Assembly (NCBI RefSeq): GCF_030815485.1
Contig: NZ_JAUSWV010000002.1
Location: 310,001 to 374,000 of the forward strand
DNA from: Streptomyces rishiriensis
Lineage (GTDB): Bacteria; Actinomycetota; Actinomycetes; Streptomycetales; Streptomycetaceae
Direction: 5' to 3'
Length of the DNA stretch: 64,000 nucleotides
Positions within the stretch are counted from its first letter, which is position 1. Each line of letters starts with the position of its first letter. The notes under the pieces are model-generated. The model worked only from the letters and a program-made list of their open reading frames with translations, was not told where the DNA came from and searched no databases. Of the stretch, positions 1 through 64,000 are shown one piece after another. A program made the position numbers and the translations under genes.

Positions 1-807
1 CATGACCGTGCCCCATTGGGCGGCACCGTTCTCCTTGCCGCCGACGAAGGCGATGCCCAGCACCATCACGGGCCCCAGGACGAAGGTGGACGCCAGCGAC
101 GTGTAGGCGAGCAGCGACCACAGCCAGGTACGTGAGCTGAACTCCCGCCACCCGTGCCGCAGTTGCTGGAAGAAGCTCTCGTCCTCGCGGCCGGACTTCG
201 TGGCGGACGACGAGGTGCGCACTCCGGCCAGGAAGAGCGCGCTGGCCAGGAAGGTGGCCGCGTCGATGGCGATGACCCAGGCCGGCTCGGTCCAGGCCAC
301 CAGCGCGCCGGCGACGGCGGGTCCCAGCAGCGAGCCGATCGAATTGAACGTGGAGCCGAGGGCGTTGGCCTCCTGGAGGCGTTTGCCGGAGACGACCTCG
401 GGGACGAACCCGTGGAAGGCGGGGTGGAAGAACGCGGCTGCCACGGAGAGCGCCGCGGCGAAGGCGACGAAGCCGCCCAGCGGCATGCCGACGGTCAACA
501 GGATGACCACGACGGCGATTTCGATGGCCGCGCGGGTGAGGTCGCTGCCGATCATGGTGACCCGACGGCCCCACCGGTCCGCCAGCACACCGCCCGCCAG
601 CAGGAACACGATCAGGGGCGCGGTCTGCGCGCCCAGCACCAGGCCGACCCCGCTCGCCCCGCCGCCGTGCTCCAGCACGGCGAAGGACAGCGCGATGGGC
701 ATCATGCTGCTGCCCAGGACCGAGGCGGCCTGCGCGCAGAACAGCCGTCGCAGGTTCCGCTCGCGCAGTAGGTCCAGAGGTAGTCGAGCCGCCAGACCGT
801 TGGTCAT
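1..807 (-). CDS. MFS transporter, C-terminus cut by window edge
   Basis: The 269 codons inside the window encode a hydrophobic protein with repeated membrane segments and the loop motif GGVLADRWGRR (residues about 60-70) that major facilitator superfamily permeases carry between helices 2 and 3. The start is the ATG at 807: GGGGGA lies seven bases upstream, and the ATG at 812 runs into a stop after one codon. The rest of the protein lies beyond position 1. The gene follows the condensation-like gene at 1289-2695 on the same strand, so an export or self-resistance role for the cluster product is likely but inferred. The substrate cannot be read from the sequence. Confidence 0.85.
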   Translation of the reverse strand, partial: MTNGLAARLPLDLLRERNLRRLFCAQAASVLGSSMMPIALSFAVLEHGGGASGVGLVLGAQTAPLIVFLLAGGVLADRWGRRVTMIGSDLTRAAIEIAVVVILLTVGMPLGGFVAFAAALSVAAAFFHPAFHGFVPEVVSGKRLQEANALGSTFNSIGSLLGPAVAGALVAWTEPAWVIAIDAATFLASALFLAGVRTSSSATKSGREDESFFQQLRHGWREFSSRTWLWSLLAYTSLASTFVLGPVMVLGIAFVGGKENGAAQWGTVM

Positions 808-1081
808 CGCATGTCCCCCGTCGGGTCCGTTTCCGGACCGCGTGCGTGACTCACCCGTCCGCTCCTCTCTCGGCCTGCCCGGCGCGACCGCGCCACGCAG
901 TGCCCTGTGTATCCGAACGCGACGCCGGACAGAATATGTGAGTTCGATCGGGTGATCACCGGTCCTCGGGAATCTTCACAGCACTGTCTTCCGGCCGTCT
1001 CCGATAAGGCAGTTGGCGCGACGCGACCGAACCCCGGCAGCTGTCCTGTACGACCCGAGCGACCGAGGAGCCGGCCGGCCG

Positions 1082-1282
1082 ATGCAACGACACGAAACCG
1101 AACCGGTCCCCGTCGCCCTGCCCGGGCACCGATTCGTCATGACCCCGCACCGGTACGTCGTCTGCGGGTCGGGTCCCGACGCGCCCGCCACGGTGGAGGA
1201 GTGGCGCCGGTACGAGGTCCTCGCGGAGGGACCGGGCCGGGAGTCCCCCGCACGGCGCTCCCCTGACCCGACCCGGACCTGA
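1082..1282 (+). CDS. possible small protein, unknown
   Basis: A 66-codon frame starts with ATG about 11 bases after GAGGAG in the otherwise empty 480-bp gap between the MFS gene and the first condensation-like gene. The middle (VMTPHRYVVCGSGP, then TVEEWRRYEVLAEGPG) has ordinary amino-acid composition, while the tail is Arg/Pro-rich like out-of-frame high-GC sequence. I do not recognise it. It could be a real small gene antisense to the run of minus-strand genes, or chance. Confidence 0.3.
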   Translation: MQRHETEPVPVALPGHRFVMTPHRYVVCGSGPDAPATVEEWRRYEVLAEGPGRESPARRSPDPTRT

Positions 1283-1288
1283 CCGGAT

Positions 1289-2695
1289 TCACGGCCTTCG
1301 GGCCCCGACCCGCGCCAGGTCCGTCAGACGTCCCCGGAAGCCGTTCGCCAGTGCCTCGGCCGTACGGCGTCCGTGATACGTCGTCTCGTAGCGCAGCGCG
1401 CCGGTCAGCCCGCCCGCCTCCATGGTGAGGCTGACCGAGAGAGTGGCCGCGGCGGCCAGCGAGGACTGCGGTGTCGCGTATGTGAGCCGGGAGAAATCCT
1501 GGTAGTAGGGGGCGAGGCTGGTGCGCAGTCCGTGCATCGGTATCTCGTGTTCCCGTCGGTCGACGATCCAGCCGGTCACCCCGTACAGGCGCAACTCCGC
1601 GTGTGCCAGGGCGTGGCGGTAGAAGGCCGCGTCGCCCTGGCGGCCCAGGACGGCCTCGGCGAGCCGGCCGAACGGCAGATCGACGACCGCCGAGGCGTCC
1701 CTGAGGACGCCGTCGACCTGCCGGAACAGTCCGCTCGGTGGGCTCTGCCCCAGGTCCACCGGCACCTGGATCATGTTGGAGAACAGGCCCAGGGCGGAGC
1801 GGGTCTCGGGGCGCACGCGGCCGTGCGAGGGCGTGGAGAGGATCAGCCGCTCACGGCCGTAGAAGCCGCCCAGTGTCCGGGCCAGCGCCGCAGCGAGCAG
1901 CGCGTACAGGGAGACACGCTCGGCGCGGGCCGCGCGCAGCAGCCGCCGGGACTCTTCGGCCGACAGGTCCAGGGGGACGCTTTCGTAGTGGTGCTGGAGC
2001 GGGAGGAACCCGTCGGCCCGGCCCGGCAGGAGGTCCCCGGAGCCGTGGGCGCGCAGCCGGTCCGCCCAGCCCGCCATCCGGGACGCGGTGTCGAGGCGGG
2101 CTCGAGGTGTGTTCTCGGTGCGCACGAAGTCCACGTAGGAGAAGGGTGTTCGGCCTCCGTCGGCGACGGGCGCGGCCACGCGGCGGTTGTAGAGGTCGGC
2201 GAGGTCGCGAAGATAGACCTGATGGCTCGGCTCGTCGAAGACCAGGTGGTGGAAACTGGTCAGCAGGACGTGGTCGTCGGCGGCCAGCCGCAGCAGGGTG
2301 GCCCGGGACAGCCAGTCGGTGACCTCGAAGGGCCGTGTGGTCAGGTCGAGGAGGATCTCGTGCAGTTCCCGTCGGCGCAGTGCGTCGCCCAGGTCCATGG
2401 TCTCCAGGGGGAACGGCTCCGGACGCAGTGCCTGCCGCGGTCGGACCATCTGCTCGATCGGCGTCCCGGTGTCGAGCAGCCGCAGCCGCAACGCGTCATG
2501 ACGCAGCGCGACTTCGGCGAGCGCGTCGCGTAACGCGCCGACGTCCAGGGCGCCTCGCATGCGGAGGGTGGTCGAGCAGTCGAGGGAGACGGCCTTGGGG
2601 TAGAGCTCGTCGTAACACCTCTCCCACTCCCAGCACCACTCCTGACGCGAGGAGAGGGGAAGTCCTTGATCCGGCTCATGGGATGTCGCCGTCAT
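1289..2695 (-). CDS. stand-alone NRPS condensation-like protein
   Basis: A 468-residue free-standing condensation (C) domain, about the length of a full C domain. The core motif is HHLVFDE (H149, H150, D154), the HHxxxDG signature with Glu in place of Gly, so the catalytic second His is present. Near the N-terminus it carries SRQEWCWEW where normal C domains have a pattern like LSxAQxRLW; the paralogue at 4799-6199 has SRQDWCWEW, so the two share an origin. The ATG at 2695 is chosen over one 19 codons upstream because its N-terminus matches the paralogue and AAGGCAGG precedes it. C domains join a donor on a carrier protein to an amine or hydroxyl acceptor. A divergent carrier protein gene adjoins it, but the actual donor and acceptor are unknown. 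Confidence 0.85.
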   Translation of the reverse strand: MTATSHEPDQGLPLSSRQEWCWEWERCYDELYPKAVSLDCSTTLRMRGALDVGALRDALAEVALRHDALRLRLLDTGTPIEQMVRPRQALRPEPFPLETMDLGDALRRRELHEILLDLTTRPFEVTDWLSRATLLRLAADDHVLLTSFHHLVFDEPSHQVYLRDLADLYNRRVAAPVADGGRTPFSYVDFVRTENTPRARLDTASRMAGWADRLRAHGSGDLLPGRADGFLPLQHHYESVPLDLSAEESRRLLRAARAERVSLYALLAAALARTLGGFYGRERLILSTPSHGRVRPETRSALGLFSNMIQVPVDLGQSPPSGLFRQVDGVLRDASAVVDLPFGRLAEAVLGRQGDAAFYRHALAHAELRLYGVTGWIVDRREHEIPMHGLRTSLAPYYQDFSRLTYATPQSSLAAAATLSVSLTMEAGGLTGALRYETTYHGRRTAEALANGFRGRLTDLARVGARRP

Positions 2696-2812
2696 GACCT
2701 GCCTTGAAGAAGACGCCGTAACGCTGTCGACGCTACCCTCGGCGCAGGGCATAGCCCCTCGTCAGAGCGGTCATGCCACACAACTGTAAAACTCCGGATG
2801 GGGGTGAGCGCG

Positions 2813-3136
2813 GTGCGTTATGTTCCTGCCATGGCGGATGTGGACACCTCGGCAACGCGGCAGGATCCGAAGGGACTTGACGGTCTCGCGGCGGCCCTCG
2901 CGCAGGCATGGCACGCTGTGCTCGGCTCCCTCCCGGAGGAGGACTCGGACTTCTACGACGCCGGAGGCACCTCGATCGACGCGGCCCGGATCGCCTCGCA
3001 GGCCGCCGAGTCCGCTCCGGACGTCGAGGACTTGGACGTCACGCTGATGACCGCGCTGCTCGACGAGGCGCGCTTCGGGGACGTACGACGGCTGGGGCTG
3101 GAGTCGATCGACCGCACACGTGGCGGGTCGGCCTGA
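2813..3136 (+). CDS. orphan peptidyl/acyl carrier protein
   Basis: A 107-residue protein with the carrier-protein phosphopantetheine motif DAGGTSIDAARI (attachment Ser in GGTS) preceded by DSDFYD, and helices on both sides. The start is GTG at 2813: GGGGGTG, one mismatch from GGAGGTG, ends six bases before it. In-frame ATGs at 2798 and 2831 have no good ribosome site. It is divergent from one condensation-like gene and convergent with another, and is the only plus-strand gene in the first 20 kb apart from a doubtful small frame. It is a likely substrate carrier for the stand-alone C proteins, after modification by the PPTase at 24.9 kb. No adenylation domain lies next to it. Confidence 0.8.
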   Translation: MRYVPAMADVDTSATRQDPKGLDGLAAALAQAWHAVLGSLPEEDSDFYDAGGTSIDAARIASQAAESAPDVEDLDVTLMTALLDEARFGDVRRLGLESIDRTRGGSA

Positions 3137-3171
3137 CCGAGTGACGGTGGCCGGCCGGGCCGGGGGTCGGA

Positions 3172-4470
3172 TCAGCCGCCGCCGGCCTCCAGGTCGGTCA
3201 GCAGGTCGGCCGCGAACCGTTCGCACCACTGCGCGCCGAAGCACCGGCGGTCGTAGGTGAGGACCAACTGCGGCTGTGGTCCCGACAGGTTGAACTCAAG
3301 GTCCAGCTGGGACGGGCGGACCACCGGCCCGGCGGTGCCCTCGCTCTCCCCATCGGCCTGGTCGTCATCCAGGTCGAAGAGGGTGAAGGCGAGCCCGGCC
3401 ACGGAACTCTGCCAGGAGTCCGCTGTCACGCTCACGCTCAGCGGGGCCAGGTCGTCGCGCGCGACGCCCATCCCGTCCGTGAGCAGATCGACGATCTCCT
3501 CGAACTCCACTCCCTGGTGCGCCATTCCCTCGCGCAGCCCGCGCCGCACCTGGGCGAGCACACCCTGGTCGCCGCGCGGGGCCGAGGGGCCGACGCGGAC
3601 GAGGACCGCCTGGGCGAGCGGGCCCACCGCGTCGGAGTCCATGCGGTTCGCGGACATGGTGCCGAGGACCAGGTCGGCGGCCCCGGAGCGTTCCAGCACC
3701 CGTTGGGCCGCTACGGCGGTGACGTACACCGTGGGCGTGCAGCGCGCGGCGCGGGCGTTCGCCTGGATCAGGCCGGACAGGGCGGGGTCGAGGGGAACGC
3801 GCAGTTCGGCGCCGTCGGGCAGCCAGCCCGGCTCCGGCCGCCGTTCGCCGATCCACGGCGTGGGGAAGCCGGACAGCTCCGTACGCCAGAACTCCCAGTC
3901 GGCGGACCTGCGGTGCTCGCGTGCCGCCAGGAGTGCGGAGTACCGGTCCGCCGGCGCGAGTGGCTCGTCCGGCCCGCGCCGGTACGCCTCCTGAAGGTCC
4001 GTCACCACTTGGTGCAGGGAGAACAGGTCCATCACGAGCCGGTGGAAGGTGAGGAGCAGGACGCCGCTGCCGTCGCCGAGAAGCGTCAGATGGGCGCGTG
4101 CCAAGGGCTCGCCGGCAAGGGGAAAGACCTCCGCATGGGCCGCGGCCGCCGCTCGGCGTACCTCGGCGAGGTGCCCGGCCTGGTCGGCAGCCAGGTGCGG
4201 GAGGTGCAGGACGCGCGGCTCGTGGTGCGTGGCCGGGCCGAGGGTCAGCGTCTCGCCGTCCGCGTGGAAGCCCGTGTTGAGCAGTTCATGTCGCCGAAAT
4301 ACGGACGTCACGGCGTGGGAAAGCCTTTTCTCGTCGAGCATTCCGTCGAGGCGCAGCGCAATGCCGGTGTGCAGCAGCGCACTTCCTCGAACCACGCATT
4401 CCACTTCCCAGAGCCGTTGTTGCTGACGGCTCAATTCCATGGTGTACGCACATCCACTCGCCCGGTCCAT
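3172..4470 (-). CDS. degenerate condensation-like protein
   Basis: A 432-residue C-domain fold protein: N-terminal LSRQQQRLW, and TFHRLVMDLFS at residues 142-151 in place of HHxxxDG. The second, catalytic His is Arg144 and the Gly is Leu, while Asp148 is kept. It is therefore probably not a standard condensing enzyme; a scaffold or partner role, or altered chemistry, is possible. The start at 4470 has GGGAG close upstream; an in-frame ATG at 4440 lacks a ribosome site. It is the last gene of the long minus-strand run, separated from the small-peptide gene by a 13-bp-stem hairpin at 4498-4532, and its end faces the orphan carrier gene. Confidence 0.8.
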   Translation of the reverse strand: MDRASGCAYTMELSRQQQRLWEVECVVRGSALLHTGIALRLDGMLDEKRLSHAVTSVFRRHELLNTGFHADGETLTLGPATHHEPRVLHLPHLAADQAGHLAEVRRAAAAAHAEVFPLAGEPLARAHLTLLGDGSGVLLLTFHRLVMDLFSLHQVVTDLQEAYRRGPDEPLAPADRYSALLAAREHRRSADWEFWRTELSGFPTPWIGERRPEPGWLPDGAELRVPLDPALSGLIQANARAARCTPTVYVTAVAAQRVLERSGAADLVLGTMSANRMDSDAVGPLAQAVLVRVGPSAPRGDQGVLAQVRRGLREGMAHQGVEFEEIVDLLTDGMGVARDDLAPLSVSVTADSWQSSVAGLAFTLFDLDDDQADGESEGTAGPVVRPSQLDLEFNLSGPQPQLVLTYDRRCFGAQWCERFAADLLTDLEAGGG

Positions 4471-4497
4471 GCGCTCCCTCGCCCGAAGATGCGACGA

Positions 4498-4532
4498 GTG
4501 CCGTACGGGAAGTCATGACTCCCGTACGGCAC
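4498..4532 (-). terminator. perfect 13-bp hairpin
   Basis: Left arm GTGCCGTACGGGA (4498-4510) pairs with TCCCGTACGGCAC (4520-4532) around a 9-base loop. It lies 12 bases past the stop of the 26-residue peptide gene and 28 bases before the ATG of the degenerate condensation gene. It has no T-run, as is common for Streptomyces terminators. It may end or attenuate the peptide transcript, or act as an RNA-processing or stability element inside the operon. Confidence 0.65.
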
Positions 4533-4544
4533 CTGTCGGTGGTC

Positions 4545-4625
4545 CTACTTCGCCTCGGCCGCGGCCTGACGGCGGAGCTGCTCGAGATTGATGAGAGCGA
4601 GGCTTACAGAGTTGACCTTGATCAT
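4545..4625 (-). CDS. 26-residue peptide, possible scaffold/precursor or leader
   Basis: A short frame starts ATG-ATC-AAG (MIKVNSV...), has the middle LALINLEQLRR and ends QAAAEAK-TAG. GGGAAG lies five bases before the ATG. The C-terminal two thirds would form an amphipathic helix with Leu/Ile on one face and Glu/Gln/Arg/Lys on the other. It includes less G/C-biased codons (TCT, GTA, AAT) than its neighbours. It sits alone between two strong hairpins and between two condensation-like genes, within a cluster holding two radical SAM enzymes. I recognise no family. Options are a RiPP-like or scaffold peptide, a small regulatory peptide, a leader peptide, or chance. Confidence 0.4.
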   Translation of the reverse strand: MIKVNSVSLALINLEQLRRQAAAEAK

Positions 4626-4651
4626 GTCGACTTCCCATCTTCGCAGGAGAG

Positions 4652-4681
4652 TTCCCCTGCCACCGGCCGGTGGCAGGGGAA
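4652..4681. terminator. perfect 30-bp palindrome / hairpin
   Basis: TTCCCCTGCCACC (4652-4664) and GGTGGCAGGGGAA (4669-4681) are exact complements around GGCC, itself a palindrome, so the whole 30 bp is one perfect inverted repeat. It lies about 120 bases past the stop of the condensation-like gene at 4799 and 26 bases before the ATG of the small-peptide gene. It can be the terminator of the long operon, or a 5'-UTR structure controlling the peptide gene. No T-run follows on either strand. Confidence 0.7.
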
Positions 4682-4798
4682 TGCTTCCAGGCGAAGTGAT
4701 CTCCCGTCAATAAGACTTGCCACAAAGCCGTGTCGGTCCCGGATATCCGTCAGATCTCTTCAACGTGGATCACGACCACGGTTTCTGACGGCACATCA

Positions 4799-6199
4799 CT
4801 AAACGCCGTCCTCGCTCAATCGCTCTATGAAGTGCAGGAATATCTCGCCCACCCGTGCCACCCTTGTGGCGTCGTGATAGTGCTTCTCGTACCACAGAGA
4901 GCCGGTGAGTGCCCCGTCGACCATCTCCAGGTCGGCGAAGAGGGTGCTGGCGCACGCCAGCGCCTGCTCGGGGCCGGCGAAGACCGGGAGCGGGTGCTCG
5001 GGATACAGATCCTGCGGGGTCACGGCTAGCCCGGACGGCAACGCCGAAACCGGGTTCGGCTCCTCCGGCAGCCAGCCGGTGACCCCGCTCAGCCGCAGTT
5101 CCAGGTGGGTCAGAGCGCTGCGGTAGTAGGCCCCGTCGCCCGGCGGGCGGTCCAGGACGCGGGAGGCGATCTCGCTGAAGGGCAGGTCGGCGGAGTCCGA
5201 GGCCCGCCGGACGCTGCCGTGGACGGCCTTGAGGAACTCCGGCAGGGACCGGTGCTCCGTGTCGACCGGCACCGGGACCACGGTACTGAACAGGCCGAGC
5301 GTCTCGCGGGCGCTCGCGGAGGTCCGCCCGTGCGTGTACACGGAGCACACCAGGCGGTCCCGCTCGTACGCCGTGGCGACGGCGTGACCGAGGGCAGCCA
5401 GCAGGACGGTGTGGAGCGTGACGCGCTCGGCGCGCGAGCGCCGCAGCAACAGCCGGGTCCGCTCGGCCGTGAGCGCCAGCGGCAGGGAACCGAACTCCGC
5501 CTCGGCGACGACCGCCCCGGCGTCGCCCGCCAGCGGATCCGCCGCCCCGTAGGCCCGCAGCTCCCCGGCGAGGGCGGCTGCCCGCCCGCGCACCGAGGAG
5601 CGCACCTCGGGTACCAGCTCCCGGCTGATCAGGCCGGTGTAACTGGCGGGCTCGCCGGGGCGCCTGGCGGAGCCATGGTCCGGTGCGACGCGCTCGCGGT
5701 AGCCGTGGGCCAGCAGGTCCCGGAAGAGGCGGTGGGACGCGCTGTCGAAGATCAGATGGTGGAACTGCGCGACGAGGACGTGCTCCTCCTCTGCCGTGCG
5801 CACCAGGGTCGTGCGCGTCATACGGTCCGTCAGGTCGAGAGGCCGTGAGAGGACCCGCGTCACCTCCGCCGCACGGTCCCGCGGTGCGGCCCGTACGGTG
5901 TCCAGCGGCCCCGGCTCGGGCCGCAGCCCCTGTCCGGGCCAGACCGCGGACGGGTCCGGCCCGGCGCCTGCCACGAGGTGCAGGCGCAGCGCCTCGTGCC
6001 GGGTACCGATCTCGGCCAGCGTGTCCCGCAGTGCTCCCGTGTCGAGCGGCCCCTGGAACAGCAGGGTCTCGGACGACTCGATCGGCGTGGAGTCACCTGT
6101 GTAGCTGCGGGTCCACTCCCAGCACCAGTCCTGGCGGGAGAACAGCGGCAGCGGGGCGAGCCCGCCCGAGGGAGGACGGGTGCCGACTTGGTGGTTCAT
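4799..6199 (-). CDS. stand-alone NRPS condensation-like protein
   Basis: A 466-residue free C domain, paralogous to the one at 1289-2695: shared SRQDWCWEW near residue 21, and FHHLIFDS with H147, H148 and D152 (HHxxxDG with Ser for Gly). The start ATG at 6199 overlaps the stop of the glycosyltransferase gene as ATGA, implying translational coupling. A longer upstream reading in this frame runs across the glycosyltransferase gene and is not real. It is expected to transfer an acyl group from a carrier protein to an amine or alcohol; substrates are unknown. Its place directly after the ligase-kinase-glycosyltransferase genes suggests it acts on a glycosylated aminobenzoyl intermediate (inference). 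Confidence 0.85.
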   Translation of the reverse strand: MNHQVGTRPPSGGLAPLPLFSRQDWCWEWTRSYTGDSTPIESSETLLFQGPLDTGALRDTLAEIGTRHEALRLHLVAGAGPDPSAVWPGQGLRPEPGPLDTVRAAPRDRAAEVTRVLSRPLDLTDRMTRTTLVRTAEEEHVLVAQFHHLIFDSASHRLFRDLLAHGYRERVAPDHGSARRPGEPASYTGLISRELVPEVRSSVRGRAAALAGELRAYGAADPLAGDAGAVVAEAEFGSLPLALTAERTRLLLRRSRAERVTLHTVLLAALGHAVATAYERDRLVCSVYTHGRTSASARETLGLFSTVVPVPVDTEHRSLPEFLKAVHGSVRRASDSADLPFSEIASRVLDRPPGDGAYYRSALTHLELRLSGVTGWLPEEPNPVSALPSGLAVTPQDLYPEHPLPVFAGPEQALACASTLFADLEMVDGALTGSLWYEKHYHDATRVARVGEIFLHFIERLSEDGV

Positions 6200-7068
6200 G
6201 GGCGGGCGCTCTCTTCCGAAGTCCGTACGGCCGTGACGTACCGGCGGCAGCTTCCCGAGGGACCGAGCAGCTCCGGCAGGGCCCGTACGGCGGGCACGGG
6301 GTGCTTCTCGGTGAACCGGGTGAGGTTCACCGTGTGCTGTTCCCAGCGGTCGGCGCGTTCGTGGGTGAGGTGCACGCCCGGTGCGGCGGGGGCGAGGCGC
6401 ATCCCGGCGCCCGACGACCACAGGCGCAGGCCGAGTTCGAGGTCCTCGCACCCCCATGTCGTCCCGAACGTCTCGTCGTAGCCTCCGGATCGCTCCCACA
6501 GTCCGTACGGCATGGAGGTGTTGGCTCCGATGCAGGTCAACCAGGGTGCCACCGGTTCCAGTTCGCCCGTGGCCATGCCCGTCACCAGGGTTTCCAGGGC
6601 GTTCGCCACCGTGCGCCCGAACCGGCCGCTCGTCGCCGCCGCGTGCGGATCGGGGAGGAGTTCGTCCCCTGCGGCCGCCAACAGACGACGGGCGGCGGGG
6701 AGTTCGCGGACCGGTCCGTGGACGCAGGAGGGCTCGAGGCCGGTGTGCTCGGCGACATGGGCCGCCAGGGCGGGCGGCGGGAGCAGGATGTCGTCGTCCA
6801 GGAAGATCAGCAGACCGCCGCGCGCCACGGCCGCCCCGGCGTTGCGTGCGGCGGCGCGGCCCGCCCGCGGTCCCGGCACGGTGTGCAGGGGCAGCTGTGC
6901 GGCGGCCGCCGCCAGGATGTCCGCGGTGCCGTCGGTGCAGCCGTCGTCGACGACCACGATCTCGTGGGGCTCCGGGCACACCTGACGGGCCAGGCACGCC
7001 AGGACGAGCCGCAGGCTGTCCGCCTTGTCGCGGGTCGGGATGACCACGCTGACCGTCGGCCGGGTCAT
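6196..7068 (-). CDS. GT-A family 2 glycosyltransferase, MitB-like candidate
   Basis: A 290-residue family 2 glycosyltransferase: N-terminal VSVVIPTRDKADSL, nucleotide site VVDDGCTDGT, and metal-binding FLDDDILLP near residue 90, followed by the acceptor half with WGCEDLELGLRLW (the ED general-base motif). It overlaps its neighbours on both sides by ATGA. In mitomycin biosynthesis the GT2-type enzyme MitB adds N-acetylglucosamine to AHBA bound to the ACP MmcB. The same neighbours here (AHBA genes, ligase, ACP, PIG-L deacetylase) make that role likely for this protein, but sugar and acceptor specificity are inferred. Confidence 0.85.
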   Translation of the reverse strand: MTRPTVSVVIPTRDKADSLRLVLACLARQVCPEPHEIVVVDDGCTDGTADILAAAAAQLPLHTVPGPRAGRAAARNAGAAVARGGLLIFLDDDILLPPPALAAHVAEHTGLEPSCVHGPVRELPAARRLLAAAGDELLPDPHAAATSGRFGRTVANALETLVTGMATGELEPVAPWLTCIGANTSMPYGLWERSGGYDETFGTTWGCEDLELGLRLWSSGAGMRLAPAAPGVHLTHERADRWEQHTVNLTRFTEKHPVPAVRALPELLGPSGSCRRYVTAVRTSEESARP

Positions 7069-8030
7069 GACGGGCTCCCCTCATGGAACAGGTCCGCCCC
7101 GCCGAGCAGGCTCGTGCCGTGGGCGGCGAGCAGGGCGGCGCCGGCGAGGGAGGAATGCGCACCATGGACGGCCGGACCGACCTCGGGGAGGGGACGGCCC
7201 GGGCGGGCCGTCGCGGACAGGCGTCGCGCAACCCTGCGGGGAAGGGGCGCGAGTGCGGCTCCGAGGCCGCCTCCGATGCGTACGTGCGCGGGCTGGACGA
7301 GCTCCACGAGGACCCGTAGCGCGCGGGCGATCGAGTCGGCCGCGTGGTCGAGGGTGCGCTCCGCCCACGGTTCGGCGCGGTCCACACCCGCCACCAGCTC
7401 GGCGGTCGTCGTGGGAAGCCCACGTGTCGCGGTGGCGTGAGCGGCCAGCGCCTCGGCCGAGACCACGGCCTGAAGACAGCCGCGTGTGCCGCACCGGCAG
7501 CGCGGGCCCTGCGGATCGACCACCAGGTGGCCCAGCTCGCCCGCCGTGCCCCAGGCGCCGGTCAGCAGTCGGCCACCGCTGACCAGCCCGCCACCGACGC
7601 CCGTGCCGATGCCCAGGTAGACCAGGTCCCGACTGCCCGTGGAACGGGCCTCCGCCAGCCCGGCGAGCGTCGCGTCGTCGCCGAACAGGACCTCGGCGCC
7701 GCTGCCCGCGAAGGGGGCGCTCAGCGAACGGCCCACCCAGTCGGGCCGATTGGGCCAGCTCACCACGGATCCGTCGGCGCCGACATTGGGCGCCGCCGCC
7801 ACGCCGATCCGGACGGGGGCTCCCCCCAGCGCGCCGACCGCCTCGGCGACGGACGCCTCAAGCAGCTCCGACTCGCCTCCCGCGTCACCGCCGACGGGCC
7901 ACAGAACGGTGCGCTCGTACACGGCCGCGCCTGCGGCGACCGCGCGCAGGGCGAGCTTGGTGCCTCCGACGTCCACCGCGAGGACGCCGTCCGCCGTGCC
8001 GGGACGCGTGCGCGGGCGGGTGCCGGTCAC
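7065..8030 (-). CDS. rifN: ROK-family kanosamine 6-kinase (RifN type)
   Basis: A 321-residue ROK sugar kinase: phosphate-binding AVDVGGTKLALR at the N-terminus, the catalytic region LFGDDATLAG, IGTGVGGGLV, and the ROK zinc motif CRCGTRGCLQAVVS. The start is GTG at 8030, whose GTGA overlaps the stop of the ligase gene; longer upstream readings run into that gene. In the AHBA pathway RifN phosphorylates kanosamine to kanosamine 6-phosphate, the entry to iminoerythrose 4-phosphate. Because the other AHBA genes are in the same run, this role is more likely than glucokinase. The symbol is by analogy. Confidence 0.85.
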   Translation of the reverse strand: MTGTRPRTRPGTADGVLAVDVGGTKLALRAVAAGAAVYERTVLWPVGGDAGGESELLEASVAEAVGALGGAPVRIGVAAAPNVGADGSVVSWPNRPDWVGRSLSAPFAGSGAEVLFGDDATLAGLAEARSTGSRDLVYLGIGTGVGGGLVSGGRLLTGAWGTAGELGHLVVDPQGPRCRCGTRGCLQAVVSAEALAAHATATRGLPTTTAELVAGVDRAEPWAERTLDHAADSIARALRVLVELVQPAHVRIGGGLGAALAPLPRRVARRLSATARPGRPLPEVGPAVHGAHSSLAGAALLAAHGTSLLGGADLFHEGSPS

Positions 8031-10174
8031 GACGGCTTCCGGGCGACGAGGATCGCGTACGGCGCCTGCTCGGCACCACGGCTCTCCTCCACCCGCAGCC
8101 CCACGGCCTCCAGCCCTGCCCGCAGCTCCTGCGTCGTCCACCAGTGGAGGTGTCCGTCGACGAGCCAGCGGACGGCCGTCGTACGGCTCATGTCGCCGGT
8201 GAGGGCGAGCGGGTCGGGGACGAAGGCGTCAGCGACCACGAGCAGCCCCTTCGGCCTCAGCAGTGCGGCGAGTGAGCCGAGTCGGGCGGCCGGGCCGTGG
8301 ACACCGCCGAGGACCACGCAGGCGCCGTACTCGGCGTCGGCCGCCGGTAGGGCACCGCCGTCGCCGATCTCCAGGAGCGCACCGTCGACGGCGGTCTCGG
8401 CCAGCAGCCCCTCGATACTCCCGCGCAGGGCCTTCTCCGGCGCCGGGGGTCCGGCGAGCGCGGCCGGCAGCGTCGGGCGCTCGCCCGCCGCTTCGCCGCG
8501 CACCCGGGCGGCCAGCGCCCGGCCGGCCGGCACGACGTCCGGGGAATACGCCCAAGCGTCCGGCGCACCCGCCGAGGCGGAGTCCGTGACCAGCAGCCCC
8601 AGCGCGCAGGCGGTGTCCAACACCGGCGACAGCATGTCCGCGCGCAGCCCCGCCGTCCCGGCCAGGTCGGCGGCGGTGCCGCCGTCGGCCAGACGCGGGG
8701 GCAGGCCGAGTTCGGTGAGGGCCGCCGCCAGGACCTGGTCGGCCGTGGTACCGGGGCGGGCGGCGCGCGCGAGGCGGTACACGGGGGCCGCCTGCGCCTT
8801 GCCGACGGCGGAGCGGCGCAGCCGGTAGCGCGGTTGGAAGCTGTCGGGCACCTTGTACGCGGCCAGTTCGGCGCGGGCGTAGGCCTGCACCCGTGACGGG
8901 GCGGCCAGTTCGGCGTCGGCGGGCACGTACTCGACGGTGAGCCCCTGATCGTCCGAGTCGTCCGGACCCGTGGCCGTGACCGAGACGTCGGCGACGCCGG
9001 GAGCCGCCCGGAGCACCGACTCCACCTCCATCGTGGAGACCCAGCGGGCCCCCCGCCGGACCACTCCGAGCCGGGCTCTGCCCAGGATGCGGTGAACGCC
9101 GTGCTCATCGCGATCGGCGAGGTCGTGCAGGCGGTGGGCCGAGCCGTCCTCCAGGACGACGGCGAGTTCTCCCTGGACCGCGCCCTGGCCCGGCAGAGGC
9201 GTGCCGTCGGGGTCCAGCAGGTCGACCCGGACGCCGGGCATCGGACGGCCGACGGCTCCCGACGGCAGTCCGGGGTCTCCCCACAGCACGGAGCCCGTCT
9301 CGCTGGAGCCGAAGTTGCGGGAGACTCCCACGCCGACGGCGCGGGTCCACAGCGCGTCCAGCTCGGCGTCGACGTATCCGGCGCCGGCCATCACCCGGCG
9401 CAGCGCGGGGAACGGAGCGTCGTCGGTCAGAGCCCGGCGGCGCACCAGGACCCGGGCCAGCCCGGGCACGGTGACCAGGACCGTCGCCCGCTCGCGCAGC
9501 CGGCTGTGCACGGCGCCGACGGCACGCGGCGGAACCGGGTCCACGTGCGCCCCGGCCACCAGCGCGCCGGCCAGCCAGCCGAGGGGGTAGGCGTGGCTCA
9601 GCGGCAGCGGCAGCAGTACGCAGTCGTCGGGCCGCGCCAGTCCGGCGTGGTGGTAGCGCACGCCCTCGTCGAGCACGGAACGCGGCGACCGTGCCACGAG
9701 CTTGGGCGTCCCGGTCGACCCGGAGGAGACCAGCAGAACCGTGCCCGGGGCGTGGGCGGCCGGAGCCGAGTCCGCGTCGGCCGCGGTGATCCCGTCACCG
9801 ACGAGCCCGTGGCCCGCGCCGCCGTCCTGCGCCCGCAGCACCGTCCGGTCCGCCTCGCCCGGGTCCGTCACCAGCGTCCGGCGCGCCCCGGCGGTCCTCA
9901 GCAGCCTGCGGGTCTCCGCCGGTGGGGAGTCCGCGGGCAGCAGCAGGGGGCAGGCGCCCACCGCCGTCAGCGCGAGCAGGCCCAGCACCCATTCCGGCTG
10001 GTTGGGCCCCTGGAGTCCGACGGGTTCCGCGGACCGTACGCCTTGTGCGCGCAGCCGTTCGGCCAGCTCGGTCACCCGTACGACAGCCGCCCGGCGGGTC
10101 AGGTCGCCGAGCGCGAGTGCGTCCGGGTTCAGGTCCGCCCGGGAGAAGGCCTCCCACAGGTCCGCGGCGGTCAC
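8027..10174 (-). CDS. AMP-forming acyl ligase fused to a degenerate methyltransferase-like domain
   Basis: 715 residues. Residues about 1-480 form an adenylate-forming ligase: ATP loop VSSGSTGTPKLV, then NFGSSETG and a C-terminal lobe. Residues about 490-715 resemble a family 2 O-methyltransferase: a winged-helix dimerisation part (GLRADMLSPVLDTACALGLL), then LLEIGDGG, LLRPKGLLVVADAF and a C-terminal HWWTTQEL region. The SAM-binding stretch is strongly shortened, with only about ten residues between the glycine motif and the next strand, so methyl transfer is doubtful. MitE, the AMP ligase of mitomycin, loads AHBA onto the ACP MmcB; this is the best candidate for that step here. Its GTG start overlaps the dehydratase stop (GTGA). 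Confidence 0.8.
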   Translation of the reverse strand: MTAADLWEAFSRADLNPDALALGDLTRRAAVVRVTELAERLRAQGVRSAEPVGLQGPNQPEWVLGLLALTAVGACPLLLPADSPPAETRRLLRTAGARRTLVTDPGEADRTVLRAQDGGAGHGLVGDGITAADADSAPAAHAPGTVLLVSSGSTGTPKLVARSPRSVLDEGVRYHHAGLARPDDCVLLPLPLSHAYPLGWLAGALVAGAHVDPVPPRAVGAVHSRLRERATVLVTVPGLARVLVRRRALTDDAPFPALRRVMAGAGYVDAELDALWTRAVGVGVSRNFGSSETGSVLWGDPGLPSGAVGRPMPGVRVDLLDPDGTPLPGQGAVQGELAVVLEDGSAHRLHDLADRDEHGVHRILGRARLGVVRRGARWVSTMEVESVLRAAPGVADVSVTATGPDDSDDQGLTVEYVPADAELAAPSRVQAYARAELAAYKVPDSFQPRYRLRRSAVGKAQAAPVYRLARAARPGTTADQVLAAALTELGLPPRLADGGTAADLAGTAGLRADMLSPVLDTACALGLLVTDSASAGAPDAWAYSPDVVPAGRALAARVRGEAAGERPTLPAALAGPPAPEKALRGSIEGLLAETAVDGALLEIGDGGALPAADAEYGACVVLGGVHGPAARLGSLAALLRPKGLLVVADAFVPDPLALTGDMSRTTAVRWLVDGHLHWWTTQELRAGLEAVGLRVEESRGAEQAPYAILVARKPS

Positions 10175-10644
10175 TTCGCCGTACCCTGCGCCGCCGTCTC
10201 CAGCCGCCGCAGCAGTGCCTCGGCGGCGAGTTCGTACCCGTGCGTGCCGAAGCCCGCGATGACGCCCACGGCGAGGGGCGAGACGACGGAGTTGTGCCGG
10301 AAGGACTCGCGGGCCCAGACGTTGGAGATGTGCACCTCGGCCCAGGGCGCCGGGTAGTCGGCGAGGGCGTCGCGCAGGCTCCAGCCGGCGATCATCAGCG
10401 CGCCCGGATTGACGATCGCGGCGGCGGTGTCCCGGTGCTTGTGCAGGGCACGGATCAACTCGCCCTCGCCGTCGTGTTGTTCGCTGCGCAGCCCGTACCC
10501 GGCGCGGGCCAGCAGCTTGGCCACCGACTCCTCCACCTCGGCGAGGGTGGTAGTGCCGTAGATCCCGGGTTCGCGCGTGCCGAGCGTGCCCAGATTGGGG
10601 CCGTTGAGCAGCAGCAGGTCACGGGAGGTCGGGGCGATGGTCAC
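10171..10644 (-). CDS. rifJ: type II (amino)dehydroquinate dehydratase (RifJ type)
   Basis: 157 residues, the usual length for type II dehydroquinase. Family motifs are LLLNGPNLGTLGTREPGIYG (catalytic Tyr at the end of that loop), NPGALMIAGWSLRDAL, EVHISNV and the Arg/His stretch RESFRHNSVVSP, then GFGTHGYELA. In primary-metabolism enzymes the first loop usually reads NLNLLG and the second NPGAxTHTS; here they read NLGTLG and NPGALMIAG, which fits divergence for aminodehydroquinate. It would dehydrate aminodehydroquinate to aminodehydroshikimate. It overlaps both neighbours by four bases. Confidence 0.9.
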   Translation of the reverse strand: MTIAPTSRDLLLLNGPNLGTLGTREPGIYGTTTLAEVEESVAKLLARAGYGLRSEQHDGEGELIRALHKHRDTAAAIVNPGALMIAGWSLRDALADYPAPWAEVHISNVWARESFRHNSVVSPLAVGVIAGFGTHGYELAAEALLRRLETAAQGTAK

Positions 10645-11300
10645 GCGGGGGTCCCTTCACGGCGGTGCAGCAGGGCGGCCAGCTCGGCGCACGAGCCGGC
10701 CACCAGTTCGGGCTGGTGGGCGAGCAGTTCCTCCCGGTCGCCCTGGCCCCAGAGTCCCGCGGCCGTGCGGGTGCCGGCCGCGCGGCCGGCCCGCAGGTCC
10801 AGCACGGAGTCGCCGACCATGACGGCGCCCTCGGCGGCGGCGCCGATCTTCTCCAGGGCGAGCAGGACGATGTCGGGGGCCGGCTTGCCGTGCGCCACCT
10901 CGTCGCTGCCGCACACCGCGTCCACCAGGTCCAGCAGGCCGGTTGCCGCCAGTGCCTCCACGGCACGGCCATGGGTCTTGCCGGTGGCGACGGCGGTCGG
11001 AACGCCGGCCTCGCGCAGTCCGGCGAGCAGCTCCGCGGCGCCGGGGCACGGCTCGATCTCGTGGACCAGCTTGCGGCTCTCGACGACGAACGGGTCGTAC
11101 ATCCCGGCGGGCAGGCCCATGATGGCCAGGGTGTCGGGCATGTGCCGCCCGAGGTGGGTCAGGTACTCCTCGAAGGGTGCCTCGCCGTCGCCGACCGTGA
11201 GGTCGTACGCCCGCTGGAAAGCCCTGCGCATCACGTGGATGCTGTCGATGAGAACGCCGTCCAGGTCCAGGACGACGGCCCGCGGCCAGAGGTCACTCAC
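10641..11300 (-). CDS. rifM: HAD-family phosphatase (RifM type)
   Basis: A 219-residue haloacid dehalogenase-like hydrolase: motif I VVLDLDGVLIDS near residue 11 (nucleophile Asp), motif II Thr in VATGKTHG, motif III Lys in HGKPAPD and motif IV MVGDSVLD. The start is GTG at 11300, with GGAG six bases upstream; it overlaps the aminotransferase stop by eight bases. RifM is the corresponding member of the AHBA gene set and is thought to act in kanosamine or iminosugar formation. The exact phosphate ester is not shown by the sequence. Confidence 0.85.
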   Translation of the reverse strand: MSDLWPRAVVLDLDGVLIDSIHVMRRAFQRAYDLTVGDGEAPFEEYLTHLGRHMPDTLAIMGLPAGMYDPFVVESRKLVHEIEPCPGAAELLAGLREAGVPTAVATGKTHGRAVEALAATGLLDLVDAVCGSDEVAHGKPAPDIVLLALEKIGAAAEGAVMVGDSVLDLRAGRAAGTRTAAGLWGQGDREELLAHQPELVAGSCAELAALLHRREGTPA

Positions 11301-12513
11301 GGTTCGCTCCCTTTCGGACGGCTTCGGCCGCCGACCGCATGCTCGCCACCAGGTGGGCGACGTCCTCGTCCGTCATGGTCGCGCCGAGTCCGACCGTGAC
11401 GGACCGGCCCAGCACGGCCTCGCTGGCGCGCAGCCGCGCCGTGGCGTCCCAGGCGACGCCCCAGGGGGTGCGGCCGGCGCGGACGGCGGGGTTCTGCTGG
11501 ACCAGGCGGCCCGAATAGAGCGTGGCCGCGGGGATGCCGGCCGCGGTGAGCACGGTGAGGAACCGGCGGGCGGCCATGCGGTCGTCCAGCAGGACCGTGA
11601 GATCGCCGCCGCTGCCCTCCTCGTCCGGCAGCCGCCGCCACTCGAGCTCCAGGTCGGCGAGGTCCGCGCGGACGGTCCGGGCGATGTCGCGCAGCCGTCG
11701 CAGCATCGGCGCGAGCCGTTCCAGCTGTACGGACAGCAGGGCGCCGGCGATCTCGGTCATCCGCAGGTTGGCGCCGAGGAAGGCCTCACCTGCCGCCCCG
11801 CCGCGCTCGCCGCTGCGTGAGGTGGTGAACTGCCCGCCCTGGTCCTGGTAGCGGACCACGCGGTCGTGGACGTCGGGGTCCGTCGTGACGACGGCGCCGC
11901 CCTCGCCGGCGGTGATGTTCTTCTCCAATTGGAAGCTGAAGGCCCCCGCGTCACCGATCGAGCCCACCGGGCGCCCCCGGTAGCTGACGCCGCAGGCCTG
12001 GGCGGCGTCCTCCAGGACCCGGATGCCGTGCTCACGGGCGACGGCCAGGATGGGGTCCATGTCGGCGGCGGCGTTGTTCAGGTGGACGGGCATGACCGCG
12101 AAGGTCCGCGCGGTCACGAGCTTCTCCCACGCCGTCGGGTCGAGGGTGAGCGAGTCGTCGATGTCGGCGAAGACGGGGATGCCGCGCGCGGCCACGATGG
12201 CGTTGACGCAGCCGATGAAGGTGGCCGACGGCACGATGACCTCACCGCCCTCGGGTATCCCCAGGCCGATCAGGGCGCAGGTCAGGGCGGCGGTGCCGGA
12301 GGACACGCCGACCGCGTGGGGTGCCTGGTGCAGGGCGGCGAACCGCTCCTCGAACCGCTCGACGCGGCGCTGCAGCGCGGGGCCGTAGTAGCGGAACAGG
12401 GAGCGGCTCTCCAGCACGTCCAGTGCGGCGGCCTTCTCCTCCTGGCCCCACAGGGCGAGGCCGCGCAGCGGTTCGTAGCGCAGCGCCGTGGGCTCGGACA
12501 GGGATGCAGTCAT
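11293..12513 (-). CDS. DegT/DnrJ/EryC1 PLP aminotransferase (second copy)
   Basis: A 406-residue sugar-type aminotransferase: VGVSSGTAALTCAL (cofactor phosphate), EDAAQACG (Asp to the pyridine N) and FSFQLEKNITAGEGGAV, where the Lys would form the Schiff base. It lacks the QGQWWR motif of AHBA synthase seen in the neighbour at 13580. It is therefore probably the partner of the adjacent Gfo/Idh dehydrogenase, aminating a 3-keto sugar toward kanosamine, a job RifK does itself in rifamycin. Alternatively it makes a separate amino sugar. The ATG at 12513 overlaps the dehydrogenase stop (ATGA). Confidence 0.85.
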   Translation of the reverse strand: MTASLSEPTALRYEPLRGLALWGQEEKAAALDVLESRSLFRYYGPALQRRVERFEERFAALHQAPHAVGVSSGTAALTCALIGLGIPEGGEVIVPSATFIGCVNAIVAARGIPVFADIDDSLTLDPTAWEKLVTARTFAVMPVHLNNAAADMDPILAVAREHGIRVLEDAAQACGVSYRGRPVGSIGDAGAFSFQLEKNITAGEGGAVVTTDPDVHDRVVRYQDQGGQFTTSRSGERGGAAGEAFLGANLRMTEIAGALLSVQLERLAPMLRRLRDIARTVRADLADLELEWRRLPDEEGSGGDLTVLLDDRMAARRFLTVLTAAGIPAATLYSGRLVQQNPAVRAGRTPWGVAWDATARLRASEAVLGRSVTVGLGATMTDEDVAHLVASMRSAAEAVRKGANRE

Positions 12514-13583
12514 GAATTCGTCTCCGGTGCTGTCCAGCGGGCGGACGTGGCGCGGTAACAGGCCTCGACGACGGCCAGGGCTTCGCGGGCCTCTCGCAGG
12601 GCCCGGTCCGTGGCATCGGGCCGGGCCAGTTCGCCGGCCAGCGCGTCGAGTTGCTGGTCGTACTCGTCGCCGACGCCGGCCGGGGGCAGCGGCACTCGGC
12701 GCTCTCCGCCCTCCTGTCGGAGTGTGAGCGTCGGTTCGCTCACGCGTCGGGGACTGAAGCCGAACGTGGTGGTCAGCTCGGCGGTGCCCGCGGTGCCGTG
12801 CAGCACCAGCCGGGTGCGGTCGACCGCCTCGTGCGAGGCCCAGGCGAAGCGCAGGTGCATTCCGTATCGCTCGGTGGCCACCAGGGCGGTGAGCTGGTCC
12901 TCCACGTCGGCATTCTGGAGGCCGGCCGTGCCGGTGTGCCAGTCCGCGCCCCAGCCCGCGCGGGTGAGGAAGTCGCTGGAGGCGAGGGCGGTGGCGTGGC
13001 GCACGCCGGAGGCGCCCCACAGGTGGTGCAGGACATCGATGACGTGCCAGCCCAGGTCGACCAGGACTCCGCCGCCGGCCGTCTCCCGGCGGGCGAACCA
13101 GTCGCTGCCGGGAATGCCCCGGGAGCGCACCCAGCTCAGCTCGGCGTGGCGGGGCGTGCCGAGCGCCCCGTCGGCGACGAGACGCGCCAGCTCCCCCACG
13201 TCCGCGCGGTGGCGGGCGGCGGTGGACAGCAGCAGCCGCCCCCCGCCGTCGCGGGCGGCGTCTTCGAGGAGCCGCAGGTGGCCGAAGTCGGTGCCGGTGG
13301 GCTTCTCCAGAAACACGGCGAGGCCCTGGCGCAGAAAGTGGCCCGCGAGGGCTCCGTGCGTGTGGTTGGGGGTGAGGACGAACACGAGGTCGGCCTCGCG
13401 CGGCCCGAGCTCCTCGTAGCCGCCGTACACCCGCGCCCCGCCCATCAGGGCGGCGGCCCGCTCGGCGGCCTCGGGCCGCGGCTCCACCACGGCGACGACG
13501 TCGAAGTCCGGGTGCTTGACCAGCCGGGGCAGCCATACCTCGCGGGCCACCCAGCCCAGCCCGATGACGGCGACCCTCATCAA
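12510..13583 (-). CDS. rifL: Gfo/Idh/MocA sugar dehydrogenase (RifL type)
   Basis: A 357-residue NAD(P)-dependent oxidoreductase: N-terminal Rossmann VAVIGLGWVAREVWLP, active-site FLEKPTG (the EKP motif) near residue 95, and the C-terminal substrate domain with GGGVLVDLGWHVIDVLHHL. RifL oxidises the C3 position of a UDP-sugar so that an aminotransferase can make UDP-kanosamine; the same pairing with a DegT gene is seen here on both sides. It overlaps AHBA synthase and the second aminotransferase by ATGA, so the three are translationally coupled. Confidence 0.85.
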   Translation of the reverse strand: MMRVAVIGLGWVAREVWLPRLVKHPDFDVVAVVEPRPEAAERAAALMGGARVYGGYEELGPREADLVFVLTPNHTHGALAGHFLRQGLAVFLEKPTGTDFGHLRLLEDAARDGGGRLLLSTAARHRADVGELARLVADGALGTPRHAELSWVRSRGIPGSDWFARRETAGGGVLVDLGWHVIDVLHHLWGASGVRHATALASSDFLTRAGWGADWHTGTAGLQNADVEDQLTALVATERYGMHLRFAWASHEAVDRTRLVLHGTAGTAELTTTFGFSPRRVSEPTLTLRQEGGERRVPLPPAGVGDEYDQQLDALAGELARPDATDRALREAREALAVVEACYRATSARWTAPETNS

Positions 13584-14788
13584 CCGGAACGCTTCTTCCC
13601 CGCCAGCTCGGTCAGCACCTTGGCCACGGCCTCCGCGACGTCGGCGCAGTCGGCGTCCGTGCCGAGCAGCACCCGGTGGTGCAGCCAGAAGCCGTGCGCG
13701 CCCAGATGTTCGCTGACCGGGTTGCGCTCGGCGAGCTCGGCCGTGTCCGGCAGTCCGTTGCCGCGCAGCGCCTCGTGGGCCTGGGTGCGGTAGACCGGCG
13801 GGTAGTTGACGAAAGCGGGGATGCCCTCGGCGACCAGCGCCCTGACCACCAGGTCACGGTCGGTCCCGGGGTGCGCCGCGGGGTCGAGGGCGGCCATGGC
13901 CATGTAGTGCGGGTTGAGGTCACAGCGCGGATCGCGGCCCTGCGGGACCACGCCGGGTATCTCGCGCAGCGCCGCGGACAGCGTCTTCCAGCGGCTCTCG
14001 CGGCGTGCGTTCTGCTCGGCGAGCCGTCCGAGCTGGGCGCGCAGGACAGCCCCGGCGAACTCCGTCATGCGGTAGTTGGAGGACGGGGTGCGGTGCTCGT
14101 AGTGCGTGTCGCCGAGGGGCCGGCCGCAGCTGTGCCGGGCGAACGCCTCGTCGAACCACTCCTGCGACGGCATGAGCAGCGCCCCGCCCTCGCCGGCCGT
14201 CATCAGCTTGCCGTTCTGGAAGCTGAACGCGGCGAGTGTGCCGAAGTCGCCGATGCGCCGGCCGGACCAGACGGCGCCGTGTGCGTGCGCGGCGTCCTGG
14301 AAGACGACGACGTCGTGCCGGGCGGCCCAGGCGCCGATGGCGTCCATGTCGGCGACGTGCCCGGCCATGTGCACGGGGATGACGACGCGCGTCCGTGGTG
14401 TGCGGACCGCTTCCAGCGTCTGCGGGTCGAGGCAGTACGTCACGGGGTCCACGTCGACCGGGACCGGGACGCCGCCCGCGCGCTGTACCGCGATGGAGGT
14501 GGAGATGAACGTAAAGGCGGGCACGATCACCTCGTCGCCCGGCTTCAGGCCCAGCAGTTCGAGGCCGAGTTCCAGGGCGTGGGTGCCGTTGGTGACGGCG
14601 AGCGTCGTGCCGCCGTGGTATTCGCCGAACTCCGCCTCGAACGAGGTGGTCTCTGAGCCGCCGACTCGCCACCACTGGCCCTGGTCGACCGCGCGGAGGA
14701 GCGCCGCGCGTTCGGTGTCGTCGTGGTACGGCCAGGCCGGAAAGTCGTGGCGGCGGACCGGATTCCCACCGTCGAGTGCCAGAGCCAC
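13580..14788 (-). CDS. rifK: AHBA synthase
   Basis: A 402-residue PLP enzyme. It carries HDFPAWPYHDD, the QGQWWRVGGSE loop, VTNGTHALELGLELLG, PAFTFIS, MPVHMAG-like VIPVHMAGHVADMDA, DAAHAHGA and FSFQNGKLMTAGEGGAL (Schiff-base Lys), all closely as I recall in RifK of rifamycin and MitA of mitomycin. AHBA synthase aromatises aminodehydroshikimate to 3-amino-5-hydroxybenzoate, the starter of ansamycins and mitomycins. This is the diagnostic gene for an AHBA cluster. It lies 22 bases after the carbamoyltransferase stop and overlaps the dehydrogenase. Confidence 0.93.
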   Translation of the reverse strand: MALALDGGNPVRRHDFPAWPYHDDTERAALLRAVDQGQWWRVGGSETTSFEAEFGEYHGGTTLAVTNGTHALELGLELLGLKPGDEVIVPAFTFISTSIAVQRAGGVPVPVDVDPVTYCLDPQTLEAVRTPRTRVVIPVHMAGHVADMDAIGAWAARHDVVVFQDAAHAHGAVWSGRRIGDFGTLAAFSFQNGKLMTAGEGGALLMPSQEWFDEAFARHSCGRPLGDTHYEHRTPSSNYRMTEFAGAVLRAQLGRLAEQNARRESRWKTLSAALREIPGVVPQGRDPRCDLNPHYMAMAALDPAAHPGTDRDLVVRALVAEGIPAFVNYPPVYRTQAHEALRGNGLPDTAELAERNPVSEHLGAHGFWLHHRVLLGTDADCADVAEAVAKVLTELAGKKRSG

Positions 14789-14810
14789 AGTGCGTCCCTC
14801 TCAGTCGGTC

Positions 14811-16538
14811 TCAGTAGGTGGCGGGGCTGCCGGTCGCCGACGACAGGGAGGTCGCCAAAGCGTCCAGGTCGTCGGCCGAGTGCGCCACCACGTAGTTTTC
14901 GATGATCATCCAGTCCAGCCGGCTGCCGCCGTAGAACTCGAGGGCCTGCTGCGGGGTCTCGACGATCGGCTGACCGTTGTCGTTGAACGATGTGTTGAGC
15001 ACCACCGGAACTCCGGTCAACCGGTGGAAGTGCGCGATCAGCCGGTGGTACGCGCCGTTGTCCTCGGCTGTCACGGTCTGCACCCGGGCGGTGCCGTCGA
15101 CGTGCACGATGGCCGGGACCTCGCTCTGCTTCTCGGCCCGGACCGGGGCCACGATCAGCATGTACGGCGACTCGATGTCCAGGTCGAAGTAGTCGGCCGC
15201 GTGCTCGCGCAGCACCGCCGGGGCGAAGGGCCGGAACGGCTCGCGGTGCTTGACGCGGGCGTTGATGATGTCCTTCATCTCGGCGCGCCGGGGATCGGCC
15301 AGGATGCTGCGGTGGCCCAGGGCACGCGGCCCGAACTCCGACCCGCCGGTGAACCAGCCCAGCAGCTTGCCCTGCGCGAGCAGTTCGGCCCCGATCCGGG
15401 ACGGCTCGTCCACTTTGCGGTAGGGCAGTCCGCAGGCGTCGAGCGCGGCCCGCACCTCGCTGTCCTCGTAGGTCCGGCCCAGATAGGCGTGGCGCTGGGC
15501 GGTACGGGCGGGCTTTTCACGGGGCCGGCCGGCGATGACGTGGTAGCCGTAGTAGGCGTTGCCGACGGCGCAGCCGCCGTCGCCCGCGGCGGGTTGCACG
15601 AAGACGTTCTCGAAGGGGGTCTCGCGCAGCAGCCGGCCGTTGGCCACGCAGTTCAGCGCGACTCCGCCGGCCAGGCACAGGTCGGTGAGCCCGGTGTCCG
15701 CGTGGAGCCGGCGGGCGACGTGCAGGAGGGTCTCCTCCAGTGTGTCCTGGGCCGCGTAGGCCAGATCGGCGGCTCGGGCGAAGCGCTCGTCGCCCTCGTA
15801 GCCTTCGAGGGCGCGCTCGATGAAGTCGAGCAGTCCGCCGTTCTTCAGGTGCAGTTCGTAGCGGCCGTCGGGCAGCAGCGTGAGGTACTCGCGGAACTCC
15901 TTGCAGTAGCGCGGAGTTCCGTAGGGCGCGAGGCCCATCGTCTTGCCGTCTTCGGACAGGTACCAGTGGCGGCCCTCGTACTCGTTCTCGTACAGGACGA
16001 AGCCGATGGCCTTGCTGACCGCTTTGTACATGTAGCCGAGGGAGTGGTCGCTGTCACCGGCCTGGTAGACCCGAAGGGCGCTGAGGCCGTCGGTGGACCA
16101 GTTGGTGCCGAGCACCTTGGACAGCTCGGTGATGGTGGTGCCCTCGCCGACGGCGGTCGTGAGGGTCTCCACGCCCTGGTCGTCGATCAGGCTGCCCGCT
16201 CCGTCGACCACGAGAATGGCGGCCCGTTCGAAGGGTGACGGGAAGAAAGCGCTGGCAGCGTGGGCCATGTGATGGCGTATCAGGTGGATGCGCTTACGGA
16301 AGGGAAAGTACGCGGGTGCCAACAGCGTGTCGTCGGCGACGATGACGTCGACGTCCGCGAGGCGTGCCTGCGCCATGTCGAGGCAGTACCGCCACGACTG
16401 GTTGAACAGCGAGTTGACTCCGACCGAGTACTTGACCCGGCGTACCCGCTCCTCCTCGATCCCGGCGGCGATGACGCCGTCGGAGACGAGACAGGCGGCG
16501 AAGTCGTGGTTGGACCCGCCCAGGCCGAGCGTCAGCAT
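14811..16538 (-). CDS. NodU/CmcH-family O-carbamoyltransferase
   Basis: 575 residues. N-terminal LTLGLGGSNHDFAACLV, the HHMAHAASAFF metal/carbamate motif near residue 90, LVVDGAGS, the middle CLAGGVALNCVANG, and the C-terminal GSEFGPRALGHRSILADPR with LNTSFNDNGQPIV. This is the full TobZ/CmcH architecture, using carbamoyl phosphate and ATP through carbamoyl-AMP to place a carbamate on a hydroxyl. Mitomycins and many ansamycins carry such a carbamate. In this AHBA cluster it predicts a carbamoylated product; the acceptor hydroxyl is unknown. Confidence 0.92.
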   Translation of the reverse strand: MLTLGLGGSNHDFAACLVSDGVIAAGIEEERVRRVKYSVGVNSLFNQSWRYCLDMAQARLADVDVIVADDTLLAPAYFPFRKRIHLIRHHMAHAASAFFPSPFERAAILVVDGAGSLIDDQGVETLTTAVGEGTTITELSKVLGTNWSTDGLSALRVYQAGDSDHSLGYMYKAVSKAIGFVLYENEYEGRHWYLSEDGKTMGLAPYGTPRYCKEFREYLTLLPDGRYELHLKNGGLLDFIERALEGYEGDERFARAADLAYAAQDTLEETLLHVARRLHADTGLTDLCLAGGVALNCVANGRLLRETPFENVFVQPAAGDGGCAVGNAYYGYHVIAGRPREKPARTAQRHAYLGRTYEDSEVRAALDACGLPYRKVDEPSRIGAELLAQGKLLGWFTGGSEFGPRALGHRSILADPRRAEMKDIINARVKHREPFRPFAPAVLREHAADYFDLDIESPYMLIVAPVRAEKQSEVPAIVHVDGTARVQTVTAEDNGAYHRLIAHFHRLTGVPVVLNTSFNDNGQPIVETPQQALEFYGGSRLDWMIIENYVVAHSADDLDALATSLSSATGSPATY

Positions 16539-16578
16539 CCCTGTGTTCCCCCTCTTTGAGCTCGCAGGATTCCTTGTG

Positions 16579-17325
16579 TCACGGCCGCACGGCGTGGATC
16601 AGGTGGTTCAGCGTGTCCTCTCCGTCCGCCATCGGCGGTTTCAGAACGCTGGGCTCCAGGCCCATCTGCCTCAGATACGCACAGAGTTCGGCGACCCGGC
16701 CGTGCACGTCCTGGACGTCGATGAACACATTGCGCAGCAGAGGGCGCAGTTCTGCGTCGACACCCCGCAGGATCTCCAGTTCGGAGCCCACCGCGTCGAT
16801 CTTCAGCAGATCTACGGGTCGGTCGGTGCCGATGTGGCGGGAGAGCCGTTCGACGGTGACGGTGGTCTCGCGTCCCTGAAACATCCGCTCCACGACCCGC
16901 GGCGGAAAGCTCCTGCCCAGCAATTCCTTCAGCTGACCCTGATCCTGCGGGTACAGCGTCGAACTGCTGGGGAGCAGCGGATAGTAGCGGAAGGACACGC
17001 CGGCGACTTCCTCGCTCCCGAGGGCCGTCTCGTGCACGGACACGTCGTGGAGGCCGAACTCCGCCACGTTGGCGTGCAGGGCCGCGACGAGTTCCGGCAG
17101 CGGCTCGAAGGCCACGATGCGCGCCTTGGGCCGCCGCTGCTTCACGAACAGCGTGAAGAGCCCGATGTTCGCCCCGACGTCGATGACGAACGGCTCGTCC
17201 GGAAGGGAAATACCGGCGTAGGTTCCGCCTTCGAACATCTCGCGGTACAGAAAGCGCGCGTCCAGCGCACTGACGGCGTGCACGGAGAATCCCTCAGCGA
17301 CTTCCGTCAGCTTGGGGGGTGTCAT
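16579..17325 (-). CDS. FkbM-family SAM methyltransferase
   Basis: 248 residues with SAM motif I FVIDVGANIGLFTLFV, the acidic ribose site VAFEPLPELV, and the FkbM-type DLLKIDAVGSELEILRGV. FkbM enzymes O-methylate hydroxyls of natural products. The start at 17325 has GGGAG about ten bases upstream. It sits between the carrier protein and carbamoyltransferase genes, 19 bases after the ACP stop, so it is probably in the same operon and makes a methoxy group in the cluster product. The methylated position cannot be told. Confidence 0.87.
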   Translation of the reverse strand: MTPPKLTEVAEGFSVHAVSALDARFLYREMFEGGTYAGISLPDEPFVIDVGANIGLFTLFVKQRRPKARIVAFEPLPELVAALHANVAEFGLHDVSVHETALGSEEVAGVSFRYYPLLPSSSTLYPQDQGQLKELLGRSFPPRVVERMFQGRETTVTVERLSRHIGTDRPVDLLKIDAVGSELEILRGVDAELRPLLRNVFIDVQDVHGRVAELCAYLRQMGLEPSVLKPPMADGEDTLNHLIHAVRP

Positions 17326-17344
17326 ATGGCGGGGCTCCCGGTAC

Positions 17345-17596
17345 TCAGCCGAGGCGTTCGACGACGTAGTCGGCCAGCCGGTCCTCGGACGTGAGCGTGT
17401 CCTCGGTGAGGTCCTCGTCCTCGAACGTCACACCGAACCGCTCCTCGAGGAGAAGCAGGAACTCCAGCGCGTCCAACGAGGTGAATCCATAGGCTTCGAG
17501 GAAGTTGCTGCTGTTCTCATTCACCGTGCGACCACTGGAGGCGGCAAACTCCTTGGCGATTTGGTGGATCTCCTGGAGCACTTCGTCGCGGTTCAC
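17345..17596 (-). CDS. acyl carrier protein, MmcB-like candidate
   Basis: About 83 residues. The carrier helix has YGFTSLDALEFLLLLEERFG, with the predicted phosphopantetheine Ser in FTSL; the usual Asp before the Ser is Thr here. Acidic helix III (FEDEDLTEDTLTSED) is typical of discrete ACPs. The start is GTG at 17596, with AAAGG six bases upstream, rather than a TTG eleven codons earlier. In mitomycin the free ACP MmcB carries AHBA through glycosylation; this gene, in the middle of the AHBA run, is the best match for that role here, though an amine-loading ACP at 31.2 kb looks similar. Confidence 0.85.
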   Translation of the reverse strand: MNRDEVLQEIHQIAKEFAASSGRTVNENSSNFLEAYGFTSLDALEFLLLLEERFGVTFEDEDLTEDTLTSEDRLADYVVERLG

Positions 17597-17690
17597 AGAC
17601 AGCCTTTCATTCGTTCGGACGAGTGACAATCTATCCGGTGGGTCAGAGGCTGTCCATCCTGACTAAGACTCAAAACATCTCAGTCGGCGC

Positions 17691-18842
17691 CTAGTTGGAT
17701 CCTGCAAGCAGACGGTCCAGCCAGCGATGGTGATGCTGCAACGCCAACTCGTTGCGTCCGAACACAAAGTGCGTATTCGCCCCGGAGGACAAAGCTGCCT
17801 GTACGTCAAATCCGGTGCGATAGTCCTCGTCCGCCACACCCCTTTCGACGAGTTCGCTGAACTCCGCCGTGTAGCGCCGGTCCTCCTCGGTGACCGGGGG
17901 CACGCGCGTCAGGATGGTCTGCACGGTGCTGCTCCGGTCCACGCCCGGGCCGGGCATGATCTGGGAGACGACTCCGTGTCCTTCCCAGGTGCCGGCGATC
18001 GACACGTTGGGGAAGACCGTGTAGACCGTGCCGCAGTGCGGAGCGGGGTCCCAGTCCTCGACCGGGACGTCCCGCAGCGTCCGGAGCGACTTGACCGGGT
18101 ACAGGATCCGCTGGTGCGGCCCGAAGGAGTCCACCACCATCAGGTTGGAGGTGGACGTCGGGGCGAACGTGGTGCGGTGCAGTGCCTGGATGTGGTAGCT
18201 CTCCAGGTAGCCGTCGAAGGCGACTTTCCAGCCGGGTCCGGGCAGTTCGCGCTGCTCGTAGACGTGCCACTTGTCGAGTTCGAGCCGCTCCAGCTCCCGC
18301 GCGTACTCCCCGAGCCAGGCGTCCAGGTCGATCGTGGCGCCGGGGGTGAGACACACCCATACGAAGCCGAGGCTCTCCACGACGGGCAGGGGGCGCAGCC
18401 CCAGTTCGGCGGTGTCGACGTCCCCGAAGGTGCCGGGCTTGTGCACGGCGACGAGGCCGCCCTGGTCGTCGTACACCCAGGCGTGGTAGGGGCAGCGGAA
18501 GCGGTGCCGGGTGCCGGTTCCGGCCGGGCACAGCTGGGCGCCGCGGTGGCGGCAGACGTTGAGGAACGCCCGTACGACGCCGTCCTGTCCTCGGGTGAGC
18601 AGGACCGGGGTGCCCAGCGCGTCCAGGGCCTTGTAGGAGCCGGCGCCCGGGAGTTCGACGGAGAGCGCGAGCGCGAGCGGGACCCGTTTGAAGACGACGT
18701 CGATCTCTCGCCGCCACCGGTCCGGGTCGAGGTATTCCGTGACGGGGACCCGCAGCACGTCCTCGGCCTGGTCCGTCGTGCCGGCCTCCAGGTGCGCCAG
18801 GGCCCGCTGCGCCAGGGCCACGGCCTGGGCATGGTCGATCAC
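17691..18842 (-). CDS. Rieske non-haem iron oxygenase, alpha subunit
   Basis: About 383 residues. The Rieske [2Fe-2S] site is CRHRGAQLCPAG with RFRCPYHAW (Cys-X-His and Cys-X2-His), and the mononuclear iron site is in FDGYLESYHIQALH. The overall plan is that of aromatic ring-hydroxylating or related single-component oxygenases. The GTG at 18842 is chosen because it overlaps the upstream stop as GTGA and has GGGAGG eight bases away. It would hydroxylate or otherwise oxidise the aromatic or sugar-derived part, in line with the oxidised quinones of mitosanes. It needs a reductase, not found in this window. Confidence 0.88.
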   Translation of the reverse strand: MIDHAQAVALAQRALAHLEAGTTDQAEDVLRVPVTEYLDPDRWRREIDVVFKRVPLALALSVELPGAGSYKALDALGTPVLLTRGQDGVVRAFLNVCRHRGAQLCPAGTGTRHRFRCPYHAWVYDDQGGLVAVHKPGTFGDVDTAELGLRPLPVVESLGFVWVCLTPGATIDLDAWLGEYARELERLELDKWHVYEQRELPGPGWKVAFDGYLESYHIQALHRTTFAPTSTSNLMVVDSFGPHQRILYPVKSLRTLRDVPVEDWDPAPHCGTVYTVFPNVSIAGTWEGHGVVSQIMPGPGVDRSSTVQTILTRVPPVTEEDRRYTAEFSELVERGVADEDYRTGFDVQAALSSGANTHFVFGRNELALQHHHRWLDRLLAGSN

Positions 18843-19690
18843 GGCTCCCACCTCCCGTTTCGTTGCGGTGCGTGCAGTGCGAAGAACTTCTCGTAGAGAA
18901 GCACCTGGCTGTCGAGCATGTGGCGGCCGTACACCACGGGCCGTCCGCTCTCCCGGGCGGCCTTGAGCAGGGCGGTCTCGGCCGGCTTCATGATGATGTC
19001 GGCGACCGCGCAGGTACGCGGCAGACGTGCGAGGTCGAAGGGCAGCGGGTCACCTGGACGCATACCCAGCGGGGTCGCGTTCACCGCGATGTCGGCGCCG
19101 TCACCGTCGAAGTCGCCCTCGGAGCCGACCACCACGCGACCCGGCCAGCGTGCGTCCAGCCGGGCGAGCACGTCCTCCCGGCGGATCGCGTCGGGGTCGT
19201 ACAGCCGCAGCCGGGCGACACCGGCGGTGAGCAGGGCCGCGGCGACGGCCCGTCCGGCGCCGCCGGCCCCGGCCAGGACGACGGTCGCGCCCGCGGGGTC
19301 GTGGCCGTTGTCGCGCAGCCCGTGGACGAAGCCGGCGCCGTCGAAGTTGTCGGCGAGCCAGGTCCCGTCGGGGTTCCTGCGCAGGGCGTTGGCGCTACCG
19401 GCCACTTCGGCGGCCGGGCCCAGCAGGTCGGCGTACCGGCACACCTCGATCTTGTGCGGCACGGTGACGAGGATCCCGTCGAGGTTGCGCATCCGGCGCA
19501 GTCCGCACATCACCTCCGCGAGGCCGTCGGGGCCGACATGCACGGGGACCAGCACGGCGTCCCGCGCGGTACGGGCGAACAACTCGTTCAGCAGGCCGGG
19601 GGCGCGCACCTGGGCCACCGGGTCGCCCAGGACCACGTAGAGCCGGGTCGTGCCCGAGATGGCGCTCGGGCCGGGCGGGGCGTCGGGCAT
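18839..19690 (-). CDS. rifI: aminoquinate/shikimate dehydrogenase (RifI type)
   Basis: 283 residues with the shikimate dehydrogenase plan: YVVLGDPVAQVRAPGLLNELF (substrate Ser positions altered to Ala/Pro), VTVPHKIEVCRYAD (catalytic Lys), NFDGAGFVHGL (catalytic Asp region), the dinucleotide loop LAGAGGAGRAVAAAL, and NATPLGM. RifI homologues act in the aminoshikimate branch, interconverting aminoquinate and aminodehydroquinate. It is nine bases after the dehydroquinate synthase homologue and overlaps the Rieske gene, so it is part of the same operon. Confidence 0.88.
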   Translation of the reverse strand: MPDAPPGPSAISGTTRLYVVLGDPVAQVRAPGLLNELFARTARDAVLVPVHVGPDGLAEVMCGLRRMRNLDGILVTVPHKIEVCRYADLLGPAAEVAGSANALRRNPDGTWLADNFDGAGFVHGLRDNGHDPAGATVVLAGAGGAGRAVAAALLTAGVARLRLYDPDAIRREDVLARLDARWPGRVVVGSEGDFDGDGADIAVNATPLGMRPGDPLPFDLARLPRTCAVADIIMKPAETALLKAARESGRPVVYGRHMLDSQVLLYEKFFALHAPQRNGRWEP

Positions 19691-19698
19691 GGCGCTCC

Positions 19699-20745
19699 TC
19701 AGGCCGAGGTGGGGGCGGCGCCCGAAGGCAGGTCCGCCAGGACGGAGGAGACCAGGTGCTCGTCGACCCCGGGCACCAGTTCGACCCCACGGGGGCCGTC
19801 CAGGACGAACGTCAGTCCGGCATCGGCGTCCTGCCCCTTCTTGTCGCGCCGCATCAGCTCCACGAGGGTCGCCACGGGCACGCCGGAGGGCAGCCAGGTG
19901 GGCAGTCCGAAGCTCTCCACCATCTCCCGGTGCTCGGCCACCCGGTCCTGGTCGACGCGGCCCAGCCGGCCGGCGAGCAGCCCGGCGAACACGGTGCCGA
20001 CCGCGACCGCCTCGCCGTGTCGCCAGGCGTAGTCGGTGGCACGCTCGATGGCGTGCCCGAGGGTGTGGCCGTAGTTGAGGATGTGGCGCGGACCCCGGTC
20101 GCGTTCGTCGAGGGCGACGACCGACGCCTTCAGCGTCACACTCGCCACGATCTGCTCGGTCAGGTCGAGCCCGCGCAGATCGCCGGCGCCGATGAACGCG
20201 CAGCGGGCTATCTCCCCGTAGCCGCTGAGCAGTTCGCGTCGGGGCAGGGTGTGCAGGAAGTCCGTGTCGCAGAGCACCGCGCTGGGCTGCCAGTAGGCGC
20301 CGACCAGGTTCTTGCCCTCAGGCAGATTGACCGCGGTCTTGCCGCCGACGCTCGCGTCGACCTGGGCGAGCAGCGTGGTCGGCAGGTGCACGACCTTGAT
20401 GCCGCGGTGGTAGAGGGCGGCGGCCAGGCCGACGGTGTCCGTCGTCGTGCCGCCACCGCAGGCGACCACGGCGTCGGACCGGGTCAGCCCGGCAGCGACG
20501 AAGGCGCGGCAGTACGACTCGACCGACGCGAGCGTCTTGAGCCGCTCGCCGTCGGCCACCGGCACGACCGTGAACGGCACACCGGGATCGGGGAGTTCCC
20601 CCTCCGGTACGGCGCTCACCAGGGCGACGCGGCCGACGCCCAGTTCCTTCAGAACGGCCGGCAGCAGTCGGCGGGCGCCGGATCCGACATGGACGGCGTA
20701 GTCGTGGTCTTTCAGCGTGACGTCGATACGGCGGATTGCGCTCAT
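19699..20745 (-). CDS. rifG: aminodehydroquinate synthase (RifG type)
   Basis: 348 residues of the dehydroquinate synthase family: ACGGGTTTDTVGLAAALYHRG (NAD site; primary enzymes usually have GGGVVGD), LPTTLLAQVDASVGGKTAVN, GYGEIARCAFI, and NYGHTLGHAIE (zinc His). The changes in the NAD loop fit the secondary-metabolite branch that acts on aminoDAHP. It is the first gene of the long minus-strand run and diverges from the radical SAM gene across a 233-bp gap that must hold promoters for both. Confidence 0.9.
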   Translation of the reverse strand: MSAIRRIDVTLKDHDYAVHVGSGARRLLPAVLKELGVGRVALVSAVPEGELPDPGVPFTVVPVADGERLKTLASVESYCRAFVAAGLTRSDAVVACGGGTTTDTVGLAAALYHRGIKVVHLPTTLLAQVDASVGGKTAVNLPEGKNLVGAYWQPSAVLCDTDFLHTLPRRELLSGYGEIARCAFIGAGDLRGLDLTEQIVASVTLKASVVALDERDRGPRHILNYGHTLGHAIERATDYAWRHGEAVAVGTVFAGLLAGRLGRVDQDRVAEHREMVESFGLPTWLPSGVPVATLVELMRRDKKGQDADAGLTFVLDGPRGVELVPGVDEHLVSSVLADLPSGAAPTSA

Positions 20746-20920
20746 GCCTTCAGTGCCCCCGTGGCTGTCCGGCCCTCACCGACGGCATGCTAGCCAACGG
20801 TGCCGATCAAGGTCCACCCCCGGATCGTGTAGACCGCCGGATCCGCACATGTACAGAATGTTGCGCGCTCATGGAGCCGCAACTGGGTCCTATGGCTACA
20901 TGGTTGACGAACAGTTAGGG

Positions 20921-20950
20921 TTGACCCGTCGAGCGACCTGGCCGTAAATC
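20921..20950 (+). promoter_or_regulatory. candidate promoter for the radical SAM gene
   Basis: TTGACC at 20921-20926 and TAAATC at 20945-20950 are separated by 18 bases, about 28 bases before the ATG at 20979, which has GGGGAC as a possible ribosome site. The pattern resembles a vegetative sigma-70-type (HrdB) promoter. The opposing promoter for the dehydroquinate synthase operon must also be in this 20746-20978 gap, but I see no clear hexamers for it. Confidence 0.4.
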
Positions 20951-20978
20951 CCAAGCCGACCGCAAAACGGGGACTTTC

Positions 20979-22148
20979 ATGCGCCTTAAGGAAAAGTTTC
21001 GTGCCGCACTCACCGCCTCGGCGGCAGAAGGCGGTCGACTCCCCTTCCTGATGAACGACATGGTCATCGAGGAACAGCTCTGCCAAATGCGCTGTTCCTA
21101 CTGCCTCACCGAGGAGTACAACCTCCTCATGAACGTGCCGGACGCACGGCTGCGGCTCACCACCGATCGCCGTCAGGACTGGCACGAGATACTGGACATG
21201 TACCACGAGCACGTGGACGCGCCCATTCTGCGGCTCTCCGGCGGTGAGTTCTTCTGGCTGAAGGGGTCCACCGAGTTCGTCCAGGAGGCCAGCCGCCGCT
21301 ACGAGACCGTCCAGGTCATCACCAACGGCGTGTTCCTCAACGAACGGCGCATCGAGGCCCTCGCCGCGATGGGCAACGTCCAGCTGAACATCTCCCTGGA
21401 CGGACACACCCTGGAGCTGAACCGGCACCGTCTGCCCCCGAAGCAGGCCAAACTGCACGACGTCATCATGCGCAGTCTCCACGCGGCGGCCGGGGCCGGG
21501 CTGCGCATCGACATCCAGTCGGTGCTCACCGACGCCAACTACGCGGGCCAGCTGGAGTTCGCCCAGTACCTGCGCGACGAGGTCGCGGGCAGCACCACGC
21601 TGTACTTCTTCCCCGTGCGCGGCGACACCGCGGAGCGCATGGGCCCGCCGCCCGGCAATCACCTGATGCCGCTGGTGGAGCGCTACGACGAGTTCGCGGA
21701 CGTCCTGCCGCCGCGCGCCTACGTCGAGCACATGGCCGAACAGCTGAAGACGAACGTGCGCACCCTCGGCTGTTTCGTCACGGCGACCATGGCCCAGCTC
21801 TTCGGCCAGGGCGACGTCTCCGCATGCCCGCACGCCTGGGTCAAACCGATGGGCAACCTGGCGCAGGACCGGAAGCTGCTGCTCGACCAGTACGGCTCGC
21901 ACCAGCACTACGACCTGTTCATGCACGACCGGCCGCGGTTCAGCTTCTGCAAGACCTGCGCCACGCCGTCCGACGTCATCAACCTGTTCTTCCTGGACCG
22001 GATCACGGAAGAGGAGATCGGCGCGACGCACCTGTACTCGGGTGAGCGCTCACGCGCCCGGCTGCGGGAGCTGAAGGAGACGTTCCGGCCGGTCATATCC
22101 GACTCCCCCGCAACCGGACAGGGCGTCGCTCAGAGCGTCAGCTCCTGA
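20979..22148 (+). CDS. radical SAM enzyme with C-terminal Cys cluster (SPASM/Twitch-like)
   Basis: 389 residues. CQMRCSYC at residues 35-42 is the CxxxCxxC [4Fe-4S]-SAM motif, followed by RLSGGEFF (SAM-binding GGE) and VITNGVFL. C-terminal cysteines at LGCFVT, SACPHAW and FCKTCATP suggest an auxiliary iron-sulfur cluster. Such enzymes do C-C or C-heteroatom bond formation, dehydrogenation or epimerisation. The mitomycin cluster has the radical SAM gene mitD, thought to join the sugar and aminobenzoyl parts; a similar job is plausible here. The gene overlaps the convergent oxidoreductase by 19 bases at the 3' ends. Confidence 0.85.
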   Translation: MRLKEKFRAALTASAAEGGRLPFLMNDMVIEEQLCQMRCSYCLTEEYNLLMNVPDARLRLTTDRRQDWHEILDMYHEHVDAPILRLSGGEFFWLKGSTEFVQEASRRYETVQVITNGVFLNERRIEALAAMGNVQLNISLDGHTLELNRHRLPPKQAKLHDVIMRSLHAAAGAGLRIDIQSVLTDANYAGQLEFAQYLRDEVAGSTTLYFFPVRGDTAERMGPPPGNHLMPLVERYDEFADVLPPRAYVEHMAEQLKTNVRTLGCFVTATMAQLFGQGDVSACPHAWVKPMGNLAQDRKLLLDQYGSHQHYDLFMHDRPRFSFCKTCATPSDVINLFFLDRITEEEIGATHLYSGERSRARLRELKETFRPVISDSPATGQGVAQSVSS

Positions 22149-23077
22149 TCGCACTCGGCGTCGGCGTACAGCGCCGCGATGAGTTCCTGCACCTCCAGCG
22201 CCTGCGCCGGGGCCACCGTGCGGCCCCGGGCCCGGCCCGCCACCGTGTCGAGGAAGCCGCGGATCGCCGCCAGCTCGGGCCGCCGGTCCTCGGCCGTGAC
22301 CGTGCCCGCGGCGCTGCGCACCTCGCCGCGACGCAGGTCCAGCACGGTGCTCTCGCCACTGGCGGCGGTGGCCTCCAGGGTGAGGCCCATGACCCGGCTG
22401 CGGCGATCGATGCGCAGCTTCGCGTGACCTGCCGGGAACTCCAGGTCGGCGACGACCCGCTCCTCCACACCTGCCGCGTCGACCCGGCAGGAGACCGGGC
22501 GGGGCCGTCCGAAGACGGTGATCAGCAGATCCAGGGCGTGCGCGCCGAGGTCGACCAGTGCCCCGCCGCCGGCCCGCGCCGCGTCGCCGTACCAGTTCGT
22601 CACAGGCCGCCACAGCCGCTGGCCGGCGGTGGTGAAGGTCAAGGTGATCTCACAGGGGCCCTCGGGCAGCGCCTTCAGGAACGCCGGCACCAGCTCGTGG
22701 AAGCGGTAGGGCAGGTTGACCGCGAGCCGGTCGGCGCCGGCCGCCCGGGCCAGCCGGCGCGCTTCCGCCAGATCGGCGGCCAGCGGCTTTTCGCACAGGA
22801 CGTGCGCCCCGGCCGCGAGGGCCGCGAGCACGGGCTCGGTGTGGGCGTCGTTGGGGGTGCACACCGCCACCACGTCCGGCCTGCCGACCGTGAGGAACTC
22901 CTCCAGGCTGGTGGTGACCAGGATGCCGTCGGCCGCCGCACCGAGGACCGAGCGCGCGCTGTCGGCGTCGGTGTCGCAGGCGGCGACGAGGGTGTAGTCC
23001 TCGTGGTCGGTGACGACGGGCAGGTGATAGCGCTGGAAGACGCGCCCACAGCCGACCACTCCGTAGCGCAGGGTCAT
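22130..23077 (-). CDS. Gfo/Idh/MocA oxidoreductase (second copy)
   Basis: 315 residues: Rossmann YGVVGCGRVFQRYHLP, the active-site VLCEKPLA near residue 95, and a C-terminal domain with GGGALVDLGAHALDLL. It belongs to the same family as the RifL-like protein at 12510 but is clearly distinct. It is translationally coupled (ATGA) to the B12 radical SAM gene upstream. NAD(P)-dependent oxidation or reduction of a sugar or cyclitol carbon is expected; it may work on the radical SAM product. Substrate unknown. Confidence 0.85.
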   Translation of the reverse strand: MTLRYGVVGCGRVFQRYHLPVVTDHEDYTLVAACDTDADSARSVLGAAADGILVTTSLEEFLTVGRPDVVAVCTPNDAHTEPVLAALAAGAHVLCEKPLAADLAEARRLARAAGADRLAVNLPYRFHELVPAFLKALPEGPCEITLTFTTAGQRLWRPVTNWYGDAARAGGGALVDLGAHALDLLITVFGRPRPVSCRVDAAGVEERVVADLEFPAGHAKLRIDRRSRVMGLTLEATAASGESTVLDLRRGEVRSAAGTVTAEDRRPELAAIRGFLDTVAGRARGRTVAPAQALEVQELIAALYADAECDQELTL

Positions 23078-24816
23078 CGGGCCACTCCCGCCGCGACGAG
23101 GGCCTCGGCGCCGCAGACGCGCTCCACCCGCTCGCCGAATTCCTTGAAGGACTCACCGAGGTGCTCGGCGTCGTAGTCGGCCACCAGGTCCCGCAGATCG
23201 GCGGTGAGCCGGCCGGCGAGGTCGGGCGGGTCGGTCTCGGCGAGGACGAGTCCATGGTTCATGAAGGCGAGGAACAGCTCCGGCAGCCCGTTGCGCCAGG
23301 CCCGCAGCCGACTGAGGAAGGCGCGCGGATTGTGCTCCGTCCCTCGTAGCCGGCGGGCGCCCAGGGCGATCTTCTGGGCGATGAACGGCAGGACGTTCTC
23401 CTTGCGGTCGCTGATCTCCTCGCCGACCTCGCTCCACGCGCTCCACAGGGCCTCGACGCGGGGGTCCGGCACGCGGTAGTCACGGCGAGCGGTGCGCAGG
23501 ATCTCGTAGGCGTCGCCCTCCAGACCCTCGATGTCGGCCAGCGGCAGCGGCTCCTCGATCTTGTCGTACATCTCGGTGCCGCGCAGCGCGATGGCGCGGT
23601 TGATCAGGAAGAACGGGTTGTCCGCCTCGTGGATCCGAGCGGCCACGATGAACTCGAGGTTCTCCCAGAGTTCGTCGATGGTGGTCTTCGGCTCGATCAT
23701 GATCCAGCCCGGGTCGAGGCCGAGGCCCTTGCGCTTGAACATGCGGGCCGCGTCCAGGTTGTAGGCCACCGTGGTGCCCTTCTTGAACCGCCGCAGCATG
23801 CCGGGCGACCCGGACTCGATGCCCAGCAGCGCGGACGAGAGTCCCGCCCGGTGCAGCAGGTCGAGAGCCTCGTGGTCGATCAGCCCGGAGTCGACCCGGA
23901 ACTCACAGTGGAACTGAAACTTCAGACCACGGCTGAGGACGGTCTCGGCGAACTCGACGGCGTGCGCGAAGCCGTCGCCGAACGCCCCACCGAAGTTGTC
24001 GTCGTTGAACCAGATGAAACGGGTCCCGAACTCCCTTTGCAGGTAGTCGATCTCGTCGACGACGTCACCGGGCGGTCGCATCCGCCAGAAGCCGTCCACC
24101 ACTCCGGGCTGGCGGGGCGCATAGCAGAAAGTGCACTTGGCGTGGCAGCCCCGGCTGGTGAACGTGGAGGCCACGGGCGTCGCGATGCCCGCCGCCTTGT
24201 GGTACTGCAGCACGTCACGGGCCGGCCAGACGAGGTTTGCGAGGTCCGGCAGCACGGGCATACCGCTGCTGCGCACCCGGTCGCCGTCGCGGTAGAACAG
24301 CCCGGGCGTCTCCCGCCAGTCGGTCCCGGCGGTCAGCCGGTCCATGATCCCCACGACCGTCAGCTCGCCCTCGCCGAAGGTGACGCAGTCGGCCTCGGGT
24401 ACCCGCTCGGCGATGAGTTTCGCGTTGTAGGTGCAGAACGCGCCGCCGATGGCGATGAAGACGTCCGGGTCGGCGATCCGCGCACACCGGATCAGCCGGA
24501 TGGCATCGATGATGTGCAGGTCGTACATGATGCTGATACCGATGAAACGGGGGCGCTCACGGCGGATGAGCTCGATGATGGCCTCATCGCTGGGCGTACG
24601 GCCGTGCAGATTCAGGGATGTGACGGAGTGTCCGGCATTGCGCAGATATCCTGTGATGCAGGCGAGGCCCAGATTCTCCCGGACCTTCTCGTAGAAAATC
24701 CGCAGCGCCGGGTCGAGTTGGACATACTCCTCGTCGGTGACGGTCACGTTCTGATTGTTCAGGCTGAGTGCCCCCGTGGCTATCTCACGCGGGGTCAACA
24801 GCACGACGTCCGACAT
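23074..24816 (-). CDS. B12-binding-type radical SAM enzyme
   Basis: 580 residues. The N-terminal ~200 residues form a cobalamin-binding-like Rossmann fold (FIGISIMYDLHIIDAIRLI..., IAIGGAFCTYNAKLI, FGEGE). TSRGCHAKCTFCYAP carries CxxxCxxC, followed by WFNDDNFGG and LLGIESGSPGMLRRFKKG, as in class B radical SAM methylases and BchE-type enzymes. The usual DxHxxG cobalamin-ligand motif is not evident (LHGRTPSD is in that area). The mitomycin cluster contains a comparable protein (MmcD, from memory). The gene is alone with the oxidoreductase downstream and 57 bases from the PPTase stop. Confidence 0.87.
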   Translation of the reverse strand: MSDVVLLTPREIATGALSLNNQNVTVTDEEYVQLDPALRIFYEKVRENLGLACITGYLRNAGHSVTSLNLHGRTPSDEAIIELIRRERPRFIGISIMYDLHIIDAIRLIRCARIADPDVFIAIGGAFCTYNAKLIAERVPEADCVTFGEGELTVVGIMDRLTAGTDWRETPGLFYRDGDRVRSSGMPVLPDLANLVWPARDVLQYHKAAGIATPVASTFTSRGCHAKCTFCYAPRQPGVVDGFWRMRPPGDVVDEIDYLQREFGTRFIWFNDDNFGGAFGDGFAHAVEFAETVLSRGLKFQFHCEFRVDSGLIDHEALDLLHRAGLSSALLGIESGSPGMLRRFKKGTTVAYNLDAARMFKRKGLGLDPGWIMIEPKTTIDELWENLEFIVAARIHEADNPFFLINRAIALRGTEMYDKIEEPLPLADIEGLEGDAYEILRTARRDYRVPDPRVEALWSAWSEVGEEISDRKENVLPFIAQKIALGARRLRGTEHNPRAFLSRLRAWRNGLPELFLAFMNHGLVLAETDPPDLAGRLTADLRDLVADYDAEHLGESFKEFGERVERVCGAEALVAAGVAR

Positions 24817-24872
24817 CTGACCCTAACCCTTCCCCGTGGTCCGTAAAAGAAGTCGATGCAGAATAAACGGAG

Positions 24873-25619
24873 TTACCGCCACGCCCGGATCATCGCCGAC
24901 GTGTCGTGCCGTACGAGTGTCACTTCGGTTGTTCCCGTCACCGAGACTGACGCGGGGTGCGTCGTGCCAACCACCGTATCCGCCATGCGCACTTCTTGGC
25001 AGGCATCCATCTTTTCCGGCCACCTCAACACGGCCGGTGGGAGCTTGGGATCCGACACCTCCAGTCGGCGCAGCGGAACACGCAAGCCGACGCCGATCGC
25101 CTTCAGGACGGACTCCTTGCGCGTCCAGTAGCGCAGAAAGGCCGCCGGCCGTTCGGCGGGCGGGCGGGCTTGCAGAGCGGCCAGCTCCGTGTCGGCGAGG
25201 ACACGGGGGGCCACCTTCTCCACATCGGCGCCGACGCCGTCCTCGACGTCGAGCCCGACGTCCGCGCCACGGCAGACGGCGAGCCCGATCACGTCCCCGC
25301 TGTGCGAGACGGAGAAGCGGACGTCCGCGTGGGCGCTCCCGGTCGGTACGTCGAGCGTGACCTTGCCGTGCGGCCCGCCGCAGCGCGGACACACGCGCCG
25401 CAGGGGCACGTCGGCGGGCCGCACGCCCAGCAGTTCGCCGAGCACCAGCCGGCTGACCGCGCAGCCTGCGAGGAAGCGGCGCCTGTTGTCGGGGTCGGCC
25501 GTGGCCTCGTAGCGGCCGAGTTCCACGGGATCGAGCAGTCCCACCAGTTCCGGGTGCGTGTCGGCCAGGCGGGCCCACCACACCTGAACCGGGCGCGGCG
25601 GGCGGTCCGCCGCTGTCAC
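24873..25619 (-). CDS. Sfp-type 4'-phosphopantetheinyl transferase
   Basis: 248 residues. VRFSVSHSGDVIGLAV and VGLDVEDG (Mg-binding Asp-x-Glu), then FLRYWTRKESVLKAIGVGL, are the Sfp/Gsp motifs. It loads phosphopantetheine from CoA on carrier proteins, and so can activate the four discrete carrier proteins of this cluster and the multidomain synthase. The Cys-rich CPRCGGPHG loop is normal in this actinobacterial subgroup. The start overlaps the stop of the regulator gene (ATGA). Confidence 0.92.
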   Translation of the reverse strand: MTAADRPPRPVQVWWARLADTHPELVGLLDPVELGRYEATADPDNRRRFLAGCAVSRLVLGELLGVRPADVPLRRVCPRCGGPHGKVTLDVPTGSAHADVRFSVSHSGDVIGLAVCRGADVGLDVEDGVGADVEKVAPRVLADTELAALQARPPAERPAAFLRYWTRKESVLKAIGVGLRVPLRRLEVSDPKLPPAVLRWPEKMDACQEVRMADTVVGTTHPASVSVTGTTEVTLVRHDTSAMIRAWR

Positions 25620-26260
25620 GCGCCGGCCTTCAGCCGCACTTCCCCGACGAGCCGGAACCCCATGTGCGGCACCTTGAGGATCTGGGCGCCCGAGCCGACC
25701 TCCCGGAACCGGGCCCGCAGCGACTCGATGACGTCCCGCGGGTCCTCGCCGGTCAGCCGCAGCAGGTCGGGCCGCGGGACGATGACGGCCCGGCGGTCGG
25801 AGAGCGCGCGCAGCGCCTTGGCCTCGGCGTCCGACAGCCGCACGGACGCGGACGGAGTGGTGAGCACGCCCGTCTCGTCCAGGTCGAGGATCTGGGCGGA
25901 CGCGGGGGCTGCGACGTCCCGCAGGTAGGTCAGGAAGGACACGAGGCGTTCGACGCCGAGCGGTGCGGCCATGACGAAGCCCGCGCCCGAACGGAGCGCC
26001 GCCAGCGTGCCCTTGGCGGTCGGCGCCGGCTGTACGAGGACCGCGTAGGCGCCTTCGCGGGTGATCTCGCGCAGTTCGAGCGGAGCCGAGCCGTCCGCCT
26101 CGGCGGCCACGAAGGCGACGAGGAGGTCGTCGGCGACGTGCGCGGCCAGCCCCCCCGGTTCCTGCGCCGCAGGCTCCTTCAGCGGCAGTCCGGTGCGCTC
26201 ACAGGCCTCTCGCAGACGGGCGGCTTCCGGCGCAGCAAGGTCCCGGGTGAGTACGTACAT
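25616..26260 (-). CDS. atypical response regulator with OmpR-type winged helix
   Basis: 214 residues. The C-terminal ~95 residues match the OmpR/PhoB effector domain (VRLSDAEAKALRALS..., DVIESLRARFREVGSGAQILKVPHMGFRLV). The N-terminal ~115 residues look like a receiver, but I see no Asp at the usual phosphorylation strand (LLVAFVAAEADG), so it may be phosphorylation-independent like other antibiotic-cluster orphan regulators. No partner kinase is next to it. It heads the minus-strand unit regulator-PPTase-B12 rSAM-oxidoreductase and diverges from the PIG-L gene. It is a likely pathway-specific regulator. Confidence 0.75.
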   Translation of the reverse strand: MYVLTRDLAAPEAARLREACERTGLPLKEPAAQEPGGLAAHVADDLLVAFVAAEADGSAPLELREITREGAYAVLVQPAPTAKGTLAALRSGAGFVMAAPLGVERLVSFLTYLRDVAAPASAQILDLDETGVLTTPSASVRLSDAEAKALRALSDRRAVIVPRPDLLRLTGEDPRDVIESLRARFREVGSGAQILKVPHMGFRLVGEVRLKAGA

Positions 26261-26366
26261 GCTGTTCGAGCCTCTCGTCGCGTGCGGATCACGGAGTGGA
26301 TCACAGACCTGTCGCGTGCTCTGACTGTCTTTCTCCTTCCCATAGTTCCATGATCGGCCCTTGGTC

Positions 26367-26372
26367 TACACT
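26367..26372 (+). promoter_or_regulatory. candidate -10 box for a leaderless PIG-L transcript
   Basis: TACACT lies seven bases before the ATG at 26380, and no Shine-Dalgarno sequence precedes that ATG or the one at 26350. This spacing is typical for leaderless mRNAs, which are common in Streptomyces. No good -35 hexamer is seen. Confidence 0.35.
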
Positions 26373-26379
26373 CCTGCGC

Positions 26380-27453
26380 ATGCCAGAGCGCCCCTCCCCC
26401 GCCCCCTTGGTCCGGCGCACAACGCACGCACTCTCGGCGGACGACCGGCCGATTCGGCTGCCGCACACCGAGTTCGACGGCGCCGAGGTGCGGTTCCTCG
26501 GCGAACCGGTCGATCCGGCCGTGTTCCCCTCGTCGGCCGCGGAACTGTGGCACGCGTGCGACGGCACCCGCCCGTACCGCTCCTGGCCCTCCCGGGAACG
26601 GGAGTTGATCGCCGGATGGCATGCGGCGGGTCTGGTGGTCGCCGCTCCGCGGCCCCGCTCGCAGCCGTCACGCGCCCTCACCCTCCTGTCTCCCCACCCG
26701 GACGATGCCCAACTCGCCCTGGGAGCACTGCTGGCCCGGTTCGGCGGCCGGGTGGTGGACGTGTTCTCGCACGAGACGTGGACGCGCCGCCCTCACTATC
26801 GAAGCCGTCCCGCGCTCGCCTCGCGCCTGCTGCTGGAAGAGGAGCAGGTGGCGTGCGGGGTGCTGGGCGCGGAACTGACCGTGCTCGGTCACGTGGATGC
26901 CGCCGACCGCGCCGCCTGGCGGGACGGCTACTTCCTCGGGCCGCAGGCCGTGGACGCGGCCCGTGCGACGGAGCCGGAGCTGTTCGAGCGCGTCAGCGCC
27001 GACCTGGCCGCCGAGGTGGCGGGCGGTGGCCCGGTGCTCGTACCGCTGGCCGTGGGCGGGCATGTCGACCACGTCCTGACCCGGCAGGCCGCGCTGGAGC
27101 TGATCGCCCGCAAGACGCTGGAGCCCGAACGGGTCGGGTTCTACGAGGACATGCCGTACTCGCTGTTCGCGGACGCCACGGCCGAGGCCGGCCGCCTCGC
27201 GGTCGGCCGCGAGCAGGTCGCGCCGGTCCCCGTGTTGATCCCGGCGTCGGAGGCGGCGGTACGCACCAAGCAGGAGGCGCTGTGGCCCTACCGGCTCCAG
27301 GTGCTGGAGGCGGTCTCCAAACGGATCGTCCGGCACGGCCGGCAGCTCGGCGCGCCGGGGTGGGCGGAACGCCTGTGGGTGCTGCCGGAATCCGCCGACG
27401 TCTTCGGCGAGTTGGCGGCCGCGGCGGCGGAGGAAGCCGCCACGGCCGGGTGA
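26380..27453 (+). CDS. PIG-L/LmbE-family deacetylase, MitC-like candidate
   Basis: About 357 residues. The zinc-hydrolase core has LLSPHPDDAQLALGALLA (HPDD ligands) from residue ~78 and a second His motif GGHVDHVLTR. The ~75 residues before it include LWHACDGTRPY...AAGLV, which resembles a small winged-helix (PqqD-like) domain and is not part of the core family. In mitomycin, MitC removes the acetyl group from ACP-bound N-acetylglucosaminyl-AHBA; with a MitB-like transferase in the same cluster this is the likely job. The start is uncertain: ATG 26380 (leaderless) or ATG 26350. Confidence 0.85.
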   Translation: MPERPSPAPLVRRTTHALSADDRPIRLPHTEFDGAEVRFLGEPVDPAVFPSSAAELWHACDGTRPYRSWPSRERELIAGWHAAGLVVAAPRPRSQPSRALTLLSPHPDDAQLALGALLARFGGRVVDVFSHETWTRRPHYRSRPALASRLLLEEEQVACGVLGAELTVLGHVDAADRAAWRDGYFLGPQAVDAARATEPELFERVSADLAAEVAGGGPVLVPLAVGGHVDHVLTRQAALELIARKTLEPERVGFYEDMPYSLFADATAEAGRLAVGREQVAPVPVLIPASEAAVRTKQEALWPYRLQVLEAVSKRIVRHGRQLGAPGWAERLWVLPESADVFGELAAAAAEEAATAG

Positions 27454-27466
27454 GGGCGGACGCGGC

Positions 27467-28162
27467 ATGCGACTGCACACCCGGGAGTGGGGCACCGGCG
27501 ACCGCGTCGCCGTCCTCGTCCACGGCCTCATGGCCGACCACCACACCTGGCACGAACTGGTCCCGGTCCTGACCGGCAGGGGCTATCGCGTCCTCGCCGT
27601 GGACCTGCGCGGTCACGGCGCCAGCGGCCGGGGTGTGTACGCGCCGCACCTGTTCGCACAGGACCTGCTGGAGACACTGCCCCGCGGACCGGAGCTGGCG
27701 CTGGGCCATTCGCTCGGCGCCCTGGCCCTGGCGCTCGCCGTGGCGGAACTGGAGCCGGAGCGTGCCGTCTACTCGGAGCCCGCCTGGCGGCTCGGCGGCC
27801 CGGACGGCACCCTCGACCCGGCCGTCTTCACCCTCTTCAAGCGCGCCCCTCGGCTGCTGATCAGGAGTCTGCGCCCGCAGTGGGGAGAGCGGGAGGTCGC
27901 GGCCGAGTTGGCGGCGCTGGACGCCTGGGACGAGAGGTCGGCGCTCGCCCTCTCCGCGTACCGTGCCGCCGATCACACCCCGGAGAAGCCGCTCGTCCGC
28001 TCCCTCGTCCAGGCTGCGGAGCCGAGCACGCTGGTGAGCGGGGAGATGCGGGCGGAGCTGACACGGCGGGGGTTCGAGGTGCGGACCGTGCCGGACGCCA
28101 CGCACGCGATCCACCGGGACAGCTTCGACGCGTTCCTCACGTCGCTGTCGGGGTGGTTGTGA
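27467..28162 (+). CDS. alpha/beta hydrolase
   Basis: 231 residues: oxyanion region VLVHGLMADHHTWHELVPVL, VDLRGHGAS, nucleophile elbow LALGHSLGALAL (Ser), and C-terminal DATHAIHRDSFDAFL (catalytic His). It starts 13 bases after the PIG-L stop, so the two are co-transcribed. It may act as a type II thioesterase removing misloaded groups from carrier proteins, or as a product-modifying esterase or amidase. The fold does not decide. Its 3' end is convergent with the pyruvoyl decarboxylase-like gene. Confidence 0.8.
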   Translation: MRLHTREWGTGDRVAVLVHGLMADHHTWHELVPVLTGRGYRVLAVDLRGHGASGRGVYAPHLFAQDLLETLPRGPELALGHSLGALALALAVAELEPERAVYSEPAWRLGGPDGTLDPAVFTLFKRAPRLLIRSLRPQWGEREVAAELAALDAWDERSALALSAYRAADHTPEKPLVRSLVQAAEPSTLVSGEMRAELTRRGFEVRTVPDATHAIHRDSFDAFLTSLSGWL

Positions 28163-28172
28163 ACGGTGCGGG

Positions 28173-28553
28173 TCAGTGCACCGCGCGCAGCATGCGCGTC
28201 ACGTTGATCCTCGTGGGCGAGAGACCCAACTCGACACTCTGCATCATCCGTTCGCCGTTCAGGCGGCCGTACGCGAGCAGGTCGATGTTGGCGAGGCTGA
28301 ATTCCGGCCAGGTGTGGATGCTCAGGTGCGAGGCGGAGAGAAGGAGGATGGCGGTGACGGCGCCGTTCGGGAAGATGTGCGAGGACTCGCCGAGTACCGT
28401 GGCGTTTCCCTTTTCGGCGGCCGTGCGCAGGATCTTGAGGAGGCGCTGTTCGTCGGTCAGGATGCTGTGGTCGCTCACCCATACGTCGACTGCGTACGAG
28501 CACAGATCATTGACGTTTATTCCCTCGGTGGCGGGAGTGCTGGAGTTGGTCAT
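28173..28553 (-). CDS. AdoMet decarboxylase-like pyruvoyl enzyme with altered active site
   Basis: 126 residues, the length of the class 1b bacterial proenzyme. The self-cleavage region SASHLSIHTWPE keeps the pyruvoyl-forming Ser and the processing His. The residue before the Ser is Ala rather than Glu, and the position of the catalytic Cys (in FTCG of typical enzymes) is Tyr (LLAYG). It may make decarboxylated SAM for the BpsA-like protein at 30.0 kb. Alternatively it is one of the neofunctionalised relatives reported to be pyruvoyl-dependent ornithine or arginine decarboxylases. Cluster context favours a dedicated amine-building role. Confidence 0.75.
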   Translation of the reverse strand: MTNSSTPATEGINVNDLCSYAVDVWVSDHSILTDEQRLLKILRTAAEKGNATVLGESSHIFPNGAVTAILLLSASHLSIHTWPEFSLANIDLLAYGRLNGERMMQSVELGLSPTRINVTRMLRAVH

Positions 28554-28766
28554 GGGGAACCGGAGGCCGCTCAACGCTCGCCTCCGTCTCCTTTCCGATA
28601 GGTATGTGCTGGTCTGACGGCCGAAGTGGAAGGTCGGCGAGACCGGTTCACCGACGGCCCGGCGGGGCGCAGCGTAGCATCCGGCGCGTTCTAGGGCTCG
28701 CGGGCGCCCTGCGTCAAGGGGGTCGCGGAAGGTCACGTCGGATTGGCCGGAACACAGCGGACGACG

Positions 28767-29837
28767 ATGGACAACGAAGGAGCGGAGTTCTTGGAGCGGC
28801 AGAGCGCAGCGGACCGGGATTTCCTGGCACTTGACTGCATTTCGGCGACCTTCGGCATCACTGCGGCCTGGCTCGGTCACGATCCGAGCGTTCTGGGAGA
28901 TCACTGGGGATACCATCGCAGGGCTGACGCCGTCGAATCCGAATGGCCCGTGGAACAGATCGGGATCCACCGCCGGACACCCGAGGAGATCCTGAGCGAA
29001 TGGTACGGCCTGGCCGCCGACCATATTCAGCACGCCGACTCGCGACGAGCCGAGGAATACATTCGGGCCCAGCTGTCGGACGGGAATCCGGTGATCGCCT
29101 GGGTGGACACCTTCCACGTCCCCCACAGCTCCTTCCACGGCCAGCAGCATCATTCGCACCGGATAGTGATCCATCCCGGGGACGGCAACGGCGGGGAGAA
29201 GGCGGATGCGTTGCGGATCGTCGACCGCTATCAGGGGTCGCTCTTCGACGGCTTCATGGAGAGCGGCACGCTGCTCACCGCCATGTCCTCGGACGCGCTC
29301 GGAGAGGCCCGCAGGGGCGACCCGGATTGGCGGAACCGCACGGTGGTCCTGAAAGCCGGCCCGCTCGAACGCGGGGAAGCACACAAGGCGGCACGGAAGG
29401 AGACACGCGAGGAGAGGCAACAGGATCGGTTCCGTTCCGCCGTCGCAGGGAACGCGCTCTTTTCCACCGGCGCGGATCTGGTGACCGCGTGCGCCGACGC
29501 ACTGCGCGCCACCCCGGACGCGTTCGCTTCGCTCAGTCCCGTGGGAACGATCGAGGTCAGCGCCTGGTTCGGTGAGTTGGCCAGCCAGCGCGCCCTGAAC
29601 GCGCGCTTCCTGCGGGCCGCCGCCGAGACCTGCGCCCTCCCGCTGCTGGCCGATCGGGCCGCCGACGCGGAAGCCCTCTCCCGGCGCTGGGAAATGACCC
29701 GGAACTACTTCTTCCTGCGCTTCCGCAAGGGATCAGTGGCGGTACAGCGCATAGCCGATCTCATCACCGAGACGGTGACCCTGGAAAAGGAGTGGAACGC
29801 GAGACTACGGGAATCCCTCGCCGAGTCGGGCCGATAA
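28767..29837 (+). CDS. BtrH-type acyltransferase (BtrH_N domain)
   Basis: 356 residues. The N-terminal half resembles butirosin BtrH: DCISATFGITAAWLG (conserved Cys), then VIAWVDTFHVPHSSFHG followed by a His-rich HHSHRIVIHPG and LRIVDRYQGS. The C-terminal half is helical, with a charged ARKETREERQQDRF. BtrH moves an acyl group from an ACP to an amine of an aminoglycoside. With two ACP genes about 1.5 kb away this protein may do an analogous ACP-to-amine transfer. The ATG at 28767 is used; a TTG at 28743 with GGAAGG upstream is an alternative start. Confidence 0.7.
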   Translation: MDNEGAEFLERQSAADRDFLALDCISATFGITAAWLGHDPSVLGDHWGYHRRADAVESEWPVEQIGIHRRTPEEILSEWYGLAADHIQHADSRRAEEYIRAQLSDGNPVIAWVDTFHVPHSSFHGQQHHSHRIVIHPGDGNGGEKADALRIVDRYQGSLFDGFMESGTLLTAMSSDALGEARRGDPDWRNRTVVLKAGPLERGEAHKAARKETREERQQDRFRSAVAGNALFSTGADLVTACADALRATPDAFASLSPVGTIEVSAWFGELASQRALNARFLRAAAETCALPLLADRAADAEALSRRWEMTRNYFFLRFRKGSVAVQRIADLITETVTLEKEWNARLRESLAESGR

Positions 29838-30046
29838 TCCGCCGACCCCGCGTCGAACGGTCCTGATGTTCTCGGTCCGCCGGGAGTCGCCGTGTGACAG
29901 ACGCGTCTCGACACCGTCGGCGGGCCACCGCGGAATCCGTGCTCACCCGATGACCGGCCGGCTTCGGAAGGGAGTGAGTCCCCGCGGTTCACTCGTCACG
30001 CTCGCCAGCTTCACGGCGGCGCGTCCCGGGATCCCCTGACCGGCTT

Positions 30047-31204
30047 TCAGCCGCCGCTCACGGCCGGCACCGCGCTCTGCAGGAACCCGAGGTAGCGGCT
30101 CGCCAGCCGCCTGCTCGCCGGGCCGGTCTCGATCCGGGCGAGCGAGATGGGCCTGAGCTGCGCGTGCGGGAATCCGGGCTGGTAGAGCAACAGATCGGCG
30201 CCGGCGGGCCGCTGGGCGAGCAGTCTCCGCAGCCGTGCCCCGAGTTCCGTCGGGGAGGCGGCGTGTCGCGCCGCGCCCCGGGTGGCCTCGCCCAGGTCCG
30301 CCAGGACGGAGTCCTCCAGCAGCCCGTCGTCGCCGGGCAGGAGAGCGGTGACGGTGCAGTCGAGCCGGTCGAACATCCGCAGCACCTCCCGCTGCGCCGG
30401 CTCCCCGCCCTGGCCGGAACCGCTGCCGGCCCGGTACACGTCGAGATCGAAACTGACGTAGCCGACCGCACCCGCTCCTGACACGGTCGACAGGGCGGTC
30501 GCCACGAACAGGAAGAGACCACCGGGATCCTTCAGCCCGCTCACGAAGAACGTGTCCACGCCGGACAGATTCGGCCGGTCCCGGCGTACGTCGACGACGT
30601 GCGTGGTGAGGTCCAGGGCAAGGCGGTCCGCTTCCTCCCCGATGGACCTGAGCACCCGCTCGTCGGTGTCCGCGACATGCACGTGCCGTACACCGTCCGC
30701 CAGACCGATGGCCACGCCGAACATCTCGTCGTCGCCGAGTTGCAGCACCGTCCGGCCGTCGAGGTCGTCGTAGTAGTCCATGACCGCGAGCCGTCGCCGC
30801 AGCGAGGCGAAGGTGTCGAAGCTCTGGTGCAGCTCCGGGTCCGGTGCGTAGGTGCGCCGGGTGAGGACCTCGGCCAGGACATCCCAGTCGACGAGTCCGT
30901 CGGCGAGCGTGAGGTCGACCAGACCCGGCGCTCCGTCGTCGCGGGCGGCCGGGGTCCCGGCGGTGGTCCGGACCGTGCCGTCGGGGTCGACGCGCGCCGC
31001 TCCGTCCCGGCACAGCCGTGAGAGCACCCACAGCCCGGAGTTGACCGTCATGGGGCCACGGACGATGTCGTCGAGCCGCCCGCCGCCCCGCGCGCGCTGG
31101 ACGACCTGAGCCACCGCGCGCTCCGTGGCCCGCGGGTCGCACACCTCGTCCGGCCCCGCGTTCCGCAGGACACCGGACCATTCGGCGTGTTGCCCTGCAC
31201 TCAC
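30047..31204 (-). CDS. BpsA-like branched-chain polyamine synthase homologue
   Basis: 385 residues. After a helical N-terminal part (NSGLWVLSRLCRDG), residues ~150-260 follow the pattern of N4-bis(aminopropyl)spermidine synthase: SFDTFASLRRRLAVMDYYDDLDGRT, VLQLGDDEMFGVAIGL (the GDDD/E motif) and VHVADTDERVL. The usual catalytic DPPET stretch is replaced by VSGLKDP (in VDTFFVSGLKD), so the donor or acceptor may differ from polyamine synthases. Family members transfer aminopropyl from decarboxylated SAM. It is coupled (GTGA) to the ACP gene upstream, suggesting its acceptor may be ACP-bound. Confidence 0.65.
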   Translation of the reverse strand: MSAGQHAEWSGVLRNAGPDEVCDPRATERAVAQVVQRARGGGRLDDIVRGPMTVNSGLWVLSRLCRDGAARVDPDGTVRTTAGTPAARDDGAPGLVDLTLADGLVDWDVLAEVLTRRTYAPDPELHQSFDTFASLRRRLAVMDYYDDLDGRTVLQLGDDEMFGVAIGLADGVRHVHVADTDERVLRSIGEEADRLALDLTTHVVDVRRDRPNLSGVDTFFVSGLKDPGGLFLFVATALSTVSGAGAVGYVSFDLDVYRAGSGSGQGGEPAQREVLRMFDRLDCTVTALLPGDDGLLEDSVLADLGEATRGAARHAASPTELGARLRRLLAQRPAGADLLLYQPGFPHAQLRPISLARIETGPASRRLASRYLGFLQSAVPAVSGG

Positions 31205-31503
31205 CGCCCGTCCCCGGCTTCCGCCTGCCGCGAGGCGACGTAGGCGACGATTTTCTCCAGGGTGGAGAAACGGTCGACGACGAGATCCTCATCCGGAATG
31301 GAAATCCGGAACCGCTCCTCCAGCCGGTTCAGGAACTCCAGCAGCTGCAGGGATCCCAAAGCGAGGGAAAGCAAATGCGCATCGGGCGCGATCCGCTCCG
31401 GTTCGAATGTGTCGTCGACCGATTTCAGAAGTGTGGATACGTCATAGAATAATTCATTCCGCTGATGACTCGTCACACCGACATACTTGCTCGGGGAAAT
31501 CAT
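31201..31503 (-). CDS. acyl carrier protein
   Basis: About 100 residues; the carrier helix is SLALGSLQLLEFLNRLEERF, with the predicted phosphopantetheine Ser in LGSL (no Asp before it). Overall it resembles the ACP at 17345. Codon 18 is TTA (31450-31452), so translation may depend on bldA tRNA. The stop overlaps the GTG of the BpsA-like gene. Start uncertain: ATG 31503 has no good ribosome site, and a GTG nine codons later is possible. It is divergent from a second ACP gene. Confidence 0.8.
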   Translation of the reverse strand: MISPSKYVGVTSHQRNELFYDVSTLLKSVDDTFEPERIAPDAHLLSLALGSLQLLEFLNRLEERFRISIPDEDLVVDRFSTLEKIVAYVASRQAEAGDGR

Positions 31504-31624
31504 TGGCCAAACATGAACAGATTGTTTCAGAAAGGCCTCCCCTTCTTGATCGCGTACGGACTACCCTGGCCGGTACGGGGGCGCAGTCGTCGCCCGCAGG
31601 CCCCACAGCATCGAGGAGCAGCCC

Positions 31625-31876
31625 GTGAACGACCTTTCCTACAGCGACTTCGAATCCGTGCTCCGCCAGTCGCTCCCCTTCCTCGACGAGGAGACACCCG
31701 TCGACGCGCATGCGAGTCTGACGGAACTGGGCCTGGATTCACTGACGTTGCTCGGCCTGGTGGCGGAGCTGGAGGACAGGTTCTCGGTGGAACTGCCGGA
31801 CGAGATGCTGGTCATGGAGACCTTCGAGACACCGTCGACCCTGTGGAGCAGTCTGTCGAAGCTCCCTCGCAGCTGA
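31625..31876 (+). CDS. acyl carrier protein
   Basis: 83 residues with the textbook motif ELGLDSLTLLGLVAELEDRF (phosphopantetheine on the Ser of DSL) and an acidic third helix. The GTG start is preceded by GAGGAG at seven bases. It diverges from the other ACP gene across a 121-bp promoter gap (31504-31624). With the BtrH-like and BpsA-like genes it forms an apparent carrier-based amine unit. Confidence 0.88.
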   Translation: MNDLSYSDFESVLRQSLPFLDEETPVDAHASLTELGLDSLTLLGLVAELEDRFSVELPDEMLVMETFETPSTLWSSLSKLPRS

Positions 31877-32324
31877 GCGTGCGCCCGGCGAACCCACCTG
31901 TCCCCCAGGGCCGGTTGCCGTCCCTGGGAGGGCAGGACCGGTGTCGGAGACGATCCGCACCTGGCACCCGCCCGTGGTATGGAGTCGGGAGCACCCCGGT
32001 GCGCGGCGCGGCCCGGGGCCTTCGGGTGGTGTGCGGCGCGTCGCCTCCGATCACGGACGCGGTTCGCCCGCGATGCCGTGGGCCGGCCGTGGAGGGCACC
32101 GCCCAGCGCGTCGGCGCGTTGGGCTGGGTGCAGGCGCATATCAGTCTGCGTCGAGGACCCCACGCTGAGATCGCTGGCGGAGTCCGGCTCCCTCGAGGGG
32201 CAGCACAACAGTGATCTGCATGGTGCGACGTGGATCACATCTGCGGCCTGTCACGTCCGCTGCGGGTTGCTTGTCCCATGGGCGTCACCGACACCGAAGC
32301 CGGTGCCCGACCCTGGGAGATCCA
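31877..32324. other. 448-bp gap without a clear gene
   Basis: Short frames on both strands have the Arg/Gly/Pro bias of unread high-GC DNA and no recognisable motif. It marks the likely right border between the cluster and the following oxidoreductase-sigma factor pair. GGGAGA just before 32325 is the ribosome site of the next gene. Confidence 0.6.
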
Positions 32325-33503
32325 ATGAACAACGGCCACCACATCGTCGTCCTCGGCGCCGGCTACACGGGCTTGTTCAGCGCCATCCGGCTGGCCCACC
32401 GCACCCGCCGAACCGGCGTGAAGATCACCCTGGTCAACCCCTCGAGCCAGTTCGTCGAGCGGCTGCGGATGCACCAGATCGCCGCCGGTCAGGAGCTGGC
32501 CGACCACCGGATCCCCGACTTGCTCGCCGGGACCGGCGTCACGTTCGTCCAGGGCACCGCCACCGCCATCGACCCCGAGGCCCGGCAGATCACCATCGGC
32601 GGCACCAAGGCTCTCGGGTACGACACGCTCGTCTACGCGCTGGGCAGCTCGACCGACACCGGCAAGGTTCCCGGCGCCGACACCCAGGCGTTCACCCTCA
32701 ACAACCCGGAGATCGCCAGTCGGTTTGCCGCGCGCCTCACCGAGGTCGCCGCGTCCGGCGGCACGGTCACCGTCTGCGGCGGCGGCCTGACCGGCGTCGA
32801 GGCGGCCACCGAGATCGCCGAGAGCCACCCCGGCCTGGACGTCACGCTGATCAGCCTGGACGAGCCCGGCGGCATGATGGGCGCCAACGCCCGCGCCTAC
32901 CTCTACGGCGCGCTGGACCGCCTCGGCGTCACTGTGGAGAGCGGCGCCCGCGTCACCAAGGTGCTGCCCGACGCCGTCGAACTGGCCGACGGCCGGCTCG
33001 TCCCCTCCGACGCCTGCCTGTGGACCACCGGCGTCAAGGTGTCGCCGCTCGCCGCCGACGCCGGGATCGCCACCGACGACCGCGGCCTCGTCCTGGTCGA
33101 CGCCAAGCTGCGTTCCGTTTCCCACCCGGAGATCCACGCCATCGGTGACGCCGCCGCCATCCGGCTGGCCTGGGGACAGCTCCACGGCACCTGCCAGAGC
33201 GGCCTGCCCACCGCTCAGTACACCGCCGATACCATCGCGCGGCTCGTGCGCGGCAAGGCCGTCAAGCCCTTTCGCTTCGGCTACTTCCACCAGCCGGTCA
33301 GCCTCGGCCGCCGTGACGCCGTCATCCAGTTCACCAAGGCCGATGACACCCCCCGCCGTCTGCACCTCACCGGCCGGATCGCCGTCGCGTACAAGGAGAC
33401 GGTCAGTGGCAGCCCGCTCACGACTTACCGGTTCAGCAAGCGTATGAACGTCACCACCATCGTCTCCAAGGGCGGCCGCGCCACCCGCAATCCCGGGGCG
33501 TGA
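32325..33503 (+). CDS. FAD/NAD(P)-dependent oxidoreductase (NDH-2-like)
   Basis: 392 residues with two dinucleotide-binding folds: HIVVLGAGYTGLFSAIRLA at the N-terminus (FAD) and VTVCGGGLTGVEAATEIA in the middle (NAD(P)H), then the C-terminal flavin motif IHAIGDAAAI. This is the plan of type II NADH dehydrogenases and related reductases. It is followed 75 bases later by an ECF41-type sigma factor; such sigma factors typically sit beside a gene for an oxidoreductase, epimerase or decarboxylase, so the two are probably one functional pair and not part of the antibiotic cluster. Confidence 0.9.
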   Translation: MNNGHHIVVLGAGYTGLFSAIRLAHRTRRTGVKITLVNPSSQFVERLRMHQIAAGQELADHRIPDLLAGTGVTFVQGTATAIDPEARQITIGGTKALGYDTLVYALGSSTDTGKVPGADTQAFTLNNPEIASRFAARLTEVAASGGTVTVCGGGLTGVEAATEIAESHPGLDVTLISLDEPGGMMGANARAYLYGALDRLGVTVESGARVTKVLPDAVELADGRLVPSDACLWTTGVKVSPLAADAGIATDDRGLVLVDAKLRSVSHPEIHAIGDAAAIRLAWGQLHGTCQSGLPTAQYTADTIARLVRGKAVKPFRFGYFHQPVSLGRRDAVIQFTKADDTPRRLHLTGRIAVAYKETVSGSPLTTYRFSKRMNVTTIVSKGGRATRNPGA

Positions 33504-33577
33504 CGGGCGCATCGGCTCTCCCAGTGCCGCGGCCTCGGGCCTTGCCGCCCTGGTTACGGCGCTGGCAGCATGAGCCG

Positions 33578-34486
33578 ATGGTCGACGCCAGGGACGAGCC
33601 GGACCCGTACCTCGAACACCGCAGGCTGCTGTTCGCCACCGCCTACCGCATGCTGGGCAGCGTCACCGACGCCGAGGACGTCCTCCAGGACGCCTGGCTG
33701 AGCTGGAGCACCGCGGACCGCGACACGGTTCGCCACCCCAAGGCCTACCTGGTGCGCACGGTCACCAACCTCTCGTTGAACCGCCTCACCTCGGCACGGG
33801 CGACCCGCGAGACCTACGTCGGGCCGTGGCTTCCCGAGCCCCTGCTGACCTCCCCCGACATCGCCGCGGAGACCGAACTGGCCGACAGCGTCTCCACCGC
33901 GATGCTGGTCGTCCTGGAGACCCTCAGCCCCGTCGAACGCGCCGTCTTCCTGCTCCGCGAGGTCTTCGGCTACTCACACGCCGAGATCGCCGAAACCCTC
34001 GACCGCCCCGAGCCGACAGTCCGCCAGATCGCGCACCGCGCACGCGAGCACGTCCAGGCCCGCCGCCCCCGCTTCGACGCCGACCGGACCCGGCGCCGGC
34101 AGGTCACCGCGCAGTTCCTGGCGGCCTGCGCGGGCGGCGACCTGAACGCCGTCATGGAACTGCTCGCCCCCGACGTCACCGCCTGGTCCGACGGCGGCGG
34201 CAAGGTCACCGCCGCCCACCGCCCCCTGCACGGCATCGACCGCGTCGCGCGCTGGTTCGTAGGTTTCCTGGCCAAACCCGAACTGGCCGCCCTGACCATG
34301 GAGCCGGCCATCATCAACGGCGAACTCGGCGTCCTGGCCACCCTCGGCGGACATACCGTCGGTGCCCTCTCGTTCGACCTCGTCGACGACCGCATCCAGA
34401 ACCTGCGCTTCCAGGTCAACCCCGAAAAGCTCAGCGGCCTGACCCCCGACAACAGCTTGGCGCTGCCCCGAAGCGTTCAGCCGTAA
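33578..34486 (+). CDS. sigJ: ECF41-type sigma factor with SnoaL-like C-terminus
   Basis: 302 residues. Region 2 (LLFATAYRMLGSVTDAEDVLQDAWLSW) and region 4 (LETLSPVERAVFLLREVFGYSHAEIAETL...PTVRQIAHRAREHV) are those of ECF sigma factors. The C-terminal ~110 residues are a SnoaL-like extension (FLAACAGGDLNAVMELLAPDVTAWSDGGGK), the mark of the ECF41/SigJ group, in which the extension rather than an anti-sigma factor controls activity. The ATG at 33578 is chosen over a longer frame whose extra 26 residues are Pro/Arg-rich. The symbol is by similarity. Confidence 0.88.
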   Translation: MVDARDEPDPYLEHRRLLFATAYRMLGSVTDAEDVLQDAWLSWSTADRDTVRHPKAYLVRTVTNLSLNRLTSARATRETYVGPWLPEPLLTSPDIAAETELADSVSTAMLVVLETLSPVERAVFLLREVFGYSHAEIAETLDRPEPTVRQIAHRAREHVQARRPRFDADRTRRRQVTAQFLAACAGGDLNAVMELLAPDVTAWSDGGGKVTAAHRPLHGIDRVARWFVGFLAKPELAALTMEPAIINGELGVLATLGGHTVGALSFDLVDDRIQNLRFQVNPEKLSGLTPDNSLALPRSVQP

Positions 34487-34656
34487 AGCATGACCGGCGG
34501 GACCCTGGACCGGGACGAGCCGTCCAGGAAGGCCGCAGCCATTCGCCTACGACGCCGAAAGGGCCTTTGCGGATCGCATCGTCGATGCGGCCGGCAAGTT
34601 TGGTTCGGCCAGTCTGGGGCGATGAGCGGCAGTCCGGTCTTCAGATGCGGAGGGTG

Positions 34657-35148
34657 TCAGTGCATCGAGTCCGAGTTCACGACGACGATGAGGAAGATCG
34701 CAAAGGCGATGAACACGGTAATGAAGAGCAGGGCGCATCCCGTGCTCGCGGCGAGCTTCCCTGGGGCAGGGACCTTGGCGGTGGCGCGTTCGGGGCGCTC
34801 CGGCAGATAGTGCACCGTCACGATGTCACTCTCGACCCGGGTCGACGGCCCACCTGTCTCGTCGAACCGGATGACGCGCCCGTCCCGGGTCATGAACTCG
34901 TAGACGTGGTGCAGCGTGGTTGTCACGCTGTCTCCACTGCGGCTGGTCGTCGTGTATGACCTGATACACCGTGCATCCGCCGTGATCCCGCTGGACCAGG
35001 CCCTGCTGACCTGACGGGAACGGCGGAGCACGACGACGGCGCCGTACACCGCAAGGGCGATCAGAAGAAGGGGGACGATGCTGAACAGAACTGCCACGGG
35101 ATCCCCCCAGGTCGTACCGCTTGCCTTAATGATCGGTGCGTCGGCCAA
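34657..35148 (-). CDS. DUF3592-type membrane protein
   Basis: 163 residues with one membrane helix near the N-terminus (VAVLFSIVPLLLIALAVYGAVVVL) and one at the C-terminus (ALLFITVFIAFAIFLIVVV). The ~90 residues between them (IRSYTTTSRSGDSVTTTLHHVYEF...VTVHYLPERP) form the beta-rich external domain of DUF3592 proteins. Function is unknown. No operon partner is near. Confidence 0.8.
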   Translation of the reverse strand: MADAPIIKASGTTWGDPVAVLFSIVPLLLIALAVYGAVVVLRRSRQVSRAWSSGITADARCIRSYTTTSRSGDSVTTTLHHVYEFMTRDGRVIRFDETGGPSTRVESDIVTVHYLPERPERATAKVPAPGKLAASTGCALLFITVFIAFAIFLIVVVNSDSMH

Positions 35149-35664
35149 CGTACCCGGAGGGCCCTCGGATCCATTGCGAAGCAGGTCGGACCTCCCGCAT
35201 GTTCACGCTGACGGCCTGTTGTCGCGATGCCGACCGGGTCTTTTCCGGAGTCGTCGACACCTCGGTGCTCACGTCGAAGGCTCGCGCGGCGGACGGCCGC
35301 CAGGTTCCGGCGAAGCGCGGTACAAGAGCGGCCCTTCATGAGGTACCGACTCGGCGTCTTCGGCAACCGCAGAAGGGAGGCGGCGGCCGCGGCGGCGCAG
35401 AGCACCGGGATGACCAGCGTGGTCCGCCGGTGGCCGCCGCCGGCCAGCCGGTAGCTGTCGCAGTAGGTCGCGGCGGCACGGCTTGGGGCGCAGCCGCGAA
35501 GGGCCCCACGAGATTGCCTCTCGTGGGGCCCTTCACCTCTGCCGTCTCGAATCAAGCGCCGGGTGGCCGATGCGCCGGCGAGCGCATCGGTCACCACGAC
35601 TCCGCTGTCCTTCATGGGGCCGGGCGGAGAGGGGGCGACAGGGCGTCATGCCTCGCAGCGGGTC
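35149..35664. other. 516-bp gap: no convincing gene, one terminator
   Basis: Only biased short frames are seen. One minus-strand stretch (LVIPVLCAAAAAASLLRL, about 35370-35420) looks like a lone membrane helix and may be a gene remnant, but it has no start site. The hairpin at 35498-35534 is described separately. Confidence 0.5.
35498..35534 (-). terminator. perfect 15-bp hairpin
   Basis: GAAGGGCCCCACGAG (35498-35512) pairs with CTCGTGGGGCCCTTC (35520-35534) around a 7-base loop. It lies about 130 bases past the stop of the lipoprotein gene on the minus strand, with no gene between, so it is most likely that gene's terminator. Confidence 0.75.
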
Positions 35665-36348
35665 TCAGAAGTCATCGGCGCCATTGCGGAGTTCGGGGGT
35701 CCAGTATCCGGTGAGTGCCTTGGCCGGGTCTACGGCGATGCCGCCGCTGCCGGGCGCGGTGACCGCGATGACCGTGGAGTCGTCCTCCAGCATGACGGAG
35801 AACGCCGACACGGGTTCGTTGTCCTCGTCGACCCCTCCGTCCGACAGCTTCACCAGGGCGTAGGCGGGTGCGCCCGCCGCGAGCACGACCGACGTGGCAG
35901 GCTTGCTCTTGGCGACGGCCGCGACGTCCTGCTTGTGGCTCTCCAGGAACTGGATGCGCGGAAAGCCCGTCAGCCGGCAGGAGCGGCGGGAGGCGTTCTT
36001 CGCCGTGAGGACGAGGTGCGTGTACGGCGGGCCGTCCTGCGTGGCGGCCGTGACGGTGACGTCCTCCGCGGTGCAGACCGGGGTGGAGGCGGTCGCCTGC
36101 TCGCCGTTCGAACCGGTGGAACCCGAAGTGCCTTCGGAGTCAGCGGAGTTCGCCGGGCTCGTCGAGTCGATGGATTCCGTCGGACCGGAGGCACCGGCGC
36201 CCTTGCCGTCCGCCGTCTTCCCGGTAGCCGAAGAGGTCGCCGCAGAGGCCGACTCGGTGTCCGCGTCGCTCTGGCAGGCGGTGAGGGACAGGGCGAGGGC
36301 CGTAGCCGCGACAGTCAGCAAGGTGGAGTGGTGACGCAGGGTGTTCAT
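35665..36348 (-). CDS. secreted lipoprotein, DUF4232-like
   Basis: 227 residues. The signal peptide ends in the lipobox LSLTACQS, so Cys26 is lipidated. A Ser/Thr/Gly-rich linker of about 65 residues follows, then a beta domain (VCTAEDVTVTAATQDG...LVLTAKNASRRSCRLTGFPRIQFL...) matching DUF4232, common in Streptomyces cell-surface lipoproteins. Two domain Cys (in PVCTAED and RSCRLTG) could form a disulfide. Role unknown. Confidence 0.87.
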   Translation of the reverse strand: MNTLRHHSTLLTVAATALALSLTACQSDADTESASAATSSATGKTADGKGAGASGPTESIDSTSPANSADSEGTSGSTGSNGEQATASTPVCTAEDVTVTAATQDGPPYTHLVLTAKNASRRSCRLTGFPRIQFLESHKQDVAAVAKSKPATSVVLAAGAPAYALVKLSDGGVDEDNEPVSAFSVMLEDDSTVIAVTAPGSGGIAVDPAKALTGYWTPELRNGADDF

Positions 36349-36431
36349 GGAGGTTCCCCCGTTGGTGAGTGGTGTGGGGCCGCGGCTCGGTGCCGTCGGC
36401 CTTGGGTGATGTGGTTGGTGGTCCGCGGCGC

Positions 36432-37331
36432 TCAGTTGCCCTTGCCCGGCCGGTAGTCGGCCGGAAGCGTGTACACGAACTCGCGGGGATCGGCGTGCGC
36501 GGCCTCGAGCAGCTCGGGGACGCTGTGGTAGCCGAGCGCGTACAGGTTCCGGCTCGGGTCCCACGTGTTGTAGGCGTACATCGCGCTGCGCTTGGTCTTC
36601 ATGTGGGAGCTGGGGATGTTCAGCACGTACGCCGCACCGTCCGCGCGCCGCTCCCGGGGGCGCCCGTACGCGTAGACGTAGTTGAAACGCACGTCGGAGA
36701 TCGTGCCGTCGTTCATCAGGCGGTAGGCGACGTCACTGCACGCCTTGTGGGTCTCGGTGCCCTCCAGCCAGCCCGCGGTGAACTTGTGTGAGGCGCCGGG
36801 GTACCGCGCGGCCAGCGCCCTGACCTTCGCGTCGATCCGGGAGACGAGGCGGTCGTAGGCGGACGTGCTGTCGAACCCGTCGTCCACGACCTTGAAGTTG
36901 ACGACCTTGTCCACGCCCAGCGCCTTCGCTGAGGCCATGAACTCGGCGGTCCGAGCCGCGACGATCTTGGCGGTTCCGTCGGTCGGCCAGTTCAGGTTGT
37001 GCCTGCCGCCCGCAGCACAGGGGTGCGGGCTGGACCAAGTGGTCAGGGGGCACGGGTCGGTGTTCATGAGCTGGGCCAGATCCGGGTTCCTGCCGTCGCT
37101 CACCAGCACGAGGTAGACGGGCCGGCCGGCAGCCTTGTGCTCCAGGATCGATCCGGCCAGACCGATCGCGTCGTCGTCCTGGTGAGGTGCGTAGAAGATG
37201 GCGGGCTTGGCGGCGGCCGACGCCGCCGGCGCCCGGCCCGCCTGGTACGCCACGGCGGCGGCCGTCAGCGCACCGGCTGCCAGAACGCTCCGCCTGGACA
37301 CCCCACCGCTGTGCTCAGTCGTGCTGTTCAT
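36432..37331 (-). CDS. Tat-exported PIG-L-family protein
   Basis: 299 residues. The N-terminus has SRRSVLAAGALTAAAVAYQ, a twin-arginine signal. The PIG-L zinc motif APHQDDDAIG (here HQDDD, not HPDD) starts at ~residue 48, followed by LVLVSDG. It is therefore an extracellular de-N-acetylase-like hydrolase, quite different from the cytoplasmic homologue at 26380. It is transcribed toward the lipoprotein gene, 83 bases away. Substrate unknown. Confidence 0.87.
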   Translation of the reverse strand: MNSTTEHSGGVSRRSVLAAGALTAAAVAYQAGRAPAASAAAKPAIFYAPHQDDDAIGLAGSILEHKAAGRPVYLVLVSDGRNPDLAQLMNTDPCPLTTWSSPHPCAAGGRHNLNWPTDGTAKIVAARTAEFMASAKALGVDKVVNFKVVDDGFDSTSAYDRLVSRIDAKVRALAARYPGASHKFTAGWLEGTETHKACSDVAYRLMNDGTISDVRFNYVYAYGRPRERRADGAAYVLNIPSSHMKTKRSAMYAYNTWDPSRNLYALGYHSVPELLEAAHADPREFVYTLPADYRPGKGN

Positions 37332-37614
37332 GCGAGATCTCCCCCATCAGTGATCACCGGCACGCAGGTGACGGTCGTTCGGCGGCGGGGTGGTCAGTGC
37401 GCCTCCCGAGCCCGCACAGGCTCCGCCCTTGGCGGATGCGTCCGCCGAGGGTTGGTCGCCGGGGCTGCGCAGGACCGGGGGCCGCCCCGCGTCAGTCCTC
37501 AGTCGATCACCTCCGGTCTCCGTCTCCCAGGCGGTTCTCCCGGCAGAAATGCCGTCCGCCATACTTCTGCCGGGGGCTCGCACAGGAAGAGCCGGACGAT
37601 CGGGGACAGCAAGA

Positions 37615-39912
37615 GTGCACGGTGGCACGCCTCTCACGGGGGAGTTCGGGCAGCGATTGCGTCATCTGCGGGACGGCGCCGGACTGAGCCAGGAGGCGCT
37701 TTCCCATGCGGCCGGGGTGAGTGTCAGAGCTCTGGCGGACATGGAACGCGGACGGACCCGGGGGCCACAGCGCCGCACGGTTCAGGCCCTGGCCGAAGCG
37801 CTGGGACTGGACGACGGCGAGGCGGCGAACCTGGAGAAGTCCGCCGCCGAAGGCCGTCCGCGCCGCCGACCGGCCACCGGCACGGCCGTCCCCGTCACCT
37901 TGGCTCTGCCGCGTGACATCCAGGACTTCACCGCCCGCGCCCCGGCCCTGGCCCAACTGCTGGACCTGGCGCGCGACGCCGACCCGGGTCGGCCGATGGT
38001 CACCGTGGTCACCGGTCAACCCGGCCTGGGCAAGACCGCGTTCGCCGTGCACGCCGCGCACGGCCTCGCCCCGCACTTCCCGGACGGGCAGTTCGCCGTG
38101 GATCTGCGCGGCATGGATCCTGAGCCGACCGACCCCCGGGACGCGCTGACCCGGCTGCTGGGCGCGATGGGCGTCGCCGACGCAGCCATACCGGCCGACA
38201 CCGACGACCGCGCCGGCCTGTGGCGCTCCATGGTCGCTGACAGACGGGTGCTCCTGCTGCTGGACAATGCCGCCGACGAGTCCCAGGTCATCCCCCTGTT
38301 GCCCGGTACCGGGACGTCGCTCACCATCGTCACCAGTCGTCACACCCTGGCAGGCCTGGAATCCGTCCACCGCAGCGATCTGGCGCTGCTGCGACGCGAG
38401 GAAGCGGTGGAACTGCTGACCCGCATCCTCGGCCCGGAACGGGTCCAGGCGGAGGCGCAGGCCGCACGCGATCTGGCCGGCCTGTGCGGACACCTGCCCC
38501 TGGCCGTCCGGATCGCCGGTCAACGGCTGCTGAGCCGACCGCACGAACGGCTGGGCAAGCTCGTCGCCCGCCTCGCCGCCGAAGGCCGGCGGCTGGACGG
38601 CCTCCAGGCCGGAAGCCTCCAGGTGCGCGCCGCCTTCGCACTCTCGTACCGGCAACTGCCCCCGGATTCCGGGACGTTCCTGCGCCGCGCCTCGCTCGCC
38701 GCCGGAGCGGACTTCAGCCCCGAGACCGGCGCCCTCCTGGCCGGCCTGTCCTACGACGAGGCGGTCACCTGCGCCGAGGAGCTGACCGACGCCGGACTGC
38801 TCCAGAGTGATGCGGACGCGGAACGCTACCGTTTCCACGACCTGCTCAGGCTCTACGCAGCCGAGCAGACCGAGGCGGAGGACGCTCCCGCCGTCCGCGA
38901 CGCCGCCCTCGACCGGACGGCGCGATGGATGCTGCGCCGGGCCACCGCGGCCGCGCTGCACTTCGAGGTCGACAGCGACCGGGCCGCCCCGCACGGCGAC
39001 CCGGACCCGGACGGCGCACCCACCGGTCGGGAACAGGCGCGGGCCTGGCTGGAGGCCGAGCGAGCCCAGTGGCTCGCCGCTTTGCGCCGGGCCCACGACA
39101 CCGGCTGGCACCGGCAGGTTCTGGACACCGCGGAGGCGATGCACTGGTTCTCCGATGTCAACCAGCACTGGGAGCAGTGGGTGGAGGTGTTCCGGCGCTC
39201 CGCCGACTGCGCCCGCTCACTGGCCGACGGGCGCGCAGAGGCGGCCCACCTCAACTACCTCGCCTGGGCCTACAACCTCTGTGTCCACGACCCCCAAGCC
39301 GCCCTGACCACGGCTGACACCGCGCTCGTGGCGGCCCGCAAGTGCGGTGACGGGCTGCAAGAAGGCTGGGCACTCGGCTACGGCGCGGGCGCACTCCACC
39401 GGCTGGGCCGGGTGGAGGAGGCCCACAGCCGCCTGCGCGAGGCGGGCCGCTGCCTCGCCTCGCAGACCTCCCCGCAGGCCCGGCTGGCCGAACTGACGAT
39501 CCTCAACAGCTTGGGCACCCTGCTGCGCCAGACCGGCCGGGCAGCGGAGGCCCTCGACATCCACCGCCGCAGCGAGCAGATCTGCCGCACGGGAATCCCG
39601 GGCCGCACGCATGAGCTGATGGCCTTGTACCACGCGGTCACCCGGCAGCAGATCGGCAACGACCTGGCGGCCCTGGAACGTTGGCACGAGGCCGAACCTC
39701 CGCTCCGGCAAGCGCTCGCGGACTTCGAAGCCGCGCAGATGCCGGCCTGGATCGAACCGGCTCGGCTCGACCTGGGCCTGGTCCTCACCGCCACGGGGCA
39801 CCCGGAGGCCCGGGAGACGCTGCTCGCCGCCCGCGACGGCCTCGCCGCGCTGAGAAGCCCGCGACAGGTACAGGCCGCCGACGCACTCGACCGGTCCACC
39901 GCCGCCATGTGA
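37615..39912 (+). CDS. XRE-type HTH / NB-ARC / TPR regulator
   Basis: About 765 residues. The helix-turn-helix is FGQRLRHLRDGAGLSQEALSHAAGVSVRALADMERGR at the very N-terminus. Walker A is VVTGQPGLGKTAFAVHAA near residue 130; VLLLLDNAAD is Walker B, with LTIVTSRH and GHLPLAVRIAGQRLL typical of STAND/NB-ARC ATPases. The C-terminal ~300 residues are TPR-like. Such large regulators often control secondary metabolism or development. The start is GTG at 37615, just before the HTH as usual in the family; longer frames back to 37390 are Pro/Ala-rich. Confidence 0.87.
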   Translation: MHGGTPLTGEFGQRLRHLRDGAGLSQEALSHAAGVSVRALADMERGRTRGPQRRTVQALAEALGLDDGEAANLEKSAAEGRPRRRPATGTAVPVTLALPRDIQDFTARAPALAQLLDLARDADPGRPMVTVVTGQPGLGKTAFAVHAAHGLAPHFPDGQFAVDLRGMDPEPTDPRDALTRLLGAMGVADAAIPADTDDRAGLWRSMVADRRVLLLLDNAADESQVIPLLPGTGTSLTIVTSRHTLAGLESVHRSDLALLRREEAVELLTRILGPERVQAEAQAARDLAGLCGHLPLAVRIAGQRLLSRPHERLGKLVARLAAEGRRLDGLQAGSLQVRAAFALSYRQLPPDSGTFLRRASLAAGADFSPETGALLAGLSYDEAVTCAEELTDAGLLQSDADAERYRFHDLLRLYAAEQTEAEDAPAVRDAALDRTARWMLRRATAAALHFEVDSDRAAPHGDPDPDGAPTGREQARAWLEAERAQWLAALRRAHDTGWHRQVLDTAEAMHWFSDVNQHWEQWVEVFRRSADCARSLADGRAEAAHLNYLAWAYNLCVHDPQAALTTADTALVAARKCGDGLQEGWALGYGAGALHRLGRVEEAHSRLREAGRCLASQTSPQARLAELTILNSLGTLLRQTGRAAEALDIHRRSEQICRTGIPGRTHELMALYHAVTRQQIGNDLAALERWHEAEPPLRQALADFEAAQMPAWIEPARLDLGLVLTATGHPEARETLLAARDGLAALRSPRQVQAADALDRSTAAM

Positions 39913-40340
39913 GGTCCGCACGGCCCTCAAGCGGCGACAGGATCCGGCCGATATGGCCAACCGCCTCATTCTGATCCCCCGCACGACGTGGAGCACCGGA
40001 TCCGTGCGGGCGCTACCCGCTCCGCCCCCCCCCAGCGCGGCGAAGGGCCCGGCCGACACCGACAAAGCAGTCCGAAGATCAGCAGATCGGCCGGGCCATG
40101 GCGACCGGGCCATGGCGACGCGCTTGCCCAGCCACGGGAGGCCGTACAGAGAACCGATCGCAGGTACGGAACGTCACCAGCGGCCCGGCCCGGCCAGCCC
40201 ACCTACGCTCATCCGCTGCACCCTCTAGTGCACATCCGGCATATAAGTTTAATATGCATTAAACCTCTGCCGGGGCTGCGGCGCCGCCGTGCGCCGTATC
40301 CGTCGCTCGCCTGCCTACGGGCGGCCGTGAGAGGTGCATC
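39913..40340. other. 428-bp gap with AT-rich palindrome before a WhiB-like gene
   Basis: No gene is seen. TTTAAT-ATGC-ATTAAA at 40248-40263 is a 6-bp inverted repeat in a very AT-rich patch for this genome, about 80 bases before the next start, and may be an operator or promoter part. CCGGGCCATGGCGA is repeated twice in tandem (around 40090-40117). Confidence 0.45.
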
Positions 40341-40643
40341 ATGACCGGTTCATGCCGCGGACACCCGGCGACTCCGGACTGGCGCGATCAGGCCGCGTGC
40401 GCCGGAGAAGATCCGGAGATCTTCTTCCCCGTCTCGGACCTCGCAGCTCCGGGCACCGAAGCCTCCCTGGCCCGAGCCGTATGCCGACGCTGCGCCGTAC
40501 TCATCGCCTGCCGCACCTGGGCGCTCGAACACGGCGAGGACGACGGCATCTGGGGTGCCACCACCGCCGCCCAACGCCGCGCGATACGACGCGCAACGAT
40601 GGAGCCGCCCAATACGCATACGAAGGGGCGCCACGGCGACTAG
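40341..40643 (+). CDS. WhiB-like (Wbl) iron-sulfur regulator
   Basis: 100 residues. The four Fe-S cysteines are in WRDQAACAGE (first) and VCRRCAVLIACRTWAL (Cys-X2-Cys-X5-Cys). The turn GIWGATT and the basic C-terminus RRAIRRA follow, the full Wbl plan. These actinobacterial proteins bind [4Fe-4S] and sigma factor region 4 and regulate development, redox response or antibiotic production. This one is monocistronic; its targets cannot be told. Confidence 0.92.
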   Translation: MTGSCRGHPATPDWRDQAACAGEDPEIFFPVSDLAAPGTEASLARAVCRRCAVLIACRTWALEHGEDDGIWGATTAAQRRAIRRATMEPPNTHTKGRHGD

Positions 40644-41204
40644 CGAGTAGTTCCGCATGCGGGATTCCCGGACGGAGGGAGGGTGTCCAACATCGGGCTG
40701 CGACGACCGATTCAGGCCGCAGGCAGAACATCGTGCGGGTGCCCCGGGGCCGAAGCTCCGTTCCACCGCCGAGCACGCACATGCGCCGTGCCGAACGGCG
40801 CGTTGACCAGCCCGAGGCCCGGTCCCTCGGATGCACTTCGAGCCCAGCGGCCAGACGTACGGCATCAACGGCAGTCACCTCGTGACACTCGGCCGCACCG
40901 AGCTACATGCACCGTGCTGCACTTCCTCACTACTCCCGTCAGGCCTCGGGTCCCGCGGCACCCGGCATGGTCGACGCCCGCGCCGGAGTGCTGGGAACTG
41001 TGACAAGTCGGGCGACTGCGAGGCCTGGGCGTTCCACACGGCGGCCGTCCCTTTGGGAGTGGTCGGCCGACAGGTGCATCTGCAGGAGCGCTGTGATGCA
41101 ATGTGACATCTGCCCGGCACCGGGCCCGCCACCGGGCTTGGCGCCGGCTTCCTTGCGCAACCGGGACAGAGCCTCGAACGTCAGGCGAGCAGCGAGGAGT
41201 CACC
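40644..41204. other. 561-bp gap without a clear gene
   Basis: Frames on both strands are short and compositionally biased with no recognisable motif. GAGGAG at its right end is the ribosome site of the phosphatase gene starting at 41205. Confidence 0.55.
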
Positions 41205-42527
41205 GTGACCGCATGTGAGCCTGCCGGGGACGGTGGGCCGGCCACTCGTACTTATGAGAACGGGCATGGCCGAGGCAGGGCGATGACTCTGGCGGAGGCG
41301 CTGGAGGCGGCGGAGGCCGCAGCGCCCGTGGAGTCGCTCGACGTGGTTGCGCGCATGCTCGCGGAGCGCCTCGGAGCGGCGTCCGTGTCATTCCTGATCA
41401 CCGATTTCACCGGCGGCTCGGTCGTACGGCTGGGGGCGGCGGGCAGCGTCGAGACAGCTGAGCCCGCCCAGCGCATCACGCTGCGGGGCACCCTCTACGA
41501 CGACGTGATCCGCAGCCAGCGGCCGAGCGTGGAGGACAAGGGCGAGGGCGCACTGGTGCGGATCGTCGCCCCGGTGACCAACCGCGGGGATGCCATCGGG
41601 CTCCTGGAACTGTTCCTGCCTGTGATGCCGGACGCGGAAGTGATGCGGGAGATCGGCGAGACCGCGCACGCTCTGGCGTACATCGTCATCGCGAACCGGT
41701 CCTTCACGGACGTGTACCAGTGGGGCCGCCGTACCACCCCGCTGAGCCTGGCCGCGGAGATCCAGCACCGTCTGTTACCGGCGTCCCTGGCGTGTGAGGC
41801 GGCGCAGTTCGCTGTCGCCGGGGCACTGGAGCCAGCCGACCACGTCGGTGGTGACACCTTCGACTACGTGATCGACCGGGACACGGTCCAGCTCTCCGTC
41901 ACCGATGCCATGGGGCACGATGTCGACGCCGCGCTGTTGGCCACCCTGCTGGTGGGTGCCCTGCGCCGGGCACGGCGGGCCGGTGCCGATCTCGCCGAAC
42001 AGGCATGCCAGGCCGACAAAGCCATGCGCGAGCACGGCCGCCTGGGCTATGTCACCGGCCAGCTCCTGCGCATCAGCCTGATCGACGGCAAGACCGAGTT
42101 CATCAACGCCGGGCACCCCTGGCCGCTGCGGATGCGGGACGGACAGGTGCGGCAGATCACTCCGAAGATCGATATGCCGTTCGGCTTCCATTTCCCTCAC
42201 ACCTACCGGGTCCAGTCGCTGGATCTGCGGCCTGGAGACCGGCTGGTGATGCTGACCGACGGGATGCTCGAGCGCAACGCCAACAGTCTCGACCTTGCGG
42301 ACCTGCTCGTCCACACGCGCGCGCTGCATCCCCGCGAAGCCGCCCGCACCCTCATCGCGGCGATCGTCGAGGCCAATCACGGCCACCTGCAGGACGACGC
42401 GACTGTCATGTGCCTGGACTGGCACGGCGTCGGCCAGTCCCAGCGTGACGCCGACACCGGAGCCGACCTCGCCGAAGCCTCCGCACCGTCCACGGACCGG
42501 GCAGAGCGGGGGGCTTTCCCAGGGTGA
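41205..42527 (+). CDS. GAF-like / SpoIIE PP2C phosphatase
   Basis: 440 residues. The N-terminal ~160 residues resemble a GAF sensor (VESLDVVARMLAERLGAASVSFLITD). The C-terminal ~230 residues are a SpoIIE-type PPM phosphatase: AAEIQHRLLPASL, VGGDTFDYV (metal Asp), SVTDAMGHDVDAALLAT, NAGHPWPL and LTDGMLERN. These proteins dephosphorylate anti-sigma factor antagonists in Streptomyces. The start is GTG at 41205 with GAGGAG upstream. Codon 191 is TTA (41775-41777), so translation should depend on the bldA tRNA, tying it to development. Confidence 0.9.
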   Translation: MTACEPAGDGGPATRTYENGHGRGRAMTLAEALEAAEAAAPVESLDVVARMLAERLGAASVSFLITDFTGGSVVRLGAAGSVETAEPAQRITLRGTLYDDVIRSQRPSVEDKGEGALVRIVAPVTNRGDAIGLLELFLPVMPDAEVMREIGETAHALAYIVIANRSFTDVYQWGRRTTPLSLAAEIQHRLLPASLACEAAQFAVAGALEPADHVGGDTFDYVIDRDTVQLSVTDAMGHDVDAALLATLLVGALRRARRAGADLAEQACQADKAMREHGRLGYVTGQLLRISLIDGKTEFINAGHPWPLRMRDGQVRQITPKIDMPFGFHFPHTYRVQSLDLRPGDRLVMLTDGMLERNANSLDLADLLVHTRALHPREAARTLIAAIVEANHGHLQDDATVMCLDWHGVGQSQRDADTGADLAEASAPSTDRAERGAFPG

Positions 42528-42532
42528 CCGCG

Positions 42533-42709
42533 TCACCGGCGCAGGCGACTGCGACGGCGGCCCGGACGCAGGCCGGGGAGGACGAGGTCGGCGGCCAAAA
42601 CCACCACACCGTCGACCAGCAGGTGAGACAGGTCCTTCGCCGGCACTCCGACGACGCCGAGCACGATGGCGGCAAAGACCAGCGGGACGAAGAGAGCCCT
42701 CCGTACCAC
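42533..42709 (-). CDS. possible small membrane protein
   Basis: 58 codons from GTG at 42709: VVRRALFVPLVFAAIVLGVVGVPAKDL... then LLVDGVVVLAADLVLPGLRP and a basic tail. Two hydrophobic stretches separated by a short polar loop suggest a two-helix membrane peptide. Amino-acid composition is much more protein-like than in the overlapping frames. It is convergent with the phosphatase gene, stops six bases from it, and has no clear ribosome site (CCATGG precedes the GTG). Function unknown. Confidence 0.4.
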   Translation of the reverse strand: MVRRALFVPLVFAAIVLGVVGVPAKDLSHLLVDGVVVLAADLVLPGLRPGRRRSRLRR

Positions 42710-42759
42710 CCCATGGTGGAGAATCAGTGGCCGGCCTTCGGGGGGGGCAGGCCGGGAGC

Positions 42760-42803
42760 GGCTACAGCGACCTGGCGACCGTGTCGAGCGGGTCGCTGTA
42801 GCC
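42760..42803. repeat. 13-bp inverted repeat (hairpin)
   Basis: GGCTACAGCGACC (42760-42772) and GGTCGCTGTAGCC (42791-42803) are perfect complements separated by 18 bases. It lies about 125 bases before the YihY gene and upstream of the small minus-strand frame. It could be a terminator after the phosphatase gene or an operator. Confidence 0.6.
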
Positions 42804-42928
42804 CGATCCAGGTCGCGCGTCGGTGAGAGAGGCGTGCCGTGCGGGGTAACGTACGAACGGCTCGCCGGGGAAGGCTGCCTGCGAGAGCCGGACAACGGCG
42901 TATGGCACGAGGGGGAGGCGCCCGCCTG

Positions 42929-43912
42929 ATGAGCAACTCGCCAACGCCTGCGCGGGAGCCGGGCGGTGCCGGCCGCGCACCGTTGCCCCGGGCCGAACCG
43001 GGGCTCCCTGCACACCGCTCGCAGACACACCGGGCAACCACACCGCTTCTGCGGCCCCCGACGTATGCGCGCGATATGCCGGGCTGGCACGACACCGTCA
43101 CCGCTCTGCGGCGGACACCCGCCTCGGTGTGGAACGACAACGTGACCGACTTCGCTGCCGCACTCACGTATTACGCAGTGCTCGCGCTCTTTCCCACGCT
43201 CCTTGTCACGGTCTCGCTGCTGGGAGTCGTCGGCGCCTCGACCACCGACAACCTGATCAGTAACGTGATCGCTGTCGTGCCGACCGAGTCCCGCCCCGTC
43301 ATGCAGAGCACGTTGCAGGGCATGGCGGCACAGCACGCGGCTGCTTGGACCTTGGCCGTATTCGGCACGATCGGCGCCCTGTGGTCCGCTTCCAGCTATC
43401 TGGGGGTCTTCCGCCGAGCCCTGCACGCCATGCACGGCATCGAGGACCTGCGCCCGGCGTGGCGGACGGCACCGCGGCTGGTGTTGACCGCCATGGTGCT
43501 GCTGATGCTTCTGGTTTCCAGTGCCCTGGTGCTCATCCTGACCGGCGAAGCGGCGCACACCGTCGGCCGGTTCATCGGCATGGGCAGCACGGCCGCCACC
43601 GCATGGAACGCGCTGAAGTGGCCGCTGCTGCTGTGCCTGGTCGCCGTCTTGGTGCTGGTGCTGTTCCGTTCAGGCCCGGCCGGAACGCGTGGGGTGCGAC
43701 AAAGGCTGCTGGGGGACGCTCTGGCCGTGGCCTTGTGGCTCGTCGCCTCCGCAAGCTTCGCCCTCTACGTCTCGCACGTCGGCACGTACAACCGGCTGTA
43801 CGGATCGCTCGCCGGCATCATCGTCTTCCTGGTGTGGCTGTGGCTGTCCAACCTGGCCCTCCTCACCGGGGCCCAGTTCAACGCGGAACTGGCCAGAGTC
43901 CGCCGTCGATGA
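42929..43912 (+). CDS. YihY/BrkB-family membrane protein
   Basis: 327 residues with an N-terminal Pro-rich cytoplasmic part of ~60 residues, then six predicted membrane helices starting in FAAALTYYAVLALFPTLLVTVSLLG (the family signature AALTYY...FP) and ending with LAGIIVFLVWLWLSNLALLTGAQFNAEL. These inner-membrane proteins are widespread; their role (lipid transport or barrier function has been suggested) is not settled. ATG 42929 has GAGG ten bases before it. Confidence 0.88.
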   Translation: MSNSPTPAREPGGAGRAPLPRAEPGLPAHRSQTHRATTPLLRPPTYARDMPGWHDTVTALRRTPASVWNDNVTDFAAALTYYAVLALFPTLLVTVSLLGVVGASTTDNLISNVIAVVPTESRPVMQSTLQGMAAQHAAAWTLAVFGTIGALWSASSYLGVFRRALHAMHGIEDLRPAWRTAPRLVLTAMVLLMLLVSSALVLILTGEAAHTVGRFIGMGSTAATAWNALKWPLLLCLVAVLVLVLFRSGPAGTRGVRQRLLGDALAVALWLVASASFALYVSHVGTYNRLYGSLAGIIVFLVWLWLSNLALLTGAQFNAELARVRRR

Positions 43913-44249
43913 TCAACAGGGCATGAGCTGTTCAGCCCTCGTCCCGATCAGGCGGGCATTCGATTCCCCCGCACCCAGACGCTCCCCCGTGCGAAGCGAC
44001 GACCCGTACGCCGGGCACCGTGACCGGCGCCACTGACGACCGCTGCCCGCGCGTCACGCCGCATGTCCCCTGGACGCCTCGCGCCCGCGGTAAGGGCCCG
44101 CACACCTGGGAGGCCGACGTCCGGCCCCCGACCGTGAGGACCCCCGCATCAGCGGACCGCCCGTACCGTGAGAAGCGCCCGGCCACCTGACCGGCGCACG
44201 GCTCGGTGCACCGCTCACCCGGCGCACCGCCGACATGACCCGGACGGCG
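43913..44249. other. 337-bp gap between convergent genes
   Basis: The YihY gene and the multidomain synthase converge here. No gene, clear terminator or repeat is seen. Confidence 0.5.
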
Positions 44250-47200
44250 TCACCATCCGGTACGCCGCGCGTGCGTGAACGGATGCGGATCGACTGTGCT
44301 GCCGTGCAGGTGCGGCGGTGCCGCTTCCAGGCCGGCCTCGCCCATGGCGTTCCAGTAGTCCAGCGCGGTGCGGGCGTGGACCAGTCCGTGCACCAGGGGC
44401 ACATCCGCTCCGGAGGCGTGCAGCAGGGACTCCGCCCGGCAAGAGGCGAGGGTCCCCTCCAGCCACTGCCGCGCGAGATGGTCCGCGGTGGCGCCGGCCG
44501 GCAGTGCGGCCTCGAGATGCCGTTCGGTCGCGCCGACGGCGAGCAGACCGCCGCCGACCACGAGGACATCCCCGCGTTCCCGCATCCGGGTGAGGGCGCG
44601 GCCGGTGTCGAAGCAGTGCGGGAACGAGTCGTCGACGACCGTCGTGCCGGGCCGGAGCCGGTCGATGTCGAGCAGGGTGCCCCCGCCGCTGACCGCGGCG
44701 ATGATCAGGTCCGCCTCGTACACGGCCGGTGGCAACGCGGACGGGGTGGACTCGACCGTGTCGATGCCGGCGGGGCCGCGTCCCCCGCGCAGCCGGTCGG
44801 CGAGGTCCCTCAGCCGGGGACCGCTGCCCGGCGCGTCGCACAGCAGCAGTCGGCGCGGGGGGCGTGGTCCGCGGTCCAGGAGGAGTTCCAGCGAGGAGGC
44901 GCCGATCGACCCGAGGCCGACGACCGCCACATCGAGGTCGGCCAGATCCTGGCCCGTGGTGTCCAGCACCGCGTGCACGGTCTTCACCACGGACACCACG
45001 GTCGCGGCGTGCCCGGTGGTGACGGCCGCCGACCCCGCAGAAGTCGCGCGAAGCACGTCGAAGCCGTAGCCCGTCAGGGAGGGGATGATGCCCGCCAGGG
45101 AGACGCACCGGGCGCCCTCGCGGGAGGCCAGGTCGACGGCGCGGGCGGTGTGCGCCACCAGGCCCACCCCACCGGCGAGTTCGTCGGCGAACCGGGGAAG
45201 GGCGACGAAGCCCGACCGCCCCAGTGGGGTCACCACCGTCTCCAGCAGGCGAGGGCCCCCGTCGGGGAACAGCAGCGCGCGCAGGTCCTCGCGCGGCAGT
45301 GCCGCCTCGGGGATGCCCGCCAGCCGGGCAAGGTGGGCGGGCGCCGGCAGGTAGCCGACGAGCGCGGCGTCCAGGGAGCGAGTGGCGGTGACCGGGCGGG
45401 GTGTGGTGGTGACCGGGCGGGGTGCGCTCCGCCCGGTGGTCACGTCGGTCGCGGCGGTGAGGTCGGCGTGCAGTGCCTCCGCGAAGTCGGCGAGCGCCTG
45501 CGCGGTGAGCGCGGCCGACGAGGCGCGCACGGTGATCCGCAGGCGGTCGCCTTCCGGCCGCGCCGCCATGAACACGTCCGTACCTGCCGCCGGCGGCGTG
45601 AACTCGCTGCCTCCGTCGTCCCAGGACACCCGCAGGGACCGGGCGTCCCACGAGCCCAGTGCGGTGAAGTCCAGGAAGGTGAAGAAGAACTGGGAGGTGA
45701 GCGGAAGGCCGTGGGCGTCGCGTGGGGTGACGCCGGTGTGCCGCTGGGCGTCGACGGATTCGGTCAGGATGCGCCGCAGGTCCTCGGTGAAGTCGCGTGG
45801 CCTGCCCGACGCGCTGCCCGGGACGCCTCGCGCCGGACGTACCGGCACGGCGCGGGCGTACGGGCCGAAGACCCGGTCAATGTCGGGCTGCGGATTGTCG
45901 CGGCCGGTGACGGCGAGGCCGATGATCAGGTCGTCCTGACCGGTCAGCCGCGTCAGCGCACGGTAGTAGGCAGTGAGCACCGGCGCGTGGAGCGTGGCGC
46001 CCGCGTCGGCGGCCATGCGGCGCAGCCGGGCCACCTGATCCGCTTCGAGTATGAGGTCATGGGACACGTACGGTCCGGTTCCGGCCTTGTTCACGTCGTC
46101 CCGGTGCGGCAATCCGCGCAGGCGCGGCCGTGGGTAGGGCGCTTCCAGGCGGGCCCGGCGTTCGTCCGTCTCATCCGTCTCGTCCGCCTCGTCCGGCGCG
46201 ACGCCGGTGGCGGACGCCGGTTCGGTCCCGATGGCGGCGAGGCGGACGGCGTGGTCGCGGAAGGTGCCGCGAAGTGCGGGCAGAGCAATGGGTTCGCCGA
46301 CGGCGAGCGCGTCATACACCGCTGTCAGTTCGGTGATGAGGAGGGCTGCGCTGTAACCGTCGCCGATGAGGTGGTGGGCGTGGACGATCAGGACGTGCTG
46401 CCGCGGTGCGAGGGTGAGCAGTCGCAGGCGCAGCAGAGGCCACGCCCACGGTTCGAGGCGGCGGCACCGCTCGGCGGTGATCCGCTCCTGCACCTGGTGG
46501 GGACCGTCGAGGGTCTCGAAGTCGACCGGCAGCCGCAGCGTGGCCGGCAGTTCCTGCTGAACCGGCGGCCTGGCCCCGGCGGGGAAGACCGTGCGCAGCA
46601 TCGGGTGCCGCGCCACCAGGGTGTCCACCGCCGACTGGAAAAGGTCGGACTTTACTTCACCCGTCAGCGTCAGGCGGGCCAGCCAGGAGGAGTCCGTCCC
46701 TGGCGCGAGGGCCTCGGCGAGGAGGAAGCCACGCTGGCCGGGCGTGACAGGGAAGGGGTCGGACGGCCCCGGACCGTCGGTGCGGTGCGGCGCGGCGCCG
46801 GGGGTGTCGGCGCGGTTCCCGGCCTGCGCGGTATCGAGCACCGCGGCGAGCGCGGCGAGTGTGCGGTGGGCGTAGACGACGGTCGGGCGGGGCAGTGGGC
46901 TCCCGTGCTCCTCCAGGCGGGCGAAGACCCGCAGGATGAGTAGGGAGTCGCCGCCCAGTTCGAAGAAGTCGTCCTCCCGGTGCACCACGTCGACGTCGAG
47001 GAGGCCGCGCCAGACGGCGGCCAGCCGGACTTCGGTCGGTGTCACCGGGAGGCTTGCGCCGCGTGCGGGCTCCTCCTTCGAAGGGGTGTCCGAGGGACCG
47101 CCGTCGCGCGGACCGAGGAGCGCGCGGCGGTCGATCTTCCCGGTGCCGGTGAGCGGGAAGGACGTCACGGGCGTGATCCGGGCCGGCAGCATGTACGGCG

Positions 47201-50200
47201 GCAGGCTGTCTGCCAGGTGCCGCCGCAGGGCCACGGCGGAGGGCGGCGCGGCATCCGGCACCGAGGTGACGAAGGCGACCAGCCGGTCGTTGTCGGCCAG
47301 CGCGATGGCGTGCGCCACGTCCGGGTGGGTGCGCAGAGCCGCCTCGACCTCGCCCGGTTCGACGCGGTGTCCGCGGATCTTGACCTGGTCGTCGAGGCGT
47401 CCGAGGAACTCCAGGGTGCCGTCCTCGCGCAGGCGGGCGCGGTCCCCGCTGCGGTACCAACGCCGGCCGTCCCGGACGACGAACGCGGCGTCGGTGAGTG
47501 CCGGGTCGCCCAGGTATCCGGGGCTCAGGCCGATGCCGGAGATGAGCAGCTCTCCCGCCTCACCGTGTGCGGCGGGCTTGTCGCCGGGGCCGGCGACGAG
47601 CAGTTCGGTACCGGCGACCGGACGGCCGATCGGCAGGGTGCGGACCTCGTCGCCGGGGCGGGAGCCGATGATGTGACAGGTGGCGTTGATGGTCGTCTCG
47701 GTGGGCCCGTAGAGGTTGCTGACGCGCGGTCCCTCGCCGAACAGGTCGAACCAGCGGCGTACCCAGTTGGCGGGGAGGGCCTCGCCGCCGACGTGGATCC
47801 ATCGCAGGGCGGACAGGTCGGGTCGGGTCCCGCCTCGCCCGACCTGTGCCTCGGCCGCCGTGAGCAGTCGTTCCCAAAGGCTCGGCACGGAGCTCCACAC
47901 GGTGATACGCGCCTGTTCGACGTGGTCCAGCAGCAGCTCCGGGTCGCGGACCAGAGCACCGGGGACGGGAACCACTGTGGCCCCCGCCAGCAGGGGTGCG
48001 AGCAGTTGCCGCACGGAGGCGTCGAAGCAGGGGGAGGCCGTGTTGGCCAGCCGGTCGCCGGGACCGTAGCCGAAGGTGCGGACCGACCAGTCCAGGTAGT
48101 TCTCCATCGAACGGTGGGTGATGGGCACGGCCTTGGGACGGCCGGTGGAGCCGGAGGTGAAGATGACGTAGGCGGTGGCGTCTGCCGGGGGCGGGGCGGG
48201 CGCGGGCCCGGACGCCCTGCCGTGAGGCGCCTCCGCCTCCGGCGGTATGGCTTCGATCGGGACGAGTCCCGTGCCGGTCAGCCGGCCGGCCGCCTCACGG
48301 GTCGCGGCGTCGTGGACGACGGTGTGCGCGCCCGTGCGGGCAAGCTGCTCGGTCAGCCGAGCGCGAGGGTGACTCGCGTCCAGCGGCACCCACCCCGCCC
48401 CGGCGCGCAGGATGCCCACCACGCCGGTCACGGTGTCCGCACCGGGCTCGGTCAGCAGACCCACCAAGTGGCCGCGGGCCACCCCCTGGGCGCGGAGGCG
48501 CGCCGCGAGCGCGCCGGAGGCCTCGTCGAGGGCTGCGTAGGTGAGGCGGGCGGTGCCGCTGTCGACGGCGAGCGCGTCGGGGGTCGCGCGGAAGCGGTCG
48601 AGGAGCCGAGCGACAAGGTTCGCCGATGGTGCCCCCTGTTGCTCCGGCTCCGGCTCCGCCTCGGTCGCCGCGCAACCGTCCAGCGGCCTGTCCCGTGCCG
48701 TCGTCCGGTCCGTGGGGCGGGCGAACTCCACCAGTTCCTCGCGGTACTCGACCGACATACGCGCGAGGGTCCGCGGGGTGAACAGACGGACAGGGACGTT
48801 CCAGGAGAGCCTCAGCAGCGGGCCGTCCTCCCAGCAGAGCAGTCCGAGGCGGGTCGCCGCGGAGCCGGTGCCCGCGGCGGTCGGCCGCGCCGCCACGGGG
48901 CAGTCCGCCGCCGGTGTCGCTGGGAAATGGGCGAGGCTGAAGCTTGCCGGGCTCGCCGTACGCGGGCCCGGATGCTCAACGGGCACGAGCCGGGCGACGT
49001 CAAGACTCGTGAGAGTGCCGTGCCGCTCGCACTCCAGCCAGTCGCCGCGCAACCGCCGGGCCAGCGCGGCGAGCGGTTCGTCCGGGTCGACGTCGCACAG
49101 CAGCGGCAGGGTGTCGGCGAGCGGGCCCACCAGCCGGTCCAGGCCGTCGAGGCGAGCATCGCGCCGGGCACGGGCGACGTTCACGGTGACGTCCCGTCGG
49201 CCGCTCCAGCGCGCCAGGCACCGGACGTAGGCGGCGAGCAGCAGGTGGAACAGCGTGACGTCGTGGTCGGCGGCGCGTCGCCGCAGCGCTGCGGTGACCT
49301 CTTCGTCGATCAGGCCTGGGTGGGCGGTCAGCGGTGCCGAGGGCACGTGCGCGGCATCGCCGTCGTAGGGCAGGGCCAGCGGTGCACCGCGTCGGGACAG
49401 CAGGTCCGACCAGTGGGCCAGGTCCGACACACGGGCGGCGGACGGTTCGCTGTCGGCAGCGGCCCAGACGGCGAAGTCGGTCCGCAACGACGGCAGACCA
49501 CCGGCCGCTCGTCCCCGTGCCAGGGCCGAGTACAGCGCCCACAGCTCGGTGGCCAGCACGTTCAGGCTGTAGCCGTCACCGGCCACATGGTGGATCACCA
49601 GCACGAGATGCGCGAGGTCAGCGCTCTCCCGCAGGACCAGGGCGCGCAATGGAGGCTCGGCGGCCAGGTCGAACGGCCGGTTGGCCAGGGCGGCCTCCAG
49701 CTTCTCCACCTGAGGGGCGGCACCGCGCTCACCGCGCTCGTGCACCTCGTACCATCCGGACACGGGTGTCGCGTCGGCGATGAGCTGGGCCGGCTGCCCC
49801 TCGTCGTCCCGGACGCGCAGGCGAAGCATGGGATGCCGGTCGGCGAGGGCCGCGAGCGCCCGGCCGAGCAGGTCGGTGTCGAGAGGGCCGGTCACCGTTT
49901 GCCGGACCCAGCCGCGAGCGGGCAGGTCAGGGTAAAGCCGACTGCTGGTGTGCAGGGCCAGCTGTACCGGCGTGAGCGGGAACGGCGTGCCGCACGGGAC
50001 GGTCGGCCTGCCGGGGTCCTCCGGCGTGAGCGGGGAACCGGCTTCCGCGGCGGGTCGGGCGTCGAGGTGGGCGGCCAGCTCGCGCACGGTCCGGTGCTCG
50101 AAGAACAGCGTGGCGGGCAGCGTCCGGTCCAGCTCGCGTTCCAGGCGTTTGACGAGGTCGACCGCGGTGAGCGAGTCGAGGCCGAGGGAGAGGAACGGCT

Positions 50201-53200
50201 GATCGTCGGTGACGGCGTCGGCGTCCAGGCTCAGCGCCTCGGCGAGCAGGGTCCGCAGGACGGTGCCGGTCACGGCCGTCGTGGCGAAGGACGCGGCCGT
50301 CCGTCCGGGGTGGGGTCGCGCCGGGGCGGATCGGGTCGGGCCCAGCGCCGCCGGCAGAGCGGCGGACGAGCGCGGGGCCGTTTCCGGCGTCGGTGCCGCG
50401 AGGTCGGCGACCACCAGCTGGGCCGGGTCGAGAGCGCAGGCCGTCCGCAGCGCGTCCAGGGCGTCGGCGGTGGACAGCGCTCGGCCACCGCGCGGCGACA
50501 GCCCGCCCGCGGGCAGCTCGGCGGCCAGCCCCGTCCCGGCGAACGGGCCGAGGTTCAGCGCCGTCCACGGGCGTCCGGCCAGGCGCTCGGCGGCGGCGAA
50601 GGCGTCCAGGTAGGCGTTGGCCCCCGCGTAGTCACCCAGTCCGCCCGCCAGGCCCGGCAGCACCGAGGACACCGAGGAGAACGCCACGCAGATTGCCGGA
50701 CGCAGGCGCTGCCGACGCAGGACCCGCGCCAGCAGACGCGTGCCGTCGGTCTTGGCGGCGAACGTGGCCGCCGACTCCTCGGCCGTTGTGGCCCGCAACG
50801 AACCCGGCCGGACGACACCCGCCGCGTGGAACACCGCGTCGAGCCGCGCCAGCCGGGACAGCAGGGCGACCACGTCCTCCTCCACGGAGACGTCTCCCGT
50901 GACGTAGCGCGCCGTGGCTCCCAGCGCCGCGAGATCCTGCAGCAGCCCGGTCGGCGGTTGCGGTGAGCGGCCCGTGAGGATGAGGGTGGGCCTGCCCCGG
51001 CGCGCCAGGTCCCGGGCCAGGGCGCCCCCGATGCCACCGGCTCCGCCCGTGATGAGGTAGGTGCCGTCGGCGGGCAGCGGGTGCCGTCCGGGCCGTACGT
51101 CCGTCAGCGGTTCTACGCCGCGTGTCAGCCGGTGTCCCGCACGCCATGCCACGGTGGCGGGCCGCTCATGCGCCGCGGCCCCGTGAGGGGTGCCCAGTTC
51201 GGTCAGTACGGCTTCGAGCCGCTGTGCGGGGCTGTCCAGCGAGGACAGGTCGGCCGCGGTCACCCGTACACCGGGGGTCTCCGGTGCGACCGCGAGAGCG
51301 AGCCCGGCGAGCAGGGCCTGCGCGGGGCGCGGTGGTGTGGCGGTCCGGCCGGTGGCATGGGCGTCCTCGGTCAGCAGCAGCAGGTGTCCTGCGCCCGTCC
51401 GGTCCAGCAGGGCGAGCGCCTCGTGGAGCGCCGCGCGCTCGACCGCTCCGGTGACGGCGCGACCGGCACCCGGGGAGCCGGCGAGGACGACGACGGTGTC
51501 GGCCGTGTCCGCCGGTCCGTCCGGCCTCACCACGCGCGCGCCTCGCTCGGCCAGCGACTGTTCGAGTTCGCGCACGCGGGCACGGTCCGGCCCGGTGACC
51601 ACGACTCTCCCGGCCGCTCCCGGCCCCTGCCCGGCGGGCACCGTCGGGGCGGGGGCGTCCCGCCATATGACCCGGTGCAGCAACCGACTCGTCGCCCGCT
51701 CGGGCCAGTGACGCGCGCGCTGGTAGGGGTAGGTGGGCAGCGCGACCCGTCGGCCGCCCGGGGCGAGCGCGGTCCGGTCGGCGCCGGCGCCCCGGACCCA
51801 CAGCCGGCCCACCACCTCGAGCAGTCCCTCATGGGTCGCCCGGACAGCAACCGCCCCGTCGGCAGGCACCTCCGTGGCGACCGGCAGCGTCACGACGTCC
51901 CGCGTGCGTATGGTCCCCAGCGCCGTCCCGTCACCGGTGTCGCGCGCGATCGCCCGCACGAGGTGCGAAAGTTCCGCTCCCGGCCCGAGCTCGACGAACG
52001 TGTCGTACCCGGCGGCGAGCAGGCGATCCACGGAGGCGCCGAAAAGCACCGGGTACAGGGCGTGCGCCCGCAGGTGCGCCGCGTCGAGGGAGGGCTGCCA
52101 GTCGGCCGTGAGGGTACTGAGCAGCGGCACGGACGCGGCGGTGGGCACCATGCGGCGTGCGGCGTCCTCGAGCGGTCCGGCGACCGGTTCCATGAGCGGG
52201 GAGTGGAAGGCGTGCGACACCCGCAGTCGGCGCGCGGCGACACCTCTCTCGGACAGTTCCTCCAGGGCCCGCCGCACCGCACCCTCGCTGCCGGAGATCA
52301 CCAGTCGGTCGCGGCCGTTGCGGGCGGCGACCGCGAGCCGCCCACGCGACGCGGCCACCAGTCCGGCGACGACATCCTCACCGCCGCGCACGGCGGCCAT
52401 GGCGCCGGGTTCGGTGAGCGCGCCCATCAGCCGTCCGCGCTCGGCGGCGAACGTCACCGCGTCCTCGAGGGACAGCGTGCCGCCGACACAGGCGGCGGTG
52501 ATCTCCCCGACGCTGTGCCCGGCGACCGCGTCGGGCTCGACACCCCAGTCGCGCAACTGCCGGGCGAGCGCCACACCGAACGTGACGAGCAGGGGCTGCG
52601 CCACCTCGGTCCGCGCGAGCTCGGCGGGGTCGGCGGCCTCGTCCAGGCACCAGTCGGCCAGCGTGCGCCCACGGATCGGGCCCAGCAGCCGGGACGCCTC
52701 CTCCACCGTGTCCTGGACGACACCGGCCGTCGCATGGAGGGCGCGTGCCACGGCGGGGCGCTGCGTCCCCTGGCCGGGGAACAGGAAGACGACACGGGGA
52801 CGGGAACCGGCCCTCCCCGTGAAGGACCCCCGGACGGGGGACGTGCCGTCGGCGCCCGGCGCGGTGGCGGATGCCGTCGGGTGCTCCCCCGCGCGTCGGG
52901 GCGAAGCGGCGGACACCGTGCTCGGCGCCGTCGACCCCTCGCCGCGCCCGGTCGCCGCCGGGTCACCGGACTGCGCGGGGCGCCGTGCTGCCAGCGCGGC
53001 CAGACGGCCCCGCAGGTCGCCGTCGGCGAGAACCGCCAGGCGGTACGGCTTGTCGTCCCGGGCCGTGCCGGCCGTCAGGCACGCGTCAGCCTCGTCGATC
53101 TCCGGGTGGTCCCGCAGATGGGCGTCCAGGTCACGGACCGCGGCGTGCAGGGCGGACTCGCTCGCGGCCGAGAGAGTGAGGAGCCGGGGCCCCGGTGCCG

Positions 53201-56200
53201 CGTCGGCGGGTTCCGGGGTGATGACCGGTTCGGGGGCTTGTTCCACGACGGCGTGCGCGTTGGTGCCGCCGAAGCCGAAGGCGTTGATGCCTGCGACGCG
53301 GGGCCCGTCCGACACCCATGCCGTGGTCTCGGTGACGACCTGGAAGCCCGCGTGCTCCGGCAGCGGCGAGGCGGGCGCGCTGTGCAGGGACGCGGGCAGC
53401 CTGCCGTGCCGCAACGCGAGCACCGTCTTGACCAGCGCGGGGAGGGCGGCGGCGTTGAGCAGGTGACCGATGTTGGTCTTGACCGAGCCCAGCAGGCGCG
53501 GTCGCCCGTCGGCCCGTGCGGGGAAGGCGTGGGAGAGCGACTGCAGTTCGGTCGGGTCGCCGATGGCCGTGCCGGTACCGTGGGCCTCGACGTACGTCAC
53601 CGCCGCGGGGTCGACGTCGGCCGCTTCGAGTGCGGCGGTGATGACCTCATGCTGGCGGCGGGGGTTGGGCGCCATGAGACCGAGCGAGGTGCCGTCGTTG
53701 TTGACGGCGGTGCCGCGCACCACCGCGAGGACCTCGTCGTCGCCGCGCCGGGCGTCGTCCAGACGTCGCAGGACCAGGACCGCACCTCCCTCGCCGGGCA
53801 CGAACCCGTCGGCGGCGGTACTGAAGGCGCGGCTGCGACCGGTCGGAGACAGCGCCTGTGCCGCCTCCAGCATCCGGTGCGCGTGCGGCGTGAGGTGCAG
53901 GTTGACCCCGCCGACGAGGGCGAGGTCGCACTCGCCGTCCAGCAGGCTGCGGCGTGCGAGGTGCAGCGCCACCAGCGCGGAGGAGCAGGCGGTGTCGACG
54001 GCCATCGCCGGGCCGTCCAGGTCGAGGACCTGGGACACTCGGGCCGCGACGAGGTTCGGCAGGTTTCCGGTCAGCGCCAGGGCGGCAGGGGCGGTGTCCT
54101 CGCCCAGCGCCCGCCGCAGCACCTCGCGATAGCCGCTGTCCCCCACCGCGGCGAAAACGCCGACGCGGTGCCCGCCCCGCCGGGTCCCGGCGTAACCGGC
54201 CCGTTCCATCGCCTCGTGGGCGAGTTCCAGGAAAACCCTGGCCTGCGGGTCGAGGGTTTCGGCCTCCTCGTCACCGATGCCGAAGCAGGCGGCGTCGAAG
54301 GCGGCCGGGTCGTCGAGGAAAGCGCCCCACCGCTCGGTGGGCCGCGGATCCGGAGCGGTGTCGTTCCACCGGTCGGCGGGCACGGTGGTGACCAAGTCGC
54401 GCCCTTGGACCAGCAGGTCCCAGAAGGCCTCGGGGGTGTCGGCGCCGGGGAAGCGGCAGGACATCCCGACGACGGCGACGCCGGAGGAGGTATGCGGCGG
54501 GCGGGGTCGCGCGGCGAGGCCGGTCCGGCCCGCCGGCGGCGCCGTCCCGGCGGCACGCTGGGCGTGCTCCGCGGTGATGACGTGGTCCGCCAGGGCGGCG
54601 ACCGTGCCCTGCCGCATGACGGAGGGCTCCAGGACGACGCCGAGGGTGTCCTCCAGCGCGGCGAGCACCTCCATCGCCTTCAGCGACGTACCGCCGAGGC
54701 CGCGGAAGGTGTCCTCGTCGCCGACGGCGGAGGCGGGAACGCCGAGCACGGTGGACCAGACGTCCCGCACCGCACGCTCGGTCTCGGTGCGCGAGCGTGG
54801 GGTGCCGCCGGGCCGCGTCGACGCGTCGCCCGCCGCACCTCGCGGGCCGGTGGAACCGTCGGCCTCGGATGTGTGGGGCTTCCGCCCGGACGGAGCGGCC
54901 ACCGGGGGGTGGGCCACGGCGTCCGCGTACTCCCCCGCCTCGAAACGCGTCCGCATCACGTGTCGTCGCAGCTTGCCGCTCGTCGTGCGGGGGAACGCGG
55001 CAGGCGGCAGGGCAAGCACCCGCACATCATCGTGGTACAGGACCTCACCGACTCGGGCCGCCAGCCGTTCCAGCACGTCGGGCGCTGTCGCCGGCGGCCG
55101 AGCCCAGGGCACGAACACCACGACGCGCTCATCACCGTGTACCGGGTCGGTCGATCCGACCACGGCCGGGGTGCCGGGCGGCAGTCCGGGCGTGGTGGCG
55201 GCCACCCCTTCCAGGTCCGGTGCGTGGAAGCTACGGCCGTTGAGGAACAGCACGTCCTTGTGGCGCCCGCTGACGCACAGCCGTCCGTCCCGCAGGAACC
55301 CCAGGTCGCCGGTGCGCACCCAGCCGTCGCGGAAGGTCTCGGCCGTGACGTCGGGCTGCCGGTGGTAGCCGCGTGCGAGTTGCGGTCCGCGCACCTCGAT
55401 GTGGCCCACTCTCCGCTCGTCCAGGACATGTCCCTCGTCGTCGACGATGCGCACGGCGCAGCCCGGCACCGGACGGCCCACGTCCATCAGCTCCACGGCC
55501 CCGTCCGGCCGGTCCGCGTCCACCACCAGGCCGGTGCTGAGCGCCGCCCTGTCCAGGACGAGCGGCTCGGCCACCTCGCCGAGCGAGGGGAAGGCCACCG
55601 CGAGCGTCGCCTCGGCCAGTCCGTAGACCGGCTGAGCGGCCTCGGACCGCAGGCCGGCCGGCCGGGTCTTGCGGGCGAAGTCCCGCCAGACGGCTGCCGA
55701 GATCGGCTCGGCCCCCACCAGCAGGAGGCGTACGGAGGTGAGGTCGAGCCGGGCGACGGCCTCGTCGGGGACGCGCCGGACCACTAGAGCGAGGGCGAAG
55801 TTGGCCGCCGACAGGACGGTGGCGCGGTGGGCCGCCGCCGTTTCGAACCAGATGCCCGGTCTTCTGGCGAACGTCATCGGCCCGATCTTCACCTGCTTCG
55901 CGCGGGCGGCGAGGGGTGCCAGGTGAGTGCCGATGAGCCCCATGTCGTGGAAGTACGGCATCCAGCTCACCACCACGTCCCCCGCCGTGAGGGCGGAAGC
56001 CGCGCGTATCTGCTCCAGGTTGGCGAGTACCGCGCGGTGCGTCAGTTCGACGCCCTTGGGGCTGCCGGTGCTGCCGGAGGAGAACTGGACGAACGCGAGG
56101 TCGTCGGGCCCGCACGCCGCGGGGCGGACGAGGGGCGGGGCCTTTCGCAGCTCGTCAAGGCGCAACACCTCGACGCTGCCGGGAAGTTGGGCTGCCCACG

Positions 56201-56543
56201 CTTCGCATGCCTCATCGACGACGACGGGCGGTCGGCCCAACTGCTCCCGGACGGGCAGAACACGGTGTGCGTCCGCGGCAAGCGGGACCGGCACCAGGCC
56301 GGCCGCGAGCGCGCCCCAGAACAGCTGCTGGAAGTCCTCGCTGCGATCCGCCACCAAGGGCAGGCACGTTCCCGGCTCGACACCCGCCGCGCGCAGCCCG
56401 CCGGCCACGCGCCAGGCCTGCGCCACGAGTTCGCGCAGCGTGACAGTCAGTTCGCTCCCATCGGGGCGGACGTGCACCACGACTTGTCCGGGCGCCTCAT
56501 GAGCGGCGTCCACCAGTAGGTCCAGCAGGGTCGTATCGCTCAT
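44250..56543 (-). CDS. 4097-residue PKS-NRPS with acyl-ACP-reductase-like terminus
   Basis: Domains (approximate residues): FAAL-type AMP ligase 10-560 (FSSGSTGSPKG, PYFHDMGLIG); ACP 588-656 (GGTSLKAM); KS 687-1100 (Cys853 in DTACSS, EAHGTGT, NIGHL); AT 1250-1548 (GHSVGE; HAFHSP implies malonyl-CoA); KR 1827-2052 with a structural subdomain before it (TGGAGGIG, catalytic Ser/Tyr in SSVSSV...DYAGAN); ACP 2092-2160 (GLDSL); C 2185-2608 (HHVAGDG); A 2640-3145 (FTSGSTGRPKA; specificity residues read roughly DARSHGLINK, substrate not assigned); PCP 3170-3238 (GGDSL); C 3263-3698 (HHLIGDG); reductase 3730-4097. The last part resembles cyanobacterial acyl-ACP reductase (VAVVGLGSIGASS, and Cys4035 in ASCRAESLL) rather than a thioesterase. 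Predicted: beta-hydroxyacyl-aminoacyl chain, reductive release. There is no carrier after the second C domain. Confidence 0.9.
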   Translation of the reverse strand: MSDTTLLDLLVDAAHEAPGQVVVHVRPDGSELTVTLRELVAQAWRVAGGLRAAGVEPGTCLPLVADRSEDFQQLFWGALAAGLVPVPLAADAHRVLPVREQLGRPPVVVDEACEAWAAQLPGSVEVLRLDELRKAPPLVRPAACGPDDLAFVQFSSGSTGSPKGVELTHRAVLANLEQIRAASALTAGDVVVSWMPYFHDMGLIGTHLAPLAARAKQVKIGPMTFARRPGIWFETAAAHRATVLSAANFALALVVRRVPDEAVARLDLTSVRLLLVGAEPISAAVWRDFARKTRPAGLRSEAAQPVYGLAEATLAVAFPSLGEVAEPLVLDRAALSTGLVVDADRPDGAVELMDVGRPVPGCAVRIVDDEGHVLDERRVGHIEVRGPQLARGYHRQPDVTAETFRDGWVRTGDLGFLRDGRLCVSGRHKDVLFLNGRSFHAPDLEGVAATTPGLPPGTPAVVGSTDPVHGDERVVVFVPWARPPATAPDVLERLAARVGEVLYHDDVRVLALPPAAFPRTTSGKLRRHVMRTRFEAGEYADAVAHPPVAAPSGRKPHTSEADGSTGPRGAAGDASTRPGGTPRSRTETERAVRDVWSTVLGVPASAVGDEDTFRGLGGTSLKAMEVLAALEDTLGVVLEPSVMRQGTVAALADHVITAEHAQRAAGTAPPAGRTGLAARPRPPHTSSGVAVVGMSCRFPGADTPEAFWDLLVQGRDLVTTVPADRWNDTAPDPRPTERWGAFLDDPAAFDAACFGIGDEEAETLDPQARVFLELAHEAMERAGYAGTRRGGHRVGVFAAVGDSGYREVLRRALGEDTAPAALALTGNLPNLVAARVSQVLDLDGPAMAVDTACSSALVALHLARRSLLDGECDLALVGGVNLHLTPHAHRMLEAAQALSPTGRSRAFSTAADGFVPGEGGAVLVLRRLDDARRGDDEVLAVVRGTAVNNDGTSLGLMAPNPRRQHEVITAALEAADVDPAAVTYVEAHGTGTAIGDPTELQSLSHAFPARADGRPRLLGSVKTNIGHLLNAAALPALVKTVLALRHGRLPASLHSAPASPLPEHAGFQVVTETTAWVSDGPRVAGINAFGFGGTNAHAVVEQAPEPVITPEPADAAPGPRLLTLSAASESALHAAVRDLDAHLRDHPEIDEADACLTAGTARDDKPYRLAVLADGDLRGRLAALAARRPAQSGDPAATGRGEGSTAPSTVSAASPRRAGEHPTASATAPGADGTSPVRGSFTGRAGSRPRVVFLFPGQGTQRPAVARALHATAGVVQDTVEEASRLLGPIRGRTLADWCLDEAADPAELARTEVAQPLLVTFGVALARQLRDWGVEPDAVAGHSVGEITAACVGGTLSLEDAVTFAAERGRLMGALTEPGAMAAVRGGEDVVAGLVAASRGRLAVAARNGRDRLVISGSEGAVRRALEELSERGVAARRLRVSHAFHSPLMEPVAGPLEDAARRMVPTAASVPLLSTLTADWQPSLDAAHLRAHALYPVLFGASVDRLLAAGYDTFVELGPGAELSHLVRAIARDTGDGTALGTIRTRDVVTLPVATEVPADGAVAVRATHEGLLEVVGRLWVRGAGADRTALAPGGRRVALPTYPYQRARHWPERATSRLLHRVIWRDAPAPTVPAGQGPGAAGRVVVTGPDRARVRELEQSLAERGARVVRPDGPADTADTVVVLAGSPGAGRAVTGAVERAALHEALALLDRTGAGHLLLLTEDAHATGRTATPPRPAQALLAGLALAVAPETPGVRVTAADLSSLDSPAQRLEAVLTELGTPHGAAAHERPATVAWRAGHRLTRGVEPLTDVRPGRHPLPADGTYLITGGAGGIGGALARDLARRGRPTLILTGRSPQPPTGLLQDLAALGATARYVTGDVSVEEDVVALLSRLARLDAVFHAAGVVRPGSLRATTAEESAATFAAKTDGTRLLARVLRRQRLRPAICVAFSSVSSVLPGLAGGLGDYAGANAYLDAFAAAERLAGRPWTALNLGPFAGTGLAAELPAGGLSPRGGRALSTADALDALRTACALDPAQLVVADLAAPTPETAPRSSAALPAALGPTRSAPARPHPGRTAASFATTAVTGTVLRTLLAEALSLDADAVTDDQPFLSLGLDSLTAVDLVKRLERELDRTLPATLFFEHRTVRELAAHLDARPAAEAGSPLTPEDPGRPTVPCGTPFPLTPVQLALHTSSRLYPDLPARGWVRQTVTGPLDTDLLGRALAALADRHPMLRLRVRDDEGQPAQLIADATPVSGWYEVHERGERGAAPQVEKLEAALANRPFDLAAEPPLRALVLRESADLAHLVLVIHHVAGDGYSLNVLATELWALYSALARGRAAGGLPSLRTDFAVWAAADSEPSAARVSDLAHWSDLLSRRGAPLALPYDGDAAHVPSAPLTAHPGLIDEEVTAALRRRAADHDVTLFHLLLAAYVRCLARWSGRRDVTVNVARARRDARLDGLDRLVGPLADTLPLLCDVDPDEPLAALARRLRGDWLECERHGTLTSLDVARLVPVEHPGPRTASPASFSLAHFPATPAADCPVAARPTAAGTGSAATRLGLLCWEDGPLLRLSWNVPVRLFTPRTLARMSVEYREELVEFARPTDRTTARDRPLDGCAATEAEPEPEQQGAPSANLVARLLDRFRATPDALAVDSGTARLTYAALDEASGALAARLRAQGVARGHLVGLLTEPGADTVTGVVGILRAGAGWVPLDASHPRARLTEQLARTGAHTVVHDAATREAAGRLTGTGLVPIEAIPPEAEAPHGRASGPAPAPPPADATAYVIFTSGSTGRPKAVPITHRSMENYLDWSVRTFGYGPGDRLANTASPCFDASVRQLLAPLLAGATVVPVPGALVRDPELLLDHVEQARITVWSSVPSLWERLLTAAEAQVGRGGTRPDLSALRWIHVGGEALPANWVRRWFDLFGEGPRVSNLYGPTETTINATCHIIGSRPGDEVRTLPIGRPVAGTELLVAGPGDKPAAHGEAGELLISGIGLSPGYLGDPALTDAAFVVRDGRRWYRSGDRARLREDGTLEFLGRLDDQVKIRGHRVEPGEVEAALRTHPDVAHAIALADNDRLVAFVTSVPDAAPPSAVALRRHLADSLPPYMLPARITPVTSFPLTGTGKIDRRALLGPRDGGPSDTPSKEEPARGASLPVTPTEVRLAAVWRGLLDVDVVHREDDFFELGGDSLLILRVFARLEEHGSPLPRPTVVYAHRTLAALAAVLDTAQAGNRADTPGAAPHRTDGPGPSDPFPVTPGQRGFLLAEALAPGTDSSWLARLTLTGEVKSDLFQSAVDTLVARHPMLRTVFPAGARPPVQQELPATLRLPVDFETLDGPHQVQERITAERCRRLEPWAWPLLRLRLLTLAPRQHVLIVHAHHLIGDGYSAALLITELTAVYDALAVGEPIALPALRGTFRDHAVRLAAIGTEPASATGVAPDEADETDETDERRARLEAPYPRPRLRGLPHRDDVNKAGTGPYVSHDLILEADQVARLRRMAADAGATLHAPVLTAYYRALTRLTGQDDLIIGLAVTGRDNPQPDIDRVFGPYARAVPVRPARGVPGSASGRPRDFTEDLRRILTESVDAQRHTGVTPRDAHGLPLTSQFFFTFLDFTALGSWDARSLRVSWDDGGSEFTPPAAGTDVFMAARPEGDRLRITVRASSAALTAQALADFAEALHADLTAATDVTTGRSAPRPVTTTPRPVTATRSLDAALVGYLPAPAHLARLAGIPEAALPREDLRALLFPDGGPRLLETVVTPLGRSGFVALPRFADELAGGVGLVAHTARAVDLASREGARCVSLAGIIPSLTGYGFDVLRATSAGSAAVTTGHAATVVSVVKTVHAVLDTTGQDLADLDVAVVGLGSIGASSLELLLDRGPRPPRRLLLCDAPGSGPRLRDLADRLRGGRGPAGIDTVESTPSALPPAVYEADLIIAAVSGGGTLLDIDRLRPGTTVVDDSFPHCFDTGRALTRMRERGDVLVVGGGLLAVGATERHLEAALPAGATADHLARQWLEGTLASCRAESLLHASGADVPLVHGLVHARTALDYWNAMGEAGLEAAPPHLHGSTVDPHPFTHARRTGW

Positions 56544-56846
56544 GGGTCCGTTCTCGATCGGGCCGGTGGTCTACAGGCTTTCCGGCGCCCTCGGCCGGCC
56601 GGAAGCGGCCGCATCGGACTTGCGCCCAAGCGGCCCGCACGGCAGCCGCGGCCCGCTTGGTACGCCGGGCTGCCACGGCCTTTTTCTGGATGGTCAGGGC
56701 CGTATTCTCCGGCACGCGCGCAGTCACCGCCGGGGCGGGTCTGCCCTCACCCTAGCCGCCGTCGTGACCCGGTGCCGCGGGCCGGCCGCCGCACGAAAGC
56801 TCCTGCGTGGGTGGCTCCACACACGTGCGTTTGCCCACCGGCGGAT
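56544..56846. other. 303-bp gap upstream of the synthase
   Basis: No convincing gene. It should hold the synthase promoter, but I see no clear hexamers. A 76-codon minus-strand frame overlapping the synthase start is basic and not recognisable. Confidence 0.5.
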
Positions 56847-57049
56847 GTGATCGGCCTGGGCGCCATAAGACTTCCCATGGCGCGCCGCCTGGCCGCTGAA
56901 CTGCCCGTGCCCGTCTACGACATCGCCGCCGACCGGCGAGCCGCGCTCGCCCCTTCCGAGGCCGCCCGAGCGACCGCGTCCCCGGCCGAGGCCGCTCGTG
57001 ACGCCGACGTCGTCGTGCTCGCCGTACCCGACCAAGCGCAGGTCGAAGG
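56847..57049 (+). pseudogene. 5' remnant of an HIBADH-family dehydrogenase
   Basis: From GTG 56847 the reading VIGLGAIRLPMARRLAAEL..., then VYDIAADRRAALA, SPAEAARDADVVVLAVPDQAQVE is the NAD-binding half of a 3-hydroxyisobutyrate or tartronate semialdehyde dehydrogenase. Only about 67 codons remain. The usual first residues and the whole C-terminal half are missing, and the next base run belongs to a different gene in another frame. It is a deletion remnant. Confidence 0.75.
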
Positions 57050-57249
57050 CGTTCGTCGCCCTCATGGTCGTCAGCGTCGGTGTCGCGCTCGCCGCGGGCG
57101 TGCCCGCCACCGACCTGGTGAAGACCGTCGAGGACGGCACGGGGGGGCGCCCTCGGGCACATCGCCACCCTCATCGCCCTGGGCGCGATGATCGGCCGGA
57201 TCATCGAACTCTCCGGCGGTGCCCACGCGTTCACGCACTCCCTCGTCGA
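57046..57249 (+). pseudogene. internal remnant of a GntP-family gluconate permease, frameshifted
   Basis: AFVALMVVSVGVALAAGVPATDLVKTVEDGTGG in one frame continues, after the seven-G run at 57141-57147, in the next frame as ALGHIATLIALGAMIGRIIELSGGA. Removing one G restores a continuous GntP N-terminal region. Start and the remaining ~350 residues are gone. It is fused to the dehydrogenase remnant at about 57045-57052. GntP permeases and HIBADH-family reductases are often neighbours in sugar-acid operons, so both are relics of one lost operon. Confidence 0.75.
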
Positions 57250-57448
57250 GGGATCCGGCTCCCGCAGAGCTCTTTCGCGTTCGCGCCACGTGCCTTCGAG
57301 CAGACGGTGCGGCGGACCACGAGGGCCGGACGTCCGTCCGTCAACCGCCACAAGGCGTCCTGGGTATGGAGCTCATTCTCCGAGCCCTGCGCGCTGGTGC
57401 AAGGTCGTGCAGCGGCAGGAAGCGGCAGGGGCGGACGGTCGGTCCTGG

Positions 57449-58510
57449 TTACGAGAGAGGTCCCAGGATCTCCTGCGACTCGATGAGCCCCTGGTCGCTC
57501 GGGGCTGTACCGGCGTCGAAGACGCGGGCTGCCTGCTGTGCCCGGAATTCGAGATGGGCTTCGGCGGGCTTGGCGTAGCCGTAGCGGGCGCGGGCTTCCG
57601 CGGGCGTCAGTATGTCCTCCTTGCGGGGAGGAACGCCGAGCTTCATCGGCGCGATCACCGGAACCGTGGAGGGCGAGAGCCGTGCTATGAGGCGCAGTTC
57701 GGCCTTGGGGCTGAGGTGGGCGAGCGCGAAGGTCGCCTTCATGACGGGCACGATGAGAGTGTCGAGGAGGCGTGACTGCCGGATGCCCGCCATCTCACGC
57801 ATCCAGCGCGGCATCGTGGCAACCGTGGCGATTCGCTGGGCCCTCGCGACGGCCAAGCTCGCCGGCCTCGCCCAGCGCGGCGTCGGCGGCAGGACCAGTT
57901 CGCTCCTCAGCAGGTGGTTCATCGCCTGCCGGGCGATCGGGCTGGCGGACAGCCGAGGGCGCATCCGTTCGAAGTACGCCCGGACGCCTTCACGGCTGCG
58001 CGGAACGTCGTCCGGGGAGCACGTCTGCAGCTCTGCGGCAACCGCACACGCCTCCCAGTACTCGTCCTCCTCCTGCGCGGTGAGTTTGCCGGGTCCGTAC
58101 TTCTCGTACGCGTAGAGGATCGAGTGCCAGCCGGTGAGCTGGATCCACAGCTGCGAGGCGGGGTCGTTGGCATCGTAGGTCCCGCCGCCGTAGGGCAGAT
58201 TGCCGATCGCCTTGGAGTGGATCCTGACCAGGACGTCCGCGGCCCTGCACACTTCCCGTGAACCAGCGAAGGCCACCATCGCGAAGTACCGCAGGGTGCG
58301 GTCGTAGCGAGTGCGGGAGCGCCGGTAGATGCCCTGGGTCGCGTGGACGGCGGCCACCAGCGGCGGGTCGAGTTCCTCCACCACCACAGCCCGCTGGAAA
58401 CCGACCGTCGGCGCCGTCGGATAGCTCCAGACCTTCCAAACCACCGACCCCGGGCCGAAGAAACCGTAGTCCTCGTGCGGTTCGACCTCGCTCCACTTCA
58501 GCTTCGCCAT
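57449..58510 (-). CDS. MpaB/DUF2236-family oxygenase-like protein
   Basis: 353 residues. The family pattern is seen in GPGSVVWKVWSYPTAPTVGFQRAVV, HATQGIYRRSRTRYDRTLRYFAMVAF and ADVLVRIHSKAIG (His for haem). This is the DUF2236 or latex-clearing-protein-like family, of which some members are haem oxygenases. The start is ATG 58510. It diverges from a TetR regulator gene across a palindromic operator, so it is very probably that repressor's target. Substrate unknown. Confidence 0.85.
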   Translation of the reverse strand: MAKLKWSEVEPHEDYGFFGPGSVVWKVWSYPTAPTVGFQRAVVVEELDPPLVAAVHATQGIYRRSRTRYDRTLRYFAMVAFAGSREVCRAADVLVRIHSKAIGNLPYGGGTYDANDPASQLWIQLTGWHSILYAYEKYGPGKLTAQEEDEYWEACAVAAELQTCSPDDVPRSREGVRAYFERMRPRLSASPIARQAMNHLLRSELVLPPTPRWARPASLAVARAQRIATVATMPRWMREMAGIRQSRLLDTLIVPVMKATFALAHLSPKAELRLIARLSPSTVPVIAPMKLGVPPRKEDILTPAEARARYGYAKPAEAHLEFRAQQAARVFDAGTAPSDQGLIESQEILGPLS

Positions 58511-58549
58511 GTAGCCGCTCCTCGTACGTCCGGGGCGCACACCGCCCAA

Positions 58550-58590
58550 TTACGACACCACTGTCGTAAATTAAGGCACGCGTGTCGTAA
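58550..58590. promoter_or_regulatory. TetR-type operator: palindrome plus third half-site
   Basis: TTACGACA (58550-58557), four bases, then TGTCGTAA (58562-58569) form a perfect inverted repeat. A further TGTCGTAA is at 58583-58590, just before the regulator's GTG. It lies in the gap between the divergent MpaB-family gene and the TetR gene, as expected for an autoregulated TetR operator. Confidence 0.85.
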
Positions 58591-58599
58591 AATGCCAAG

Positions 58600-59250
58600 G
58601 TGTCAGCTCCCCCATCTTCGGAAGACAGGCCGCGCAAGCGACGCCCCTACGCCCCGCGGCTCCCGATCGCGGAACGGCGCGAACAGCTGCTGGACGCGGC
58701 TCTCGCCGTGATCGTGAGCGACGGCTACGACCGGGTCTCCGTCGACGCCATCGCCAAGAGGGCCGAGGTAGCCCGGTCGGTGGTCTACGGCGCCTTCAAC
58801 AATCTCGACGCCCTGCTGTCCGCACTGCTCGACCGTCAGCAGGCACGGGTCTTCCAACGACTGCTGGCGACGATCCCCAGCGCGGAGGACCTGCGCGACC
58901 CCGCCGCGTCCGCCTCCGAAGCGGTCCGCCGGATGTCCGCGATGCTCCGCCAGGACCCGGACACGTGGCGGCTGATCCTGCTGACTCCGGGCAACATGCC
59001 CACGGTCGTCCGCGACCGCATCGAGGCGGACAGGGAACGGTTCCGGCTCCAGGTCGAGGGATGGATCTCCCACGTCCTGGCCGACCACAGTGGCCCGGCA
59101 CTCGACCCGCAGGTCCTCGCGCACGCACTCGTCGCCTGCGCGGAACACTTCGGCCGCATCGCGCTCACCGATCCCGACACGTTCGACCCGGAGCACCTGA
59201 TCGGCCAAGTGCGCGTGATCCTCGACGCCCTCTTGCAGCCGACGCATTGA
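58600..59250 (+). CDS. TetR-family transcriptional regulator
   Basis: 216 residues. The N-terminal HTH is REQLLDAALAVIVSDGYDRVSVDAIAKRAEVARSVVYGAFNNLDALL, followed by an all-helical ligand domain. It starts at GTG 58600. The second half-site of the likely operator lies immediately upstream. It probably represses itself and the divergent MpaB-family gene; its ligand is unknown. Confidence 0.93.
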   Translation: MSAPPSSEDRPRKRRPYAPRLPIAERREQLLDAALAVIVSDGYDRVSVDAIAKRAEVARSVVYGAFNNLDALLSALLDRQQARVFQRLLATIPSAEDLRDPAASASEAVRRMSAMLRQDPDTWRLILLTPGNMPTVVRDRIEADRERFRLQVEGWISHVLADHSGPALDPQVLAHALVACAEHFGRIALTDPDTFDPEHLIGQVRVILDALLQPTH

Positions 59251-59338
59251 CGGCACGTGAGCGGAGAACAGCAATCCCAACAACGGCCTCGGCAGGCCAC
59301 GGGCGTCTCCCCTCACCCCCGACACCAGGCCGGGAGTC

Positions 59339-62300
59339 TCAGATCCCGGGTGTGATTCCGGTCGCCGGAGGCGGAGTTCGGGCGGCGACGCGGTCGTGTT
59401 CCTGATCGGCCAGTGCGGACAGGGCCGTTGCCCCGCAGCCAGTGAACAATGCTCTCGCTCGTTCCAGCTGCGCGAGTCCTTCGGGCCGGCGGTCGACGAC
59501 GGACAGTGCGATGCCCGCCGTCAGCCGGGCTGTGGCTTCATAGAGTGGCATTCGAGCTGCGCAGAACGCGGCAGCGGCCTCGCACGCAGCCGCTGCCGCA
59601 GCCGCGTCTTCCCTTGCGAGGTGTACCTCGGCGCGGGCCAGCAAAGCGAAGCCGAGCTGTCCGGGCGGTCTGTCGGGGCTCACAGCGGATGCCGCGCGGC
59701 CGGCCCACATGTCGGCAGCCACCACATCGCCCCGGGCCAGTTCCGCACCGGTCAGCAGCCGCAACCACACCGTGCGCACGGGTGCTTCGAACGCTGACAT
59801 TTCGGGGCCACCACCCGCTTCGATCACCCTGCGGACGCAGCCCGCCGGATCACCGGTCAACAGCAACGCATTGCCGAGCATCCCGAGGATCGCCGACCGG
59901 TACTGGGCCGGTTCGGGGCCGGCCTGCGCAAGCGACTCCTCACAGATCTTCAGTGCTCCGGCGAAGTCTCCCCGCCACATCGAGACCGCCGCGTTCACCG
60001 CCTCGGCCAGCGAGCGTGGCTCGTTGCTGCCGACGAGTGATGCCGCCTCCAGTGCGTCATCGGCGCACTTCGCTGCCTCGTCCAGATGCCCGAGCCACAT
60101 CAGTACGTATGCGGAGGCAGCGAAGAGATCGGCGAGCATGAGGCTTTGGCCGGTACGACGGGAAAGGTCCAGGCCCTGACCGAGGTGCCGGAGCGCGGCG
60201 TCGTAGTGCCCCAGGAACATCTCCGTCCAGCCGATCGTGACAAGGGTGTCGATCTGGTCGACCAGTTGCTGGTCATCGGCTTCGTCGACTGCTTCCAGTA
60301 CCCGGTCCAGGTAGTCGGTCGATCGGACGGAGTCCCCGGCCAAGGTATGTGCCAGGGCCAGCAGACTCCGGACAGCGGTGATCCGCCACGGGTCGCCGAT
60401 GGTTTCTGCCGAGTGCAGCGCGCGTTCGCCCCAACCGATGGCTGTCGGGAAGTCGGCTGTGCGAAGCGCCACCGTCGCGACCCCCATCTGGAGAGCGGCG
60501 GTCTCGGATTCCGGCCGGTCGTCGTGGTCCGCCAGTTCCCGAAGCAGCAGCGACGTCGCCTTCTTGTAACGGCCGAGCTTCCACTCCACCGTGGCTCGGG
60601 AGACGGTCAGCCGAGCCCGCTGAGCCCCCGCCTGCGCAGGCGGCAGAGAAGGGGTCGTGCGCAGGACGTCGCGGCTCTCCAGCAGTCGTCCGGCCATGCC
60701 CAGCGCATCGGCCTGCTGGAGCCACAGTTCGGGCCGCAGCCGACTCCGCTCACCGAGCAACCGCAGGGCTTCCTGCGTCCAGTGCGCGGCAGCGGCCGGT
60801 GCGATCGTCATCACCTGACGGGCGGCCCGTACCAGTACGTCAACGGCATGTTCGTCTCCCACCCGCGCCGAACGCTGAAGGTGCGACGCCTGGGCGGTCA
60901 GCGGTGCGCCGTGCAGCGCCAGGCCGTGCGCGGCCCGGGCATGCGCCTCGATCCGCCAGCCGGCGCCCGCCCCCTGGTACACCGCTGCCCGCACCAGCGG
61001 ATGGCGGAACCGGAATCGGCGCGTGGAGCCGATCTGGCGTACCAGGTCCCGCTCCGCGATCTCGTCCAGGGCGGCAAGGGCCTGTGCCTCACCGGTCCGG
61101 GCCACGACGGCGACCATCTCGGCTTCGAAGGAGTCACCGAGCACCGAGGCCGCCTGGGTACAGGCCCTCGCGGTGGCCGACAGACCTCCCAGCTCCTCCA
61201 GCAGTGCGGCACGCACCGATTGCGGCAGATCGTCGGCGACAGGCACCGCGTCGGCCGGGAGCACCGACGGGCTTTCGTTCCCGGCGCTTCGGGCCAGCGC
61301 CTCCAGGTAGAACGGGTTGCCGCCGCTGGCCTCGTACAGCCGTCGGAAACGCCAGTGATCCGGCCTGGCCCCGCACAGCTCCGCCCCCTCGGCCGGGGAC
61401 AGCGGCCCCAGCTCGATTCTGACCACACTTCCCTCCCTTCCGGCCCTCGCCAGTGCCGCGGCCAGTCGCGGCGGAGCCTGCCGGGGACGGTAGGCGAGGG
61501 CGAGGAGGAGCGGTGTCCTCGGCGGGTGCCGTACCAGATGGTCGATCAGCTCGGCCGTACCGTCATCCGTCCACTGCAGGTCGTCCAGGCTGAGCACGAG
61601 CCCGCCGTCGGCACTCAGCGCCTCCAGCAACGTCCGCACCGCTCGGTGGAACCAGTACCGTTCGACCGTCACCGGATCCGGCCCGGTCGGTAACCGGTCA
61701 CGGAGTGCGGGGAACACCGTACTCAGCAGCGCGAACGCGCCGGGCAGTGATCCATCGTGCCGGAGCCGGAGGAAGTCCACACGGCCGAGGTGGTCGTCCA
61801 AGGCGTCCACGAACGCACCGTACGGAGCCCGGTCGAACTCCACGCTGCGGCCGGCCAGGGTCACGAAACCGCGCGCTCTCGCCCGCTCGCCCAGTTCGCC
61901 GAGCAGCCGTGTCTTTCCGATACCCGGTTCCCCGACCACCTCGACCACCGCCGGCGCACCGGCCAGGGCATCCCCTGTCGCACCGTCGAGAACCGCCAAC
62001 TCCGCTGCCCGCCCGACGAATTGGCTCCCCGTCCGGGCGCGCCGCGGTGTCGGCGGGCCGGGCAGGTCGGCGCCGTCCCGTGGGGTTCCCACCGGCGGGG
62101 GCGTGGGCGACGGACCCGGCCCGAGAGCGGGTGCGGATCCCGGAGCACGCCCGGCAGCGGGGCCGGCGGCGGGGACGTTGTTCAATGCGGGGTCGGTGGT
62201 GAGGATCTGCTGGTGCAGTCGCCTCAGCGGGAGGCCAGGGTCACAGCCGAGCTCTTCGGCCAGCAGCAGCCGGATCTGCTGGTAGTGGTTGAGGGCATCG

Positions 62301-62929
62301 GCCGGGCGACCGCAGCGGTACAGGGTGAGGATGAACTGGCCGGCCAGTCGTTCGTCGAGTGGGTGCATCTCGACCCGGGCCGACAACTCGGACAACAGTC
62401 CGCCGTGGTGACCGCAGCGGAGCAGGACGTCGGTGTGGTCCAGTTCGACCGCGACCCGTTCTTGGCCGACCGCGTCGCGGAGGGCGTTGACCCAAGGGGT
62501 GTCCAGACCCGCGAAGGCATCTCCCCGCCAGAGGCCGAGTGCCTGCCCGAACAGGGTTGCAGCCCGCTCGTCCTGTTCGTTCCGCGCGGCCGCGCGAGCC
62601 CGTGCGGCAACGTCACGGAAACGGTGCAGATCCACTGCCACCGCCTCGACGTCGAGGACATACCCACCGGAACGGCGGACGATCTCCGCCCCCTGGGCGA
62701 CGGCCAAGGCCCGCCGCAGACGGGAGACATAGCCGTAGACCGTGTTCCGGGCCCGCTGCGGGGGACGGTCGGCCCAGACGCGCTCGACGAGCTGGTCCAC
62801 CGAAACCACCTGGTTGGCGTCCACCAGCAGCACTGCGAGCACACACCGCTGACGGGCATGGCCCAGATCGACGATTCGGCCGTCCACCCGCGCCTCGACG
62901 CTGCCGAGCACACCGAACTCAACCGTCAC
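59339..62929 (-). CDS. SARP/NB-ATPase/TPR regulator (AfsR-like)
   Basis: 1196 residues. Residues 1-95 are an OmpR-type winged helix (VEFGVLGSVEARVDGRIVDLG), 96-245 a bacterial transcriptional activation domain (BTAD), and 250-310 a Pro/Gly/Ala linker. A STAND ATPase follows with Walker A GEPGIGKTRL near residue 333 and VLSLDDLQWTDDG, then a long helical TPR-like part. SARPs bind heptameric direct repeats and switch on antibiotic genes, so it may control the nearby synthase. The start is GTG 62929, with the wHTH immediately following. Codon 413 is TTA (61691-61693), so bldA dependence is expected. Confidence 0.9.
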   Translation of the reverse strand: MTVEFGVLGSVEARVDGRIVDLGHARQRCVLAVLLVDANQVVSVDQLVERVWADRPPQRARNTVYGYVSRLRRALAVAQGAEIVRRSGGYVLDVEAVAVDLHRFRDVAARARAAARNEQDERAATLFGQALGLWRGDAFAGLDTPWVNALRDAVGQERVAVELDHTDVLLRCGHHGGLLSELSARVEMHPLDERLAGQFILTLYRCGRPADALNHYQQIRLLLAEELGCDPGLPLRRLHQQILTTDPALNNVPAAGPAAGRAPGSAPALGPGPSPTPPPVGTPRDGADLPGPPTPRRARTGSQFVGRAAELAVLDGATGDALAGAPAVVEVVGEPGIGKTRLLGELGERARARGFVTLAGRSVEFDRAPYGAFVDALDDHLGRVDFLRLRHDGSLPGAFALLSTVFPALRDRLPTGPDPVTVERYWFHRAVRTLLEALSADGGLVLSLDDLQWTDDGTAELIDHLVRHPPRTPLLLALAYRPRQAPPRLAAALARAGREGSVVRIELGPLSPAEGAELCGARPDHWRFRRLYEASGGNPFYLEALARSAGNESPSVLPADAVPVADDLPQSVRAALLEELGGLSATARACTQAASVLGDSFEAEMVAVVARTGEAQALAALDEIAERDLVRQIGSTRRFRFRHPLVRAAVYQGAGAGWRIEAHARAAHGLALHGAPLTAQASHLQRSARVGDEHAVDVLVRAARQVMTIAPAAAAHWTQEALRLLGERSRLRPELWLQQADALGMAGRLLESRDVLRTTPSLPPAQAGAQRARLTVSRATVEWKLGRYKKATSLLLRELADHDDRPESETAALQMGVATVALRTADFPTAIGWGERALHSAETIGDPWRITAVRSLLALAHTLAGDSVRSTDYLDRVLEAVDEADDQQLVDQIDTLVTIGWTEMFLGHYDAALRHLGQGLDLSRRTGQSLMLADLFAASAYVLMWLGHLDEAAKCADDALEAASLVGSNEPRSLAEAVNAAVSMWRGDFAGALKICEESLAQAGPEPAQYRSAILGMLGNALLLTGDPAGCVRRVIEAGGGPEMSAFEAPVRTVWLRLLTGAELARGDVVAADMWAGRAASAVSPDRPPGQLGFALLARAEVHLAREDAAAAAAACEAAAAFCAARMPLYEATARLTAGIALSVVDRRPEGLAQLERARALFTGCGATALSALADQEHDRVAARTPPPATGITPGI

Positions 62930-63326
62930 AGCACGCCCCCGACTCTCGGATCCCACCTTGGCATAACACCTTCGACCAGCCAATTCAACGTTTGCTCAAG
63001 GTTCGCCGACGGTCGGCCGAGCATCTTGGTCCAGGACAGGAGACAGCGGCACGAAGAACCCGGAGGGCCAGCTCGGCAAGCGTTCAGCGCACACAGCGAC
63101 ACGCCGCACCCGACGGGCGGGCGGTCTGCGACCCGGGGACGCGGAGTGGCGCCTCCGCACCAATTCCCCGGATACGCACGCATGTAGCGGCAGAACGCAG
63201 GCTGTCCCACTGAACGCACAGCGACCTCGCCCCGGGGTGCGAGCAGCACAGCCCTTGGGCCTCTGTCCCGTCGTCCACCCAGTGGATCCGTTCACCGTCA
63301 CACCATCGACATCCAGGAGGACCGCC
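62930..63326. other. 397-bp gap between divergent genes
   Basis: It separates the SARP gene from the secreted-protein gene and must hold promoters for both. AGGAGG six bases before 63327 is the ribosome site of the secreted protein. No gene was seen. Confidence 0.55.
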
Positions 63327-63752
63327 ATGGTCAATGGCATCACGCTCAAGAGCGTTCAGAAGAAGCTCGCGGTCGCGGCCGCCGCCGCAGGCCTGGTCAT
63401 GGCCTTCTCCGGCCAGGCTCAGGCCGCGAGCTACTACCAGAGCACGTCCGACGGCTGCGCCTCCGTCAACGGCTCCTACAACTACTGGCAGGTCACGACG
63501 GGCTACGACACCAACTGGGACTTCACGATCTGGGACAACTGCGCGGACGGCAAGGGCGCGGGGCTCTACACCACCTACCAGAAGTGGGAGAACGGAGGGT
63601 GGAACTACCACGGCTACACCAAGCTCGGTTCGGACAGCAACGGCGCCAACGGCACCCCCGGCTACGCGAACGGCAGCGGGCACAGCGTCCGCGACGTGAA
63701 GCTGTACGTCTGCTTCGTCGGTGACGGCAATTCCTGCGTGGCGCTGTTCTGA
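63327..63752 (+). CDS. small secreted protein, unknown
   Basis: 141 residues. A signal peptide (KKLAVAAAAAGLVMAFSGQAQA) ends near Ala35. The mature part is rich in Tyr, Trp, Asn and Gly (SYYQSTSDGCASVNGSYNYW...) with four Cys (two disulfides possible) and ends VCFVGDGNSCVALF. AGGAGG gives a strong ribosome site. I do not recognise a family; small Cys-containing secreted proteins of this kind are common in Streptomyces. Confidence 0.85.
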   Translation: MVNGITLKSVQKKLAVAAAAAGLVMAFSGQAQAASYYQSTSDGCASVNGSYNYWQVTTGYDTNWDFTIWDNCADGKGAGLYTTYQKWENGGWNYHGYTKLGSDSNGANGTPGYANGSGHSVRDVKLYVCFVGDGNSCVALF

Positions 63753-64000
63753 CGTTCCCAGGAGTGGGTCCGGGTGAGCCCCCGGCCCTCGCCGGCGACA
63801 CCCCGTAGGGGCAGGGAGGGCGTGGTCGAAGTGCGCAGAGGCGCCCGGATCCTGGTGTACGGAGATGGCGTGGACGCCACGGCACCGGTGGAGGCGGCCT
63901 GTGTGCCAGCGGCAGCGGCTCAGTCTCCGCCACCGGATCCGGGCAGCACACGCGCCCCCCTCGTGGCGCCCGTTCTCCAGCCTGGTCGCTGATTCACGTT
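63753..64000. other. no gene seen at right edge
   Basis: About 250 bases after the secreted-protein gene with only biased short frames. The next gene presumably lies outside the window. Confidence 0.4.

Follow-up and report, generated by a model that had tools for sequence, protein, structure and literature searches.

The five genes at 28173-31876 of the window, the 64,000-nucleotide stretch of Streptomyces rishiriensis DNA analysed here, lie where an AHBA (aminoshikimate) cluster ends on its right side, and on balance we lean towards reading them as the composite, patched-together edge of this rare, antibiotic-type Streptomyces cluster rather than as a single five-gene module. The initial annotation had proposed such a module, made of a SpeD-family decarboxylase, a BtrH_N protein, a BpsA_C protein and two carrier proteins. 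Profile matches recover all five, but a third carrier protein, ACP3, had been overlooked. The five open reading frames are real genes, as orthologues sharing 87-98% identity with them in strain OV320 show; third-position GC is 0.72-0.89 across the five, which are spread over both strands and do not form one operon. The features of the edge and of the cluster are the following:

1289..26260, minus strand except for one radical SAM gene on the plus strand: rest of the AHBA cluster (condensation proteins, GT2, AMP ligase, aminoshikimate genes, carbamoyltransferase, FkbM methyltransferase, Rieske oxygenase and two radical SAM proteins)
17345..17629, minus strand: ACP3, third carrier protein (PF00550, 35 bits; Ser in GFTSLD)
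24873..25619, minus strand: 4'-phosphopantetheinyl transferase (PPTase; PF01648, 59.5 bits), common to the SpeD mini-locus described below, as seen in a tree
26296..27453, plus strand: PIG-L type de-N-acetylase (PF02585, 26.8 bits, just under the cutoff of 28.2), kept in all six clusters
27467..28162, plus strand: alpha/beta hydrolase (PF12697, 68 bits), common to the mini-locus of the carrier strains
28173..28553, minus strand: SpeD-family (AdoMet decarboxylase-like) pyruvoyl enzyme, 126 aa (PF02675, 80 bits against a cutoff of 25, 1.8e-22)
28767..29837, plus strand: putative papain-like carrier-dependent acyltransferase (amide synthase) of the BtrH_N/AziU3/CtaG/CcbD type (PF14399, 32.2 bits against a cutoff of 29.7)
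29879..29972, plus strand: scar left by the 5' part of a BpsA/GNAT gene of the mini-locus type, directly after the BtrH-type gene
30047..31204, minus strand: BpsA_C-like SAM-fold protein, 385 aa (PF01861, 67.3 bits against a cutoff of 27)
31201..31503, minus strand: ACP1 (PF00550, 42.0 bits; Ser in LGSLQ), overlapping the BpsA-like gene by 4 bp
31541..31624, plus strand: region upstream of ACP2, its DNA kept in S. phaeoluteigriseus, where it comes shortly after the GNAT scar
31625..31876, plus strand: ACP2, right edge of the cluster (PF00550, 42.4 bits; Ser in GLDSL)

The first argument for a composite edge comes from the relatives of the cluster, which is found in five further genomes besides that of the window (six in all). 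The BtrH-type gene is kept in every one of them and SpeD lies in cis in five; in S. niveiscabiei, the BtrH cluster has neither AHBA genes nor a SpeD gene in cis, and a near-identical counterpart of ACP3 lies between its FkbM and Rieske genes. ACP2 is kept at 88-95% in OV320 and S. phaeoluteigriseus. The BpsA-like gene and ACP1 occur, among the clusters, in the window genome and OV320 only: ACP1 is 92% identical in OV320 and missing from S. phaeoluteigriseus, the pair is missing from the other cluster copies that can be read through, and no relative of the BpsA-like protein was found in plasmids and 373 genomes of the order beyond the window genome. Co-occurrence of the five genes is thus not confined to the window genome, the complete set being present again in OV320, but it extends to just two clusters out of six.

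The second argument is the history that can be read in the DNA between the genes. SpeD, the upstream PPTase and the hydrolase belong to a mini-locus separate from the cluster, with the order PPTase-SpeD-BpsA/GNAT-FkbH-ACP, which is present in 14 of the 393 Streptomyces sampled, including all four cluster carriers among them; ten sampled genomes have it without the cluster, and in one genome (G364) the two are fused. The cluster copies of the hydrolase form one group in the tree. In the lineage of the window, only scars are left of the original BpsA/GNAT gene of this mini-locus, and its place is taken by a distinct BpsA-like gene together with ACP1. The stretch at 29879..29972 is recognized by tblastn (61% over 23 aa), and by blastn against the window genome's own chromosomal BpsA gene (70% over 101 alignment columns, E 8e-11); the BpsA scars of the window and of S. 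phaeoluteigriseus have E values of 8e-11, 2e-14 and 2e-17. Furthermore, the region upstream of ACP2 aligns by blastn (88% over 101 bp) with the S. phaeoluteigriseus stretch (L005) that follows the BpsA/GNAT scar. With the genes so arranged, we infer that the BpsA-like gene and ACP1 are a newly inserted, altered aminopropyl-transferase-like gene and its own carrier protein; their 4 bp overlap makes it probable that the two are translationally coupled.

The BpsA-like protein itself departs from the branched-chain polyamine synthase BpsA at residues of the acceptor site. In BpsA, the GDDD motif binds the aminopropyl group of dcSAM, and Asp225 and Tyr290 activate the acceptor (PMC12979288). The protein of the window resembles BpsA in its BpsA_C core with a GDD motif: alignments with the Tt and Tk BpsA structures of the PDB show GDDE, with Asp159 kept and Asp160 replaced by Glu. 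It differs in that TDP(P/V)E, at the site of Asp225, is replaced by VSGLK; the loss of Tyr290 was judged by inspection, since the PDB alignment stops near residue 252, and no NFNEY-like motif was seen. Likewise, inspection of the last 70 residues reveals no acidic C-terminal cluster of the kind that carries the aminopropyl group, and the overlap of the gene with a carrier protein gene is a further difference from BpsA. The predicted model (pLDDT 34) was unusable for a fold search. One could imagine a carrier-dependent role for the protein, as an aminopropyl or related SAM-type transferase acting on a substrate held by ACP1, SpeD giving the donor, after which the BtrH-type amide synthase would attach the aminopropylated unit to the AHBA product; we regard this as quite improbable, and no description of the ACP-tethered use of a BpsA-family enzyme was found in the literature searched.

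SpeD combines conservation with an altered active site. It scores 72.7 bits with the NCBIfam equivalog TIGR03330, under the cutoff of 75.65. The equivalents of Ser63 and His68 are kept in the alignment with PDB 1tlu (SASHLSIHTWPE aligned to SESHLTIHTWPE), and a Tyr stands in for Cys83 in all the copies from clusters and mini-loci (LLAYG instead of LFTCG), whereas unrelated Streptomyces SpeDs retain the Cys, a residue which is essential in the AdoMetDC of T. maritima (PMC10407285). Values of dN/dS between the cluster copies are 0.06-0.18, which denotes purifying selection. A close SpeD copy is found in all four sampled cluster carriers versus 10 of 389 non-carriers (Fisher p 1e-6), an association that may partly reflect the shared ancestry of the carrier strains. 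The gene was also considered as a genus-wide housekeeping function, a reading that was dropped because 379 of the 393 sampled Streptomyces have no close copy. An activity as ornithine or arginine decarboxylase was considered as another candidate role of the enzyme. The attribution of SpeD to the cluster by the initial annotation is borne out by linkage, selection and distribution among the carriers; the protein lacks the essential Cys.

SpeD might also have come along from the mini-locus as a mere passenger and contribute nothing to the product, as the existence of its locus without the cluster in several genomes, the second SpeD copy carried in trans by the window genome and the decay of the BpsA/GNAT gene in the cluster would suggest; the cluster copies have nevertheless remained intact under purifying selection despite another genomic copy, and we find this explanation rather unlikely. 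Another rival is the single functional module, in which SpeD and BpsA would assemble a side chain, an amine or a polyamine, borne by the ACPs, for BtrH to attach to the amino sugar. Five intact genes within 3.7 kb, the presence of SpeD, BtrH and ACP2 in both clusters that have the BpsA-like gene and ACP1, and the selection acting on SpeD speak for it. The narrow distribution of the complete set, a BpsA-like protein deprived of the acceptor-site residues and of the acidic carrier tail, a SpeD without Cys83, and the position of the BpsA-like/ACP1 pair next to the scar of another BpsA gene speak against it, and we consider it unlikely. No described pathway with this gene set was found in the literature searches.

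The remaining enzyme of the edge is the BtrH-type protein. C24, H131 and D153 are invariant in six homologues and align, in a PDB sequence search, with the Cys, His and Asp of AziU3, the best match (E 7e-07); in the S. niveiscabiei protein, the His-Asp spacing of 16 is that of CtaG (H128-D144). A fold search with the predicted model, of middling quality (pLDDT 62), gives AziU3 (Z 13.3), CtaG (12.9) and CcbD (12.9). This sequence and model evidence gives good support to a predicted transfer of an acyl group from an ACP to an amine, since CcbD is an amide synthase that depends on a carrier protein and follows a ping-pong mechanism (PMC12945683), and CtaG has been proposed as a peptidyl transferase which would move 4-hydroxybenzoyl between carriers (PMC6772006). 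The idea that a carrier-bound acyl group is passed to an amine is partly supported, through the assignment of this protein, by sequence, triad and fold, to the papain-like carrier-dependent family and through the ACPs alongside it in an AHBA cluster; the unified module of five genes is not supported.

The BtrH-type protein shares with CcbD/LmbD, the lincosamide synthetase amide synthases, the papain-like fold over most of its length, the catalytic Cys and His and the nearby carrier proteins, but identity in the structural alignment is about 9-13% and the triad has Asp, not Glu. CtaG (closthioamide, Ruminiclostridium cellulolyticum) shares the fold and the corresponding order of Cys, His and Asp, and has an aromatic acid and carrier proteins in its cluster; identity is 11-14%, however, and closthioamide is made from 4-hydroxybenzoate and beta-alanine, whereas the cluster here has AHBA genes. 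In the case of BtrH, the butirosin ACP:aminoglycoside acyltransferase, the Pfam cutoff of PF14399 is passed, but barely, and the second domain, DUF4872, scores under its cutoff. AziU3, the aziridine-forming enzyme of azinomycin, is the top match in both sequence and fold, at 16-20% identity. It is not an acyltransferase, which means that the reaction cannot be deduced from fold and triad.

The protein could act like AziU3 and close an aziridine ring, in a product akin to mitomycin or azinomycin, instead of forming an amide, all the more as the genes for AHBA, a glycosyltransferase, a PIG-L deacetylase, a carbamoyltransferase and radical SAM proteins recall the logic of the mitomycin pathway (PMC8621148, PMC9570651). 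However, AziU3 and its partner AziU2 act by sulfate displacement (PMC12559475), a scan of part of the cluster ORFs showed no sulfotransferase, CtaG and CcbD lie within one Z unit of AziU3, and the Cys-His-Asp triad is common to acyltransferases. The similar scores of CtaG and CcbD and the lack of a sulfotransferase among the genes scanned lead us to rank aziridine formation only as a rival, and an improbable one. Compared by gene kind only, the early mitomycin pathway (MitE, MmcB, MitB, MitC) has in common with the cluster AHBA, an AMP ligase, an ACP, a glycosyltransferase and a PIG-L type deacetylase; the cluster differs by its additional condensation proteins, Rieske oxygenase, BtrH and SpeD, and by having one relative without AHBA genes.

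The explanation we propose for the composite edge combines three steps. In the first, well supported by the family, the BtrH-type Cys-His-Asp amide synthase would load a carrier-bound acyl group onto its cysteine and hand it on to an amine, either of the product or of a precursor, ACP2 or ACP3 being the candidate donors. In the second, which follows the gene arrangement, the PPTase, hydrolase and SpeD genes would be derived from, or shared with, the SpeD-BpsA/GNAT-FkbH-ACP mini-locus; in the lineage of the window SpeD would have stayed under selection while BpsA/GNAT decayed, its function being covered, where required, by the chromosomal copy, which is intact. In the third and most tentative, the SpeD-type enzyme might give the pathway a decarboxylated amine or aminopropyl donor, and the BpsA-like protein with ACP1 might be a recent accessory using a SAM-type cofactor and a substrate other than free spermidine, possibly bound to ACP1. 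We hold the three steps, taken together, to be a probable account, though by a modest measure.

In conclusion, what is a plausible pathway of five genes breaks up, in this analysis, into components with separate origins, and it becomes clear on which of these a prediction of the product can rely. It also brings to light a mini-locus of limited distribution that unites polyamine-type enzymes, a carrier protein and a SpeD in which Cys83 is changed to Tyr, and the use of SAM by its enzymes is directly testable. As for the AHBA cluster family, it could make an AHBA-amide product that has so far not been described.

The five genes that the initial annotation had read as a single carrier-based amine module, making a side chain for the cluster's amino sugar, were found at their reported positions, and make up the right-hand end of an AHBA (aminoshikimate) cluster that occupies about 1.3-31.9 kb of the window:

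28173-28553, minus strand, SpeD
28767-29837, plus strand, BtrH-type protein
30047-31204, minus strand, BpsA-like protein, its gene overlapping that of ACP1 by 4 bp
31201-31503, minus strand, first carrier protein, ACP1
31625-31876, plus strand, second carrier protein, ACP2
17345-17629, minus strand, third ACP, additional to the five and farther left in the cluster

The cluster also encodes three condensation proteins, a GT2 glycosyltransferase, an AMP ligase, the aminoshikimate set, a carbamoyltransferase, an FkbM methyltransferase, a Rieske oxygenase, two radical SAM proteins and a PIG-L type deacetylase. It continues leftward past the window, since an NRPS gene and a transporter gene lying just beyond the edge are 91% conserved in OV320. 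Outside the conserved cluster are a hybrid PKS/NRPS protein of 4097 residues (44250-56543, minus strand), with AMP ligase, KS, AT, KR and carrier regions recognized by reading in its N-terminal half and condensation, AMP-binding and carrier domains confirmed in its C-terminal half, and a second PIG-L type deacetylase-like protein with a secretion-like N-terminus (36432-37331, minus strand; by reading only).

Scanning genome contigs for the BtrH protein yielded four loci, in OV320, S. phaeoluteigriseus, S. bobili and S. niveiscabiei, and the search of 393 Streptomyces genomes added one close relative, G364; genomes G340 and G353, whose contig numbers and coordinates match those of S. phaeoluteigriseus and S. 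bobili, were not counted a second time. Among these clusters, the set of five genes is complete only in the window genome and OV320. The S. phaeoluteigriseus cluster has SpeD, BtrH and ACP2 and lacks the BpsA-like/ACP1 pair; in S. bobili, SpeD and BtrH are followed by the end of the contig, and the rest of that genome yielded no BpsA-like gene. Searches of 393 genomes from the genus, 373 from the order, and plasmids turned up no additional match to the BpsA-like protein. The unified five-gene pathway is wrong or unproven; what stands of that interpretation is the type of reaction proposed for BtrH, together with a connection of SpeD to the cluster.

The BpsA-like protein retains the core that binds SAM, carrying GDDE. 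No counterpart was found in it of Asp225, Tyr290 or the acidic carrier cluster at the C-terminus, all features of T. kodakarensis BpsA. An ordinary role as spermidine aminopropyltransferase is improbable for this protein, and the overlap of its gene with ACP1 suggests that its substrate may be carrier-bound.

The link between SpeD and the cluster is borne out. Of 393 Streptomyces genomes, 14 hold a SpeD copy at 87-98% identity: all four sampled cluster carriers, versus 10 of the 389 remaining genomes (Fisher p 1e-6, shared ancestry not taken into account). The enzyme keeps the pyruvoyl Ser and His and scores slightly below the NCBIfam AdoMetDC cutoff. Tyr occupies the position of Cys83, which is essential in T. 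maritima AdoMetDC (PMC10407285), in all cluster and mini-locus copies examined; more distant Streptomyces SpeDs retain Cys there. Compared with one another, the cluster copies give a dN/dS of 0.06-0.18, an indication that the enzyme is in use.

In all ten non-carriers, SpeD is followed by a GNAT-containing BpsA protein some 650 residues long, and nine of these loci additionally carry a PPTase on the opposite side of SpeD and, 3' of the BpsA gene, an FkbH-like HAD protein and an ACP; the mini-locus of G158 (L107) gave no PPTase or ACP match. Flanking genes are common to most copies of this mini-locus. The window genome has a second SpeD copy in such a mini-locus (L008 11099-16891; G000 C2, about 3.095-3.101 Mb), together with a PPTase, a hydrolase, a fusion of BpsA with a GNAT domain, an FkbH-like HAD protein and an ACP. 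Genome G377 (L111) carries a SpeD mini-locus that includes a hydrolase gene not otherwise seen outside cluster carriers, and no close BtrH match was found in that genome.

In G364, cluster and mini-locus form a single unit, in the order SpeD, BtrH, full-length BpsA/GNAT, HAD, ACP, which holds that genome's sole SpeD. In both the PPTase and the hydrolase trees, the copies from the six clusters fall on one side of a supported branch. Directly 3' of BtrH, the window bears a scar of about 94 bp that matches the genome's own chromosomal BpsA gene at its 5' end (70%, E 8e-11). A corresponding 5' scar is present in S. phaeoluteigriseus (E 2e-14), together with a GNAT scar ahead of ACP2 (E 2e-17). The BpsA-like/ACP1 pair is flanked on one side by the window's 5' scar and on the other by the DNA bordering ACP2. 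The simplest history, whose direction and timing we infer, is that the G364-like order was ancestral, that the BpsA/GNAT gene then decayed, and that the window/OV320 lineage gained, by insertion, another gene of the BpsA family accompanied by its own ACP.

Cys24, His131 and Asp153 are kept in all six BtrH homologues, and the nearest solved relatives are AziU3, CtaG and CcbD. CcbD joins a carrier-bound acid to an amino sugar as an amide by a ping-pong mechanism, and CtaG is the proposed mover of 4-hydroxybenzoate from carrier to carrier; because of this kinship with carrier acyl chemistry, the leading reading is that the BtrH-type protein would transfer an acyl group from carrier to amine, the rival being that it forms an aziridine. 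Distant BtrH_N relatives in other Streptomyces (L071-L079) mostly have a DegT-type aminotransferase gene within a few kb. The S. niveiscabiei contig (L066-L068) holds a related cluster with two BtrH genes, without SpeD in cis and without AHBA genes across the 60 kb read, that shares the carbamoyltransferase, FkbM, Rieske, both radical SAM proteins, PIG-L and the alpha/beta hydrolase (27467-28162, plus strand, in the window); the BtrH core can therefore work with another starter.

What the first reader, a model, noticed from the sequence alone, without database searches (positions are those of the whole stretch)
44250..45360. Acyl-ACP-reductase-like (AAR) release domain at the end of a PKS-NRPS
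The last ~370 residues are neither thioesterase nor SDR-type reductase. They follow cyanobacterial long-chain acyl-ACP reductase along their length: a substrate half (SLAGIIPSLTGYGFDV, VTTGHAATVVSV), the NAD loop VAVVGLGSIG, and ASCRAESLL, whose Cys4035 aligns with catalytic Cys294 of the Synechococcus enzyme (ACFAEAMLL, from memory). This would be an unusual reductive off-loading route giving an aldehyde.
Basis: partly seen in the sequence, partly recalled or inferred. Interest (0 to 1): 0.85.

Follow-up and report, generated by a model that had tools for sequence, protein, structure and literature searches.

The report
Streptomyces PKS-NRPS ends in AAR-fold release domain
A giant Streptomyces enzyme that builds a fatty-acyl amino acid ends in an NAD-binding domain related to cyanobacterial fatty-acid reductases; its closest solved relative comes from a pathway whose peptide ends in an amide, so whether this one releases an aldehyde or an amide is open, and the sequences suggest a test between the two.

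Summary
A 4097-aa ORF (44250-56543, minus strand; FAAL-ACP-KS-AT-KR-ACP-C-A-T-C2-X) ends in a ~360-residue domain that is neither thioesterase nor SDR reductase. It is homologous to acyl-ACP reductase (AAR), and Cys4035 aligns with AAR's catalytic Cys. But AAR is only the second-best match. The best by sequence (E 3e-36; profile 2e-120) and fold (TM up to 0.89) is the solved "TAD" of the cyanobacterial carmabin synthetase, crystallised with NAD, NADH and a Cys-dephosphoCoA disulfide. Carmabin A, hectoramide B and vatiamides E/F end in primary amides; for hectoramide and vatiamide this domain is proposed to do terminal amidation, mechanism unstudied. An aldehyde is therefore not the default. 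A tree gives two sister clades: (i) TADs, mostly directly after a carrier protein, >10 phyla, Cys-x-x-Ser; (ii) this one, T-C2-domain, Cys-x-x-Glu as in AAR. Clade ii occurs in about 16% of sampled Streptomyces and rarely elsewhere, with a near-constant A-domain code and no conserved partner gene. Best guess: Cys4035 takes the chain and NADH reduces it to an aldehyde (0.5); amidation is the main rival (0.33). New variant of a known kind.

The parts
44250..56543 (-). hybrid megasynthase ORF, 4097 aa: FAAL-ACP-KS-AT-KR-ACP-C1-A-T-C2-AAR/TAD-like domain
   Evidence: GC at third codon position 0.89
44274..45326 (-). AAR/TAD-fold terminal domain (about aa 3740-4090)
44439..44441 (-). codon of Cys4035, putative acyl-accepting nucleophile; invariant in 77 of 77 homologues
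44430..44432 (-). codon of Glu4038 (Cys-x-x-Glu): Glu in clade ii, in AAR and in two stand-alone relatives; Ser/Ala in clade i (TAD)
44901..44918 (-). dinucleotide loop GLGSIG (aa 3876-3881); Asp3903 at the end of the next strand (bases 44835-44837) is invariant and suggests NAD(H) rather than NADP(H)
   Evidence: AAR arginines from PMC7089970
44613..44633 (-). DDSFPHC motif (aa 3971-3977), shared with TADs, absent from AAR
45429..46712 (-). C2: condensation-type domain with HHLIGDGYS between the last carrier and the terminal domain; present in every clade-ii locus long enough to show it
46794..46997 (-). last carrier (T) domain, LGGDS
47136..48593 (-). adenylation domain, pocket code D-A-R-S-I-V-L-I-N-(K); near-constant in clade ii
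   Evidence: code positions assigned by hand against GrsA from memory
48624..49898 (-). C1 condensation domain, HHVAGDG
50538..54482 (-). one PKS module KS-AT(malonyl type, HAFH)-KR(YAGAN), no DH
54924..56543 (-). fatty acyl-AMP ligase (FAAL) loading domain

Best explanation
The domain is the off-loading station of a one-gene assembly line and is a distinct clade of the AAR/TAD fold. The FAAL loads a fatty acid, the PKS module adds one malonyl unit and reduces it to a beta-hydroxyacyl chain, and C1-A-T joins it to one amino acid. The chain then passes from the carrier's phosphopantetheine to Cys4035. NADH bound at GLGSIG/Asp3903 delivers a hydride, and the chain leaves as an N-acyl amino aldehyde (possibly reduced again or cyclised), with Glu4038 in the place it holds in AAR. 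Shown: homology, fold, Cys position, conservation, NAD-type signature, domain order. Inferred: acyl-enzyme formation, NADH use, and the aldehyde product (mostly from AAR homology and the shared Cys-x-x-Glu). Unexplained: the role of C2. My confidence that it is an AAR/TAD-fold, Cys-dependent, NAD(H)-binding release domain is about 0.85; the score given here is for aldehyde release.
For: Fold match to carmabin TAD (TM 0.82-0.89) and AAR (TM about 0.65) from a pLDDT 90.7 model. hhalign with AAR: 98.6%, E 1.3e-15, Cys on Cys. Cys invariant 77/77, nucleotide loop and Asp invariant. The domain is the C-terminal end of PKS or NRPS proteins in the fused homologues. TAD crystals carry NAD/NADH and a Cys-dephosphoCoA disulfide (titles). 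AAR passes the acyl group to Cys294 and then reduces it with NADPH (PMC7089970). The AAR-type TR domain of PtTamH is reported to turn carrier-bound acyl chains into aldehydes in a coupled cascade (PMC9594044). Cys-x-x-Glu is shared by AAR, two stand-alone actinobacterial relatives and clade ii, and on the tree is replaced once, on the stem of the TAD clade. All synthase motifs are intact.
Against: Pathways with the nearest characterised domains (carmabin, hectoramide, vatiamide E/F) give primary amides, not aldehydes (PMC10949194). TTGH and DDSxPHC are shared with TADs and differ from AAR (TTGN, DGGYPKN). C2 lies between the carrier and the domain and is unexplained. No aldehyde-processing partner gene is conserved nearby, so nothing in the neighbourhood speaks for an aldehyde. 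No role for the Glu of AAR's Cys-x-x-Glu was found in the AAR paper.
Confidence: 0.5

Rival explanations
1. Terminal amidation domain: as proposed for VatR/HcaD, the chain on Cys4035 is released with ammonia as a primary amide. NAD(H) is either a bound helper or takes part in a redox-neutral route (acyl to aldehyde, carbinolamine, then amide).
For: Closest solved homologue is the carmabin TAD. Carmabin A has a C-terminal amide; hectoramide B and vatiamide E/F too, and the paper assigns terminal amidation to this domain. Moorena locus L030 has the same C-A-NMT-PCP-domain layout. TTGH, DDSxPHC and Asp3903 are common to both clades.
Against: Clade ii is a separate sister clade with Glu at Cys+3, VGGG for TEGG and AVSG for GATN, and C2 in front. 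The carmabin TAD paper was not readable here, and 'TAD' is not spelled out in the records.
Confidence: 0.33
2. C2 does the release (condensation with a free amine or alcohol, or ring closure), and the AAR-fold domain acts before or after that step or on a different substrate.
For: C2 is a true C-type domain with the second His, Asp and Gly of HHxxxDG conserved and sits between T and the terminal domain in all complete clade-ii loci. Its fold neighbours include HtmB2-CT, deposited as a special condensation domain.
Against: No carrier or loading domain follows C2. The terminal domain's Cys and NAD motifs are fully conserved, so it is under selection for chemistry of its own. In clade i the same fold follows the carrier without any C domain.
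Confidence: 0.12
3. Degenerate or inactive domain.
For: None found beyond the absence of a known product.
Against: Intact ORF, invariant catalytic Cys and nucleotide loop, retained at 57-71% identity across Streptomyces.
Confidence: 0.05

Closest known systems
TAD of the carmabin synthetase (PDB 9E4S, 9E4U, 9E4X, 9E50, 9E56)
   Same: full-length homology (profile E 2e-120), fold (TM 0.82-0.89), GLGSxG, TTGH, DDSxPHCF, conserved Cys, NAD(H) binding in the crystals; part of a megasynthase
   Different: about 27% identity; TAD sequence has Cys-x-x-Ser (GCAFSALL), SEGG and ATN where this has Cys-x-x-Glu, VGGG and AVS; clade-i domains mostly follow the carrier directly, this one follows a C2 domain
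'Amidotransferase' domains of VatR and HcaD (vatiamide, hectoramide; PMC10949194)
   Same: terminal, TE-less off-loading domain of about 430 aa after an NRPS module; Moorena homologues with the same layout (L030) belong to the same fold family
   Different: direct PCP-domain junction; products are primary amides; L030-type homologues fall in clade i
Cyanobacterial acyl-ACP reductase (AAR; PDB 6JZQ-6JZZ, TIGR04058)
   Same: fold, Rossmann mid-domain, catalytic Cys position, Cys-x-x-Glu
   Different: TM about 0.65; 18.5 bits against cut-off 449.7; NADPH arginines replaced by an Asp; AAR is a stand-alone protein of alkane synthesis with TTGN and DGGYPKN motifs
TR domains of PtTamH and PigE (tambjamine, prodigiosin)
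   Same: AAR-family reductase fused to another enzyme of natural-product synthesis; PigE is the best NCBIfam hit (E 1.7e-11)
   Different: fused to a transaminase, acts in trans on acyl-ACP; the aldehyde becomes an amine
SDR-type R domains of NRPS/PKS (e.g. ATRed, tilivalline; PMC7586950)
   Same: position and proposed outcome (reductive off-loading)
   Different: another family; no such Pfam match here

Membership tests
Acyl-ACP reductase (AAR, TIGR04058) | score above the curated family cut-off | tested here: not met
   18.5 bits against 449.7
Acyl-ACP reductase (AAR, TIGR04058) | catalytic Cys (Cys294 equivalent) | tested here: met
   Cys4035 in the aligned column; invariant 77/77
Acyl-ACP reductase (AAR, TIGR04058) | NADPH site with Arg189/Arg193 (phosphate-binding) | tested here: not met
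   LCD with invariant Asp3903 in this stretch instead
Acyl-ACP reductase (AAR, TIGR04058) | reduces acyl-ACP to aldehyde | not testable with these tools
   needs an assay
Carmabin-type TAD | full-length sequence and fold homology | tested here: met
   profile E 2e-120, TM 0.82-0.89
Carmabin-type TAD | NAD-type nucleotide loop, TTGH, DDSxPHC, conserved Cys | tested here: met
Carmabin-type TAD | clade i of the tree, with Cys-x-x-Ser and TEGG | tested here: not met
   sister clade ii (SH-aLRT 93 and 83 in two trees), Glu at Cys+3 in 45/45
Carmabin-type TAD | placed directly after the terminal carrier protein | tested here: not met
   C2 lies between T and the domain
Carmabin-type TAD | product is a C-terminal primary amide | not testable with these tools
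   product of this synthase unknown
SDR-type R domain / thioesterase | Pfam NAD_binding_4 or Thioesterase match | tested here: not met
   no match up to E 1

The most novel reading that the evidence does not exclude
One protein fold ends assembly lines in two chemically different ways, switched near the catalytic Cys: Cys-x-x-Glu (AAR and clade ii) reduces the acyl-enzyme to a free aldehyde, while Cys-x-x-Ser (TAD clade i) keeps the aldehyde, adds ammonia and re-oxidises the adduct with the same NAD to give an amide. Clade ii additionally couples the step to a dedicated C-type domain.
Probability: 0.15. Interest if true: 0.8.

Novelty: new variant of a known kind. Interest (0 to 1): 0.55.

Why it matters
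Release domains decide what end group a peptide or polyketide carries. This family (no Pfam or NCBIfam model of its own) is spread over more than ten phyla, yet the mechanism was described as unstudied in 2024 and only the carmabin TAD was found solved in the PDB. The clade found here is carried by about one in six sampled Streptomyces as an apparently single-gene pathway with a near-constant amino-acid pocket, so one conserved, apparently uncharacterised lipo-amino compound may be made by many strains. The Cys-x-x-Glu/Ser split gives a cheap test of reduction against amidation.

Tried and rejected
Thioesterase and SDR R domain: rejected, no match. Amino-acid dehydrogenase or FolD-like: only the Rossmann half matches weakly. 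C2 as epimerisation domain: rejected on motif (HHLIGDGYS, GPYARAVPVR rather than E-type motifs, from memory) and on best PDB hits to C domains. Conserved partner gene that would reveal the product: none across 21 sampled Streptomyces neighbourhoods plus the window and S. fungicidicus; only synteny among close relatives. A link to the hydrogenase genes next to the S. fungicidicus copy: not a recurrent neighbour in that comparison. Literature searches for the PDB entries, AAR-like release domains and the Streptomyces synthase found no paper on them; the vatiamide paper is not held. A-domain code DARSIVLIN: no match to a substrate I know, so the amino acid is left open. The T-C2-domain model (pTM 0.58) is too uncertain for statements on domain arrangement.

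Full report
WHAT IS THERE. The minus-strand ORF 44250-56543 codes for 4097 residues. Its third-codon GC of 0.89 fits a real high-GC gene. Pfam and NCBIfam give, in order, a fatty acyl-AMP ligase, ACP, KS, AT, KR, ACP, C, A, T and a second C domain. Catalytic motifs are intact: KS DTACSS and HGTGT, malonyl-type AT HAFH, KR YxxxN, HHxxxDG in both C domains, three carrier serines. There is no DH, so the chain handed to C1 should be a beta-hydroxyacyl group (inference). After C2 come about 360 residues with no Pfam family above cut-off, no thioesterase and no SDR R domain. The gene lies in a 9.07 Mb genome; 'Streptomyces' is inferred from the nearest named homologues.

IS IT AAR-LIKE? Yes, distantly. 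NCBIfam scores PigE at E 1.7e-11 and AAR at E 1e-3, the latter far below its cut-off. A profile of 77 homologues against three cyanobacterial AARs and one further AAR-like protein gives probability 98.6%, E 1.3e-15, and puts Cys4035 on the Cys of ACFAESMLL. The Cys is invariant in 77 of 77 homologues, as are GxGxxG, Asp3903, Asp3971-Asp3972-Ser3973, Arg3986 and Asp3992.

WHAT IT IS CLOSER TO. The best PDB match is 9E4X/9E4S, E 3e-36 by phmmer and 2e-120 by profile. An AlphaFold model (pLDDT 90.7, pTM 0.92) matches these entries at TM 0.82-0.89 and AAR at about 0.65. Their titles read 'TAD from Carmabin Biosynthetic Pathway', with NAD, with NADH, and with a disulfide between Cys2238 and dephosphocoenzyme A. 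Carmabin A has a C-terminal amide. The hectoramide B paper says that the domain after the last PCP in HcaD and VatR is believed to off-load by terminal amidation, perhaps by ammonolysis, and that the enzymology has not been studied; it lists carmabin A and vatiamides E and F among such terminal amides (PMC10949194). Moorena locus L030 in my set has the same C-A-NMT-PCP-domain layout. I take TAD to mean terminal amidation domain, but no record spells it out. The solved Cys2238 could not be mapped by numbering; it is most likely the invariant one.

TWO CLADES. A scan of one genome for each of 84,980 species gave 188 relatives, of which the best 80 were kept. In a tree rooted on AAR, 52 domains (clade i: Cyanobacteria, Chloroflexota, Bacillota, Verrucomicrobiota, Planctomycetota, Pseudomonadota and others) separate from 25 (clade ii, including the window) (repeated with other rows; SH-aLRT 98 and 94 for clade i, 93 and 83 for clade ii). 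Clade i domains mostly follow a carrier directly, or are stand-alone beside NRPS genes in Pantoea and its relatives in Erwinia, Hahella and Robbsia. Clade ii domains sit behind a C-type domain in every locus long enough to show it, in Actinomycetota, Chloroflexota, Sericytochromatia and Myxococcota. The A-domain pocket of clade ii is nearly constant, D-A-R-S-(I/V)-(V/L)-L-(I/V)-N, in all 21 readable cases. Diagnostic residues: Cys+3 is Glu in clade ii (45/45), in AAR (4/4) and in two stand-alone actinobacterial relatives, but Ser or Ala in clade i; VGGG against TEGG; AVSG against GATN. Both clades share TTGH, DDSxPHC and the NAD-type Asp, unlike AAR.

DISTRIBUTION AND NEIGHBOURHOOD. The domain occurs in 49 of 296 sampled genomes of the genus (window's own included), mostly at the end of ~4000-4700 aa ORFs; by identity about 47 of the 49 are clade-ii-like, three of them only as fragments. 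Outside the genus it is rare in the class. Flanking genes of 21 Streptomyces copies, the window and S. fungicidicus share nothing beyond synteny among close relatives, so the synthase looks like a one-gene pathway and its direct product may be the final one (inference).

MECHANISM. Best-supported common core: acyl transfer from the carrier to Cys4035, in a cleft shared by NAD(H) and the pantetheine arm, as in AAR (PMC7089970) and as the Cys-dephosphoCoA disulfide of TAD suggests. What follows is not shown. Reduction by NADH to an aldehyde is favoured because of the cofactor and the retained Cys-x-x-Glu; amidation is the rival because the nearest characterised pathways give amides. I put these at 0.5 and 0.33. 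C2 is intact and unexplained.

VERDICT. A real, well-conserved, unusual off-loading domain. The kind is known (AAR fold, TAD structures released in 2025); the C2-coupled Cys-x-x-Glu clade is a new variant as far as the sources searched here show.

Noticed in passing
window 1289-25619, minus strand mostly: Separate gene cluster that looks like a carbamoylated aminocyclitol or sugar-type pathway: DHQ-synthase-like enzyme (19699-20745), shikimate-dehydrogenase-like (18839-19690), two DegT aminotransferases (11293-14788), carbamoyltransferase (14811-16538), Rieske oxygenase (17691-18851), two radical SAM enzymes (one with a B12 domain), GFO/IDH dehydrogenases, AMP-ligase, FkbM methyltransferase, two free-standing condensation-domain proteins and a PPTase (24873-25619).
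   Followed up: partly
window 57449-62983: Upstream of the synthase: MpaB/rubber-oxygenase-like protein, TetR regulator and a large SARP-type (BTAD/AAA/TPR) regulator.
   Followed up: no
L152:6592-7911 and L153:6541-7734: Stand-alone relatives in actinobacteria with Cys-x-x-Glu and DDSQPYCW; a KS gene lies near the L152 one. They may be free-standing acyl-ACP reductases of another pathway.
   Followed up: partly
L151:6677-8512: Stand-alone Streptomyces relative with Cys-x-x-Ser near two FAAL/acyl-ligase-like genes; joins clade i in the tree on a long branch.
   Followed up: partly
L022:5417-20909 (Pantoea stewartii plasmid) and L023-L026: Stand-alone TAD-like gene within an NRPS/PKS cluster with an FMN luciferase-like monooxygenase and a FAAL-NRPS, with relatives in Erwinia, Hahella and Robbsia.
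   Followed up: no
L021:9360-21137: S. fungicidicus carries its copy on a 927 kb plasmid beside hydrogenase maturation genes (hypABCDEF).
   Followed up: partly
L052, L068: Clade-i domain fused directly to PKS modules (KS-AT-KR-domain, AT-KR-domain) without any NRPS part seen in Planctomycetota, so the family may also end polyketides.
   Followed up: no
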